A DNA stretch of 64,000 bases from Loxodes magnus (Eukaryota > Ciliophora > Karyorelictea > Loxodida > Loxodidae), in the NCBI GenBank assembly GCA_946699065.1, contig CAMPDV010002435.1, positions 1 to 64,000 on the forward strand, in the 5' to 3' direction. The position numbers and the translations under genes are program-made. A model generated the notes under the pieces. It worked only from the letters and a program-made list of their open reading frames with translations. It was not told where the DNA came from and made no database searches. Of this stretch, positions 1-64,000 are shown one piece after another. Numbering within the stretch: the stretch's first letter is position 1; every line of letters begins with the position of its first letter.

Positions 1-79
1 ATCTAGCTATTTAAATTAAATTATAGCTATCATCAAGCAATATCTAATCTTTATTTAACTTGTAACCTACATACTTAAA

Positions 80-3000
80 ATGGAAGAAACTTATTAATAT
101 TGCCAAAAAGCTGCTTAACTATATTAAGAAGGAAATTATCTAGAAGCAATCGAATATTATGATATAGCTATTATACTCGATCCTAATCTTGCACTTGCTC
201 ATAGTAATAAAGGAATAGCGCTAGGAAATTTAGGAAAATACAACGAAGCTTTATAGAGTTATGATATAGCTATTAAGCTTGATCCTATGTTTGCACTTGC
301 TCATAGTAATAAAGGATTAGCGCTAGGAAATTTAGGAAAATACAACGAAGCTTTATAGAGTTGTGATATAGCTATTAAGCTTGATCCTAATCTTGCACTT
401 GCTCATAATAATAAAGGATCTGCATTATTTAATTTAGGAAAATACAACGAAGCTTTATAGAGTTGTGATATAGCTATTAAGCTTGATCCTATGCTTACAC
501 TTGCTCATAATAATAAAGGATCTGCATTATTTAATTTAGGAAAATACAACGAAGCTTTATAGAGTTATGATATAGCTATTAAGCTTGATCCTATGCTTGC
601 ACTTGCTCATAATAATAGAGGATTAGCACTAAATAATTTAGGAAAATACAACGAAGCTTTATAGAGTTATGATATAGCTATTAAGCTTGATCCTATGCTT
701 GCACTTGCTCATAATAATAGAGGATTAGCACTAAATAATTTAGGAAAATACAACGAAGCTTTATAGAGTTATGATATAGCTATTAAGCTTGATCCTATGC
801 TTGCACTTGCTCATAATAATAGAGGATTAGCACTAAATAATTTAGGAAAATACAACGAAGCTTTATAGAGTTGTGATATAGCTATTAAGCTTGATCCTAT
901 GCTTACACTTGCTCATAATAATAAAGGATCTGCATTATTTAATTTAGGAAAATACAACGAAGCTTTATAGAGTTGTGATATAGCTATTAAGCTTGATCCT
1001 AATCTTGCACTTGCTCATAATAATAAAGGATCTGCATTATTTAATTTAGGAAAATACAACGAAGCTTTATAGAGTTGTGATATAGCTATTAAGCTTGATC
1101 CTATGCTTACACTTGCTCATAATAATAAAGGATCTGCATTATTTAATTTAGGAAAATACAACGAAGCTTTATAGAGTTATGATATAGCTATTAAGCTTGA
1201 TCCTATGCTTGCACTTGCTCATAATAATAGAGGATTAGCACTAAATAATTTAGGAAAATACAACGAAGCTTTATAGAGTTATGATATAGCTATTAAGCTT
1301 GATCCTATGCTTGCACTTGCTCATAATAATAGAGGATTAGCACTAAATAATTTAGGAAAATACAACGAAGCTTTATAGAGTTGTGATATAGCTATTAAGC
1401 TTGATCCTATGCTTACACTTGCTCATAATAATAAAGGATCTGCATTATTTAATTTAGGAAAATACAACGAAGCTTTATAGAGTTGTGATATAGCTATTAA
1501 GCTTGATCCTATGCTTACACTTGCTCATAATAATAAAGGATCTGCATTATTTAATTTAGGAAAATACAACGAAGCTTTATATAGCTATGATATTGCTATT
1601 AAACTTGATCCTATGCTTGCACTTGCTCATAATAATAGAGGATTAGCACTAAATAATTTAGGAAAATACAACGAAGCTTTATATAGCTATGATATTGCTA
1701 TTAAACTTGATCCTATGCTTGCACTTGCTCATAATAATAGAGGATTAGCACTAAATAATTTAGGAAAATACAACGAAGCTTTATAGAGTTGTGATATAGC
1801 TATTAAGCTAGATCCTAATACGCAGACTTTCATATTGGTAAAGGATATGTACTTAAAAAATTAGGAAGACATATTGAAGTCATTGAAAGTCTAAACGAAG
1901 CTATTAAAATCGATTCTACTAATGCAAAATCCTTCAAATTGAAAGGCTTTTCTCTCTATAAACTAGGAAATTATCTTGAAGCCATCGAGTGTTTTAACAA
2001 AGCTATCTAGCTTAATCCCAAATATGCAAAAGCTTGGTATGACAAAGGTTTAGTTCATCAAGCTTTAAATTAGATTCAAGAAGCCCTCGAATGTTTTCGT
2101 ACAGCGCATTAAATAAATTCTAATCTATAAATCCTCAAATAAGAGATATTAATAAATTAATCTAAGAATAATAAGAAATTTCTATAGAAGAAATTGGAAA
2201 TTTCTTATACTAAAGCAGTGCTAGTGTAAATAGCTAATCTCAACTAAGAATATGAAATTACAAAGAATTAGTTCCTGATAATTAATCTCTTAATAGCTTA
2301 TAAAAACTTTATTAAGATTAATACGGAATTATTTATCTTATTACTATCGATCAATCTAATTATGCTCTTAAGATATTTAACTAAAAGACTAATATTTAGA
2401 TATAAATAAATCAGTTCTATTTTGAATGCAAAGAGCTACTGTCACTAAACAACTTAAGAATTCTATAACTAAAGGGAGTTGCTATTGATACTTAGGAATA
2501 AGGAAATTACAACTTATTTCTTTTATTAGAATTTTAGTTTAAAGCAAGTTTATTCTAATAAATATAGACTAAATAACTATTCAAAAGCAATCAAAAAGGA
2601 TCTGCTTTAAGATTTTATAAAAAACTAAATTTACTTAGTTAAATAGCAGATGGCTTATTGTCAATTCACTCCAGAAATTTGATTCACAAAGAGATGAAAT
2701 CTATAAATATTCTATTAGATAATGAAGACTAACCTAAAATAGTACCTTTTGGATTATTCGATTAAACTAACTGATTAACTATATTAGAATAAAAAGGCGT
2801 ACATCAGTGAATGGCACCTGAACAATTTGAAAAGAATGTGACAAAGAAAAGTGATATCTGATCTTTAGGTTGTATCGGAGTTGAGATATTCAATGAAGGA
2901 TTACTTTATCCTAATATAAATGAATAAGAATAACTAAAGCAAATAGTTTATATCAACAAAATGATTCCTATGTTTTCAAACGAAATATTATAAGAACCTG

Positions 3001-3320
3001 AATTAACTGATCTACTCTACAGATGTTTAGCCTATGACCAGAATATAAGACCAGATATTGATAGTTTCCTGAGTTAGATAGAAAGATTAAAGCAAAAGTG
3101 AAATCCTAAAGAGTAAGAGAGAGATATAAGTTATTAGGAATATAATAAAATGATAAAGGAAGAAGAAGGTATTAACAAACAATACTAAGCTTTAGAGAAG
3201 AAGGTTATAACAGAAGGATTTAAAGAGATAAATTTTGCAAATTGGAAGATAAACGAAAGTAAGGAGAAGAAGAGCTGATGAAATAAGTATTTGGAAGATG
3301 ATATTATTAAATTTTATTAA
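80..3320 (+). pseudogene. TPR-pseudokinase gene A, frame-interrupted
   Basis: With TAA/TAG read as Gln and TGA as Trp, the ATG at 80 opens a protein starting MEETYQYCQKAAQLYQEG. It runs into about 16 TPR units of 34 residues (102 bp each). A C-terminal kinase-like domain follows, with a YGIIYLIT glycine-loop region, an ALKIF lysine, IHKEMKSINILLD in place of HRDxKxxN, PFG in place of DFG, HQWMAPEQFE (P+1/APE) and SDIWSLG. HRD Asp is Glu and DFG Asp is Pro, so catalysis is unlikely. The best reading changes frame twice: near 1818, where the paralogue-like DPNYA reading needs one more base, and again near 2110-2130. This copy is therefore either a pseudogene or carries assembly errors. Homology with paralogues ends at KKSWWNKYLEDDIIKFY, then TAA at 3318-3320. 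What is inferred: a scaffold or signalling protein; no substrate can be named. Confidence 0.8.
181..1800 (+). repeat. 102-bp tandem array encoding TPR units of gene A
   Basis: About 16 near-identical 102-bp units encode 34-residue TPRs of the type KG-AL-LGKYNEAL-SYDIAIKLDP. Two variants of the second half alternate: GSALFNLGKYNEAL and GLALNNLGKYNEAL. Divergence between units is very low in the middle, which points to recent unit duplication or gene conversion. TAG codes Gln inside most units, while two units near 1580-1720 carry TAT AGC (Tyr-Ser) instead. Confidence 0.9.
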
Positions 3321-3830
3321 ATAATTTACTATCTTAAATAATTAAATTATAACCTTCATTATTATCTACTTTAATATGTATTATGATTGCTTTATTAAAC
3401 TACTTACTATAAAGTCAAATATAAATACTAGTTTTCTTTTAATTTTTCTTAATAAAATTTCGTGATATTATTTATTTAATTTTAGTTAAAAAATAAAGAA
3501 TCATAACTTAACTTGTTAATAATAAGCTAACCGAATAAAAGACACTAAATTTAATTTTATTATGATTTTCTATTAAGAAATCTATTTAAAAAAGTAACTA
3601 TTAAGTGTACATTTTTTGAGTTATCTAAAAGAAGAAAGAAACTAAAATGATAGATATATAACTACATTTTATAAAATAGTTTTATTAATCTTCTAAGTAT
3701 GAAAATAACTAAGTATACAAATAAATCAATAATCAAATTAGATATAGCATTAATTCCTTAGATAAATCAAAGTTTGTTTATTTTAAGAGTAATTAAAACA
3801 GATTATAAATTAATTTTATTTGAATTGTTT
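3321..3830. other. AT-rich intergenic stretch
   Basis: This stretch separates pseudokinase A from the retroelement ORF1. I see no conserved motif, repeat unit or RNA-like structure in it. Confidence 0.5.
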
Positions 3831-3831
3831 T

Positions 3832-3852
3832 GTGGCGCCAATTAGTCACCAC
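3832..3852 (-). other. terminal stem-loop of retroelement (copy 1)
   Basis: GTGG at 3832-3835 pairs with CCAC at 3849-3852. On the minus strand the element reads GTGGTGACTAATTGG then CGCCAC. It is related to, but shorter than, the 30-nt stem-loops at 31444-31473 and 35341-35370, sharing GTGACTAA in the minus sense. It overlaps the TGA that ends the upstream ORF1, so it sits at the 3' terminus of a minus-strand retroelement. Confidence 0.55.
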
Positions 3853-4781
3853 TAAAAAGAAGTTTTAAAGTTATCTTTATCTTGCTTGTTTCTAGTTCTA
3901 GGATTCTTGAGTCTTGCTCCTCTGATCTTTCATCTCCCACTATATTTTATTTTAACTCTATCTCCAAATTCTTCCAGTTCAAGGTTACTTTTCAATCTGT
4001 AGATTTCTCCATTTGTTCTACATCAGATCTGGTTCTTGCTCTTTCTTATTCTTTGCTAGACTTGTTTTTTCCATGTAATTTCTTTTACTTTACGAAACTC
4101 ACCGCAGTTCTTCCATTTGTACCATTTACTTTTACAATAGTAGCACAGTTTCACAATCCGAGGTTTTTGATTAGTTTTCATCTTAACTTAAGGATTCTTC
4201 TCGATCTCCATCTTATCAGATAGAATTTACTCCAATGGAATTTGCTAACTTTGGAAGCTTTTCCGACTTTGTAAGATATTTTCGATCTGCAAGCTCTAGT
4301 CTTTAATCTTTTGCACTTAGGAGTTCGTCTAACTAAATTACTCTCGTTAGTAATTCCAAAGAGCGTCGAGTTCCCTCTCCTAATTGGCCATTCTAAGATC
4401 AAGTGTATCTTAAATTCCATGAGAGATCAGCTCCGTCAACTTCGTGTTCTCCTTGCAAAGCTTTTTAACCTCTTCCTGGAGGTTTAGTACTACTTTTATG
4501 AGCTATTCCATGCTCATCTGACCAGAAGGATTAAATTAAGAGACTTCCTGGTGGAGAGCAAACTTCATCTGCTTCCTCGGTTTTTCATTTGAGGTTGGGG
4601 TTTCCGTATGGGCTGTCTTTAAGGTTATTTTTTGTTAATCTTGTTAAGTTTCAGGTTTTTATTAAGAAGAAGATTAAGGTTATTATTAAGAAGACAGAGA
4701 AGAGATAGTTTCCTGCTTCCTCTCTTCCTTTTTGGCTTAGGAAGAGGTGGTATAGAAGCCTTTCCTGAAACTTTATTCCAT
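3846..4781 (-). CDS. LINE ORF1-type nucleic-acid-binding protein
   Basis: A single uninterrupted 311-codon frame under the recoded code starts at the ATG at 4781 (MEQSFRKGFYTTSSQAKKEE). The N-terminal third is rich in Ser/Gln. A predicted coiled coil follows (QEEVKKLCKENTKLTELI, then MANQERELDALW). A Cys-rich motif LCYYCKSKWYKWKNC has the CX2CX4-x-X4C spacing of a zinc knuckle, with Tyr in the His position. The C-terminus is basic. Coiled coil plus knuckle is the layout of nucleocapsid-like ORF1 proteins of non-LTR retrotransposons, and the shared stem-loop ties it to the LINE at 35-37 kb. No reverse transcriptase follows: the frame ends in TGA (3846-3848) inside the stem-loop, so this is an ORF1-only or internally deleted element. 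A host CCHC protein is the alternative. Confidence 0.6.
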
Positions 4782-7220
4782 TTTGCTGAATTTTTTTTAA
4801 AGATATTATAAATAAAAGCTTAATTATTGTTATAAGATTAATTTCTTTATAATAAAGAGAATCTAATACTTATTAACTAAAATTATATAGTTATAAGCCT
4901 TTTATTTAATGGCTATCTTATCAGTCTTCTAAGCAAGGTCTGTAAGTTTGAATTTTTTAAAGTTTAATTGGTTGTAATAATTAAATGTACCATAATATCA
5001 TTAGATTTTTTAAATAAGACATTCTAATTACCTATTTTTATTATTTTTGTCTGTTCTTTTTAGAGATTTTTTTTAATTTTACAAATATTTTCTTATGTTT
5101 TACCAAGTAAAAATGAATAAATAAGCAATCTTAAAGATAACTTGGATGAGTAATATTAAAGCTATTAATTTAATTAAATAATTATTACAAAGAAAAAACT
5201 TATGATTTTTAGTGATATTTAGAATAGCTAGGAACATAAATAAAGTCTATTAATTACATTGTAGAGTTAGATATAATATATGCTTTAATTTATTAAGCAT
5301 ATACTCTATTATAATAACTCTTACTAAAAATATTTAAAAATTATACTTAAAACTTAAGTCTTTATTAATATCATTAAAAATAGATTAAAAGGATAAACTT
5401 ATTTTAAATAATGTATTAAATTATTAAAATATACTTTCAGATTAAAAATCATTCCAGCAAGCTTTAAAAAGAAACTTTAATTATTAGCATTGAATATATT
5501 TACCAATATCATCTTGAACAGATAACAATTTAAAACATACATAGTGAAGAAATGGAACTTTAAATCATATTTTGGCGAGAGCAATGGCAATTTTCTCAGC
5601 TAAGCCTTATTAAGATGAATTCAAATATACTGACAATAATATCATTGAGAGTTTTAGTCTTATTTTTATTGGAAAACTTGCTAGTTAAATAGAAAATAGA
5701 TAATTATCACACTTACAATTTTTTTAATTTAAAAGAGAATAGCAGAGATAATTTTTAAAGAGTATAAAACTAAAATTTCTTAATTCTGAGGAAATTATAG
5801 CTAAGTCTATAGTATATTAAAGCTGAAAAGAGTAAAAGATTTAGATCTTTTCTACTAATTGTAATTTAAAAAGTTTAAGTTTTACTTAACAATTGAAAGA
5901 TGGATAAAAAATTGAATAGTCATAAACACCTGATTTGCAAGGCCTAAAAATGTATATGAGATCGAATCAATAGAGGAATAAAAATACCCAAAGAGTTTTA
6001 TAACTTAAGCTATTTAATTAGAATTTCTAGTTAAAAAAGATAAGTAAAGAAAACGTCAGAATAAGAATATTTAAGCAGAAAATAAGAATATGCAGGAAAA
6101 TAAAATGATTGAAAGTTCATGAATAAAGAAAAATAATTCTAAAATGTAAAGATTAGTTCTATTTTTCCAATCTAAAAATTTAAGCTTAATTAATATAATT
6201 CATAAATCATACAGACAAATTAAAATATAAAGAACAGCTACTAGAGAATTATACTTAAAAATAAGGATAATTTGAAAATATATTTATCATGAATAGCTAT
6301 AAGAGCAAGAATATAATTAAAATTTTTTCTGCTAGCTAGCAAAAATTTACTAATAACATTATGCAAATTTTAAAATATTTAAGTCCAGTCTAAGCAACAC
6401 TTTTATGGATATAGTAGAAACTAAAGTTGTAAAAAAATGCAGGAAAACTTCAATGTGAATATTTAAAAAGTAATTTTAAAGACCACAAAAAAGCAATATA
6501 ATAAGCTAAAAATTTTTTAGATTAACCAATCAACCAATCAACATCAAATGATTTATTGCATCTGCATATCTTTTCCATCTTTTTTTAAATTGCCTATGTT
6601 ATTATTTGTAAAAGCCAATTTATATACTGCATTATAGACATAATAAGTAGTCTATCACTTTTAGTATTTTCTAATATTGTTAAGAGATAATCCTTTTTTA
6701 TAGTAAATGCAGCATAATTAATGCCGACCTTTATTGCAATATTCAAGCAATTAATTTATTCTAAATAACTTCGTATTTTAGTAAGGGAATCTGCTCTGCC
6801 AGTTTAAAGACTCTTCGTATTTCAAATCTTACTAAAGTGTAATCTTTGTTACTATGTGCAATGACTCTTCTTGATTTAAGCTAGCTAATAATAATATTAA
6901 AAAAGTCTACTTTTCTTAGAAACTTTCCAAATACTTAAGAGAGATACTGTTATTAAAATGTACCAAAGCAATATTTTGGTAAAGTTGCATTATTTTATTT
7001 TATTACTTTTTTGTTTCTTAATACTTTGTCTATCTATTAAGAGAGGTAGGTTTGTTAAAAGATGTACTAAAGATATGAATAAATTAAGATATAGCATAAG
7101 ATAGATAATTAAAATGATAAAAATAGATAATCAGAAAATAAAGATAATAAATGTAATAATTCTTTAATTATATAGTTTAGAGTAAGATTAATATATCTAA
7201 TTAGACTAAATATTAATTTA
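4782..7220. other. AT-rich stretch without recognisable gene
   Basis: I find no domain, tandem repeat or RNA gene here. Short stretches near 5550-6130 look mildly gene-like in composition, but no frame gives a recognisable family. A palindromic run near 5262-5310 (TATATGC/GCATATA) is the only obvious local structure. Confidence 0.4.
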
Positions 7221-7229
7221 TAATTATAT

Positions 7230-7508
7230 ATACCATAGCTTCGTCATATTTACCTTATTTTTACAATTTATTTCCTTTACTATTATGAGTAATTGCAAGA
7301 TTAGGATCTAGCTGAAGAGATATATCATAGTTCCATAAAGCTTCGTTACATTTGTCTAACATATCCAATGCAGTTCCTTTATTATTATAGGCAAACGCAG
7401 GATTAGGATCTAGTGTTATAACTACATAAAAGTATTCAATCGCTTCTTTGTAATTTCCTTCTTAAAATAACTAAAAACCTTTGAATTATATTAATCAACT
7501 TCTTCCAT
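7230..7508 (-). pseudogene. truncated TPR gene fragment E
   Basis: The minus strand from the ATG at 7508 reads MEEVDQYNSK. After a one-base frame change it gives GFQLFQEGNYKEAIEYF, YVVITLDPNPAFAYNNKG and LWNYDISLQLDPNLAITHNSKG. That is the N-terminus plus about two and a half TPRs of the family found in genes A-D. It stops in AT-rich sequence without a kinase domain, so it is a gene fragment. The N-terminus resembles that of gene A (MEETYQYCQK). Confidence 0.75.
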
Positions 7509-8067
7509 TTTATAAATAGAAATAAAGGTAATAACTTGAATAAAGATTTGATATAATATGAATATATAGCATTATAGTTTAAATTAAGATAACTAGATAT
7601 TAATTTTTATTATTGTGATTGTATCTATTAAGCTACTATTTCTTGTTATTCTAGTTACTTTTTATAGTTTATCTATAATACATATTAAAGTTTACTAATA
7701 AGACTTATTCATTTTCTTTTACTTTAGTTATTGATAACTGTGATTAGTATTATTAATAGTAGCATTTTCTTATGTGAAATATACACTTTTAATTAATATC
7801 TAGAAGTTTGGCATTTAGGATATTCTTTTAGAAATATTGAATGATAGTGATATAAACTAGGAAGTTACTGATATATGAAAAACCGAATGAATATCATAAT
7901 TATGACTACTAGTTTGAATTGCTACTCTGTATGCTTATATTTATTTCTATTAAATAGAAATCTATTAAGAAATCATAAATATGAAGAGTTTAAGTTGATT
8001 GACATTTATAATTCTTTATTATTTAATAAGCACTTAGTAGCTTCTTATTATTTATGCTTATAAAAAA

Positions 8068-8919
8068 ATGGAAAAAAACCCGGGAATCTAAACCTTGAAT
8101 TCTAACCTTAAAGATCAATCTTAAATCTCAGTTAACTAATAAGAACCAAGAATTCAAAAAAGATAAATCTACTCCTTTTAAGGATTGGGAAATACGAAAT
8201 TTCCTAGCAAACTGAAAAAGCTTGAGAAGCCCCACGAGCAAGACATTATTTAGCTTTATTCATTAATTGAGAAAATGAATACCGAAATATAGATCCTGAA
8301 GGCGGAAAACTTGAATCTTCGGCTTCTTTTGTAAGATAGAAAAAAGGAAGATCAAGACTTGGTAAGTAAAGTTTAGTTTTAAATTGAAGCCTTAACTTCC
8401 TAATTTGAACTATTAGAAATAAACCTTGAAGCAAATCAATAGAAAATTAAAGAAGAAATTCGATTACCAATCAAAAAAAACTAACTTTAATAAGAAAAGA
8501 TGGAAATTGAAAAAATGTAAACAGAATAAAAATTTTAATTCAAGCCCTTAATAAAACGTTGCTATTGTTGTCAAAAGGCTGGACATTTTTGGAGGTAATG
8601 TCCGAAGTGAAGAAGAGTGCTTGAGCAGCATTGTAAATAATTTGGAACATCGAGGAGGCTATATTGTAACTACTTTGGAGGTATTTACAGAAAGAAGTTG
8701 ATATTAGATGATTCAATTGTGACACTAATCAAACAGGATCTTGGTAATTAGCAGTAACAGAATAAATAGCTTTAAAAGGACAACAATGACCTTAGAATTT
8801 GTTTAGAGAAGCTGGAGAAAAATTACAAGAAGATGGAAGAACAATTCTATGAGCTTATTGAAGAGAAAGAAGAATTATCTCAGTTTGAAATTGATTCAGA
8901 TGAAGACATGTACAATTGA
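8068..8919 (+). pseudogene. second ORF1-type retroelement protein with CCHC knuckle
   Basis: From the ATG at 8068 the frame gives a Lys/Gln-rich N-terminus and a long coiled coil (QDIIQLYSLIEKMNTEIQIL onward). A perfect CCHC zinc knuckle CX2CX4HX4C lies at 8560-8601 (CYCCQKAGHFWRQC). The 3' part, read in another frame, gives a second coiled coil (LEKLEKNYKKMEEQFYELI) and an acidic tail DSDEDMYN ending in TGA at 8917-8919. It has the same architecture as the ORF at 3846-4781 on the opposite strand, and it appears broken. It is followed at once by a perfect inverted repeat at 8944-8977. No RT is attached. The knuckle alone does not tell ORF1 from a Gag-type protein. Confidence 0.6.
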
Positions 8920-8943
8920 GTATGAATATAAAACTTTTATTGT

Positions 8944-8977
8944 CTTTAATTTGAGGAAACATTTCCTCTAATTAAAG
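8944..8977 (+). other. 34-nt terminal hairpin after ORF1
   Basis: CTTTAATT (8944-8951) pairs with AATTAAAG (8970-8977), and GAGGAAA (8953-8959) with TTTCCTC (8962-8968). The helix has 15 perfect pairs with one T-T mismatch and a 2-nt loop. It lies 24 nt after the putative ORF1 stop. It could be a retroelement 3' end or a terminator. Its sequence is unlike the stem-loops of the minus-strand elements. Confidence 0.5.
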
Positions 8978-10200
8978 ATGACCCTAACCCTTATAGTTAA
9001 AATTAATTAATTATTTATGCTTATTTATTTCTTTATTTTCTACTATTTTACTCTTTTATAAGTTTCCAATTTGCTTTTTCTATCTTGTTTCTTAAAATTC
9101 TCTAGAGATTGTTTATAGTTTTAAGTTTAGATAATCTTAGTCTAGCTTTCTAAAAAATTAAAGATCTTTACCTATTTTGTAAATAAGAGGTACTAGTAGT
9201 AAAGCTTACTTTATAAGTATACTAATAAGTAAAATAGAAAGTATTAATGTTGTAATAAAGTAATTATACTAATCCTTTAGTTTTAATAATCATAAAGGAA
9301 ATTATTTTAATTAGTACAGAAACTAAAATAAAATCAAATTTGTTTCTATTTAATATTAGTAAAAAGTAATAATAAAATAGTGATAAGATGCTTAATAATA
9401 AAGAAGTGCTAATTTATTTTACTTAAAATATAATAATAACCAGTTGTTCAAGTATTAGTAAGATATTTGATACAATTAATTCTAAAGGTTATTCTAAAAA
9501 AGGATGTTATGTATAATATCTCTTCACAATTTATCAAATATAAGATATTTAAATAAACAAATGCTTATTTTTTTATCTCTAGCTGATGTATAATTAGAAA
9601 GTATAGATTTTATATTCTTACTTATCTATTAATATAGATGTATCTATACATTTATATAAATCTGTTTAAAAAGCTTAATTATTTTCTTTAAACATTTAGT
9701 AAATTTTTTATATTCTAAAAGATAGTAAAGCTACTAATAGCTTTCTATATATAATACTTAAAATTACAAATCCATTATTTAATAAAGAACAAAGTAAAAT
9801 ACTATTACAATAACTAGTGTCATTTTGTTCTATTCAGTTTATAATAAATTTATTCAAACTTAATTTATTGATTAAGTAAAAAGTCTCTATATTTACATTT
9901 CAGTCCTAAAGAAAAACAAATGCATTTAATATAATAAAACTTAAAGTAAAAATAAATAATTATATTTAAGCTATTTCTTGGATATATTTCATTTTGCATT
10001 TTGTATATCTTAACTATAAATTTGAGACTTCTAGATAAACATATGATACTGTTTTATCTCTCTTATTACTTAAATATTATTACTAAAAGAATTTTATTTA
10101 AATTAATATCCAATATATTTGATAATCTTCTTCAAATATAAATGCACTTTATTTATTTACTTTCTACTTTAATTTAAATAGTATTCTTTTAAATAAACTA
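8978..10200. other. AT-rich stretch, nothing recognised
   Basis: Short A/T runs without conserved motifs; I see no gene, repeat array or RNA in it. Confidence 0.5.
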
Positions 10201-10204
10201 AGTC

Positions 10205-10700
10205 CTCTCTTTGTTTCTAATAAAGTAAAATGTAGAGTTGAAGAAAAAATAAACAAGAGTAAGTGAACAATGGCTAGAAAGATTTTATAGTTGCCTATCT
10301 CCGTTTTTAGTGAGTCTAGTTACATAGACTTCAACTGACTTCTATTTGAACGTATTTTGGTAAAACGTTTTTTCCGTTTCTACTTTAAAATAAGGAAAGA
10401 AGCTATGAATTATACAGAATTTTATATAGGAAAATTCTTTGAATGAAATTGGAATAAATAATCTTTTTACTTTTAGTAAGTAAAAAGAGAATATTATTAT
10501 TTAAAAAAATCACATTAATTAAACAGAGCCTTAGGTTGAGCAAAATGAAAACTTTAGAGGAGATGATGAAATGTAAGAAGATTTAAGAAACCAATGAAAA
10601 GAGAAGTTTGCTATTAATAAACTTAAACTTGTATAAATGAAGTAAATGAATTAAATCAGAAGCTTCATACAATAACTCCTTTATTAAAGTTAATTATTAA
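10205..10700 (+). repeat. dispersed repeat X, copy 1
   Basis: This segment is clearly related to 40405-41400. Shared landmarks include AAAAAATAAACAA, GTTACATAGACTT, a TTTTTCCGTTTC / TTTTTCCATTTC pair, GGAAAGAA-CTATGAATTAT, and a block around AGAAGCTTCATAC near 10650 and 41360. Copy 2 is longer. Neither copy gives a recognisable protein, and identity looks intermediate, so the duplication is old. Confidence 0.65.
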
Positions 10701-11099
10701 ATTATATAATTTAGATAGAGAAGTGATCCTTCCAATGTGATTGATTTAAACTCTGAAACCAGGAAGTATCCCATGTGAAGAAATGAGCAAGAATTTAGGC
10801 AGGAGTCAAGCTAGACAAAATTGAGGTATCAGGTAATGTTATGTTGTACGATAAAAGATAATAAAGTTTGCTAAGGCTGCACTCCGATACTGGCTCTATC
10901 GAAGACTTGAATTTTCAAGGGATGCTAGCACTGGAGAAAAATGTTATAAAGAAATTTTTTAAACTTTAAAAAATTTTAATTAGTATTCTGCGCGTTTTGT
11001 AGTGGTACGTGTCCTATAATATAATTTTTTTAATTAATTTTAATATTTCAACATTATAATTATTTTCTATCAAATCAATGAAATCTAATCCAAATAATT

Positions 11100-14000
11100 G
11101 AAGGAACAAGAATAGCAAAAATGCGAGAGAAGCGAAGGTGAAGAGTAGAATAAGAGAAGAACCAAAACTAGAAAAGAGATTTTACACTAATAATCTTAAA
11201 TTAAATAAATTAGTAGACAGTTTCAACTCTTATTAATACCTTCCTAAAGTTGAAGGAACCATAGAGTGTCAATTCTTCCTATCACGTCTTCCAATTGCAA
11301 TAATCTTCTTAATAAATTCAGCCTTAATAACTCTTAAAGCTTGATATGAGGCAGATCAAAATTCTAAAACTTTGAATAGAGTTAGCAAGTAAGTAACAAT
11401 AAATCGTTAGGTAGCAGAAAAACGTTTCTTCGATTTTGAATTTATCAACCTGGTTACTCAGTTTACCCTATTGATTTTCAATCTTTAAAGAAGCATAAAA
11501 GCTGAAACATGTGAATAAGAAACTTATAGAAAAGATCGAGAAGAAAAATTAGCAAGAAGAATCAACAAATAAATCTTAAGGGCGTCAGATAGATACACTC
11601 TTCAATTCTCAAATGACAAGAGCCGTTGTTTGGTTGAAATAAATGAGAGAATAAATCTATAAGAAGAATACCTCAGATTTTCCAAATACTAAAGAAAAAG
11701 GAAACTGAAGTAATGTAAATGGAAATTGAAGTGAAAGCAGAAGAGACTGAAATAAATATTTATTAAACAAGAAAACAGGCAATCACTGGAAATTCTTACA
11801 ACACTTTTTAAAAACAGCGAAAAATACAAAATATAGAAAAAAATATAGATAGAAAATTATGAATCTAAATGACAAAGCTTTATCATAGTAAAGAGAAGTG
11901 ACTTAGGAATATTCATGGAAGAATAATGGATAATTAATTTTCAAAGGAATATTTGAAATAAAATTAAGTATGTTTATGTATAATTGTAATAAACTCTAAT
12001 CAAAATGATTAGAATAGACTAAAAGCATTATTTTCAAAGGAATAGTTGGTATGATATAGCTGTTGATTGTTGCAATTAGGATTATTAATTAATGAAATCA
12101 AAGAGACTTATAGTTATATAAAGGACGTATATGCAAAGGGATTTTTATCTCAAATTTACTAATTATAATTCTTGTTTTAGTCCAAAAAGGCAAAGAGATA
12201 GTAGACAGAGGAAGATTAACAACAATTAATTAAAGCTTTTAACTTATCTAAATATTATAAAATAAAAAGAATTTACAAGAGAAAGGGAACTACTTTCAAC
12301 TAGAATACTTTTACTAAGTCTAAGAGAAACAATATGATATCATCTAAAAAACTTAACTAGATATCTTATATTTGGTCGATAAGTTACCGGAAAATGATGC
12401 TAAAAGATAAAAAATTCTATAAACACTACTAAAAGCATTAATTGAGGGGATTATTAGAAGAGTACTGATAAATATCCTTCTGAATAGAAATAAAAATGTA
12501 AGATTAAAAGTTAGGATATATTTATTTAAGCAGATAATGCTAATTTATTTTTTTTAGAAGGCTCTTTACAAATTTTTAGATCTTAAATAAAAATATAAGT
12601 AAGCTATCAGATATTTATTACAATTAAGATTGATTAAGTATAGTAAAGGAAATCGTAATAAAGTACATTGAAAAATGTGACTGTAACTTCTTCTTATGAT
12701 AATCATACTGTGACAATTAAGCCAAATTTTTATGAAAACGGCAAGGAATTCTTTGAAAGTGAAATAAAAGCAAATTAAAAACTATAGCTTAAATAGATCT
12801 AAGAGTAAATTCAGAAAGGATAGTAAAAAAGGATGAGCAAGGTAAAATAAACAGAACAGATATAGAGTTAGAATATTAAAATGAGAAATTGGTTAAAGAT
12901 ATTTAAATGTAATAAAAATTTAGTAACTACAGATTAATAAAAAACTAAATACCTTCAAATATATTTTTAAAGTATTACTAATTAGAGCAATAGAAAAAAG
13001 GATAAAGGAAAAGAATAAGAGTAATAAAAGAAAGTAAATGTCTACTCTTTAACTACTTGGTAAGTTAGTGTAAAATCTGTTAAAATAACTTTGGTTTGGA
13101 CTAGATGACATCAAAGTCGAAGTAATAAAAATGCTAATAATGAAATTTATAAATTACTTATGAGATTTATTGCTGAAAACATACAATACTAAACAAACTC
13201 AAACAAGTAGAATCTTTCCATTTATCAAAAAAAGATTAAAGAGTAAATGAAAAAATTTTAGGTTTATCGCTCTTATAAATTTTATCCTAAAAGTATTTGA
13301 AAAATAATCACTTAAAGAATTTATGGTTACATTTACAAGTCTAAGATTAAACAACCTACACAGCAAGGATTCGATACTATTAGAAGGGATTTACAATTTG
13401 GACACTTAAGTTATAGCTATTTATAATGAATTGTCTCTAATCATTTATTCTAATCTAGGGTTACATTTTTTTTGAGGAAATATTATCGAGAAATTTGAGA
13501 TATAGCAAGAAAATTTTGCAAAAAAGTCGTATGATCTAATTATGGTCTTTATTTTTTATGGCATTTTAATCAGATATTTGGAGACTTATTAAAAACAACT
13601 TGACTTTAAAATTTATGGATGTTTATTTGTTTCCAAAGCAGGGCAGATGACTTATTTTTACTGTCTGATGAAGATAATATGAATTTATTCTTTAGACCTC
13701 ATTTGAAGTATTTTTAGTTAAATTGAGTAATAATAATGAAAAATGATAATTTATCTTCTTTAGAAGTAAGCTTTAAAAACATGAAAATTCAGACTTCATT
13801 ATAAAGCTAAATAATTAGTAAATTTAAGTATCAAGAAAGTCAACTATAAGGAAATGCTATTAATGAAATGAAAACTATAAAGCTCATTGTTAAGAAGTTG
13901 CAATGAAGTACAAAAATTGTGTGAATAGATTTATTTAAAAGTTATCTAAATATTAAATTATTAAACCTTAGAACTTTAAATACATTTTACGAATATTTAT

Positions 14001-16065
14001 ACTACCGAAATCAGAGTATGGGCCAGAAGTAATTTCTTGGGCTATTTTTCGTAGTATAAAAAATAAAATATGATATAATCATAGGCTAAATAAAAGTAGC
14101 AAGTTATGCTTTAAAAAGTCCTAATTCTACTTTTAATAAATCTTGTTTTATTGACTTTAATTGGTTACTCTTTGAATATTAAATTACAATGAGTTATTTA
14201 AAATTATACATAAAATACTTTACAAATAGGCTTTAACTTATCTTAACTCTGATGTAGCATTTCTCTTTAACAAGACAAAGAACGATAATTTTAGTTATTT
14301 AAAGAATTTAAAATTATTGACTTAACTCTTTCAAATAAACCTTTAAGATGCTAGTAACAGCAAATGATATCTAAGCAAAATTTGAAATAAAATAGAATAA
14401 AAATTATATTAAGATAATATGGGAAGATGAGTGCAATACCAGCTTTCGAAATATTCTGAAGATCAAGATAATAGCGTTGATTAACAGAAGTTTCCATTTT
14501 ATACTTTCAATATACTAAACAGACAATGATTAGAGAAATAGTGTCAATTTAAAAATTAAGGATACTTAGTTATAGCTTTTAGAATGATTTAAAATAAAGA
14601 AACTAATAAATATAGCACTCTGAAATTTTGCATTTGTATGGGAATAAAACATATTTAACATATTTCTTAATCTGAAGATATGCAAGATCTAATCTAAGAA
14701 TTTAAAGATTTCATTAATTATGATTTACTTAAAATTTTTCTTACAACCAAATTACATCAATCATAACTTCCCTACCCGAAGATAACTTTAATAAATTGGT
14801 TTAAGAATTAAGTATTATCATTTGAAGTTGCTTCGTAGAAGAATTTAAATTTGATAGCAAAGTGACGAACAAATGGAAAAGCTGTTGGAGCAATTTGGTT
14901 ATAGAGCAGATTAAGTGATTAAAGGAGATTGAATAAAGATTATTGAGAAGAAAATTGTCAAGCATTTTTATTACTTATATGAAATATGGTAAAATTTTAT
15001 TAAGATTTTGAATTAAACATACATAAAAAATAGAATACTAGGAGAAAGATAAACTCTCTTAAACAATGCCTTACTTATACTCTGATTATAGAGATATAAA
15101 AAAAGCAATAGTTAAGATACAAAAGCGTTACTTCTAATAAAATAATAATTTGATAGATGTGATATTAAGCTAAACTGATTAAAAGCATTCATAAGTTAAG
15201 TATAATTTGGTAAACTAAGAGTTGATTTAAAGTTTGAAGTTATTGCATTAATTACTAGTTTAGTAGGAAATATTTGGAATAGAAATGAAATATTTTGAGA
15301 ATATATTAATTGCATGTTTATCCCATTTAACTAATAAAGGTTTTCTATTTTCTATTCTTTGATAATGACTTTTAAAATGTTAATTCTAAAGCAGCAACAA
15401 GATGGTAGCTCTTATGGATTAAATTGTAAAGATTATACTTTAAAGTATACTTTAAAGAATAGTGAAGCAAATAAGTACTTGATTCTAAATTTGGTTAGAG
15501 GAAAGTAATTATTTAAAACTATGTATGGATTAGATTAACCAAGTAGATACTTTTAATCTACTAGCATTTATCTTCATCTTATTTATTTACTATAATGCTT
15601 ATTCTATTTTCATATACTAGATACTGAGTCATTTTACTATGCTTTATATTTAATACAGCAATACAATATTTAGTAAACCATTAATAGAGGAAATCATACT
15701 ATAATAAACTATCTTTCCATTAATAAAACTAGGGATACTTTAAGGATTGCCATAATATTAAAATTAAGTATCTAAAAGTATTTAGAGAATGAAAGACAAA
15801 TTATAAAGAAATCTGGTAGAAAAGCAATAGTAAGTCTAATAAGAATAAAAGAAGTAATCATTTTAAAATGTTTAGTGCTAATCAAATCTAAATTTCTACA
15901 TTCAAAAAGTTTAAGAAATTATCTGCTAAAGGACTAAGAAATAGTCACTAATAAGTTTAGTAACTCTAAACTAGCAAAAGATATCTAAATAGTAAATGAA
16001 AAAAGAGTGATTTAAGATAAACTTTTAAAAGAGTTAATTGTTTTCTCAATCTCAGCTTTAATAAA
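11100..16065 (+). pseudogene. long decayed coding region of unknown family
   Basis: Several long stretches have few TAA/TAG/TGA codons in one plus frame, and their composition looks like protein. Examples are 11160-11700 (SFNSYQYLPKVEGTIECQFF, FINLVTQFTLLIFNL), 13940-14860 (ILPKSEYGPEVISWAIFRSI, YPKITLINWFKN) and 14870-16060 (EQMEKLLEQFGYRADQVIKG, LVGNIWNRNEIFWEYINCMF). Frame changes separate them. A string near 13640 (ADDLFLLSD) looks like a reverse-transcriptase active site, but nothing around it supports this. I do not recognise the family. It could be one very large gene or several fused remnants. The region ends where the mini-intron-like array begins on the other strand. Confidence 0.35.
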
Positions 16066-16068
16066 AAA

Positions 16069-18462
16069 TTACACTCTAAATATAAAAACTCACTTAGGTA
16101 ATAATTTTACATGCTATAATTAGATAAATAACAGGCTAGCGTAAAAATCTGTTCATATAAATAATTACAAATGACATTCTCTAATAAATAATTACCTAAA
16201 ATGAGCTACTTACTTTCTTTAAAATAAAGAATTACCCCCTATAAGTATTAAATAGATAACATTCTACATAAGTATACTTACTGACTAAAATTGAGAAAAT
16301 ACACTCATATAAATAAATACAACCTTAATTAAAATAAAACCATCAAATTATTTATTCGTTCAATCAAAAGTAAAAATGATACCTAGAGTAAAAAATTACA
16401 TCTGAGGTATTTTATACCAGCAATTAATAATAAAAGATACCAACTAAAATAATATTTGAATACGAGCTATAATTAATTTATTACAAGCTATACAAATAAA
16501 ATTAATTTTACCACCTATAAATATTTAAATTACCTTACATTCTATAAATATTTAAAATATCTCACGCTCTATAATATTTAAAATATCTTACTCACTATAA
16601 ATATATGTAAAGTTTTACCTTCTATAATATTTAAAATATCTTACCTTCTATAAATATTTTAAATATTTTACTCACTATAAATATTCAAAAAATATTACTC
16701 ACTAATGATATATAAAATATCTTACTCACTATAAATATATGTAAAGCTTTACCTTCTATAAAGACTTAAAATATCTTACCTTCTATAAATATTAAATATC
16801 TTACCTTCTAAAAATATCTAAAATAGCTTACAATCTATAAATAATGAAACTTCTAGCCATCTTTAAGTGTAGAATATTACTCACTATTCATATTTAAATA
16901 GCTTACATTCTATAAACATTTAAATATCTAACCATCTATAAATATTTATATAACCCTACATTCTATACGTTATTTAAAATGCCTTACTCTCTTTAATTAT
17001 TTAAATATCTTACAATCTATAAAAAAGTTAAATACTTTACAGTCTATAAATATTCAAAATACCTTACAGCCTAAAATATTAAAATAGTCACATTCTTTGA
17101 TATAGAATATTACTCACTATATATTTAAAATGCTTTACATTCTATAAATATTAAAAGAATCTTGCTCACTATAAATGTTTATAGCTTACTTACTATAAAT
17201 ATTTAAAACCTATTACTCACTATCATTATTTTCAATATCTTACAGTCTTTAAATCATTCAAATATTTACCCCCTATAAATAATTACATACTCGCTATAAA
17301 TCTTTATACCTTACTGTCTATCAATATTTCAAATAAATTACACACTGTAAGTAATTATCAATTCTTACCATCTTAAAGTGTTCAAATATTTTACACACTA
17401 TAAATATTTAAAAGTTCCTACCCCCTATAAACTTTTAAAATATCTTACATTCTATAAATCATTCTAATATCTTACCCCCTATAAATGTCTCTAATATCTT
17501 ACAATCTATAAATATTTAAACTTCTAGCCATCTATAAATATTTAATATATCTTACTTCCTTTAATCACTTAAGATATATTACTACCTATAAGTATTCATC
17601 AGCTCTTACGCTCTTTAATCATTTAAATTATAATACTCCCTAAAAGATTTAATATACCTTACTCACTTTAATCATTTAAATCAATTACACACTATAAGTA
17701 TTTAAATCAATTACACACTATAAGTATTTGCAATATCTTACATTCTATAAATATTCAAAATTCTACATCCTATTCATATTTAAATATTACCTTCTATAAA
17801 TATTTTCAATGTCTTACCTTCTATCAATATTTTCAATATCTTACCCCCTATAAGTATTTCAAATATCTTACATTCTATAAGTATTTCAAATATCTTACCA
17901 ACTATCAAAATTTCAAATATCTTACATTCTATATTAAGTACTATGCCCTCTTATTTTCATTTCTTACCTTCTTTGTTTGTAAATGTTACTTGCTAATTCT
18001 AAGTAATTTACTTTCTAATTTGATAGATTACCGCCTTTATTTATTTCCTTACAATCTTCTTTATATTTTACATTCTAATTTTATGTTTTACTTCCTTTAT
18101 TTAGATACCTTTTACAATCTATTTTTATAATTTTACATTCTAAAAATTCAATTTTAATACTTTCTAACTTAAACCTTTACTCACTTTTATTAATATGTTA
18201 CATACTTTTTTAAAAATTACCTCCTATATTTTATTCTTAACTTTGCGTAAATTCCTTTTAACCTATTGTTTACATTTTTTACTTTCTCCTATTTAGATTA
18301 TTTATTACTTTCTAATTATAGATTATCTTATACGTTCTATTCTAGCATTAATTACTCAACATTGCTTTCATTTTATTAAAAACTGTTTATTTTATTCATT
18401 ACTTTCTAGCTTTACTTTTTACCATCTGTATTTAATCTTACTTCCTATAATTATATTGCTAC
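16069..18462 (-). repeat. array of intron-like units with 3-nt spacers
   Basis: On the minus strand the stretch parses into consecutive units that begin GTAA(G) and end (TAT)AG, separated by exactly three bases. Worked examples next to the gene: unit 18445-18462 (18 nt), spacer 18442-18444 (GAA), unit 18426-18441 (16 nt), spacer 18423-18425 (ATG), unit 18406-18422 (17 nt), spacer 18403-18405 (AAA). I hand-parsed about 75 units between 16490 and 18462 and some ten more, less regular, down to 16069. Units nearest the gene (17940-18462) are mostly 14-22 nt and varied. Those farther away are mostly 20-24 nt with a core such as GTAAGATATTTTAAATATTT then ATAG. Spacer triplets vary (AAT, AAG, TGA, GGG, ATT, ATG, TGT and others) while both borders stay fixed. 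The orientation matches the RING-UBL gene. The borders look like splice sites of very short introns, with single-codon exons between them. Confidence 0.75.
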
Positions 18463-18973
18463 AACCATTCATCCTTAGCTCTAACTAAACTTCTCCTCAA
18501 TCCTCCATTTAATTTAGACTTAGCCATCTAACTAACTTTTCTTTTTATCAATAGAGTTCATAAAAATCAGCATCGATTCCTTCTGCTTATTCTATTTTTT
18601 ATTTCAGTTATTCAATAGTTTCTCCTTCCTCTACTATTAAGTTAATTTCTTCTTTATTTTAAGTGTAAATCTAAACTTTTATTCCTTTTCCCTCTTTTTA
18701 TAAGGTTATCTCCTTTTTAGTTTCTTCAAGATTAAGCTAATTGTATTCTCTTTCCTTTTTACTTTATTGGTCTTACTCATCTTTTGAACTTTTACCTTCA
18801 TTGAAATCACCTTTTTCACATTTTCTATTTGGACACTGGTTTGAACCGTCTCTTAAGTATTCTTCTAGAACACATTTTTGGCATACTCGATGTCCACAAG
18901 GAAGGGTCAGAGAAATGGCTATTGAATAGTCGAAACGACATAAGCATTTGGAACAGCTTTAAGAAAGCCCCAT
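18463..18973 (-). CDS. RING finger plus ubiquitin-like domain protein
   Basis: The 170-codon frame from the ATG at 18973 starts MGLSQSCSKCLCRFDYS. A RING-type zinc site is visible at C7-x2-C10, C26-G-H28, C31-x2-C34 and C47-x4-C52 (LPCGHRVCQKCVLEEYL). A charged linker (about 55-95) leads to a ubiquitin-like fold at about 98-170 (IKVQIYTQNKEEINLIVEEG, ETIEQLKQKIEQAEGIDADF, ending VQLELRMNG). The last part aligns with the [30 protein letters not shown] and LHLVLRLRGG regions of ubiquitin. TGA stands for Trp in LYWQKEKL and MEDWGEV. RING proteins usually act as E3 ubiquitin ligases, so an E3 with an internal UBL is the likely role. The exon ends ...GGT T before a GTAG...ATAG unit. Removing that unit would join T to GA and give TGA directly after the last UBL residues, which may be the true stop. 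The last RING Cys pair has unusual spacing (x4). Confidence 0.85.
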
Positions 18974-19835
18974 ATTGGTTATAATAAAAATGGCATAAAA
19001 ATGAATTTAACTAAATGAATCTATATTTAAGCTTCTAAGCATAAGCTTAAGAAGACTATTAGTTACACAGAAATAGTCCTTTATCTAAATCACTACAAAT
19101 ATATGCTTATTTAGTCTATTAGAATGGAATCAATGATATGTAGCACTAATAGTTAATATTTTAAGGCTTTAGTATATAATAGGAATTATAGGCTTGTATA
19201 ATAATCTTTAGCGTTAGTTTAAAAATCATTCTACTTCCTCAATTCTTGTATTTTATTTTCTTATTTCAATAGATTTTCATAATGCCAAGCTATTTTGCTA
19301 GCTAATTTAAATTAGTTCTAGATTAAGAAGATTTATATAGATAAAGGTGATGCTTATATCTTAGAGTTTAGGTATAGAAATAAGGATTTTTAATGTGAAA
19401 AGATTAGAACTTATTTAGAAGTAGATATTGTAAGCTATGCTAGGATTAAGACTAGAAGTAAGCTCTTTTAGGAATAATAAAAAGTCTAAATGATAATTTA
19501 AGATAGATACATATAAATTATTAGTCGTAAATACCTTTTAATTAGCACTAGATAGTAAAAGTGTCTTAGCCAATTAGATAGTTATAGTAATAAGAAGAAC
19601 AATTGATAGATAGAACATAATTTTAAAATAAGTTAGATGTAGAAAGAAGAATTGAATGCCGATATTATAGTTATGCAGATAAAGCATTATTGCATGTACT
19701 GAGAACAGGAGAAATAGAGGATAATTTCGATATAAAAATGAAGCATACAAAATAAGAAATTTTTATAGATATTGGCATTTATCTTTAAATCTGATTATAA
19801 AGTACATATCATAAAATATTATATATTTTTTAAAA
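18974..19835. other. intergenic, nothing recognised
   Basis: This stretch lies upstream of the RING-UBL gene and presumably includes its promoter, but I see no conserved element. AT-rich throughout. Confidence 0.4.
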
Positions 19836-19841
19836 CCGCCA

Positions 19842-20131
19842 TTGTTGTTCGAAGGTGAACAACAAGGTCATCTTCATCAGAGGTTGGGGAAGTTAAGTAC
19901 CCATAATCGACTTTATGTCTTCCTCTGCTTTGGTTTGGCCTCGAGACATAAGATTCTTGGACCTTCGACACTGGCTTGGCTTCGTTTATTTCTAATTCTG
20001 GAGCGAAAAATAAATAATATTGCGAGCTTCATCAGAGGTGGGGAATTTAAGTACCCATAATTGACACATGTCGTCCTCTGCTTTGGTGATGCAATGAGAC
20101 ACAATCCTGCCATGTCCTTGGACCTCCAGCA
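19842..20131. ncRNA. GC-rich duplicated hairpin element, RNA candidate
   Basis: This is the least AT-rich island in the window. It opens with a perfect hairpin: TTGTTGTTC (19842-19850), a 6-nt loop, then GAACAACAA (19857-19865). Two related units follow about 155 bp apart, starting near 19873 and 20028. Both contain CTTCATCAGAGGT, a GGGGAA-TTAAGTACCCATAAT block, and CCTCTGCTTTGG. Within each unit CAGAGG and CCTCTG can pair and GGGG faces CCC, so a folded RNA is plausible. The GGAAGTTAAG-like piece recalls 5S rRNA, but the rest does not fit. Strand is unknown. A SINE-like repeat or pol III transcript is an alternative. Confidence 0.45.
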
Positions 20132-20159
20132 AGTATTAAAGATTACGGGTATTCTAAAA

Positions 20160-20280
20160 TTATATCAGTATTGAACATTTTTATCAGTACTGAATAATTA
20201 TACCAGTATTGAACAAGATTTATCACTATCTGATAATTTTATCAGTAATAAACATTCTTGTCAGTATGAAACATTTTTTT
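20160..20280. repeat. about 20-bp minisatellite
   Basis: Six imperfect copies of a unit like TTTATCAGTATTGAACAT follow the GC-rich element directly. Spacing is about 20 bp and the copies have diverged by several substitutions each. Confidence 0.65.
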
Positions 20281-20394
20281 TTAAAGAGCTGCGCACCAAT
20301 GAGAATACTACGCGCTCTATAATCAAATTTATTTATTTATTTAAATTATTACATAAAGAAGAGTTCCAGTTATCAAAGTAGATGAGTGTTGAAT

Positions 20395-20640
20395 AAATCT
20401 AAGTTTAGATATCTATTCAGATTGCATTCATTTGAAGATAAAATTTCTAGCGATATATGAAATACTAAAATATTGCTGGATAATAATATTAGAGCTAAGA
20501 TTACAGATTTAGTTATAACATAATCGAATCTAAAATATAGAAATTTTGAATCCAAGTAGTGATATCTTATGGCGCAAGACTCTCGAAGTTAGGTTTATAA
20601 AACTCAAAGCTATGAAATAGGAGAATTTTAAACTTTTAAG
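20395..20640 (+). pseudogene. protein-kinase fragment, probably TKL-like
   Basis: One plus frame reads LHSFEDKISSDIWNTKILLD, then NNIRAKITDLVIT and later WYLMAQD. This lines up with the catalytic loop to DFG to APE region of TKL-type kinases (LHS...HRDIKxxNILLDNNxRAKITDFGI...WYLAPE). HRDIK appears as SSDIW and DFG as DLV, so the remnant is decayed. It does not closely match the pseudokinase domains of genes A-D. No N-lobe is recognisable upstream. Confidence 0.4.
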
Positions 20641-22129
20641 AAACGTATAAGAGCTTGAAGGAAAAATCGCCTACCTCTGACATATAAATACTAAAAAATG
20701 AAAATTTCCAACCAGTCAATTTGAGAACTGAAGAAATAAAATCCAAATTCAATCAATTAGCTGAATTGACTGAAAGCTTATTTCTAAAAAATATAATAAT
20801 AAATCACTTCATAGATGTGGAACCAAATCTTTAACCAGGAAAATAGTAAAGAATAAAAAATAATGCAGATATTGCAGGAAAAATGATCGCATTTTAAGAT
20901 ATTGCAGAATATTGTAATAAAAATAAAAACTTGAAGGTTTTAAATTATGAAATCCATAAGTAATCTATACTACACTCCAGAAGGTTTACTATATCGAAAG
21001 GATATGTACATAGAGAATAAAATTTTGAAGAAAATCGCATTTGCTTAATAAAGAAGAAATTTGAATATGTTTGTAATCGAACTCGATTGATACTTTTTAT
21101 TAAAAAGAGTTAACGAAGCATTGAAGATATATATTCAAAGAAGAAGACTGGAAGTGGAATAATATTTGACAAAACTTTAAACTTTAAAACGGTGATTAAC
21201 ATTATTGATAGATGGAATCACTATAATTAATTATTATTATATATAAAATGGCAGATAAGAAGTGGCGGAACTTTCCAGCAATACCTCCTAACTCTTAGTA
21301 GGATTTAGTAAAATATCTTTACCTAAGAACTAACCAACAATATGGAATTTTTTAAATCTGTAATCTCTATACTATGATAGGAATTAACTATAAAAAAGTA
21401 ACTGTATCAAATTAAAGGAAAAATTACATAAACAGATCAGATCATAAAGGAAATTAATAATTCCAGAAACTGATAACATAAGCAGTACTAGTAATTCAAA
21501 GATTCAATGGATATAAAATAATAACCTCAAACAAAGAGCATAAGTATAAAAAATAATGATATACTGGTATTGAAAGATGAAAGAGCCTAAATTACAGTTG
21601 TTACCAATTTTAATAAAAATAAAAGAGAATAATAGAAAAATAATGATCAGATATATTTAAAATTATACTGGACAAGTGAAGGTTATTTGATAGAAAAATA
21701 CTCAAATTTAACAAAGAAACTCCTTATATTTAATAAACAGTTAAATAATTAAATAAAAAGTGATTGGGATTTGACCTAACGGAAAAAAATCATAAAAGAT
21801 AATCTTAAAATTATAAAGACTTATGACAGTGAAGATTTTAGCAAGTTTGAGGTGAACATTTTCATCTAACACTAAACTCTTTGATACATAATAAAACAAA
21901 TAAATGTAAGCCATATAATCTATTATGTTATGCTATTTAATCTAAAGAAAAATTGCCAGAAAACGTAATAAAAGTAATGATGTTTAATCTATTTTCTTTA
22001 ATTTGTTGAAAAGTAAAATAAGATTCACTTCATATCACTTCCCAATAATCTTAGTATCATAATATCTCTTATTTCACTACCCTATCCTTATATGTCTAGA
22101 TTATTCACTCTTTATCAAATAATTTATAC
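20641..22129. other. AT-rich stretch, nothing recognised
   Basis: Some plus-strand parts look weakly coding, but I recognise no family. Confidence 0.35.
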
Positions 22130-23060
22130 TATTTACTTAGAAACTTGTATCATAAAAATAGGTAAAAACCATTAACTATCTTTTAATAACTTTATTCATA
22201 TTTCCATTTTCTACTTTTTTTAATAGATAGCTAGTAAACTCATGTTTAGTATAGTTAAATTACTCAAGTTATGTCGCTTTTTCCACTCCTTAAACAGAAT
22301 GAAGGACTGGCAATTATAAGCGTATTCTCTGAACGAAACATCTCGAAAATAAAAAAAAGGCTTTAGTAACTTAAAATAAGATTATGCTTCTTTAATTTTT
22401 CTCTTTAGAGCAATCATCTGAAAAGCGCAAATAAGAAGGTAAAGTTAATTAACTTTTATGAATTCAAAGATGAGATGATAAGTTTCCCTTCTTTCAAACT
22501 TCTAAAGTTTATCCTCAAAGCTTTAATATACCTAATCAAAGACTTAAATTCAGTGGATCTAAATCGTAGTAAAAGAGTTAAAAGCAAGTTCTAAATGATT
22601 ATAATGAAGAGGCTAGAAATAAAAACTAGAACTAGATTATCAATATTGAGTTAATAACTATAACCACACCTGTAAGCTAAGCTGAGTTTTAAATCCAGTA
22701 CAATGATCTAAAGTAAGAACTACCTTTTGGCATTTCTATAGATTGATTCCATTTTCCCTAGTTTAAATAAATAGAAAATAATGTAATAATACTATTTATT
22801 TCAGGATTATTAATCATTAAATAATTTTAAACTAATAAAGGGAAGATGATGGAGTGAGATAAAATATATAGCTTTATAGAGATATTTTTTATTAAAATGA
22901 GATATTAAATTGGTAGATAAAGTAACTATGAATTACTTATTATTGAATCTTAACTTTATAATTAATTCTTGCTTAGTCGAAATGACAGATTTTACGCAAA
23001 GTAAAGTAGCAATTTGAATATAATTAGCTTTTGCTTGTTAATGAAATATTTTTAAATAAT
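22130..23060. repeat. downstream duplicate segment (copy at gene C)
   Basis: This segment matches 30700-31400, which lies downstream of paralogue D in the same orientation. Shared blocks include CATTCTCTGAACGAA, AACTTAAAATAAGA, TTTTTCTCTT, AAGGCTAAGCTGA-like and TTTAAATAAATAGAAAATAATG. The pairing means that genes C and D were duplicated as segments larger than the coding regions. Confidence 0.65.
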
Positions 23061-26000
23061 TTATAATTTTATATTATAATATTCAAAAAGTTTCACTCTT
23101 CAACTCTTCTTCTCTTTACTTTCACTTAACTTCTAATTCTCAAATTTTGTCTCTAGCATTCCTACTTCTTATCTGCTCGTCTAATCTTGCTTTTAATATT
23201 ACTTGCTATGATCAATTTCTTCCTATATCCCTTTATTATATCACTACTAACTTATATCTCTATCTAACCTTTAAGGATTTCACTTTTGTTTTAATCTTTC
23301 TACCTAACTTATAAAGCTATCTATATCTGGTCTTATGTTCTAGTCATAAGCTAGACATCTGTAGAATAGATCAGTTAATTCAGATTCTTATAATATTTCG
23401 TTTGAAAACATAGGAATCATTTTATTAATATAGACTATTTATTTTAGTTATTCTTATTCATTTATATTGGGATAAAGTAATCCTTCATTGAATATCTCAA
23501 CTCCGATACAACCTAAAGATCAGATATCACTCTTTTAGGTAATTTTCTTTTCAAACTGCTCGGGTGCCATCCACTAATGTAATCCTCTTTGTTCGATATT
23601 TGTTAATCAGTTATTATTATCGAATAATCCAAAAATTAGTATCTTTGGGGAGTCTTCATTATCTAATAGAATATTTAGAGATTTTAGTTCTTTATGTATT
23701 AAGTTTCTAGAGTGAAGTACCTTTAAAGCTTCTGCTATTTAGCTAAGTAAATTAAGTTTGTAATAATATCTTGTAGCAGATTGTTTTTAACTATCTTTAA
23801 ATAACTACTTTGTCTGGATTATTTAGAATAAAGTTCAATTACACTAAAAGTCTAGTAAAATACAAAATTAGTAATTTAATTACTCTTAAGTATCAATAGC
23901 AACTCCTACTAGTCTTTAAACTCTTTAATTGCTTATATATAAAAGTTCTTAGCATTCTAAATAGAACTAATCTATTAGTTTCTGCTGATCACTTTATTAG
24001 GTAAATACTTTAAGTGCATAATTAGATCTATTGATAGAAATAAAATAGATAGTTCCAAATTAATCCTTAGCTAATACTTATAAAGTATTTAGAAATTTAC
24101 TATTAGGAACTAAATCTTTGTAGTTTCATATTCTTAATTGAGATTAGCTATCTATACTACCACCATTTTATATCAAGAATTGTCAAATATCTTCTATACC
24201 TATTTTATTTTTTACTTAGGCAGGTAAAATAATATCTCTAGCTTAGGGAATTTCTACATTTTTATTAAATTAAAGTGCTTAATTAAAGCAATCAAGTGCT
24301 TCTTTATTCTGATTGTAAGATTGTTGCTCTAGACCTTTTTGTTATTATACTTCCGTAAACTAAGGATCAAGCTAGATAGTTTTATTAAGGCACTAGATAG
24401 ATTCGAGATGTTTTCCTTGCTTAGAGAGAGAAAAATCTGAGGATTTTGAATCAGTAGAACCAAGTTTAAGTGTTATATCATAACTTTAGATAGCTTCGCT
24501 ATATTTGTCTAGTTTTTCCAGCGCTTTTCCTTTATTAATATGATTTTCTGAAAAACTTGGAGCGAGTTAAAGAGCTTTATCATAACTCTGAATAGCTTCG
24601 TTATATTTACCAATTTTTTCCAATGCTATTCCCTTATTATGATAAACAGCTGCCTAATTAGGATCAAGGTTCAGAGCTTTATCGAAACTCTAGATAGCTT
24701 CGTTATATTTACCTAGTTTTTCCAGTGCTTTCCCTTTATTATGATAAATAGCTGCCTAATTAGGATCAAGGTTCAGAGCTTTATCGAAACTCTAGATAGC
24801 TTCGTTATATTTACCTAGTTTTTCCAGAACTTGTCCTTTATTATAATAAACAGCTGCCTAATTAGGGTCGAGGTTCAAAGCTTTATCAAAATTCTAGATA
24901 GCTTCGTTATATTTACCAATTTTTTCAAGCGCTTTCCCTTTATTATGATATGCAACTGCCTAATTAGGATCCAGATTCAGAGCCTTATCGAAACTCTGAA
25001 TAGCTTCGTTATATTTACCAACTTTTTCCAATGCTATTCCCTTATTATGATAAATAGCTGCCTAATTAGGATCAAGGTTCAGAGCTTTATCGAAACTCTA
25101 GATAGCTTCGTTATATTTACCTAGTTTTTCCAGAACTTGTCCTTTATTATAATAAACAGCTGCCTAATTAGGGTCGAGGTTCAAAGCTTTATCAAAATTC
25201 TAGATAGCTTCGTTATATTTACCAATTTTTTCAAGCGCTTTCCCTTTATTATGATATGCAACTGCCTAATTAGGATCCAGATTCAGAGCCTTATCGAAAC
25301 TCTGAATAGCTTCGTTATATTTACCAACTTTTTCCAATGCTATTCCCTTATTATGATAAATAGCTGCCTAATTAGGATCAAGGTTCAGAGCTTTATCGAA
25401 ACTCTAGATAGCTTCGTTATATTTACCTAGTTTTTCCAGAACTTGTCCTTTATTATAATAAACAGCTGCCTAATTAGGGTCGAGGTTCAAAGCTTTATCA
25501 AAATTCTAGATAGCTTCGTTATATTTACCAATTTTTTCAAGCGCTTTCCCTTTATTATGATATGCAACTGCCTAATTAGGATCCAGATTCAGAGCCTTAT
25601 CGAAACTCTGAATAGCTTCGTTATATTTACCAACTTTTTCCAATGCTATTCCCTTATTATGATAAATAGCTGCCTAATTAGTATCAAGGTTCAGAGCTTT
25701 ATCGAAACTCTAGATAGCTTCGTTATATTTACCTAGTTTTTCCAGAACTTGTCCTTTGTTATAATAAACAGCTGCCTAATTAGGGTCGAGGTTCAGAGCT
25801 TTATCAAAATTCTAGATAGCTTCGTTATATTTACCTAGTTTTTCCAGTGCTTTCCCTTTATTATGATAAATAGCTGCCTAATTAGGATCAAGGTTCAGAG
25901 CTTTATCGAAACTCTAGATAGCTTCGTTATATTTACCTAGTTTTTCCAATGCTATTCCCTTATTATGATAAATAGCTGCCTAATTAGGATCAAGGTTCAG

Positions 26001-27722
26001 AGCTTTATCGAAACTCTAGATAGCTTCGTTATATTTACCTAGTTTTTCCAGTGCTTTCCCTTTATTATGATAAATAGCTGCCTAATTAGGATCAAGGTTC
26101 AGAGCTTTATCGAAACTCTAGATAGCTTCGTTATATTTACCTAGTTTTTCCAGTGCTTTCCCTTTATTATGATAAATAGCTGCCTAATTAGGATCAAGGT
26201 TCAGAGCTTTATCGAAACTCTAGATAGCTTCGTTATATTTACCTAGTTTTTCCAGAACTTGTCCTTTATTATAATAAACAGCTGCCTAATTAGGGTCGAG
26301 GTTCAAAGCTTTATCAAAATTCTAGATAGCTTCGTTATATTTACCAATTTTTTCAAGCGCTTTCCCTTTATTATGATATGCAACTGCCTAATTAGGATCC
26401 AGATTCAGAGCCTTATCGAAACTCTGAATAGCTTCGTTATATTTACCAACTTTTTCCAATGCTATTCCCTTATTATGATAAATAGCTGCCTAATTAGGAT
26501 CAAGGTTCAGAGCTTTATCGAAACTCTAGATAGCTTCGTTATATTTACCTAGTTTTTCCAGTGCTTTCCCTTTATTATGATAAATAGCTGCCTAATTAGT
26601 ATCAAGGTTCAGAGCTTTATCGAAACTCTAGATAGCTTCGTTATATTTACCTAGTTTTTCCAGAACTTGTCCTTTGTTATAATAAACAGCTGCCTAATTA
26701 GGGTCGAGGTTCAGAGCTTTATCAAAATTCTAGATAGCTTCGTTATATTTACCAATTTTTTCAAGCGCTTTCCCTTTATTATGATATGCAACTGCCTAAT
26801 TAGGATCCAGATTCAGAGCCTTATCGAAACTCTGAATAGCTTCGTTATATTTACCAACTTTTTCCAATGCTATTCCCTTATTATGATAAATAGCTGCCTA
26901 ATTAGGATCAAGGTTCAGAGCTTTATCGAAACTCTAGATAGCTTCGTTATATTTACCTAGTTTTTCCAGAACTTGTCCTTTGTTATAATAAACAGCTGCC
27001 TAATTAGGGTCGAGGTTCAGAGCTTTATCAAAATTCTAGATAGCTTCGTTATATTTACCAATTTTTTCAAGCGCTTTCCCTTTATTATGATATGCAACTG
27101 CCTAATTAGGATCCAGATTCAGAGCCTTATCGAAACTCTGAATAGCTTCGTTATATTTACCAACTTTTTCCAATGCTATTCCCTTATTATGATAAATAGC
27201 TGCCTAATTAGGATCAAGGTTCAGAGCTTTATCGAAACTCTAGATAGCTTCGTTATATTTACCTAGTTTTTCCAGTGCTTTCCCTTTATTATGATAAATA
27301 GCTGCCTAATTAGTATCAAGGTTCAGAGCTTTATCGAAACTCTAGATAGCTTCGTTATATTTACCTAGTTTTTCCAGAACTTGTCCTTTGTTATAATAAA
27401 CAGCTGCCTAATTAGGGTCGAGGTTCAGAGCTTTATCAAAATTCTAGATAGCTTCGTTATATTTACCAATTTTTTCAAGCGCTTTCCCTTTATTATGATA
27501 TGCAACTGCCTAATTAGGATCCAGATTCAGAGCCTTATCGAAACTCTGAATAGCTTCGTTATATTTACCAACTTTTTCCAATGCTATTCCCTTATTATGA
27601 TAAATAGCTGCCTTATTAGGATTTAATGCAATAGCTATTTCAAAGCATTCATTTGCTTCAAGAAACTTTCCTAATTTTAATAAACAATTCCCTTTTCGAT
27701 TATATTGATCAGCTTCTTGCAT
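23061..27722 (-). CDS. TPR-pseudokinase gene C, intact
   Basis: The frame is continuous from the ATG at 27722 (MQEADQYNRKGNCLLKLGKF) to TAA at 23061-23063, 1553 residues. About 31 TPR units (KALEKLGKYNEAIQSFDKAL, NLDPNQAAIYHNKG) fill the first two thirds. A linker with GIEDIWQFLIQNGG follows, then a kinase fold: FGTIYFIS loop, YALKVF lysine, LIHKELKSLNILLD for the HRD loop, LIFGLFD for DFG, HQWMAPEQFEKK, KSDIWSL and a C-lobe ending in a Lys-rich KKSW tail. HRD Asp is Glu and the DFG Asp is Ile, as in its paralogues. The Trp of HQWMAPE is TGG here (23571-23573) and TGA in A, B and D. TPRs bind peptides, so a large scaffold pseudokinase is inferred. Many Gln are TAA/TAG. Confidence 0.9.
24480..27700 (-). 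repeat. TPR-encoding array with 306-bp higher-order repeat
   Basis: The basic 102-bp units group into 306-bp (three-unit) blocks repeated almost identically, for example starting near 24831, 25137 and 25443, and again near 26259, 26667, 26973 and 27381. Blocks with extra single units between them (steps of 408 bp) are also present. Divergence between blocks is close to nil, so expansion was recent. Array length is likely to vary between alleles, and its size is at risk in assembly. Confidence 0.9.
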
Positions 27723-29490
27723 TTTTAATATAATACTAAAAAATATAAATTTCTGTGTATTTTAAAATGTATTAGGATATACTGTATGCTTTAATTATTT
27801 AGTTAAACAATTTTATTGCTATAAATGTATTTTCTATTTATATTTCTTAATATTATCTAAAGTAGTTTTATGCTTATAGCCTATCTATTTTTTATATGAA
27901 GACATAACTTTCTTTTCTTTTTAATAATTGGAGTAGTAATAATTTTAAATTATTTGTAATATTAGATAATTTAGTAATACTTTATTTGTTTATTATAATA
28001 GAAATTCTGTATTTAAATAAGATATTTTATACAAACAACGGAGACTGATAGTTGTAAACTAAATAGCAAAAATTAATAGTTTTAATTATAATTTAATTTG
28101 GTACTTTTATGTTTTATTTATTTCCACATTGCACTAATGAAAATACTTATTTATAGTTATATTTAGGAAATAATAAATAAGTTTTAGCATTAATTTAAAG
28201 GTTATAAATAGTTTGTTTACTCTATAAGCACTTATTGTTTACTATTATTTAAGGATATTTAATTATTAATTTTCTAGTACTATAGTCTTATCTTTACTTT
28301 TACCTGCATATTTATCTTGTTCCTAGTATTAATTTATTATGCTAGGTTTAGCTAATCTATAATGAGAAATATTTATACTTTTAATATATTTTTACCTATT
28401 TATTTAATTAAGAAAGACTATTCATTTAGCTTATTTAATAGAATCCTTATTATTCATTACTTATTAGTATTCATCTCTTTCTTATGTCTCACTACTATCA
28501 AAAACCTTTCAAGTCAACTACTAATTACAGTTTGTTTTTCAACTAAATTATCTTAAAATCTCTTAATTAGAATTACTATCCAAAGAGTCAAATAAATCTT
28601 AGATAGGTCATTAATAACTAAACTATGAAGGCATCATTTTATAATTTAATGGTATCTAATTTTAATAAGCTAATGCTTATGTAGTGAGGTAAATATAAGT
28701 AAAAATTAAAAAGCATTAGTTAGCAGAACAGCTTTATTTTAATACCTTAAATAAACTTATTTTAAAAGATCTAAGTAGCTTTGCAGATACTATTGAGTGC
28801 TGAAACATTTATATTTATATAACTAAGTTTAACATTTAAATATTTACCTATAATAGAAAATATAAACTTAAATATAGAATTACTTTAGTGTAATTATTAG
28901 CCTTTACTAAAAGTCTAGCTATGCTTATTATATATAAATATATCTTTTTAAACTTATAGAAACTTTTAGACACAATTAATGCTTACATAAAGTACTAAAA
29001 GATAACCTAAAGCTAAGTGATTAATATCTCATTTAATAATCATTGAAGTTTATCTTCGTGAATTATATTTCTATTAAATATTTAATTATAACTTATTTAA
29101 TTACTCCTTATAATATGAAGATTATCTGCAAATCATTCTGCTTGTTCCATTCCTATAATATTTAGGAAAAATAATGATTATTGATTCATAATTTGCTATT
29201 ATTGTATAAATTTACTAATATTTTGATAGACGAGTCTTGAGGGATGATACTCCTTTTTATAATAGTTAGTCTATTTTGCTGATTGATTTATTCATATAGA
29301 TTTAGTTCATTAAATTTACTTTTCAGGAATCTTTAGAATAGCTTCTTAAAAATTTCAAGATGAATACTCGTGTATACTTAAGTTTAACTATTATTTCTAC
29401 TTTATCCTTATAAAGTTGTCAACTAGGCTGTACTTTATATTTCTATTAGCCATGTAAAGTACTTTGCTAAACGTTTTTGGACTTATAAAA
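27723..29490. other. AT-rich intergenic, nothing recognised
   Basis: This stretch lies upstream of gene C and reaches the Cdc14-like remnant. I see no motifs or repeats. The 28362-28556 stretch is merely open and hydrophobic, with no homology visible. Confidence 0.45.
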
Positions 29491-29499
29491 GAAATTTTT

Positions 29500-30780
29500 A
29501 ACCTGATCTTTACTCTTACAGCTAGTCATAATAAATATCTTCTTAAAACCTTCCTTAGTTGAAAACAAAATCCTATTACCAGATATCCTTGGTAATTTTA
29601 AGCTGTTCTCATGCTTTGTGAATTATATTACTAAAGTTTTAACTTTGAATATGAAAATAATAAATCTAATTCTTTATTCTAAATGAGGTTATTTGGGTTT
29701 ATTCAAGATGCTTTCAAACAATTTTACTTTTCTTGCTTCTAGATTAGTATTCTATAGCTGATATTTCTTAGTTTAGCATTCTTAATCCAGGATTTTCTTA
29801 ATTTATCGCTTTCGGCTTAAAGTTCTAATTTAAATAGCTTTGCTTTTGACTTTAATAATAATGAATCTTTCTCTAAGTTTCTAGCAAATTATGAGATGAC
29901 TTTTACTAAATCTGTTTTTGATTTTATAGCTGATCTTCATGTAGATATCGGTCTTAATTATAGCTTTTAGTATATACAATAAATTAAACTAGCACCACTC
30001 ACGTCCCTTAATCTTTCTACTGCTGTTTAAAAGCTAAAATTATATCTTTATTTATCAGAAAAGTTTGAAAATAGCTATTTCTTTATAGTTTTAATTAGTT
30101 TTTCTGTCTAGCCATTATCTCCATATAGTGATAATAATTTATATTCAAAAGTTAAAGTATTTTCGTAATCTTTTCCTGGCATAATTTCTCTCTTATAGAT
30201 TCATTCATGCTTTAAGATGAAATTTATCTACTCTTTGCTTAAGTTAAAATTGAGAAATGAAGTTAGAGCTTGAATGTTACTTAAAAAAAAATTAATTAAT
30301 TCCAGTCTATTTAATAATAAGCTTATGACTAAATATACTTCTAAGGTTCTAAAATAGATCTTATTTGCATATTTGATTCATGCTATAAAAGCTTCTGAGG
30401 AAATTTGTAGTTTTTCAAAGATAAACACTCTATTAAAGTTCCAGGTTTATCCAAACCTGCTTCACAATGAATAAATATTGCTTCTTTATTTAAAAATATT
30501 TAATTCTTTGTAGTCTTCAAAAAGTATTATATTAGTTAGTTTAAAGACAGCTATTATAATAAATTAAAACTAATAAGGCTTTTTTAATTCCTTTTTATTT
30601 CTTGAAAAATAAAATTAAACCACATTTAATTGCCTTTTATTTATTCTTATAACCATATCAATTTCTATCTTCTTAAATACCTCTACATAATCATTAGGAA
30701 CGTATACTATTTATTTCTTACCGAATCATTTATACTATTTACATCAAAATTTACTCATAAGAACTAGAAAAACAATAAAA
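29500..30780 (-). pseudogene. Cdc14-like phosphatase remnant 1, with active-site region
   Basis: The minus strand gives PNDYVEVFKKIEIDMVIRIN, aligning with the SPEDYIPYFKKHNVTTIIRLN segment of Cdc14 phosphatases. After a frame change comes FLNKEAIFIHCEAGLDKPGT then LIE, aligning with the catalytic HCKAGLGRTGTLI. The catalytic Cys is kept (His-Cys at 30464-30469), but the Arg of the CX5R signature is Lys. Downstream, a coiled-coil tail (YGDNGQTEKLIKTIKKQ) is shared with remnant 5. Cdc14 enzymes are dual-specificity phosphatases that reverse CDK phosphorylation. This copy is frame-broken and lacks a recognisable N-terminal domain. Confidence 0.7.
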
Positions 30781-31400
30781 TCCCTTGAAATAACCCAGTT
30801 CTTATCTCTATTTTCTACTTTTATATAGTAAAAGTAACGTGTTAAATTGAGCTTTAAATTGTTAAATCATTCAAGCTATATCAATTTTTTCACTTCTAGA
30901 TGTAATGAAGAACTGAAAAATTAAGCATACATTCTCTGAACGAATTATCCATAAAATTTAAGAGAGAAGTCTTTAGAAACTTAAAATAAGAGTATACTGT
31001 TTCACTTTTTCTCTTCTGAACAACCATTTGAATATACAAATTAATAAGGCAGTATTAATTCTTTTCTACATATTCAAAGATATGTGATTAATAATTTTAA
31101 TCTCCTAAAACTTATAAATATTTCCTCTAATCTGTTAATATAACTAAGCTTAGGACTTAAATTAATTAAACCACAATCTTAGTAAAATTAATAATTAGTC
31201 TCCTAAATAAATGCAACTAAATGACTAGAAATAAAATTACGGTATATGCATTAAATTAATAGGCATAAAGCATATCTTAAGGCTAAGCTGAACTTGGAAT
31301 CTAATATAATTGATCTAAATATTAATGGTCTTTATCTATTTCAATTGATTGATACATATGTTTTCATTTTAAATAAATAGAAAATAATGATTTGATATGC
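30700..31400. repeat. downstream duplicate segment (copy at gene D)
   Basis: This is the partner of 22130-22870, sharing CATTCTCTGAACGAA, ACTTAAAATAAGAGTAT, AAGGCTAAGCTGAAC and the closing TTTAAATAAATAGAAAATAATG. It is followed by a LINE 3' fragment (31444-31800) that has no counterpart next to gene C, so that insertion came after the duplication. Confidence 0.6.
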
Positions 31401-31443
31401 TTTAATTAAAAGATAAAGTTAAATAAATAAATTAATTAATAAT

Positions 31444-31800
31444 CGTGATATCACCTTTAATTGGTTAGTCACGAATTATTTTTAAAATAGATATTAGTGT
31501 TCTCTGAATTTAGAAATAATTTCCCATGTATTCTTTAATATTTCTTGCCTCAGTTTTGATGCCTTGATTCAATCAGGAAACGCTTCATTTCCTCCAAATA
31601 GAAAGTCTTATGTAATCATAATTCTTGGCTTTATTGAAATGAAAAAATAATTTCTTAAATTAGATTCCAGTTATAAAAAACCAAAATTAGATTCCTCCTC
31701 TTTGTGTTGCATCTTCCATTTTATCTTCTGCCTTGTTATACGACATGAAGCAGCAGAAAATTTTATCCAGATCTAGGAGGTAACATATCATCAATCAAAC
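31444..31800 (-). mobile_element. LINE 3'-end fragment with stem-loop
   Basis: The minus strand has a short coding-like piece (GGNEAFPDWIKASKLRQEIL, KNTWEIISKFREH) followed by the 30-nt stem-loop at 31444-31473 and an ATTAATTTATTTATTT tail. Stem CGTGA/TCACG and inner ACC/GGT have the same layout as the stem-loop that ends the LINE at 35341. The fragment is heavily 5'-truncated. Confidence 0.55.
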
Positions 31801-32146
31801 TTTTAATCTAGCAAGAAACATAAATAAATTTGGCTTATCTCCTTGGATGTGTACACCTTATTCATAATGGCTAGCTTAGAAGTCAAGCTGACATTAGTCA
31901 TCAACCATATTATATTAATAATAATAAATTTAAGATAACCCATAAAAGGTAAGATAATAATGTAAGTTAAAATATAGAATAGTTACTAATATTCTTAAAT
32001 ATTAAATTTAGTTTATAAAGTAGCTAATCTTTTATTAATATCCAAACATTTTTGAATAGAAAAACACTTATTTAACTAAAGCTATTAATATTTTAAAGTA
32101 TAGAAGCTTTAGTTCTTTAATAAACTTTTTTATGACTAGCTTAAAA

Positions 32147-34968
32147 TTATATAAAATCATCTATAAAATGTTTCACTTTTCAACTTTTCTTTCTTCAATA
32201 TCAATAATATTTAAATTCTCAAGCTTTGTTTCTTGATATCCTTTTGATGTAATCTTCTACTCTTAAGGAAGTTATTTTATGTTATGACCTTATTCCTTTA
32301 TCCCTTCATTTTAGCCCTACTAACTAATAATTCCATCTAAACTTTAAGGATTTCACTTTTGTTTTAATCTTTCTATCTAACTTATAAAGCTATCTATATC
32401 TGGTCTTATATTTTAGTCATAAGCTAGACATCTGTAGAATAGATCAGTTAATTCAGGTTCTTATAGTATTTCGTTTGAAAACATAGGAATCATTTTATTA
32501 ATATAGACTATTTATTTTAGTTATTCTTATTCATTTATATTTGGATAAAGCATTTCTTCATTGAATATCTCTATTCCAATACAGCCTAAAGATCAGATAT
32601 CACTTTTAATAGTCACATTTCTTTCAAATTATTCAGGAGCCATTCATTAATGAAATCCTTTTTATTCTATTGTTGTAAGCCAATGAGTAGAATCGAATAA
32701 TCCTAAAATAACTATTTTAGGTTAATATTGCTCATCTAGTAGAATATTTAGAGATTTTAGTTCTTTATGTATTAAGTTTCTAGAGTGAATTGCTTTTATA
32801 CCTTCTGCTATCTAGTTAAGTAAATTAAGTTTTTAATAATATCTTAAATCAGGTCATTTTTGACTGCTTTTGAATAACTACTTCGCATAGATTTACTAGA
32901 ACAAGCTTCCTTTGCACTAAAAATCTAATAACAAGGAAAAGTTGTAATTTTCTTAGTCTTAAGTATCAATAGCGACTCCTAAAATTCTTTAAACTCTTAA
33001 GTTGTTTATTAAAAGTATCTCTTTGCATTCGAAATAGAACTAATCTATTAGTTTCTGCTAATCACTCTATTAGTTAAATATCTTAAGAGCATAAAAAGAT
33101 GCATCGATAGTAATTAGATAAGTAGTTCCGTATTAATCTTTAGCTAATACTTATAGATCATTTAGAAACTGATTGTTGGGAACTAAATTTCTATAGTTTC
33201 ATATTCTTATATTAGATTTACTATCTTAACCTGCTCCATTTTAATTTAAAAGAAATCAAATATTATCTAGAGTAATAGTATTTTCTACAAATGTATCTTA
33301 AATTATATTATTTATTTAGGGTATTTTCAGTTAAGGATTTAATTTGTTTGCTTTAATAAAACTCTCAAGTGCTTCTTGGTTCTTATTTAAAGCTTTATGA
33401 ACTAGACCTTTGTCGTAATATGCTTCTGCATAGTTGAGATCAAGTTAAATAGCTTTATTAAGGTATTTGATGGCTTCAAGATAATTTCCTAGAATATAGA
33501 GAGAAAAGCCCTTCTCTTTGTACGCTTTTGAAAAAGAAGAATCGAATTAAATAGCTAAATTATAGCTTTTAACTGCTTCATTGGGCTTTCCTAATTTTTC
33601 CAGTGCGATTCCTTTATTAAAATGCGCAAATACACTCATAGGATCAATTTTAAGAGCTAAATCATAGCTTTAAATTGCTTCATTAAGTTTTCCTAATTTT
33701 TTTAGGGCAACTCCTTTATTATTATGTGCATACACATGGCTAGGCTCAAGTTTAAGAGCTACATTAAAGCTCTGAATTGCTTCATCATGTTTTCCTAAAC
33801 TTTCCAAAGATATCCCTTTATTATAATGCGTTTCTTCATTGTTAGGATCAAGTTCAAGAGATAAATCATAGCTCTGAATTGCTTCAATAAATTTTCCTAA
33901 TTTTTCCAGTGCGACTCCTTTATTACAATGTGCAGTTGCATTTTTTAGATCTAATTTGAGAGTTGTATTAAAGCTTTGAATTGCTTCATTGAATTTTCCT
34001 AATTTATTCAGTGCTACTCCTTTATTATAATGTGCAGCTACATTATTAGGATCACACTTTAGGGCTAAATCATAGCTTTTAATTGCTTCATTAATTTTTC
34101 CTAGTTTTTCTAATACGATTCCTTTATTATAATGTACAGTTGCATTGTTATGATTAAGTTTAAGAGCTACATTAAAGCTCTAAATTGCTTCATTATGTTT
34201 TCCTAAACTTTCTAAAGATATCCCTTTATTATAATGTGCAGCTGCATTATTAGGATCAAATTCAAGAGATAAATCATAGCTCTGAATTGCTTCATTGTGC
34301 TTCCCTGATCTTTCCAATGCGACTCCTTTATTACAATGTGCAGCTGCATTGCTTGGATTAAGTTTAATACCTAAATCATAGCTCTGATTTGCTTCATTAT
34401 TTTTTCCTAGTTCTTACAGAACAACTCCTTAATTATAATGTGCGGCTACATTATTAGGATCACACTTTAGGGCTAAGTCATAATTTTTAATTGCTTCATT
34501 AAATTTTCCTAGTTTTTCTAGTGTGACTCCTTTACTGTAATGTGCAGTTGCATTGTTAGGATCAAGTTTAATAGCTAAATCAAAGCTCTGAACTGCTTCA
34601 TTGTGTTTTCCTAATTTTTCCAATGCGACTCCTTTATGTTGATATGCATCTGCATTATTAGGATCAAGTTTAATAGCTAAATCAAAGTTCTGAATTGCTT
34701 CATTATGCTTTCCTAATATTCCCAATGCGACTCCTTTATGTTGATATGCATCTGCATTGCTAGGATCAAGTTTAATAGCTAAATCAAAGCTCTGAATTGC
34801 TTCATTGTGTTTTCCTAATATTCCCAATGTGAATCCTTTATTATAATATGCAGCTGCATTATTAGGATCTAATATGACAGCAATATTAAAATATTAAAAT
34901 GCTTCTTGATAATTTGCTTATTTAACTAATTAGATTCCTTATTAAATGTACTAAGAAGCTTCTGAAAT
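32147..34968 (-). pseudogene. TPR-pseudokinase gene D, near-intact
   Basis: The reading frame aligns with paralogue B from its first codon. Where B has ATG-TCA (MSQPTQYNRKG), D has ATT-TCA (ISEASQYIQQG; ATT at 34966-34968), so the start codon is lost or non-ATG. About 15-16 TPRs follow (LGKHNEAIQSFDLAIKLDPN). The kinase fold has NLIHKELKSLNILLD, VILGLFDSTHWL, HQWMAPEQFERN with TGA for Trp (32644-32646), and KSDIWSLGCIGIEI. The catalytic Asp residues are again replaced. Near the C-terminus an A-run shifts the frame just before the KSWKVKHFIDDFI tail, which ends at TAA 32147-32149 in another frame from the kinase. This may be a young pseudogene or a sequencing slip at the A-run. Confidence 0.8.
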
Positions 34969-35340
34969 TTTTAAAATGGTATCTTATAATAATTTAATTT
35001 ATAGATTGTTAATTTATTTAATCTAATTTCTTGTTTATAAGAAAAGGATTTAAAGAAGTATCTTAGTTTTCTTTGTAATTTTAGTTTAATCTAATTATTT
35101 CCATACATTTATTAAAATATTTAACTAAAGAAAGCTTTTTAATAAATTAATAGCTTATTCTTTTATATTGCAATAAGCTATTTTAAATTACAATACTAAC
35201 TATATGCTTAAACCCATCTCACTTTTATTATCACTTTCATTTTTATTATATTAAGTGCATTCATTGTTCTTTATGATATCGCAAAACTAAATTCAGAACA
35301 ACTTAATTAAATCAAATTAATCTATTAATTTATTTATTTA

Positions 35341-35370
35341 TGTGGTTTCACCATTGATAGGTTAGCCACA
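35341..35370 (-). other. LINE 3' stem-loop
   Basis: TGTGG (35341-35345) pairs with CCACA (35366-35370), with an inner ACC/GGT pairing and a shared TTAG before the 3' arm. Compared with the 31444 copy, the outer stem changes at both partners (T-A for C-G, G-C for A-T), which is covariation. Such structures serve as RT recognition signals in some LINE families. Confidence 0.6.
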
Positions 35371-37176
35371 AATTAAGATATATCAAAAGTAAGAGTATTC
35401 TTGGAAATTATCTTATCAGACCAGAATCCTCCCATTTTCACCCATTTGTTCTAATTCTTATTCCAATAGATTTATGTCCTGATCTGAAGTATTAGACTCA
35501 ATCTCCATCATTAGGTCTGTTTAAAACAATAGAATTCTATTCTCTATCTATTACTTTTCTAACTCTTTCGTTTGTCTTTAGATAGTTAAGCTATCTGTTA
35601 GTCTTTTCTTAGTGTATCTCAAGTTCCTTCCCTCATTTTCTTAGAATTGTTATAAAACTGTTAAATCAAGTTTTTATTTTTTTGTCCTCTTGATAACCGA
35701 TTATAAATTCAAGTATGCTCGTTGGAATCTGCTCTGTAGTTTTGCCAATTTTTTTTTAATAAGGAAGAATTTTTTAAATATAGCCCAGTTTTCTTTTCTC
35801 TAATATATCTTTCAGAACATTTTTAATGTAACAATCTATTTATTTTCTTTTATTTACTTTAGAGTTAGTATCAAATTTTCGAATTTGTAATTTCCTCATA
35901 CTATTTCTTCAAGTTTGAGGTCCAGGAAGGCTTATTTTTATTAGTTATTACTGATATTTACGTTCGCAAGATTTTCTATTAGCTATTCTCTTTCTTCTTT
36001 GCATTATCTGCAATCTTCTATTATATGGATCTCATTTTCCTTTCTATAATTGCAGAATTAACATGCTTCACTCTCTATTAGATTTCTTTCTTTCATTGCT
36101 TATGCTGCTTCATTACATTTGGCCCGTAGTCTAAATAAGTAGCATATTTCCTGTTTTCTGTGTTTGTTGAATATTAGAAAGTATGGTACTCCTTGTATGA
36201 ATTGTTCCATTCATTCACTTCTATATTTTTAGCAGGTGATCATATTCTACATTCGTGTAATGGAGTTCGTATCATTATGGAACTTAATCGCTTTTTTTAA
36301 CAATATTTTTCATCTGCTTTTTTTCAGTTATCATGTATTATTATTTCATCGTTGAGCTGAAGTGCCTCCATTACCTTCCTTGAGTATGTTTCAAATATAT
36401 AGTTATTCCTCTTTGCTAATTGACATAATCATTCATCTAATGTTGATTCTTAGTTTAGAAGCAATTTTCTTCTGAACATTAACATGCGTTATAAAATATA
36501 GTATTGTAGTTTCAGGAATTGCAGTTCATTCTCCAGGATTTCGTTTTATGCGCAGAAAGGTCCATCTATTACAGCTCTTAATGATCTAGGCTGCATGACT
36601 TCCAATTTATTTAGGGAAATGTTTCCTATAGCTTCCTCTATGAATGGAATACATTCGCTTCCATAACCAAATATTTGATCTATATAGGATTTTATTATTA
36701 TAGATGCGTTATATGGAGTGATTCCTTTCTAAATTGTTAATTTGCTTAAGATTCATGCTTGGGTTTTCTGGCATTCTTAGATTGTTGATTCCAGGTGTTT
36801 TGAATATGAAATGTTTTCTTGTATCCAATGGTGCAAAAATAAATTCCTTCACTTTCTCTATTACTATTCCATTTATTGTGATTATCTCTTAATTTTGTCA
36901 TGCATTATCATTTCATATCATTTATTTTGTTTTGTCCACAATTTATAAATTATAGTGTTATGATTATTATTATAGTACATCAGTCATATCTTCTAGTTAA
37001 TCTGGATGAACTAATGCTACAATATCATCAGCATATGCTAGGGCACCTACATATCTTGCTTCTGTTCCCTGTTCCGTTTCAGTCTATATTGTAATCCCAA
37101 CTTTTTTCCTTTAGTTCATTCAGTAGTTAATTTATTATTATATTGAATAATCTCGGGGAGCAGGCACTAAAATTAG
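35341..37176 (-). mobile_element. 5'-truncated LINE: RT palm/thumb, C-terminal knuckle, 3' stem-loop
   Basis: On the minus strand, RT blocks read SACSPRLFNIIINQLLNELK, then YVGALAYADDIVALVHPDQ around 37000-37040 (active-site YADD). A thumb region with QIFGYGSECIPFIEEAIGN and LEVMQPRSLRAVIDGPF follows. The C-terminus has ACQFCNYRKENEIHIIEDC, the CX2C...HX4C knuckle typical of LINE ORF2, then a coiled-coil extension. There is a one-base frame change in an A-run between the RT blocks. The fingers and any endonuclease domain are missing: the element stops at about 37176, abutting a Cdc14-like remnant. The stem-loop (35341-35370) and a (TAAA)-like tail mark its 3' end. YADD plus YGSE plus the C-terminal knuckle is the layout of APE-type LINEs (Jockey/CR1/I-like); the exact clade cannot be told. 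Confidence 0.88.
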
Positions 37177-37790
37177 GCAAATCTCTACATTTATAAGTGC
37201 AAGACTCGATAAAAGATCATTATAGGAAATTTTCTTTTAGAATCTCAAGAAAGTATCACTTGCTATCACTCTAAGCTTTCATAGATAGTTAATGAAATAA
37301 TAAAAAATAAGACTTTTCTTATGAAAGATAAGTTTTCCAAAGTAAATAACTTATTTATCATTTTAAAGAGCTTAACAAGAATAAAGATATAAAAGCTATA
37401 GAGAAGCTTGCCTTATTTAAAAGTCAAATTTGGAAGCTATATATGCTTAGGATATTACCAAATATTATATGGATTACAGAGCTTTCTTAGTTTGCCCTTT
37501 TACAGTGATTGCTCTTAAGATTATAAAAAAAGAAGCATATTCTTATTTTAAGTTCCTAGAGTTTCCTCTCTTCAATTTTAAAGATATTCCTTTCTGAAAG
37601 AGAAATATGCTCAGCCCTTCATTGTATTTAAGAGCGGAAAAAGAGATAAAGCTGGAATAACTGAACTATAGCTAAATTTGACTAGCTAGTAGTTCTAAGA
37701 AATTAGAAAATGGAAATATTAGCAAAGTTTTCTAAGGTAGTTATAATGGAAAAATTAAAGTTTAAATATTGAAGTGCAATTAATCAAAGG
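37177..37790 (+). pseudogene. Cdc14-like phosphatase remnant 2 (N-terminal domain)
   Basis: The plus strand gives ITKYYMDYRAFLVCPFTVIA, then LKIIKKEAYSYFKFLEFPLF and NFKDIPFW. Further on come LYLRAEKEIKLEQLNYSQIW and KKLENGN. These follow the NAAFLI...VL...EEAY.PF...PFRDAS and L.GL..A...G...ENGDFNWI order of the Cdc14 N-terminal domain. No catalytic segment is present; the copy fades near 37790. Its left edge abuts the LINE, and the first bases (AATCTCTACATTTATAAGTG) recur at 56981, which fixes the family's 5' homology. Confidence 0.65.
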
Positions 37791-38169
37791 AATAAATAAG
37801 TATAACATTTATATCAATCAGATTTTAAGAAATCTTTAACTTTTATAAGATATAAACTTAATTTAAAAGACTTAAGAATTATTACATTCAATACAACTAA
37901 GCTGATTATTTTCTTTATACCACTATATATAAAAGCTATATATTTAATTATCTCTATTATTTCAATAATTAATATAAGTTATATCTATCTAATTTTTGAA
38001 CCAAAACTATTAACATTTATTTCCCGCCTAATTTATTTAGATTTTATTAAATTTTAATTTTAAAAGCAATCTTTATTTTTATATGCCTAAACAATAATTT
38101 ACCTACTTTTAATTCATATATTTAATTCCTTAATAGCTTATGCTTAAATTAAGAAGCTAATATTATCAA

Positions 38170-39130
38170 AATGTTATCTTAAATAACAAGTAGCCATGCT
38201 TATTTAATATCAAAATACTAAGATTTAACTGTAAGTCTTCATTTTTCTTCCAAGAAGGATATCTCTATAAATCTCATTTTCAATAATCAGAACCAACTTC
38301 TGCTTCCCTATATACCTTATATGGTAATGCTTTTCAACCAACTCAATTTTATTTTTCATGGACATACAGCTTAGCTTAGAAGCATCTTGCACATTCTTTT
38401 TAGAATATTTCAGGAAAACTTTTGAATTTTAAAGTTTATTGACTGATACCCAGAATCTAGGTAATAAGGTAACATCTTCCACATTTAAAGCATTTATCAC
38501 TGTTGATTATTGGAACTTTAAATTATCCTTTATTCATTTTTTAGATAGGAGATATATATTTAGTTTAGAACCTGCCAAATCAGTCATCTTGGGAACTTCT
38601 TTATTTTCCTCATAAGATTTAAGACTTTAAATTTTATTCAAATCTGCTGGAGGGAACTAACCATTACATCCCTTCTCAACAAGATGCTTTTAATAAAAAG
38701 ATAAATATGTGCCAAATACTTTTTTAAGATCATAGAGCACCGTTGAAAAATCCTAATTTTAATCGGAAGAACAAATCTATAATGCTTTTACTCCATAATT
38801 TATAAATTCAAGAGCATTATCTCCAGTGATTACTTTTCTGCTTACAAAAATATAAATATCAGGAATACATTTACTACATCAGAGCCTTTTCTTAATGTCA
38901 AAGGTCTAAATATTTTTCTTATACACTCCCACTAGCATAACGATTTTCTTCTCCAACTCCGCAAAATTTTATCCCAGAGAGTAAAAGATCTTATAATCCT
39001 GGTATTTTAAGTTAAAGTAACTACTTAAGCTTCTCCTTCTTTAGCAGAATTCAAGATGAACAAGCTCTCCAAATAAACGAGTTTCAAATTAAGGTTTAGT
39101 TTTCTCTTTATTTAAAACAGCTAGTTTCAT
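38170..39130 (-). pseudogene. unknown gene H, copy 1
   Basis: The minus strand from the ATG at 39130 reads MKLAVLNKEKTKPQFETRLF, then SSYFNLKYQDYKIFYSLGQN, NALEFINYGVKALQ and LVEKHYHIRYIGKQKL, about 310 codons. I do not recognise the family. Partial copies lie at 59165-59570 (middle part) and 61882-62163 (C-terminal part plus flank, the most similar). Compared with the 59-kb copy, the best matching frame shifts (LRKGSDVV against LRKCSDVVKC), so at least one of them is decayed. Confidence 0.45.
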
Positions 39131-39900
39131 TTCTCAGACTAATTTTTTAGAACTAGATTAAACATAGTAAGCAAACAAGTGTTTACTTTCTGTTTAGCTT
39201 TAAAAACCCTCATTTCATCAGCAGATTTCATTACTCAATTTTTTTTAAGTTCGTTAAAGCTCTTAAATAAACAATTTTTTACTTCATGTTTAACTTTAAA
39301 TTATTTAGCTACAGCAACTTATTTCATTACTTAGATTAATTTTTAAGGCTCGATCAATCTCTTAAATGAACATTTTTTTTATTTCATGTTTAACTTTCAA
39401 ACCCCTCAGTTCAGAGCATTTAAGTACTTATAGTCTTCTCTGAGTTAGATAAAACTCTTAAAGATACAAGTTAAGAATTTGGGTTAGTCTTTGTCATCTC
39501 TCATTTATTCATAAATTTCATTATTCAGACCTAGTTTTAGAGCTAGATCAAGCTCTTAAAGGTAAAAATTTGACTTAAAGTTATTTTCTCAAGTCACTCG
39601 TTTTATTATAGGTTTTCTTACACAGACTCAGTTTTAGAGCTAGATTAAGCTCTTAAAAAAATATTTGACTTAAATTTAGTTTTTCGCGTCTGTCATTTCA
39701 AAAGCTAGTTTTATTATTCAGGCTCTTTTTTGAATTAAATCAAATTCTTAAAGGCAAACATTTTAACTAAATATTAGTCTTTCGCGTCTCTATTTTTATT
39801 AGCTAGTTTCATTTCTCAGACTTAGTTTTAGAGCTAAATCAAGTTCTTTAAAAAAATCATATTTCGACTTAAGGTTTGCCTTTCTTCCCTCAGTTCAAAA
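39040..39900. repeat. degenerate satellite S, block 1
   Basis: About eight imperfect copies of a roughly 105-bp unit carry recurring words TTTCATTTCTCAGACTTA, TTTTAGAGCTAGATCAAGCTC, TTAAA and TTTGACTTAA. It is the same family as the 47-52 kb block. It starts inside or next to unknown gene H copy 1. Confidence 0.65.
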
Positions 39901-40404
39901 GCTATGTCAATTTATCATAAGTAAAAGGTAAAGTAAATAGAAGTGTAATAGGAAATAATTAAATGAAATGAGGAGATAAATTACAATCCTAGTTATTTAT
40001 AAGTAGAGTTCTTTAAGATATGCTAGCAACTAAATTAGAAACCTTTTTTTGGTGTCCCAGCTCCCTTTTTTCTAATAGGCTTTTTATGGTATTTATTATA
40101 TGGCATCTATTAGAGCTCTTCACTTCACTTATAATGACCAAATTCAGTTTTCAATTTGGTAGCTACTCCTAATATTTAGTAAACTTCACTTTAGTTACCA
40201 TTATATTTGCTTAATTTTATTATATTTATTGCATTTAGCTATTACAATTAACAGAGGATTCAAATCTATTTGGAATCGATTAAGAAATGTATTTATACCT
40301 GAGTCATTATAGTAGTGTACTCTCCGAATCTATTAAATGCTTTTTCGCATTTTTACATTACTTAAGTCTGAATATAGAGATGAGGAAGTTTCTTGAACTG
40401 TAAT

Positions 40405-41400
40405 GAAAGGAATATGTAGTATGAAAGAAAAAATAAACAAAAGCATGCGTACAATGGAAAGAAAGGTTTTACAGTCCCTATCTATGCTTTTAATGAATCC
40501 TGTTACATAGACTTGAAATGACTATCATTTGAAAACATTATGATAAAATGCTTTTTCCATTTCTAGTTTAAAATACGGAAAGAATCTATGAATTATCCAG
40601 AATCTGAATAAGAAAATTATTTTAATGCAATTGAAACTAAAAATCTTTATACTTTAGTAAGTAAAGAAGACGCTTTAGTTTTATGGAAAAAACTATGAGA
40701 ATCTAATAATGATTTCCAACTTACTTTCTATTGAGAACTTTATAGAAGAATAAATAAGAAACTAGTTTTATTAAGAAGCAATTTTACACTATAGAGACAT
40801 ACACATCTTATAAATATTCAGAGATTAACTTGAAGGATTTTAGAAATTTCTGGAAATAAAGCACACTAAATTTAGCAAGAAATATAGAAAGCATTTATCT
40901 CAAACTTAAGTTACTAATTCATTATTATAGTTTTCAAATTATTTACATTCGCTGCATTATCTTGTGAAAAGTTATCCCTATATTAGTGAAGGAAAAGGAA
41001 TTTTTAGACATATCTTCAAATGTGTCTACTATTTGGAACTTAATTAGAAATTTTTCTGATAAATTTCCTGGTAGAAATTAGTTAAGACTAATAACATACA
41101 ACTATCTACTTAAACTAATACTTTACTTCTAGTCAATAATCAGAAAAAGACTTTCGGATTAAAAATTTTCACTGGAATCTGCATAGTAAAAGAATTAATA
41201 TTTAGATAAAGCACATCGAATTAGGTAGAGCTATAAGTAGAATAAAAAGAAAGCTTTAGAAGCGATGATGAAAAGTAAGAAGATATAAGAAACCAAATGA
41301 GAAGAGAAGGCTGACATTAATAAACTTAAACTTATATAAATGTAGTATCTGAAGTAAATAAGAAGCTTCATACAAAAACTCTTTAATTAAAGCGAAACAT
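40405..41400 (+). repeat. dispersed repeat X, copy 2
   Basis: Related to 10205-10700 in the same orientation. The central part (40690-41190) is absent from copy 1. I see no recognisable protein. Confidence 0.6.
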
Positions 41401-42076
41401 TATTATAAGTTAAATAAAAAGGGTTAGTTTATTATATTTTTTCAGTATTCTTTGAGATATCTTTTTAAAATTTTAGAACTTCTTTCTGCACTTGAATAGT
41501 AATAGATAGTCTTCTGCATCCAAAAAGAATATAGGATAGAATATAATGTTTTATATAATCACATAAAGTTCTTGCTTAAATAGCAAAAGCATAAATAATT
41601 AAAGAAATCTATCATAGAGATCTAAAAATGAAATATAAATTGATTTCTATTTATTGGATATGGATAAAGCATCTAGAATTATTTAAATAAATGTTTATTT
41701 ACACTAAATATAAAAGATACTAGCATTAATATTATCCTACTTAGTTATTTAAACAATAAGCATCTAGTAAGCATTATAACTAAATATCTATTTACTACTA
41801 ACAAATATAAATAATAAACACTAATTAATAAATAAATAATCTTAACTAAATAGTCTTAATAGCTACTAATAATAACTATTATATATAGAATTAACTAACT
41901 AACTTTTAGTTAAAGTATTAACTAAATGCTAATATTTAATTAATAAATTAACTACTTTATTTTAGAAATTAACATCATAAAAGTAACTATCTTCCTTATT
42001 ATTATTTAAACAATATTAAATTATTATTAAATATTAAATCTTAAATCTTATTATCATTCTATTAACATTTATAAAA
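41401..42076. other. AT-rich upstream region of gene B
   Basis: It is very rich in AACTAA/TTAACTAA words between about 41690 and 41990, without a fixed period. It presumably holds the promoter of gene B, but no site can be named. Confidence 0.4.
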
Positions 42077-45004
42077 ATGTCACAACCAACTTAGTATAAT
42101 CGAAAAGGACTCTAATTATTAGAAGAGGGAAATTATCTTTAAGCTATTGAGTATTTCAATATAGCTTTAATATTAGATCCTAATTATGCAGCTGTATATA
42201 ATAACTAAGGATTGGCATTGGAAAAGTTAGGGAAATATTAAGAAGCGATTTAGAGCTATAATGTAGCTCTTAAACTAGACCCTAATGATGCAGCTGCACA
42301 TAATAACAAAGGATTAGCATTGGAAAAGTTAGGGAAATACTAAGAAGCTATTTAGAGCTATGATGTAGCTCTTAAACTAGACCCTAATGATGTAACTGTA
42401 CATTGTAACAAAGGATCAGCATTGGTAAAGTTAGGGAAATGCTAAGAAGCTATTTAGAGCTATGATGTAGCTCTTAAACTAGACCCTAATGATGCACTTG
42501 TACATAATAACAAAGGATTGGCATTGAAAAAGTTAGGGAAATACTAAGAAGCTATTTAGAGCTATAATGTAGCTCTTAAACTAGACCCTAATAATGCACT
42601 TGTACATAATAACAAAGGATCAGCATTGGAAAAGTTAGGGAAATACTAAGAAGCTATTTAGAGCTATGATGTAGCTCTTAAACTAGACCCTAATAATGCA
42701 ACTGTACATTGTAACAAAGGATTGACATTGATAAAGTTAGGGAAATACTAAGAAACGATTTAGAACTATGATATAGCTCTTAAACTAGACCCTAATGATG
42801 CAACTGCACATAATAACAAAGGATTGACATTGGTAAAGTTAGGGAAATACTAAGAAGCGATTTAGAGCTATAATGTAGCTCTTAAACTAGACCCTAATAA
42901 TGCAACTGTACATAATAACAAAGGATTGGCATTGAAAAAGTTAGGGAAATACTAAGAAGCGATTTAGAGCTATGATGTAGCTCTTAAACTAGACCCTAAT
43001 AATGCAGTTGCACATGGTAACAAAGGATCAGCATTGGAAAAGTTAGGGAAATACTAAGAAGCGATTTAGAGCTATGATGTAGCTCTTAAACTAGACCCTA
43101 ATAATGCAACTGTACATGGTAACAAAGGATCAGCATTGGAAAAGTTAGGGAAAGACTAAGAAGCGATTTAGAGCTATAATGTAGCTCTTAAACTAGACCC
43201 TAATAATGCAGCTGTACATAATAACAAAGGATCGGTATTGGAAAAGTTAGGGAAAGACTAAGAAGCGATTTAGAGCTATGATGTAGCTCTTAAACTAGAC
43301 CCTAATAATGCACTTGTACATAATAACAAAGGATCGGTATTGGAAAAGTTAGGGAAAGACTAAGAAGCGATTTAGAGCTATGATGTAGCTCTTAAACTAG
43401 ACCCTAATAATGCAACTGTACATTGTAACAAAGGATTGACATTGATAAAGTTAGGGAAATACTAAGAAGCGATTTAGAGCTATGATATAGCTCTTAAACT
43501 AGACCCTAATAATGCAACTTTACATGGTAACAAAGCATTGACATTGATAAAGTTAGGGAAATACTAAGAAGCGATTTAAAGCATTAACAAAGCTATTCAG
43601 CTAAATTCTATTCTCCCAGAATTTTACTAACATAAAGCTTATTCACTTTATTAGCTAAGTAATTTTTCTGAAGCAATCTAGTGTCTTAACACAGCTATTT
43701 AGCTTAATTCAAATTATGCAGTAGCTTATTACTACAAAGGTTTATCTTTGTAAGCTTTAAACAAAACTAAGGAATCTCTCTAATATTTTATTGAAGCTAA
43801 CAAAATAGACCCCTAGTTTAAAATTCCCTAAATAGATAATGATTCTTTAGATATATAATAATAAAATTGCATTACTATAGATCATATATGACAGCTTTTA
43901 TATTAAAATGGTGCTGGTTATGATAATAATTCTAAAATTAGAATATTGAACTATAGAATCTTAATTCCTAATATTGCATTTCTAGATAGCTTATAAGAAT
44001 TAGCTAAAGATTAGTACGGAATTGTCTATCTTATTACTAACGAGGGATATAGTTATGCTCTTAAGCAATTTAACTCAAAGTCTGATCAATAGAAATTAAT
44101 AGATTAGTTCTATTATGAGTGCAAAGAACTTCTATTAATAAATAGTTCAAGAGTTTAAAGACTTACAGGAGTTGCTATTGATACTTAAGAACAAGGAAGT
44201 TACTATTTATGCCTTTTAACTGATTTAGAGTTTAAAGCAAGTTTATTATAATCAATTTAGACTAAGTAGCTATTCAAAGAAAGTTAAATAGGATCTCCTT
44301 TAAGATATTACTAGAAACTAAATTTACTTAGTTAAATAGCAGAAGGATTAAAGGCTATTCACTCTAGAAACTTAATACATAAAGAACTAAAATCTCTAAA
44401 TATTCTACTAGATAAGAAATATTAACCCAAAATAGTTATTTTAGGATTATTCGATTCGACTCATTGGTTAACAACAATAGAATAAAGAGGATTACATTAA
44501 TGAATGGCTCCTGAATAATTTGAGTAATAAGTTACTTAAAAGAGCGACATCTGATCTTTAGGTTGTATCGGAGTGGAGATATTTAATGAAGAAATGGTTT
44601 ATCCAAATATAAATGAATAAGAATAACTAAAATAAATAGTTTATATTAATAAAATGATTCCTATGTTTTCAAACGAAATACTATAAGAACCTGAATTAAC
44701 TGATCTATTTTACAGATGCTTAGCTTTCGACCAGAACATTAGACCTGATATAGATTATTTTATAAATTAGATAGAAAGATTAAAATAAAAGTTAAATCCA
44801 TAAAGATAAGATGGAGATATAAGTTAGTAGGGTCAAACTAAAAAAATGAAGTAAGAATAAAGTATAAAATAATAAAGTTAAGGTTAAGTTTTTTTATTAG
44901 AGGAAGACTCATAAGAATTCAAGTTTGAAAGTTTAAAAATAAGTAAGATGGAGGAGAAAAAGAGTTGAAGGGAGAAACTTTATATAAACGATATAATTTT
45001 ATAA
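42077..45004 (+). CDS. TPR-pseudokinase gene B, intact
   Basis: The 975-residue frame from the ATG at 42077 (MSQPTQYNRKGLQLLEEGNY) to TAA at 45002-45004 is unbroken. About 15 TPRs (LEKLGKYQEAIQSYDVALKL, DPNNA) cover residues 5 to about 575. A linker has IDHIWQLLYQNGAG. The kinase fold spans about 640-900: YGIVYLIT near 646, YALKQF near 660, NLIHKELKSLNILLD (His 768), VILGLFDSTHWL, HQWMAPEQFEQ (Trp 809) and KSDIWSLGCIG (Trp 826). The HRD Asp is Glu and DFG is reduced to LG, so it is a predicted pseudokinase; the ATP-anchoring Lys is kept. The Trp in SDIW, HQW and the KKSW tail are TGA, while THW uses TGG. Homology with paralogues C and D stops at the TAA (KLYINDIIL), the best evidence that TAA also terminates. 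The ATG is preceded by AAAA. Confidence 0.92.
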
Positions 45005-45239
45005 GTTCTTTATGAAAGTTAATAAACTAATTTAAGTTTCTATATTTATAGTATTTGTAACTTTATTGAAATAAATATTCTATAGTAACTTTATAAAATA
45101 GATAAATAAATGAAGAGGTTGAGACATAATTAGATAGAAAGAAGATAAATTAGAGTTATTATTTTATAAGCAAAAGAAAGTAGTTAAGGTATTTGAAAAT
45201 AATAAGAAAAGACTTATATAATTGTCTATTATATATAAA

Positions 45240-46790
45240 ATAGTTGGTTATAAACTTAACGGAGTATTTTTATTTACCAATTTAGTATAACTTAGACTTT
45301 TATACTGATTAAACTTAGTTTACAGAAAGCTCTATGTTCCATCAAACAAAATTTATCTATATTATTCAGAGCAGTAGCTAATCCCAAGTTACTATATCAG
45401 GCACTCTATTAACTAAATTTATTAAAAGATTATCCTTATCAAGCTCTATATTTCAATCTTCACCATAATTTACACTTTTAATTAGCAGGTATTTCAAACC
45501 ACTTATTTCTACCTTAAAATTGATGAAGCATTATTTCCTTCTTATTAATCTGATATTAATCAATTAATAGAAATGCTAAAGGTAATTCTTTATTTAGATC
45601 ATTTATACTGGGATTCAAGTGCAACTTAGTCTACAGATATGCATTATGCTTATTAGGGAACTTATTTAAACCATTTTAATCCTTTTTTTGCTCGCTTAAT
45701 AAATGTCTTATGCACAGTTTTATTTCAAGCTTAGATGATATACTTTAGAGTTTTATTCATCTTACATCTTGAAATAGAAAAAGAATAGCTTTGTCTTCTT
45801 AGTTGCAATTATAAGGTGATTGTTCTGAAGGGAAAGTATAAATTATACTCCTATTTTAAGTTCCCAAAGCCTTCTCTCTTAAATTTATTAGATATTTATT
45901 TCTGAGGATATACGTATAATTTTCCGCTTCTATATTGTATCTAATGAGTGAAAAAATTGATAAAAATAGGATTGTTTAACTATTCCAAGTTCGATTTGTC
46001 CAGCCGTTAGTTTTTTGTAAAGATAGAAAATGGAATATTATTTAAAATAATCCAAGTAATTATATGGCTTTTTATAGTCATTATGAGACTAGTTTCGATT
46101 TAAATGGTGTAAGTTGCTTTATTTATAGTAGGAAATATACACTCCTAAAGACGATGTAGTGATATTAAAGAAAAGAGAATTATAATAGCAATAAGACTAA
46201 TAACGAGCAATACTATGGAAACCTAATTTTACTATTCAGGGATAAAAGGAATGGAATAAAGCATCATTACTTAAAAGTTTTGTTTATAGAATTTCTTTTT
46301 AAGATTATAGATGCAAGGCTTTCTGAAAATTACGGAGAATATGTATTTATCTTAGTAAAATAGCTATAGTAATAAACTGAAAAATAAGTAAATACAACAC
46401 CAACTTTTGTATCATACTTTACATTAATATGCTCAAAAGAAGCTTTTTAATTTAATATGCTGCCAGCTCTATATTAGGTATCTTTCATTAGTTTTTAGTA
46501 GTAAATAGAGATGATGCGCTAAACTATTTTCTTTAGAATATAGTTATGTTGTTAAAACACAAAACTGACAAAACTTCGCTTAAAACTTGAGAAAATTTAG
46601 TAGAAACAATTTATTACAAAGAGAAGCTTACGAAAATTCCTTAACTTTTGAGTAAAAAATTATATCACAATTTGGAGACAAATGCTATGTAGAAAAACTA
46701 AGTAAAAGAAAAAGCAAACTAAAACTTTGCCTGTTGAATACTACTCTGAAAACTTAAGTTTTTTTCTTAGTAGTAGAAAGACAAAAAGGT
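45240..46790 (+). pseudogene. Cdc14-like phosphatase remnant 3
   Basis: The best segment, 45785-46060, is open for about 90 codons: LCLLSCNYKVIVLKGKYKLY, SYFKFPKPSLLNLL, YNFPLLYCIQWVKKLIKIGL, FNYSKFDLSS and VKIENGILFKII. This follows the Cdc14 N-terminal domain in order (FLI..Y.VIVL...AY..F, TLLDCLRGL..A...GLFDF.TFD, VENGDFNWI). Then PKDDVVVILKKRE matches the SPEDY..YFKK segment near 46150. No HCxxGxxR site is recognisable. A coiled-coil tail near 46620-46760 is shared with remnant 4. It lies just downstream of gene B on the same strand. Confidence 0.65.
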
Positions 46791-46799
46791 GTTATAAAA

Positions 46800-47060
46800 A
46801 CTAGATAAAAATAATGATTCTATTGAGTGTAATACCAAAGCTTTACAGAAAAATCCTAGTGATGTAACTGCCTACAACACAAAGGGTTAAATTTAGAAAA
46901 TTAATGAAAATTTGTTGAACCTAATGATTGCTGAGACAAGGGAATTTAAATTGATTCAAAGATAAGAATATCTCCCACTAAAAAGGGATTTGCTTTGCTA
47001 ATAATGGAAAACATAACGATTCTACTAGTGCTAAAACATGACTATACAACTCGATCTTAC
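46800..47060 (+). pseudogene. decayed TPR remnant
   Basis: The plus strand reads NNDSIECNTKALQKNPSDVT then AYNTKG, a clear TPR resembling YEEAIECFDKAIGLDPYDVT in the gene at the right edge. A further weak unit (KHNDST..., TIQLDLT) follows in shifting frames. The degenerate satellite begins directly after it. Confidence 0.55.
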
Positions 47061-50000
47061 TTTCCATCGATTAAGTTTTTATCTTTATCGCGACTCAGTC
47101 TTTTTCTGAGAAATTGAACAGAGATCACGAAAAGAGTTTTTTTAACTCTAGGCTTTATTTCATACTCTTAAATTCTTCGGTTTAATCGAGATTCAATCTT
47201 ATTTTGAGAAATGGTTAAGAGCTTCAAGTAGAATTCTTTCATTTCTTTAAGTTCAAGTTTCCACGATACGAAAACTAGCTTTATCGCTTATCAATATTTT
47301 TATGAGAACTAAGAATGAGAACTCAAGTATAATGGTTTAGAACGAAGCAAAAATTAAGTAAATAAGTACTTCCGCTTTTTTGCTTCTATGACTAATTTTG
47401 AGAAAAAGAACTTAGTTCTTAAGAAAAACGGAGTCTTAACTTCTAGTTCGACTCAAAGTCTTAAATTACGACAGATTTATTGTTTCTAAGAATTTTCATT
47501 TGATCTAGAACAGAGCTCTCGAGTAGAACCGAGTCTTGACTCCTTATTACACTAATATTCTTTTAGTACTTAATGTTACAAGCCTTCTCGACCTTAAATG
47601 TGATCTAGAACAGAACTCTTAAGTTCATCGAAGTTAAAAAACCGAAATACTTCTTTCATTCTTAAATTATTTCAGATTTATGATTTCTAAGACTTTATAT
47701 TAATCCATGACAAGCTATCGAGTTTAACGGAATTTAAATTAAAGTTAATTTTTAAGCTTGTAAGTTTTAAGCTTTAAAACTTCCAAGAACTGCCATGTCA
47801 TTTAGAGACGAGCTCTAAACTAAAATCGAAACTAAACTCCTTTTTCTACTCCAAGTCTCAAAGTATTTCCGCTTTATCGCTTATTTGATTTGGTTTTAGT
47901 TTTATAAAGAGATTTCGAGTAGAACCAAGACTTGAATTTTGATCTGCTCTTAGTCTTAAAATATTTCCTCTTTATCGTATCTAAGATTTTGTTTTGTATT
48001 TATAAAATTTTTTTGCGTGGAACTATACTTGACTTCTTATTTTTCTCCAAGTCTTTAAGTACTTCAGATTTGTAACTTCTAAGAAGTGCAATTCGATTAA
48101 GTGCAAAGCTCTCGACTTTGCACGAAATTTGTTTCTTATTATCTACAAATCTTAAATTACTTCAGATTTGTTGAATCTCAGACTTGTCATTTTGCTTGAA
48201 AAGAACTCACAACTTAAATCGAGACTCGACTCCTTTTCTACTCCAATTCTTATAGTAATTCGTTTTATCGCATCAAAGATTTAATTTTAGGAATATAAAG
48301 AGCTATCGCGTTGAAACTATGTTTGGATCCTTGTTCTTTCTAAGTATTTAAGTACTTTATATTTGTAACATCTAAGAACTACAATTTGATTACGAGAAGA
48401 GCTCTCGATTATATCCGAGACTTGTTTCTTGATTCATCTTCAAGTCTCAAATTGATTAGACATTTGTTTCTAAGAATATAGCATCATATGGAACAGAACT
48501 CTCAACTTAAATCGAGACTTGACTTCTTTTCCTACTCATAGCCTCAAAATACTTCCGCGTTATCGCTTCTAAGATATGATTTGAGACTAAAAATAGATCT
48601 AAATTATAAGCGAATCTTGACACCTCGTACTACTCCAAGTCTTTTTGTATTTGAAATTTTTGTCATAAAGAACTGAAAATCGATTAAGTGCTAAGCTCCC
48701 TACATTACTCAAAACTTCTTTCTTATCTATCTCATAGACTTAAATTACTTCCGATTTGTTAAATCTCAGATTTGTCATGTTATCTGGAGCAGAACTCTCA
48801 ATTTAAATCGAGTTTTGACTTCTTGTTATACTCATTCTCTTTTAGTATTTCCGCATTCTCGCTTCCAAGTTTTTATTTAAGAAATTTAAATAGCTCTCGA
48901 TAGAAACAGTACTCTGATATTATTCTTCTGCAATTAGTTAAGTAATTTTGTTTTGAACTTCTAAGAACTGCAATTTGATTACGAGAAGAGTCACGTACTT
49001 GCACTTATCTATCTCCAAATCTTAAATTACTTCAGATTTGTTTTTTTTCAGACTTGTAATGTTTTCCGGAACAGAACTCTCAAATCAAATCGATACTTAA
49101 CTCCTTTTTCAGGTCATTGTCTTCAAGTACTTCCGCTTTATCTCTTCTAAGATATAATTTGAGAACTATAAATAGTTCTCGAGTGGAAGCTAGTCTAGAT
49201 CCTCGTATAACTCCTAGTCTTAAGTCTTTCAGATTTTTATCTTAAAGAACTGCTTTTTGGACTTGAGCAGAGTCACGATTATAACCGAGACTTGTAACTT
49301 ATCTAATTCCAAGTCTCAAATTACTATATAGTTTTGTTTCTAAGACTTATTGCGTTATCTGGAACAGAACTCTTTACTTAAATCGAGTTTTGACTTCTTG
49401 TTATACTCATATTCTTTAGGTACTTAATTTTAAAGCTTTCTCGACCTTAAATGTGATCTGAACAGAACTCTCAAGTTCATCGAAGTTGAATATTTAAATT
49501 CTTCTTTCATTCTTTAGATACTTCAGATTTATGATTTCTAAGATTTTATATGTTATCTAAAGAGATGTCAAGTATCACGAATTCTTAACTCAAAGTTAAA
49601 TTTTAATTCTGTAAGTTCTTCAGATACTAAATTTCTCAGAATCGATATGATAGATAAACAGAGCTCTCGAGTAAAACGGAAACTTAACTACTAGTTCGAA
49701 TTCAAAGCTTTAAGTACTTCATATCTATTGTTTCACAGACTTGATATGTGATCTAGAACAGAGCACAAGATCAGAACCGAAACTTGATTCTTAGTTTATT
49801 TTTAATCTTTATTACTTCGAATTTATCGCTTTATAGGCTTATTTAGATAATAAGACAGAACTCCTAAACTTCATCGAAGTTAAAAGCCAAAATTTATCTA
49901 TCATTCTTTAAGTTCTCCAGCTTTTTCGCTTTTCAGATTTTATTTTAGAAACAAGAACAGAGCTATCAAGTTTTTAGTAGTCTAAACTTCAAGTTCTTCT

Positions 50001-52080
50001 AACAGTCTTTTAAGTTCTTTAGCTTTATTCCTAATTAGACTTATATGATAGATAGAATAGAGCTCTTAAGTAGAACGGAGACTTAACTCGTAGTTCTACT
50101 CCAAATTTTTTGTACTTCCGCTTTATCGCTTCTTGGATTTGCTTTGATAGCAAGACAAAGTTCACAAGTTCAACTAAGTTTAAAACAATTTTCTTCATTC
50201 CTTCTTTAAGTACTTCCGATTTATCGCTTCTCAAACTTATTTTAAGAACTTGACTCTAAACTATAACGGAATCTAAGCAAAAAGTTCAACTTTAAGTATT
50301 TAAGTTCTTCAGCTTTATCGTAACTCTGACTTAATATAAGATCTCAATTATAACGGAATCTTAACTCAAAGTTCTTCTTTCATTTTTTATTTTTTTAGTT
50401 TTATTTATTCTCAGACTTGATTTTATAACTAGATAGGTCTTTTTATTAATTTGAGGATAATTCAAGGTTTAGCCCCCGAAATTTTAAATTTTGGCTTTTC
50501 TCGATACTTAAACTTGCTTTTCGAACTATTTCACTTTCAAGCAGATCTTCGTTATACTTTAATTTTCTACTTCAAAACCTTTGAGATTTTCGACTAGTTT
50601 CTATATTCTGACTTTCTTTCAGAGCTTGCTTCTAAGATCTAGTTATACTGAGTTTTACTTTAAGTTTAACTTTCAAGCTTTTTATTCAATTTTCAATACT
50701 CATATTGTTTCTAAACTAGATTTTTCTCTCAATTTGAGCATAGTTTTTTCTTCAATATTTAATTTTAAATTCTTTTTACTGATAGACTTATTTTTTCCAA
50801 CTTAGTTCCAGGACTAAATCAAGTTCTTAAGTTGAACTAGTTGAACTTCGAGATTTAGGTCTTTTTTGATTTTTTGATATTTATGCTCAGACTTATTTTC
50901 AGGACTAGATCAAAATTTCAAATGAATCTTAGTTTTATCTCAAAGTTTTCTTTCAAGCCATATTTCAACATCTATTTTCTATACTCAGACTTTGGATTTA
51001 GGAAATAAATCAAGTTCTTTAGTAGAGCGCAGTTTTAATTCAAGGTTTAACTTTTAAGTCTCCACGATTAGGCTCTTTTCGATATTCAGACTTGATTTCA
51101 AGTTCTCAAGTTGTCAAAGAAAAGTTTTACTTTCAAGCCTTTATATATCGTCTATTATCGATAGTCAGACTTATTTATAGAACTAGATCGAGCTTTCAAG
51201 CAGATCTCGGTTTTACCTCCATGCTTAAATTTCAATCCTTTTTATTTAATCTGGTTGTTTCTTTTCTCAGTCTTATTCTAGAACTGGATCAAGTTTTACA
51301 TTTGAACGAAGTTTTTCCTTAGGTTTAACCTTCAAGGTTTAATTCTTTTGCTAGTAACGCTACTTATTTTTATAACAGAATCAAGCTTTAAAGTAAACTG
51401 ATTTTTTTCTTTAGAATACACTTAAAAGCCTTAGATTTTCTCCTAATTTCGATACTCAGACCTAACTTTTAGAATTAGATAAAGCTTTACAGTAGAACGA
51501 GGTTTTCATTTAAGTAAAGGTTTCAAGGATTAAATATTTTTCTTGTTTCCCTACTCAGACCTAATTTTTAAAACTAGATAAAGTTCTGAAGTAGAACTAA
51601 GTTTTGTCTCAAGGCTAAACTTTCAAGGATCAAGTCTTTTGCTAGCTTGCTATTTCGACTCATTTATAGAACGCGATTAAACTACAATTAGAACGAGTTT
51701 TACCGCCACGTTTAACTTTCAAGCTTTCATATATGGCTTTTATCGATATTCTATCTTTATTTTTAGAACTAGTTCAAACTTTACATTTGGACTAAGTTTT
51801 TTCTTAGGCTTAACTTTTAAGTCTCATTTCTTATCTAATATCATTACTCAGACTTGTTTTCAGTACTAGATCAAGTTCTTAAGAAGAGCAGTCTTTTTCC
51901 TTTTTTTTTTACTTTCCAAGCCTTTCATTTCTTTAGCTAGTTTCATTTTTCAGCTTTTTTTTTAAAATAGTCCAAACTCTACTCTAGAACTAGTTCTGTC
52001 TAGAGATTAAACTTTCAAGCATTAATTCTTTTGCTAGTTTCATTATTCAGACTTAATTTTATAACAAGATTAACTCTTCG
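47060..52080. repeat. degenerate satellite S, main block (about 98-bp period)
   Basis: About 50 diverged units extend over 5 kb. Landmarks such as GAACAGAACTCTCAA / GAGCTCTCGAGTAGAAC recur roughly every 98 bp (for example 48411, 48512, 48706, 48797, 48896, 49074), each followed by TTTAAGTACTTC-GATTTATCGCTTCTAAGACTT. From about 50400 the units change to an AACTAGATCAAGCTCTCAAG, GTTTAACTTTCAAGCCTTT subtype like that at 39-40 kb. No frame yields a recognisable protein. The period is near the 102 bp of the TPR arrays, and the block starts beside a TPR remnant, but sequence similarity to TPR DNA is not evident. Confidence 0.75.
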
Positions 52081-52687
52081 CTTCTTCAAAATTATCTAAA
52101 GTAAATACTTATATTTCTTAACTCACCTCTCAAGACTTAATCTAAATACCAAATGAAATGCCTCTAAGTTTGCTTATATTTATAAAGCAAGCAAAGTAAT
52201 TTTTGCTTATAGATACAACCCTTAAGATGTACATTCTTACTCCCTATAGCTTTTCAAAGCACTCTTTAGCATTTAAAATTTATCATCAATACAGCATGTC
52301 ATTTTCATATTTTATATGTTAATATTACTTATTTTACGTAGACATTTGCTTGACCTATATATTTAATTAAATAAAGTCCCTTAAGTTATAAAAGCTATTA
52401 AATACCCTTAAGCTAGTTTAGGCTGCTTCTATAATACCTTATTCTCTATATTTAAATATATTTAAAAATGCTTTATTTTTAAAGCTAGCGCTAATATCAT
52501 AGATAACGCTTATTAAAGGTTAATATAGAAGTGTTTTGATTCTTAGCTGCCATTCTTTAGTTTTAAGTAGTGATTAATCTAAGATTTTAACAAGCTACTG
52601 TTACTATCTTTAAGGCTTATTTTGACGAAGATTGTTTTTCTTGTATACTTAATGTTTCAGTTTTATTAAGGAAGAAACAGCAGGATA
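52081..52687. other. spacer between satellite and unknown gene
   Basis: AT-rich. The frame of the downstream gene can be extended upstream of its chosen ATG into this stretch (ATG near 52651), so the start is uncertain. Confidence 0.4.
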
Positions 52688-54511
52688 ATGAGATTAATTA
52701 CTTAGATACAATGAAATAATAGATGTAAGTTTCATTCTTCTAATCATAATTCTAAAAACCCCTAAAAGATCATCAGCAATCTCCTCAGTTTAGAAGATCT
52801 AAATACTTTAGCTAATAAAGAGCAATTTAAAGAAAGAGAGAGATATTATGACTCTAGTAAAGTCTTTGCTTTGACTGCCTTATAGACTATTAGTAAGCTT
52901 ATCATTTACCCTATAGAATAAGTCGTTTAGTTACTCGTTAGCAACGATATTGGAAAGACATAAATTACCATATGATAGAAGTAGTTATTAGCTGGAGATT
53001 GAAAGACAATCTTCATTAAAAGAGTTTCTGCTTTGTATTTCGTTTTGAGCGAATTTGACTAGACTTAGACTTTATAAATTTTATAGCTTATGAAGAAAAT
53101 CAACGAGATATGGAGCGAAAAAGTTGAAAAAAACTTAAGCAGAAAGGAAATCAAGCACATAAATTGGAAGGTTAGATCGTATGTCTCGATCTATTTAGCT
53201 GAGCTAAAACATGAAATGATTTTATCTTAATCATGCAAAAATCTTTATTAGATAACAGAAGAGAGCTTTGAGGGCTTGATTAAATTCAACTTTGTAGTAT
53301 TAAAACTAGATTTCTAGCTACTGTCGCTTTGTAGCATACAGGGTTTTATTTTTTTCTACAATTAAGTTGAGCAAGCTGCTCTATTTTAAAATATTTTCTA
53401 GAGAGCTTTAACTATCTTTCCTTTTTTTATTCCTGAATAGAGTCTTAGCAGCAAGCCTGACAGTCTAATTTCTTTTTTATTAACAATTTTTTTGTTCAGC
53501 ATCAGGTTAAATGCGTTGAGAAATAGCTACTTTGATTAAGCTGAAATACTCGAGAAAAATCCATCTGGAAAAGTTTGGCTGGATTATTCAAGCCTTTTGG
53601 CAAGGAATCTCAATCAGTACAAGATAATTAACTACTCTCTTGTCGATCACACGTAGGTTAGAAAATAGATCCTGATCATATACAACGAGAAGTGTTGCTA
53701 TCAAAGCTCTACTTGATACTCAATAAAATAATAAGTCTTAATCTAGCATCTTAACTCTATCTTTTCTCAATTATAACAGTAAATAAATGCTTTATAAGTA
53801 AATTTAGATATACAAACTAAAATAAAAAGTTAATATATAAGTATAATAATTGAAAAAAATACTTAGGTTGTCATTAAGAGCACAGAAGGCAAAGAATCCA
53901 TTAAGTAAGCTAAAATCAGTTTTTCTAGCACTCTCTTGCTTTCAAATATACCTTAGATTGAAGGGTTGGAACTAAGAACGAAAATTTAAGCTTCAATTTT
54001 TTTAAGAGCGAAATACTGAATTTTCAGCTAAGAAGATAATATAATTCTAAGCAAAGAAAAAAGTCTTGGGATTGAAAAGGTAATCTAAGAGAAGAAAAGA
54101 TTAGAAGGATAGGTCAGCTACTAATTAAATTGAGGATTGCAATTATAGTATAGGGATTAAAGACTGTCAGTATTAAAATCCAGTTTTAGAATTGATATTT
54201 ATTATTCGGTCTAGTTCTAAAGAAGACAGAAAAAGAGTTATTTCATAGCAGTAACAAAAATATTACGCTAAGATTGGCTGAAATTTTTCTCTGAAGCGTA
54301 AGCATGAAAAAATTATTTTGATTGGTCTTAAATCTTGACAGTACTCCAAATAGAATATGAAGACACTCTCTCACTTATATTAGCGTAACAGAATCAAAAA
54401 AATACAAAGCTATGTTAAAAATGTCTTGGAAAAAAAAAAAAACCGAAATCACTAATCAGAAGGAAGGAAAAACATCTAAAAGCCATCCTTTAGTTCTACT
54501 AAGACATATGA
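52688..54511 (+). CDS. unknown protein, about 607 residues
   Basis: One plus frame is coherent from the ATG at 52688 to TGA at 54509-54511, with few reassigned codons compared with the other two frames and a higher G+C than its surroundings. It reads RERYYDSSKVFALTALQTIS, QKQLLAGDWKTIFIKRVSAL, FYNQVEQAALFQNIFQRALT, GKVWLDYSSLLARNLNQYKI and DWLKFFSEAQAWKNYFDWSQ. Trp is TGA about seven times and TGG about five times. The middle (about 200-290) is hydrophobic and helical. I do not recognise the family; an all-helical or HEAT-like fold is possible. A 12-A run at 54431-54442 lies near the C-terminus, so the end could shift. It is convergent with the gene at 54944. Confidence 0.55.
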
Positions 54512-54943
54512 TTGAGGGAGTAATTTTAAAAGCTACTCTTTTAAGTAACAACACTAAAAGAGACTTGATTTACTCAAGCATTTATATTTATAATAATTTT
54601 AATTGATTTTATAGTTAAATGATATGATCTATTTAAACCTATCCTTGTATCTTAACATTAAATCTTATTGAGAACTTAAAATAAAAATAAATTTATAGAG
54701 TAAAACACTTAATTACTTAAACTGTTTATCTTAGTAATTAATTATTAGTACTACTATCTTCTTATTTAAATTAGACTTGAAACCTCAATTTATTAATTTA
54801 AGATATATCTGAATAATTAATTATGCTTAGAATTAAAGAGACTAATTAATAGACTTTAATATGCTAGCTTCTATTTAAAAAATGGTGTATCTTATTTTCA
54901 TTTAAGATGTGTAAATAATAAATTAACATAACTTGTTAAAATA

Positions 54944-56696
54944 TCAGCACATGGACCTTAGCAGAGGCATTCCTTTATATTCGAATATTTTTGTATCTCT
55001 AACATTCTTACTGCGTAGTCGTAAATGTTCTTCTAGTTTTATCCAATATCCCCGTAAGCTCTTTGTAAATACAGCATAAGATCTTATTCCTACAGCGTTA
55101 CTATCAAAATTTTGTACTAATTGGTCTTATATAAATGCTTCGATAATAGACTAGGAACTTCAGGCTTTTGTCGTTTATCTTGTGAGAACTCTTATAAATA
55201 AGGTGACTGTTGTATTTCATAAAATCTATCTGTTAATCTGAAAATTCTATGTTGTAGAGGAATTTATTGATTAGCTCACTTCTATCCATACTGATCTTTT
55301 CCTTTGAGTTCTAAAAGAAGATTGATTATCTTATGTCTGTTTCTTTATTTTTCATATAAATTAGAACTCCATTTGTGTTAAGTAAATCTAGGGTATTTAT
55401 TTTGATCGTACAAGGTTTTTCACTGATTGAAATTTATAACTCGTCTTAATCTAAAACTTCATCTTAACTATTTTCTACTTCGATGAATTGCAATGAATTC
55501 TAGTCTTTAGTTTAAATACTTGCCTTGTTTTCATTCAGATTTTTTCCAATCTTCATTCTTTTTATGTCTTCATTTCTTTCCCTACCAACATTATTTTCAG
55601 TGTTTTTAGACTTTTCTTTATCCTCATTTTTTTCTGAATCTTCTTTACTTTATCATATTCCTAAATTTTTATCTCTTCTTATACTTATTCTAAGTATTAT
55701 AACCTTTCTGGTAGCATTAATTTTCTCTCTATTAAGTCTAAAGTAAATTCTTTTGCTTTATATGCTAGCTAAAACCTTTCTAAGACTGATCTACTTAAAA
55801 TTAATTTTATATTACTTAGCTCTCAGTATACTAACTTTGTGTCTTTTAAATTATTCTTTCATCACTTCTTATCTCCTCAAGTATATCTGTAGATAGAACG
55901 TTTTCATATAGAATGCCGTTAACTTCTCTTATCATGCTAATTGACTAGAAAGTTTCTTTTTAATCTTTAGCTTTCCTGATTTTTAATTTTTAGCTTTTGA
56001 TTAAGTTTTCCTCTACTTAATTCTTTGTTCTATCTTCACCTTTTTAGCAATGTAAAATACCTCGCTATTCTCTGCTTCAAAATTATTGTCAAATGAGTTT
56101 AAATAGTTAATGCTAAAATCTATGAAATTTTACTTTCCTTTAAAAGTTTTTTACTTTTAATTGGCTTGTCTATTCTTTATTCTACTCCTTGCAAACTTCT
56201 GTTGCTCATTTTTACCATCAACTTCTCATCCTTTTTACTAGACTACTTAAGCTCTCTATTTTTCTTTAAATATATTATCCTTTATAAAGTACTCTAGATA
56301 GCTCAGCTGAAAAAGATTAAGTTTCTTTTTTAAGTCTATTGGAAACTTATTCGTCTACAATTCTTTAAGATTGGGATTTATCCTGTTTGTCTAAGAACTC
56401 ATAAGATAGTAGTTCCTTGAGTTATTTGTTATTATTGAGGAAGAGACTTCAGGGTTTAGTTTCTAAATCTTTTCTAAAGCCACTTAATTTATCACTGATG
56501 AACTATTCTTCTCACTTAGAATTATCTCACTTGTAGTTATAAACAGGAACTAAGTAGGTTTTATTTACTATCTACCATTATAAAACACAAGAGTTTCTTA
56601 GTCAAATTTCAAGAAGGAAAGAAGCTTTTCAAAAATGTCCTTGAAATACTGTTTATTTTAGTAGTTTATAAAGGTATTATATTAATTAAGTTACAT
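54944..56696 (-). pseudogene. unknown gene, frame-interrupted or with short introns
   Basis: From the ATG at 56696 the minus strand reads MQLNQYNTFINYQNKQYFKD, then FPIDLKKKLNLFQLSYLEYF. After a frame change comes KNQVEENLIKSQKLKIRKAK then ISMIREVNGILYENVLSTDI. Later it gives KPCTIKINTLDLLNTNGVLI. After another change it gives AVGIRSYAVFTKSLRGYWIK and IFEYKGMPLLRSMC before TGA at 54944-54946. Each piece has low TAA/TAG/TGA density, so the region is or was coding. The frame changes may be very short introns, although no clean GT...AG fits the first. The family is not recognised. The middle is Lys/Gln-rich and charged. It is convergent with the 52688 gene. Confidence 0.45.
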
Positions 56697-56975
56697 TTAA
56701 AACCTAAAGTAAGTGTCTTAGCTTATAGGGATTATTTCTATCTAAATTAATTATTTGCTTATTAACTAGTTAATGGATACTCCTAATTACCTATATATGC
56801 ACTAAAGTTTAAATTTAGTAGTTCTTTATTAAATTAGTTAAATAAAAGGAAAGTATCTAGAGTTAATGATTGATATTCAACTATTAAATTAAATAATAAA
56901 TAGTATTTCTCTATAAGCATAATAATAATACAGTCTATAACCATTAAATCAAACTCTAATTATTCTACATTATAT

Positions 56976-58540
56976 TACCTAAATCTCTACATTTATAAGT
57001 GCAAGAATTTATAAAAGATCATTATAGCTAATTTTCTTTTCAAAACTCAAGTAAGTATCACTTACTATCTCCCTAAGCTATCATTGATTATTAATGAACA
57101 TATAACAGATAAAGTTTTTCTTATGAAAGATAAGTTTTCTAAATAAATAACTTATTTATCATTTTAAATAGCTTAACCAAAATAAAGATATAAAAGCTAT
57201 AGAGAAGCTTGCCTTATTTAAGCAGATAATTCTGAAGCTATATATGCTTAGGATATAATCAAAGATTATACGGATTATAGAGCTTTCTTAGTTTGTTCTT
57301 TTTCATGCGATTTTTCTCAAGAGTACAATTAAAGAAGCATATTCTTATTTTAAGTTTCTAGAGTTTCCTCTCTTATATTTCAAAGATACTTCTTTTTAAA
57401 AGAGAAATATGAATGTTCAGTCCTTCATTGTATCTAAGAACTGGGAAAAGTATTAAAGCTGGAATAGCTTATCAATATCATATTCGTTTTAACCAGCTAG
57501 TTATTCTACGAAATTAGAAAATGGAAATATTAGCAAAGTTATTCTAATGTAGTTAACGTTTTATCCATTTCTCACTAGAAAAACTTAGATGTAATAGTGT
57601 GATTTGCTTGATATTCAACAAAGGTACATTCTTAAGGCCTAGGTAGTGATATTTAAGAAGATAGAAGTTAGAATAAGAATAAGACAAAAAAAGCAATATG
57701 GTGAGAACATAACTTCGTTGATTAGTGATATAAAGGAATGGAATAAAGTATATTACTTATTTTATTGATAGAAGTTGTCCTTCAGATTAATTAATAGCAG
57801 ATCTTCTAAAATCTACAGAAAGATAATTTTCTAATTAAAAAAGTAACTTACTCTAAAGCAGCTTAAGTAGAACCAGAAATTTAATAACAGTATTTATTAT
57901 GAAATATTACAAATTTCATCTGCAGCCTCTAGAAAGAATTCAAATGTGTAGATCAAGATTCATTTTAGGTTCTTAGCAGTTGCAAAAATATTTAAATACT
58001 GAATATTAAACTTATATCATGATATATAGAGACTATGGTTAAACAGAAAGACTAATTAAGAATGAAAAGAAATAATAAATTTCTTTCTTGCCTGCTTAAT
58101 ACAGCTCAACAAGATTAAACTTTCTCATACAGTAGAAATATCAAAAAATGATGAGCAGTATTAATTTAAAGACGTGAAAACTATGTTCTATTGCTTAGAC
58201 CGATATAAAATTTAGTTTCAAAGTCAAGAGTAAACTTTCCACCAATTATCACGTAATTTACTTGCATTTAAGAAAATAATTTACCGATATTAATATTAAA
58301 AAATTGATTGCAAATTCAGAAAACGAACTTTATAAGCAAAGTAAGGTTTCTCAAGCTAGGCCTCTCAGTAAAAGACGAATCAAGAAAATTATACATTAAA
58401 ATACTGAACTCAGAAAATACTGATTGTAGAATACCAATCTAGAACAAAAATGCAAGAAAATATTTACACTGGAAACTCTTAAGATAACCCAAATAACCTC
58501 ATTAGATAAATACTCATGTTCATCCTAGATCTAGAACTAT
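56976..58540 (+). pseudogene. Cdc14-like phosphatase remnant 5
   Basis: The first 600 bp match remnant 2 base for base at many points (AATCTCTACATTTATAAGTG, TAAAAGCTATAGAGAAGCTT, TTAGAAAATGGAAATATTAG). The protein order is DYTDYRAFLVCSFSCDFS, then VVIFKKIEVRIRIR in the SPEDY..FKK position, then a coiled-coil tail with YRDYGQTERLIKNEKKQ like YGDNGQTEKLIKTIKKQ of remnant 1. No catalytic HC motif is recognisable. This copy shows the full length of the family (about 1.55 kb) best. Confidence 0.6.
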
Positions 58541-59160
58541 CTTTTTAGTTTATTTTCTTCTATTCTTGGTTACCTCTCATTCGAATTCGTTTATTCAGCA
58601 TTATTTAGCTTAAACTATTTACAATTGCTCAATAACTAAATTTTAATTTATTGTTCTACCTTTTTTACATTTTCTTACTAAATCTATTATCTTATAGAAA
58701 ACTTATTTAGTCATATTTTAACAAAGAATCCATTACTCTCGTTTGAATGAAATCTTATTCTCCTTTCTTTATTTAGTATAAAATCATATGTATTTCTTAA
58801 ACCTTCGATCTCTCCTAATTTTCTTAGAGTTTATTTTAAATCTTTCAATTACTTCCTATTTGAGATTATATATAATTTTCTACTCAGAAACTATTATTAT
58901 TTTGTTGCTCTTCAATTTTTTACTAAATTATATTTCATAACTAGCTTTTACTCCTACTATGCTTTTTAAAAATTTAAATCACTTTACTGATTTCTCTAAT
59001 TTTTCTTATTATTTAAGAGTCAAACTAAAATTTTACTAATAAATCTTCAAACTAGTTTTAATATCTATTAAAGAGTAAGTACTTACTTATTTTATTAAGT
59101 TTATTGTTTTATTGTTTTATTCTTTTTTATATTACTTGGTTAGAAATTCTTATCATTTTT
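58541..59160. other. AT-rich stretch, nothing recognised
   Basis: T-rich on the plus strand. I see no repeat or coding signal. Confidence 0.4.
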
Positions 59161-59164
59161 TAAC

Positions 59165-59570
59165 CTTCCCTTCTCAACAAGAAATTTGTAATTCAAAAGA
59201 TAAATATATGCTCATAAACTTGTCATAGATCACTGTTGAAAAGTCCTAATTTTAAAATAAAGTACAAATCTATAATGTTTTTGCTCCATAGTTTATGAAT
59301 TTAACAGCATTATCTATATTGACTATTCCTCTATTTAAAAAAATACCAATATCAATAATACATTTTACTACATCAGAGCATTTTCTTAATGCCAAATATC
59401 TCAACATTTTTACTGATACTTTGCCACTAGTAAAAAGACATTCTTCAGCTATCCTCAAAATTTAATTCCAGAGGGCAAATGATCTTATAATTCTGGAATT
59501 GAAAGTCAAAGTAACTACTTAAGTTCCCCTTCTTTAGCAGAATTTATGATAATCTCAGAGTTTCAGTAAT
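59165..59570 (-). pseudogene. unknown gene H, copy 2 (fragment)
   Basis: Matches 38665-39060: shared CCCTTCTCAACAAGA, CACTGTTGAAAAGTCCTAATTT-like, AAATCTATAATG-TTTT and CATCAGAGC-TTTTCTTAATG. The minus-strand piece MLRYLALRKCSDVVKCIIDI then VKFINYGAKTLQIC is open over about 60 codons. Both ends of the gene are missing. Confidence 0.5.
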
Positions 59571-61560
59571 TTGGAGTAATTTTAATGATAACAAGAATTT
59601 TTTTATTTTATACTACCCATCTGTCGATTTCTTTAACGATTTAAGCTCTTCTCATTGCTTTTTATTTTCTAAGTATGGACAAGAAAGATTGATTTAAAAG
59701 CATTGAAGTTAACACTATAGAGCACTCTTGTACTTCTGGGAATGTTTTTTGTATATAAATATAGAAAAGTGGGGAATGTTATGAGTAAAGTGTTTCTTAG
59801 TATAATTAGCTCCTTCTATTAAGCATTTTAAAGTTTTATCTCTTATCATCTCTAGATTTAAAAATGAAGCTTCTTGTTTTTTTTGTCACATAATGCTTTA
59901 AAAATTCTTAGTGAAATATCAGAAATTAAATTTTAGTCCAAAACGAAGGATTTTATTTATTGCAAATCCTCATCTACATTAAAAAGGTCTTCGAATAATG
60001 GGATAAGAGATTGTAATTTGAGGGTAGTCTAAAGCTAAAGGATTTAGCATTTGAAAACCCACTATCTGAGTTGATAAATAAAGTTGCTGTATATTAGTGA
60101 AAAAATGTAGTAACTGCGGTTAATTTGGAACTATATTATATGTTTTCTCTTATGTTTATGGATATACCAAGAAGTTACACTAGGATAAATAATCTACAAT
60201 AATAAGTACGATTATACTGACTAATGATATTTGAAGTCATAAATAAAAGATTAAGTTGTAACTAAATGAAAACCTAATTAACTATAAATAAAGCATATAA
60301 AACATTAAAACTACTGTACATCATAATTCTAAGCTAATAACATATTTAAGTTATAATGATAGATGATTAAACTTCTATTCTAAAATGCTATCACTTGTAT
60401 ATAATAGGTAAGATATTTGAGATTCTAGTTTTACATTTACACTTTTTAACAGTGTAATCAATATTATCCAAATATAAGAATAATCAAACCAATACAACTA
60501 TTTAAATATATCATCTTCAAATAGAAACATTACTAGTATGTCTTTAATATACTTTTAGTTAAGTTACTAAAACTTTCTCACTATCATTAAGTTCATCTTA
60601 GTTTAAACCAGCTTGACATCCGGAATAGGTATCTTCCTCGCAACCAGTTATACTGGTTTAGACTAGGAAATTATATAAGACAAAAAGTCTCGTAATGTTT
60701 AATTAAAATCAGTGAGATAGAATTTAAAGTAAAAAATAATTATTTTATTAAGCTTTTTAGAAGATACAGTGATGAAAATATAATTCAAATGCAATGCTTA
60801 ATAGAAGTGTATAACTTCTATTGTTCTAATTATAGCATATGATAGCATGTTACTAAGCAAAGTTAGGCATAAATATTTATAGATAATCTTACCTAGTAAT
60901 TTATAATTTTGACTTTATTCTTAATAACTAAAAACGAAATGTATTTGAAGTTTTAACTCCAAATAATTTAAGCTTGTAATTTAATATCTATTTTATTATT
61001 CTTGCTATTTTATGTAAGAGCAGTGATCCTTTAATAGCTTTTAAACTTTTGGACTAATTTTTAAGATCAAATTAATGAAAATGGTATTTATTTTGGCTTC
61101 ATTGCTTTTTTACTTTTTAACCAATTTAAATAATTGTTAGCAACTATAGAATACACAAATTAGGTTCTTAAATAAATATAGATTCTTAGAATTTATATTC
61201 ATTTTAAAATACACCTTTATTAGCTTGAGCTTATTGAATATTTAGCAATGATTTAATTCTTGAGAATGATTTTTTACATTGAACTAACTATTAACAAAAT
61301 TAAGAACCACTTTCATTAATTCATCCAATTATAATTGAAAATAAATCCTTTTTAATAAGCTAATTTATTGAAAGTATATCCTAAATCTTTTTAGCTTGCT
61401 AAAAGTATTTTTACTGGAATTATTATTATACTTCCCTTTATCTGAAAATAAGTTTCATTAATGGAGCTGACTTCGTTATAAACATTTTAATTAACTAGTT
61501 TTTAATATTGAGTGTACTTCTTAAATAAGGAGTTGCTTTAGTTTTCGTAACTATAAAATT
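59571..61560. other. AT-rich stretch with one compact hairpin region
   Basis: No gene is recognised. Near 60608-60665 a small less AT-rich island contains ACCAG, CATCCGG, CCTCGCAACCAG and a short ACCAGT-TAT-ACTGGT palindrome. It might be a small RNA, but it matches no class I know. Confidence 0.35.
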
Positions 61561-61865
61561 TACGCTATTTAACTACCCAGATAAATGCTAATTTTATCTT
61601 TTTTAGGGCTCAATCAAGATCTACAAGGTAAAAAGTAAAGACTAGAGTCTTTTCTTAAGGATTGCTCTTTTCATCAGAAAGATTCGTTACTTCAATTTAT
61701 TATAGAAATCAAATAAGCTCTTCTAGGAAATAAGTTCAGACTTAAGGTTGTTCATTGGATCATTCATTTCATCAGCTACATTCTTTGCTTTATATAAATA
61801 TAGAGCTCAATCATTCTTTTCAAGGAAACAAGTTTGGTCTTAAGGATTTTCTTAAACAATAATTT
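61560..61865. repeat. degenerate satellite S, block 3
   Basis: About three units carry AGGGCTCAATCAAGATCTACAAGG-like, TCATTTCATCAGCTAC and TTAAGGATT words, like the 39-40 kb block. As at 38-39 kb, it adjoins a copy of the unknown-gene H 3' segment. Confidence 0.5.
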
Positions 61866-61881
61866 AGCTACTTTTAATTAA

Positions 61882-62163
61882 TATATTTAATTCCTTAATA
61901 GCTTATGCTTAAATTAAGAAGCTAATATTATCAAAATGTTATCTTAAATAACAAGTAACCATGCTTATTTAATATTAAAACACTAAGATTTAACTGTAAG
62001 TCTTCATTTTTTCCAAGAAGGATATCTCTATAAATCTTATCTTCAATAATCAGAACCAACTTCTGCATTTTACTCCTTATATGCCTATGTTTTTCCATCC
62101 AACTCAATTCTATTTTTCGCGGACATACAGCTTAGCTTAGAAGCATTTTGTGCATTCTTTTTT
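61882..62163. repeat. near-identical copy of 38115-38402
   Basis: Roughly 280 bp match with few differences, from ATATTTAATTCCTTAATAGC to TAGCTTAGAAGCAT-TTG. At the right end the two diverge sharply: 38-kb continues into gene H, 61.9-kb passes straight into Cdc14-like remnant 4. This is much younger than the other duplications here. Confidence 0.75.
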
Positions 62164-63190
62164 TAAGATTATGTAGTGATAGTTAATAAATGTGAATTGC
62201 AATGGTAGTAAAATTAAATAAAAAGCAATATTATGGGAACTTATTTTACTATTCAGTGATAATAGGATAGAGATAAAGCATCATTACTTAAATTTTTATA
62301 GAAGTTGCTCTTAAGACTAACTAAGATTTTTTTGAAGGGTACAGAGAATATTTATCTAATTAAATAGAAATAAATTGCAAAATAAATAGATAGACTGGAA
62401 CTTATCATGCTTTGCTTCAATAAGCCACAAGATTCCATCAGAAGCTTTTAATTGAATATGCAAGCAGGGCCTAATATTTGGAACTTAACATTAATTTTAA
62501 GTAGCAAGTCTATTACTAAATAGAATTATTGAGCTAAACTATTTTCTTTAGAATACAGCTAATCTCTTACTTTATTTTCGAATTTAATTAAAAAAGAAAG
62601 CTGATAAAACCTCGCTCAAAACTAGAAAATATTTATTAGAAGCAAAGAGAAGATTACGAGAGTTCTTTAACTTCTGAGTAGAAACTTATATTACGATTTG
62701 GAGACTAGTGATAAGTAGAAAGACTAAATAGCAAAAATTAACAAAATTTAAGTTGCCTGCTGAATACTACTCTGATAACTTAGTTCTTCCTTAGTAGTAG
62801 AAAGAACAAAGATTTTGATTGCTTTTAATTAAAAAAGTGTATTTTATGAGAAATAGCATGACCGATATAAAAATCAGTTACAGTATCAAGCACAGATTTT
62901 GTAATAATTGTCTCCAAATTTGCAATAGCTTAGAAAAAGATTATAGACATTAAAGTTAAAAAATTATTTAACCCCAAGTGAGAAATTTCTAAGCAAACAT
63001 GTTTAAATCATAATATTTAACTAAGAACGATAAATCAAGAAATATTTATAGTAAAAATTATAAAATAGAAAATACAGGCAGTAGAATAACGGTCTAAAAT
63101 GAAAGATATATAAGAAAATGAAATGATTGGAAACTCTTGAGATTAAACCTAAATTACCTCAATAATTAAATTACCTCTTTCTTTTATAAA
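62160..63190 (+). pseudogene. Cdc14-like phosphatase remnant 4
   Basis: It starts at EDYVVIVNKCELQWQQNQIK in the SPEDY..YFKK position and runs parallel to 46150-46790 (shared AAAGCATCATTACTTAAA, TTTTCTTTAGAATA, GAATACTACTCTGA-AACTTA). The N-terminal domain is missing, cut off at the junction with the 280-bp duplicate. No HC motif is seen. The coiled-coil tail is present. Confidence 0.55.
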
Positions 63191-63596
63191 ATTATGTGCA
63201 AAAAAGAGTTATCCATATCTCTAGAACCAGAACTAGGATATTCTTTTCGTAACTCCTATTTTTATAGATAGTCAGATAATTAAACGTTCGGAGTTATAGA
63301 AGGATTTTAAATACTTTCCCGCTAATTATGCGGATAGTTTCAGAAACTCAATTAAAATTGAAAGTTTTCTATCATCTCACTCCCTGCCTTCCATACTCCC
63401 CTTGAGATCTCCCATTTCTCTGTCTATACTTTTCTTCTTTGTTCTTGTATAATTATCCTAGCGCATCACAGTATAGTCTTTCTGTTACCTTCACAAAGTT
63501 AATAAGTTTAGGATTATTACTAGATTTCTAATGGAAATGAATTAGATTGTAGAAAAGTGTTAATAGATAGTTAAATATAGAGTGTAAGATATAAAA

Positions 63597-64000
63597 TGGA
63601 TGTTGGTAAAGAAAATTCTTTGATAATAGCGAAATAATAAGTTTAATTAAAGGAAAATAGTTATCTTTAATTATAAATTAAGTAGTTCATAAACTATTAA
63701 TATTAAATATGTAAGAACAGATATAATATACTATTATAGCAAAGTAATCATCCTAATTACCAAACTATTAAGAAACTATACAGTATTTCCATGTACCTTT
63801 ACCACTCAATTCTAATTATAAACCTGCCTGAAACTAAAAAGGATTAGTTTTAAACCGTTTATAGAAATATGAAGAAGCTATTGAGTGTTTTGACAAAGCT
63901 ATTGGACTCGATCCTTATGACGTGACTGCCTATCACTATAAAGGATTAAGTTTAAACTTTTTAGAAAGAGATATTGAAGCTATAGAGTGCTATGATAAGG
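63597..64000 (+). CDS. TPR gene F, partial at window edge
   Basis: Clear TPRs read NSNYKPAWNQKGLVLNRLQK, YEEAIECFDKAIGLDPYDVT, AYHYKGLSLNFLERDIEAIE and CYDK up to the last base. NYQETIQYFHVPLPL lies before them. The Trp in KPAWNQKG is TGA. The ATG at 63597 (MDVGKENSLI) is the likely start, but the first 100 bp do not join the TPR frame cleanly. These units differ from the homogenised arrays of A-D, so this is a separate subfamily. Whether a kinase domain follows cannot be seen. Confidence 0.7.

Follow-up and report, generated by a model that had tools for sequence, protein, structure and literature searches.

We identified a gene in Loxodes magnus whose middle appears to be a series of spliceosomal mini-introns separated by single-codon exons in phase 1, extended by growth of an intron-plus-codon satellite. 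The gene lies on the minus strand of the stretch of DNA that was analysed (64,000 nt, hereafter the window), and we put the probability of this reading, which is drawn from sequence, at roughly 0.8. The array would be the middle of a protein-coding gene, in which a first exon encoding a RING finger and a ubiquitin-like domain (RING-UBL) is followed by the mini-introns and then by a last exon (Table 1). The mini-introns, mostly 16-26 nt, would be parted by exons that are nearly all one codon long and in phase 1. The spliceosome would take out the introns one by one, joining one codon per step.

The spacing of the units is the most direct evidence. Between positions 16069 and 18462 the minus strand contains 87 AG-NNN-GT sites (13.6 ± 3.7 expected from 200 dinucleotide shuffles), in agreement with an earlier note on this DNA that counted 80-90 intron-like units with one-triplet gaps. 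A 3-nt gap is the sole strongly enriched AG..GT spacing among those of 0-12 nt in the same shuffles; the runner-up is 0 nt (22 observed versus 13.9 ± 3.3 expected). Site density on the minus strand is 33, 37, and 19 per kb in kb 16-18, and 0-9 per kb in other parts of the window on both strands. The excess is found in the upstream flank (17930-18462; 19 sites versus 3.0 in shuffles), in the core (16508-17929; 52 versus 8.1), and in the downstream flank (16069-16507; 15 versus 1.6). A splice parser that leaves exon length free reads 81 of 93 exons in the window as exactly 3 nt, versus about 3-5% in shuffled sequence, and gives 83 of 95, 110 of 117, 78 of 88, and 101 of 110 at four other loci of the family (L009, L012, L015, and L014, respectively). 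In the window gene model 88 of the 91 exons after exon 1 are 3 nt long, and the three longer ones measure 27, 21, and 21 nt. The 3-nt rule is interrupted in places by single-step gaps of 31-117 nt, mainly in the 3' flank and at the longer exons. The first unit starts at 18462, the base adjoining exon 1, just as the earlier note had placed it at the end of the ubiquitin-like domain.

Table 1. Features of the RING-UBL gene in the window, in order of transcription
Feature	Positions	Strand	Basis
Exon 1, 511 nt, starts with ATG; RING finger and ubiquitin-like domain; ends in phase 1	18463..18973	-	Pfam, gene models
Intron 1, 18 nt, GT..AG; junction codon T/GA	18445..18462	-	gene models
Upstream flank: A-rich introns (16-23 nt), dissimilar to one another, between exons of 3 nt; two exons are longer	17930..18444	-	
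27-nt exon, upstream flank	18356..18382	-	27 nt in 14/14 models of the 3n-restricted parse
21-nt exon, upstream flank	18242..18262	-	21 nt in 11/14 models; L012, L013, and L021 differ
Core: about 52 units of the 27-bp satellite	16508..17929	-	TRF; alignment without an AG/GT requirement
Downstream flank: about 15 dissimilar T-rich introns	16056..16507	-	window model
21-nt exon, downstream flank	16362..16382	-	common to 12 aligned sequences
Initial part of the probable last exon, SEIEKTINSFKSLSQI...	15694..16055	-	spliced frame of intact paralogs

The array differs in kind between its middle and its outer parts. The earlier note held that it is not a simple satellite, which stands for the outer parts, where units are dissimilar and mostly 14-26 nt long, and fails for the middle, which is a decayed 27-bp satellite. 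Each core unit comprises a 24-nt intron (GTAAGATATTTTAAATATTTATAG-like) and a freely varying triplet; TRF reports a 27-bp period with 54.4 copies and 67% match. The upstream flank, with intron 1 included, has 23 introns in the window and 20-24 across 14 gene models, and roughly 11-21 introns follow the last canonical core unit in the downstream flank. On the sense strand, intron interiors are 56-62% A in the upstream flank and 49-54% T in the downstream flank in all four loci measured (17930-18444 and 16056-16507 in the window).

Exon 1 has Pfam matches to ubiquitin (PF00240, 2.5e-6, residues 101-142) and to RING (PF13445, 5e-5; PF00097, 2.6e-4). Its length is the same in 14 of 14 modelled loci, so that the first intron splits a codon between its first and second bases. 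In the window, this exon is open from the ATG to its end under genetic code 27; a frameshift in the ubiquitin-like domain that is apparent under code 6 disappears under code 27. Structure prediction from the single sequence was poor (mean pLDDT 44). A general protein search returned no homologues at E <= 1e-3 among 121 candidates, and neither an Rfam search of the window nor a DNA search of phage records gave a match. In paralogs that are intact, the last exon continues the spliced frame (L009 reads AEMEKTFNNFKYLSQ...); small indels shift this frame in L011 and in the L015 group. The 3' flank of the window copy is damaged: one acceptor is lost, one exon is reduced from 3 to 2 nt, and one intron is without either border. 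On these grounds the window copy is possibly decaying; its near-identical relatives probably share the damage.

Constraint on splice sites was assessed by aligning core units to the unit without demanding AG or GT. In four old cores (window, 52 units; L015, 53; L016, 72; L020, 59) the positions G+1, A-2, and G-1 are each unchanged in 236 of 236 units. T+2 is kept in 48 of 52 units of the window core (three C, one gap), versus interior mismatches at 189 of 936 sites (about 20%; Fisher p 1.2e-13 for splice versus interior positions). Interiors mismatch at 105 of 954 sites (11%) in L015 and 122 of 1296 (9%) in L016, with splice sites kept as in the window, and the splice positions of L020 are kept in the same way. 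Base changes at +2 number 18 in the four old cores, and each of them turns T into C and creates a GC-AG intron; one more unit is gapped. Among interior T changes, 64 of 225 are to C. GC-AG is an exception tolerated by spliceosomal introns. The 18 changes are not independent, as L015, L016, and L020 share descent. Younger cores are mixed. L012 shows constraint (splice 1/320 versus interior 40/1440 mismatches, p 0.004), whereas there is no excess splice constraint in L014 (0/280 versus 9/1260) or L021 (5/292 versus 30/1314), and L009 leans in the opposite direction (4/224 versus 8/1008, p 0.25). Broken sites recur within some younger cores, with T at G+1 in 5 of 73 units of L021, G at A-2 in 3 of 56 units of L009, and A at G-1 in 21 of 230 units of L023; single broken splice sites also occur in L009, L012, L022, L023, L024, and L025.

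These younger cores bear on the best of the alternatives, in which splicing joins the single-codon exons of the flanks but usually skips the satellite core as one long intron, so that core units are optional. Such skipping would be frame-neutral, since core units share splice sites and phase and the frame survives whichever 3-nt exons are included. It would fit the almost free variation of core triplets between paralogs and the broken units in younger cores, which have been amplified in L023 and L021. However, old-core units retain both splice sites, save for the GC donors and one gap, despite their diverged interiors, and from this retention we predict that individual sites are used. We regard wholesale skipping of the core as unlikely.

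Exon lengths are held where intron lengths are not. When the parse is restricted to exons of 3n length, the first 23 exon lengths (3,3,3,27,3,3,3,21,3...) are identical in 11 of 14 loci, the exceptions being L012, L013, and L021, and intron lengths vary between loci with constant exon lengths. The flank exon pattern recurs when exon length is left free, in 20 of 21 loci (L045 was without an anchor). Exceptions in the free parse include GC or lost donors that are read as 26- or 30-nt exons (L009, L010, L014-L020, and L047) and a 6-nt variant at intron 7, where the acceptor is ambiguous and the next exon is either 3 or 6 nt. Odd exon lengths arise in L013 (11), L021 (33), L042 (19), and L044 (5); the values in L042 and L021 are those of the 27-nt exon of the upstream flank. 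Single splice sites are lost in L042, L044, and L047.

Both the genetic code and the intron lengths fit the organism. Searching this genome for chaperonins returned 29 matches, all with in-frame TAA or TAG and seven with TGA. As expected, this codon use matches the karyorelict code 27, in which TAA and TAG encode Gln and TGA is Trp or stop. Because 22 of the 29 matches have a single open frame across almost all of the domain, ordinary genes here may be intron-free over long stretches. Introns of L. magnus from RNA-seq have a mean length of 19.3 nt and a mode of 17 nt, 93% are at most 25 nt, and lengths of 3n are depleted, as a trend (PMC11441545). The upstream-flank introns of four loci fit this published range, with a mean of 18.8 nt over 92 introns, 91 of which are 16-24 nt and one a 39-nt parse artefact. 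Depletion of 3n lengths is absent in upstream flanks, where 25 of 88 introns are of this type (8 in the window, 4 in L009, 6 in L012, and 7 in L015, each of 22), about the chance level; the 24-nt core intron is also 3n. Among 122 distinct flank introns from four loci, G+1 is present in 122, T+2 in 120 (two C), A-2 in 121, and G-1 in 121, with a parser that favours such borders.

The suggestion of serial mini-introns with single-codon exons, already made in the earlier note, thus gains support in the sequence from old-core splice sites that are held, with GT changing to GC only, from exon lengths fixed in most paralogs, from phase 1 in 14 of 14 models, and from lengths that match the RNA-seq introns (PMC11441545). 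Counting against it are the broken sites of younger cores, the 3n length of the core intron, the T/GA junction, and the losses in the 3' flank of the window copy, together with the nucleotide divergence of flank exons, the weaker of the two frame tests, and the negative search for spliced retrocopies described below.

The evidence for coding comes from several comparisons. The phase-1 translations of the upstream flank are WGEIFEIMRKQYEQKSQNDFEKRVLKKYWKYFETRDE (L009), WNEIFNKMKAMLKQKSQKEFTQRVLKKYWKYCETKEE (window), and WKKIFEAMIKQYEQKSQNAFKQRVLKKFWKWNETREE (L015). Among four lineages, amino-acid identity is 0.639 in the phase-1 frame of the flank, 0.644 in exon 1, and 0.608 and 0.574 in the other flank frames; another frame scores higher in single pairs (frame 1 for the window and L015, frame 0 for L009 and L012). 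In a pairwise test, differing codons are conservative in the phase-1 frame only (mean BLOSUM 1.64 versus a null of 0.59, 0 of 1000 shuffles), and the synonymous fraction in this frame has P 0.031. A more stringent version, in which every codon column of 12 sequences enters once, is suggestive at most, with a mean BLOSUM of 1.01 in this frame (frame 2) versus a null of 0.57 ± 0.31 (P 0.08) and no synonymous excess. Nucleotide divergence of the flank exon triplets is about that of intron interiors; with low divergence absent, coding is supported mainly by phase, the constancy of exon lengths, and conservative replacements. An unspliced coding repeat that is read through is ruled out for the flanks, because the first 23 introns sum to 426 nt in the window, 429 in L009, 430 in L014, and 431 in L015, so the frame differs between paralogs. 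Avoidance of TGA in the joined triplets was considered as proof of frame 2 and rejected, as TGA is a sense codon in code 27 and triplets starting with GA are rare in young cores.

The junction codon T/GA, kept in 14 of 14 models, would be read as Trp under code 27 and could possibly be a stop. Coding would in that case end at the ubiquitin-like domain, with a real stop created by the splicing of intron 1, and the remainder would be 3' non-coding or untranscribed. The codon lies about where a ubiquitin-like domain of usual length would end, and UGA is the sole stop codon of this code, in a species with short 3' UTRs (PMC11441545). Against this, splice sites and exon lengths are conserved beyond the junction, and a UGA far from the poly-A tail is decoded as Trp according to the same study. 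In addition, another flank codon is TGA in the window and the L015 group but TGG in L009-L014. We consider an end of coding at this point improbable, somewhat more so than skipping of the core.

The core can also be viewed from the satellite side, and on the sequence evidence it would be satellite and introns both. Core growth would proceed by unequal exchange of the 27-bp unit (24-nt intron plus 3-nt exon), and each gained unit would make the protein one residue longer with the frame intact. Ageing units would diverge in sequence with their splice signals preserved, and the dissimilar introns of the flanks may descend from such units. The whole-unit homogenisation expected of a simple minisatellite is not what we find: triplets are diverse and flank introns dissimilar. 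Per-site diversity in all 14 cores is 0.46-0.66 in triplets and 0.004-0.25 in introns. At one extreme, the 24-nt intron of L022 is nearly uniform over 286 units, in which five triplet types alternate. The dissimilarity of flank introns indicates that splicing alone does not require the fixed 24-nt sequence. Ten younger cores have three singletons in triplets and 30 in introns, a ratio close to that of the sites (3:24); triplets are thus apparently not mutating faster now. Triplets were probably already diverse, and introns uniform, at the time the units multiplied. Blocks of up to eight consecutive triplets recur within the array of L012, a sign of multi-unit duplication. Between aligned loci, core triplets seem to evolve faster than introns; turnover of units could account for this, and we make no claim of a difference in rate.

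One tentative idea, which we hold to be possible and on balance doubtful, is that identical introns act as recombination cassettes, with exchange or conversion adding, dropping, and reshuffling single codons harmlessly for frame and splicing, such that the RING-UBL family keeps a region that is variable codon by codon. It would explain why triplets are diverse in 14 of 14 cores versus near-uniform introns in the ten younger ones. It would also explain the similar per-site singleton rates, with codon diversity that is old and carried along instead of arising by local hypermutation.

The array is a feature of a large gene family. Searched at the DNA level, the genome yielded at least 63 matches (the best 39 of 633 candidates were scored), which include at least 16 further full-length copies near-identical to the window as well as diverged pieces with 71-91% identity. 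The array is present in 25 of 25 loci examined, 17 of them diverged stretches, and in seven of seven further members at 91-70% identity (1/1 and 6/6). None was found in six arbitrary 6-kb stretches of the genome. A protein search of the genome with RING-UBL gave at least 151 matches (the best 150 of 2168 candidates were scored), a family size that makes comparative and polymorphism tests easy. On some contigs RING-UBL copies occur every ~50-116 kb; among the matches listed, C156 has seven and C1057 three. Pairing 48 hand-picked RING matches with 53 last-exon matches yielded 44 genes and left nine last-exon matches unpaired. In these 44 genes the distance from RING to last exon is 1.3-6.6 kb (median 2.3 kb), equivalent to about 11-207 core units by a rough calculation from span. 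The 14 modelled genes have 87-117 introns each, and by span other family genes have perhaps 50-250. A copy on C841 was considered as an intronless paralogue and ruled out, as the array is present there too. No spliced retrocopy was found by protein search or by a search of the genome with the spliced flank exons; the latter gave 53 matches, all in the last exon, and the longer ones reach into the preceding sequence.

The family also bears on the reading of the array as a non-coding satellite in which a conserved 13-bp motif, TATAG-NNN-GTAAG, is bound by a DNA- or RNA-binding protein and no splicing occurs. The core is indeed a satellite, and pure array stretches that lack gene flanks exist (L022-L024; L025 has the downstream flank only). 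However, flank units have GT, AG, and the 3-nt gap in common and not the 13-bp motif, and the base changes at +2 are of the one kind that spliceosomal introns tolerate. Moreover, the RING-UBL exon lies ahead of the array in 13 of the 17 diverged stretches, and the other four do not reach to that side or are pure array. A protein-bound satellite therefore seems very improbable. In L022 (contig C5090), an inverted junction at about position 7840 joins two long intron-like arrays head to head; it is either a real inversion or an assembly artefact. Tandem excision of the units at the DNA level during development of the somatic nucleus, the other possibility raised in the earlier note, seems scarcely credible: the host is a ciliate and unit borders are sharp, but the units are present in an assembly of 705,730,643 bases (705.7 Mb), whose size matches the published MAC assembly of L. 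magnus (706 Mbp) and not the MIC assembly (848 Mbp), that study reports no canonical IESs (PMC11441545), and unit polarity and borders are those of introns.

Several known systems resemble the proposed architecture of serial mini-introns in part. Introners are dispersed over genes, unlike the units here, which follow one another in the same orientation within one gene family, 3 nt apart. Introners and introner-like elements share with the array the multiplication of introns in one genome (PMC4457414). The micro-exon genes of Schistosoma mansoni are coding genes of very short exons (3-81 bp), but have introns of up to 5 kbp and exons of varying length (PMC10526429), whereas here introns are mostly 16-26 nt, nearly all exons are one codon, and the centre is a satellite; the likeness is one of architecture only, given an exon 1 of 511 nt. 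Ultra-short introns of karyorelicts and heterotrichs fall in the same length range, and the parts covered of the study that describes them make no mention of one-codon exons in series (PMC11441545). In the potato RdRp gene, tandem genomic duplication has been linked to intron gain (PMC4974935), but this is one case, versus dozens to hundreds of intron-plus-codon units here. The host gene SNHG14 of SNORD115/116 has tandem series of 29 and 48 consecutive introns, which carry snoRNAs in the host transcript (PMC11608373); its exons are not one-codon coding exons.

The earlier note knew of no described gene with dozens of consecutive 3-nt exons, and we likewise found no gene with runs of single-codon exons in the literature searched, which excluded most subscription journals and all preprints. 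Should transcripts bear the architecture out, the genes of this family would have roughly one intron for every codon along some hundred codons. Such genes would test the lower limit of exon length for the spliceosome and its ability to work serially through about a hundred 3-nt exons. They would also inform the question of intron origin, since an intron-plus-codon satellite would yield younger and older introns in one gene.

Other repeats and genes were observed elsewhere in the window. Upstream of the RING-UBL gene there is a degenerate ~19/39-bp repeat (TATCAGTATTGAACATTTT) at 20158-20278. Two similar stretches, 161 nt apart, lie at ~19860-20130, also upstream of the gene (GGTCCAAG...GCAGAGGA...ATTATGGGTACTTAA, read on the minus strand). 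There are four tandem arrays with a 102-bp period (34 residues), at 157-1817, 24482-27622, 33553-34869, and 42162-43582, with 12.9-30.8 copies and 77-94% matches. Three scanned ORFs of these arrays encode TPR proteins (Pfam), and the frame behind the first array also begins with TPRs. Soon after this first TPR array, a scan of 1902-16000 under code 27 identified a protein kinase domain (PF00069, 5e-31) on the plus strand at ~2319-3074.
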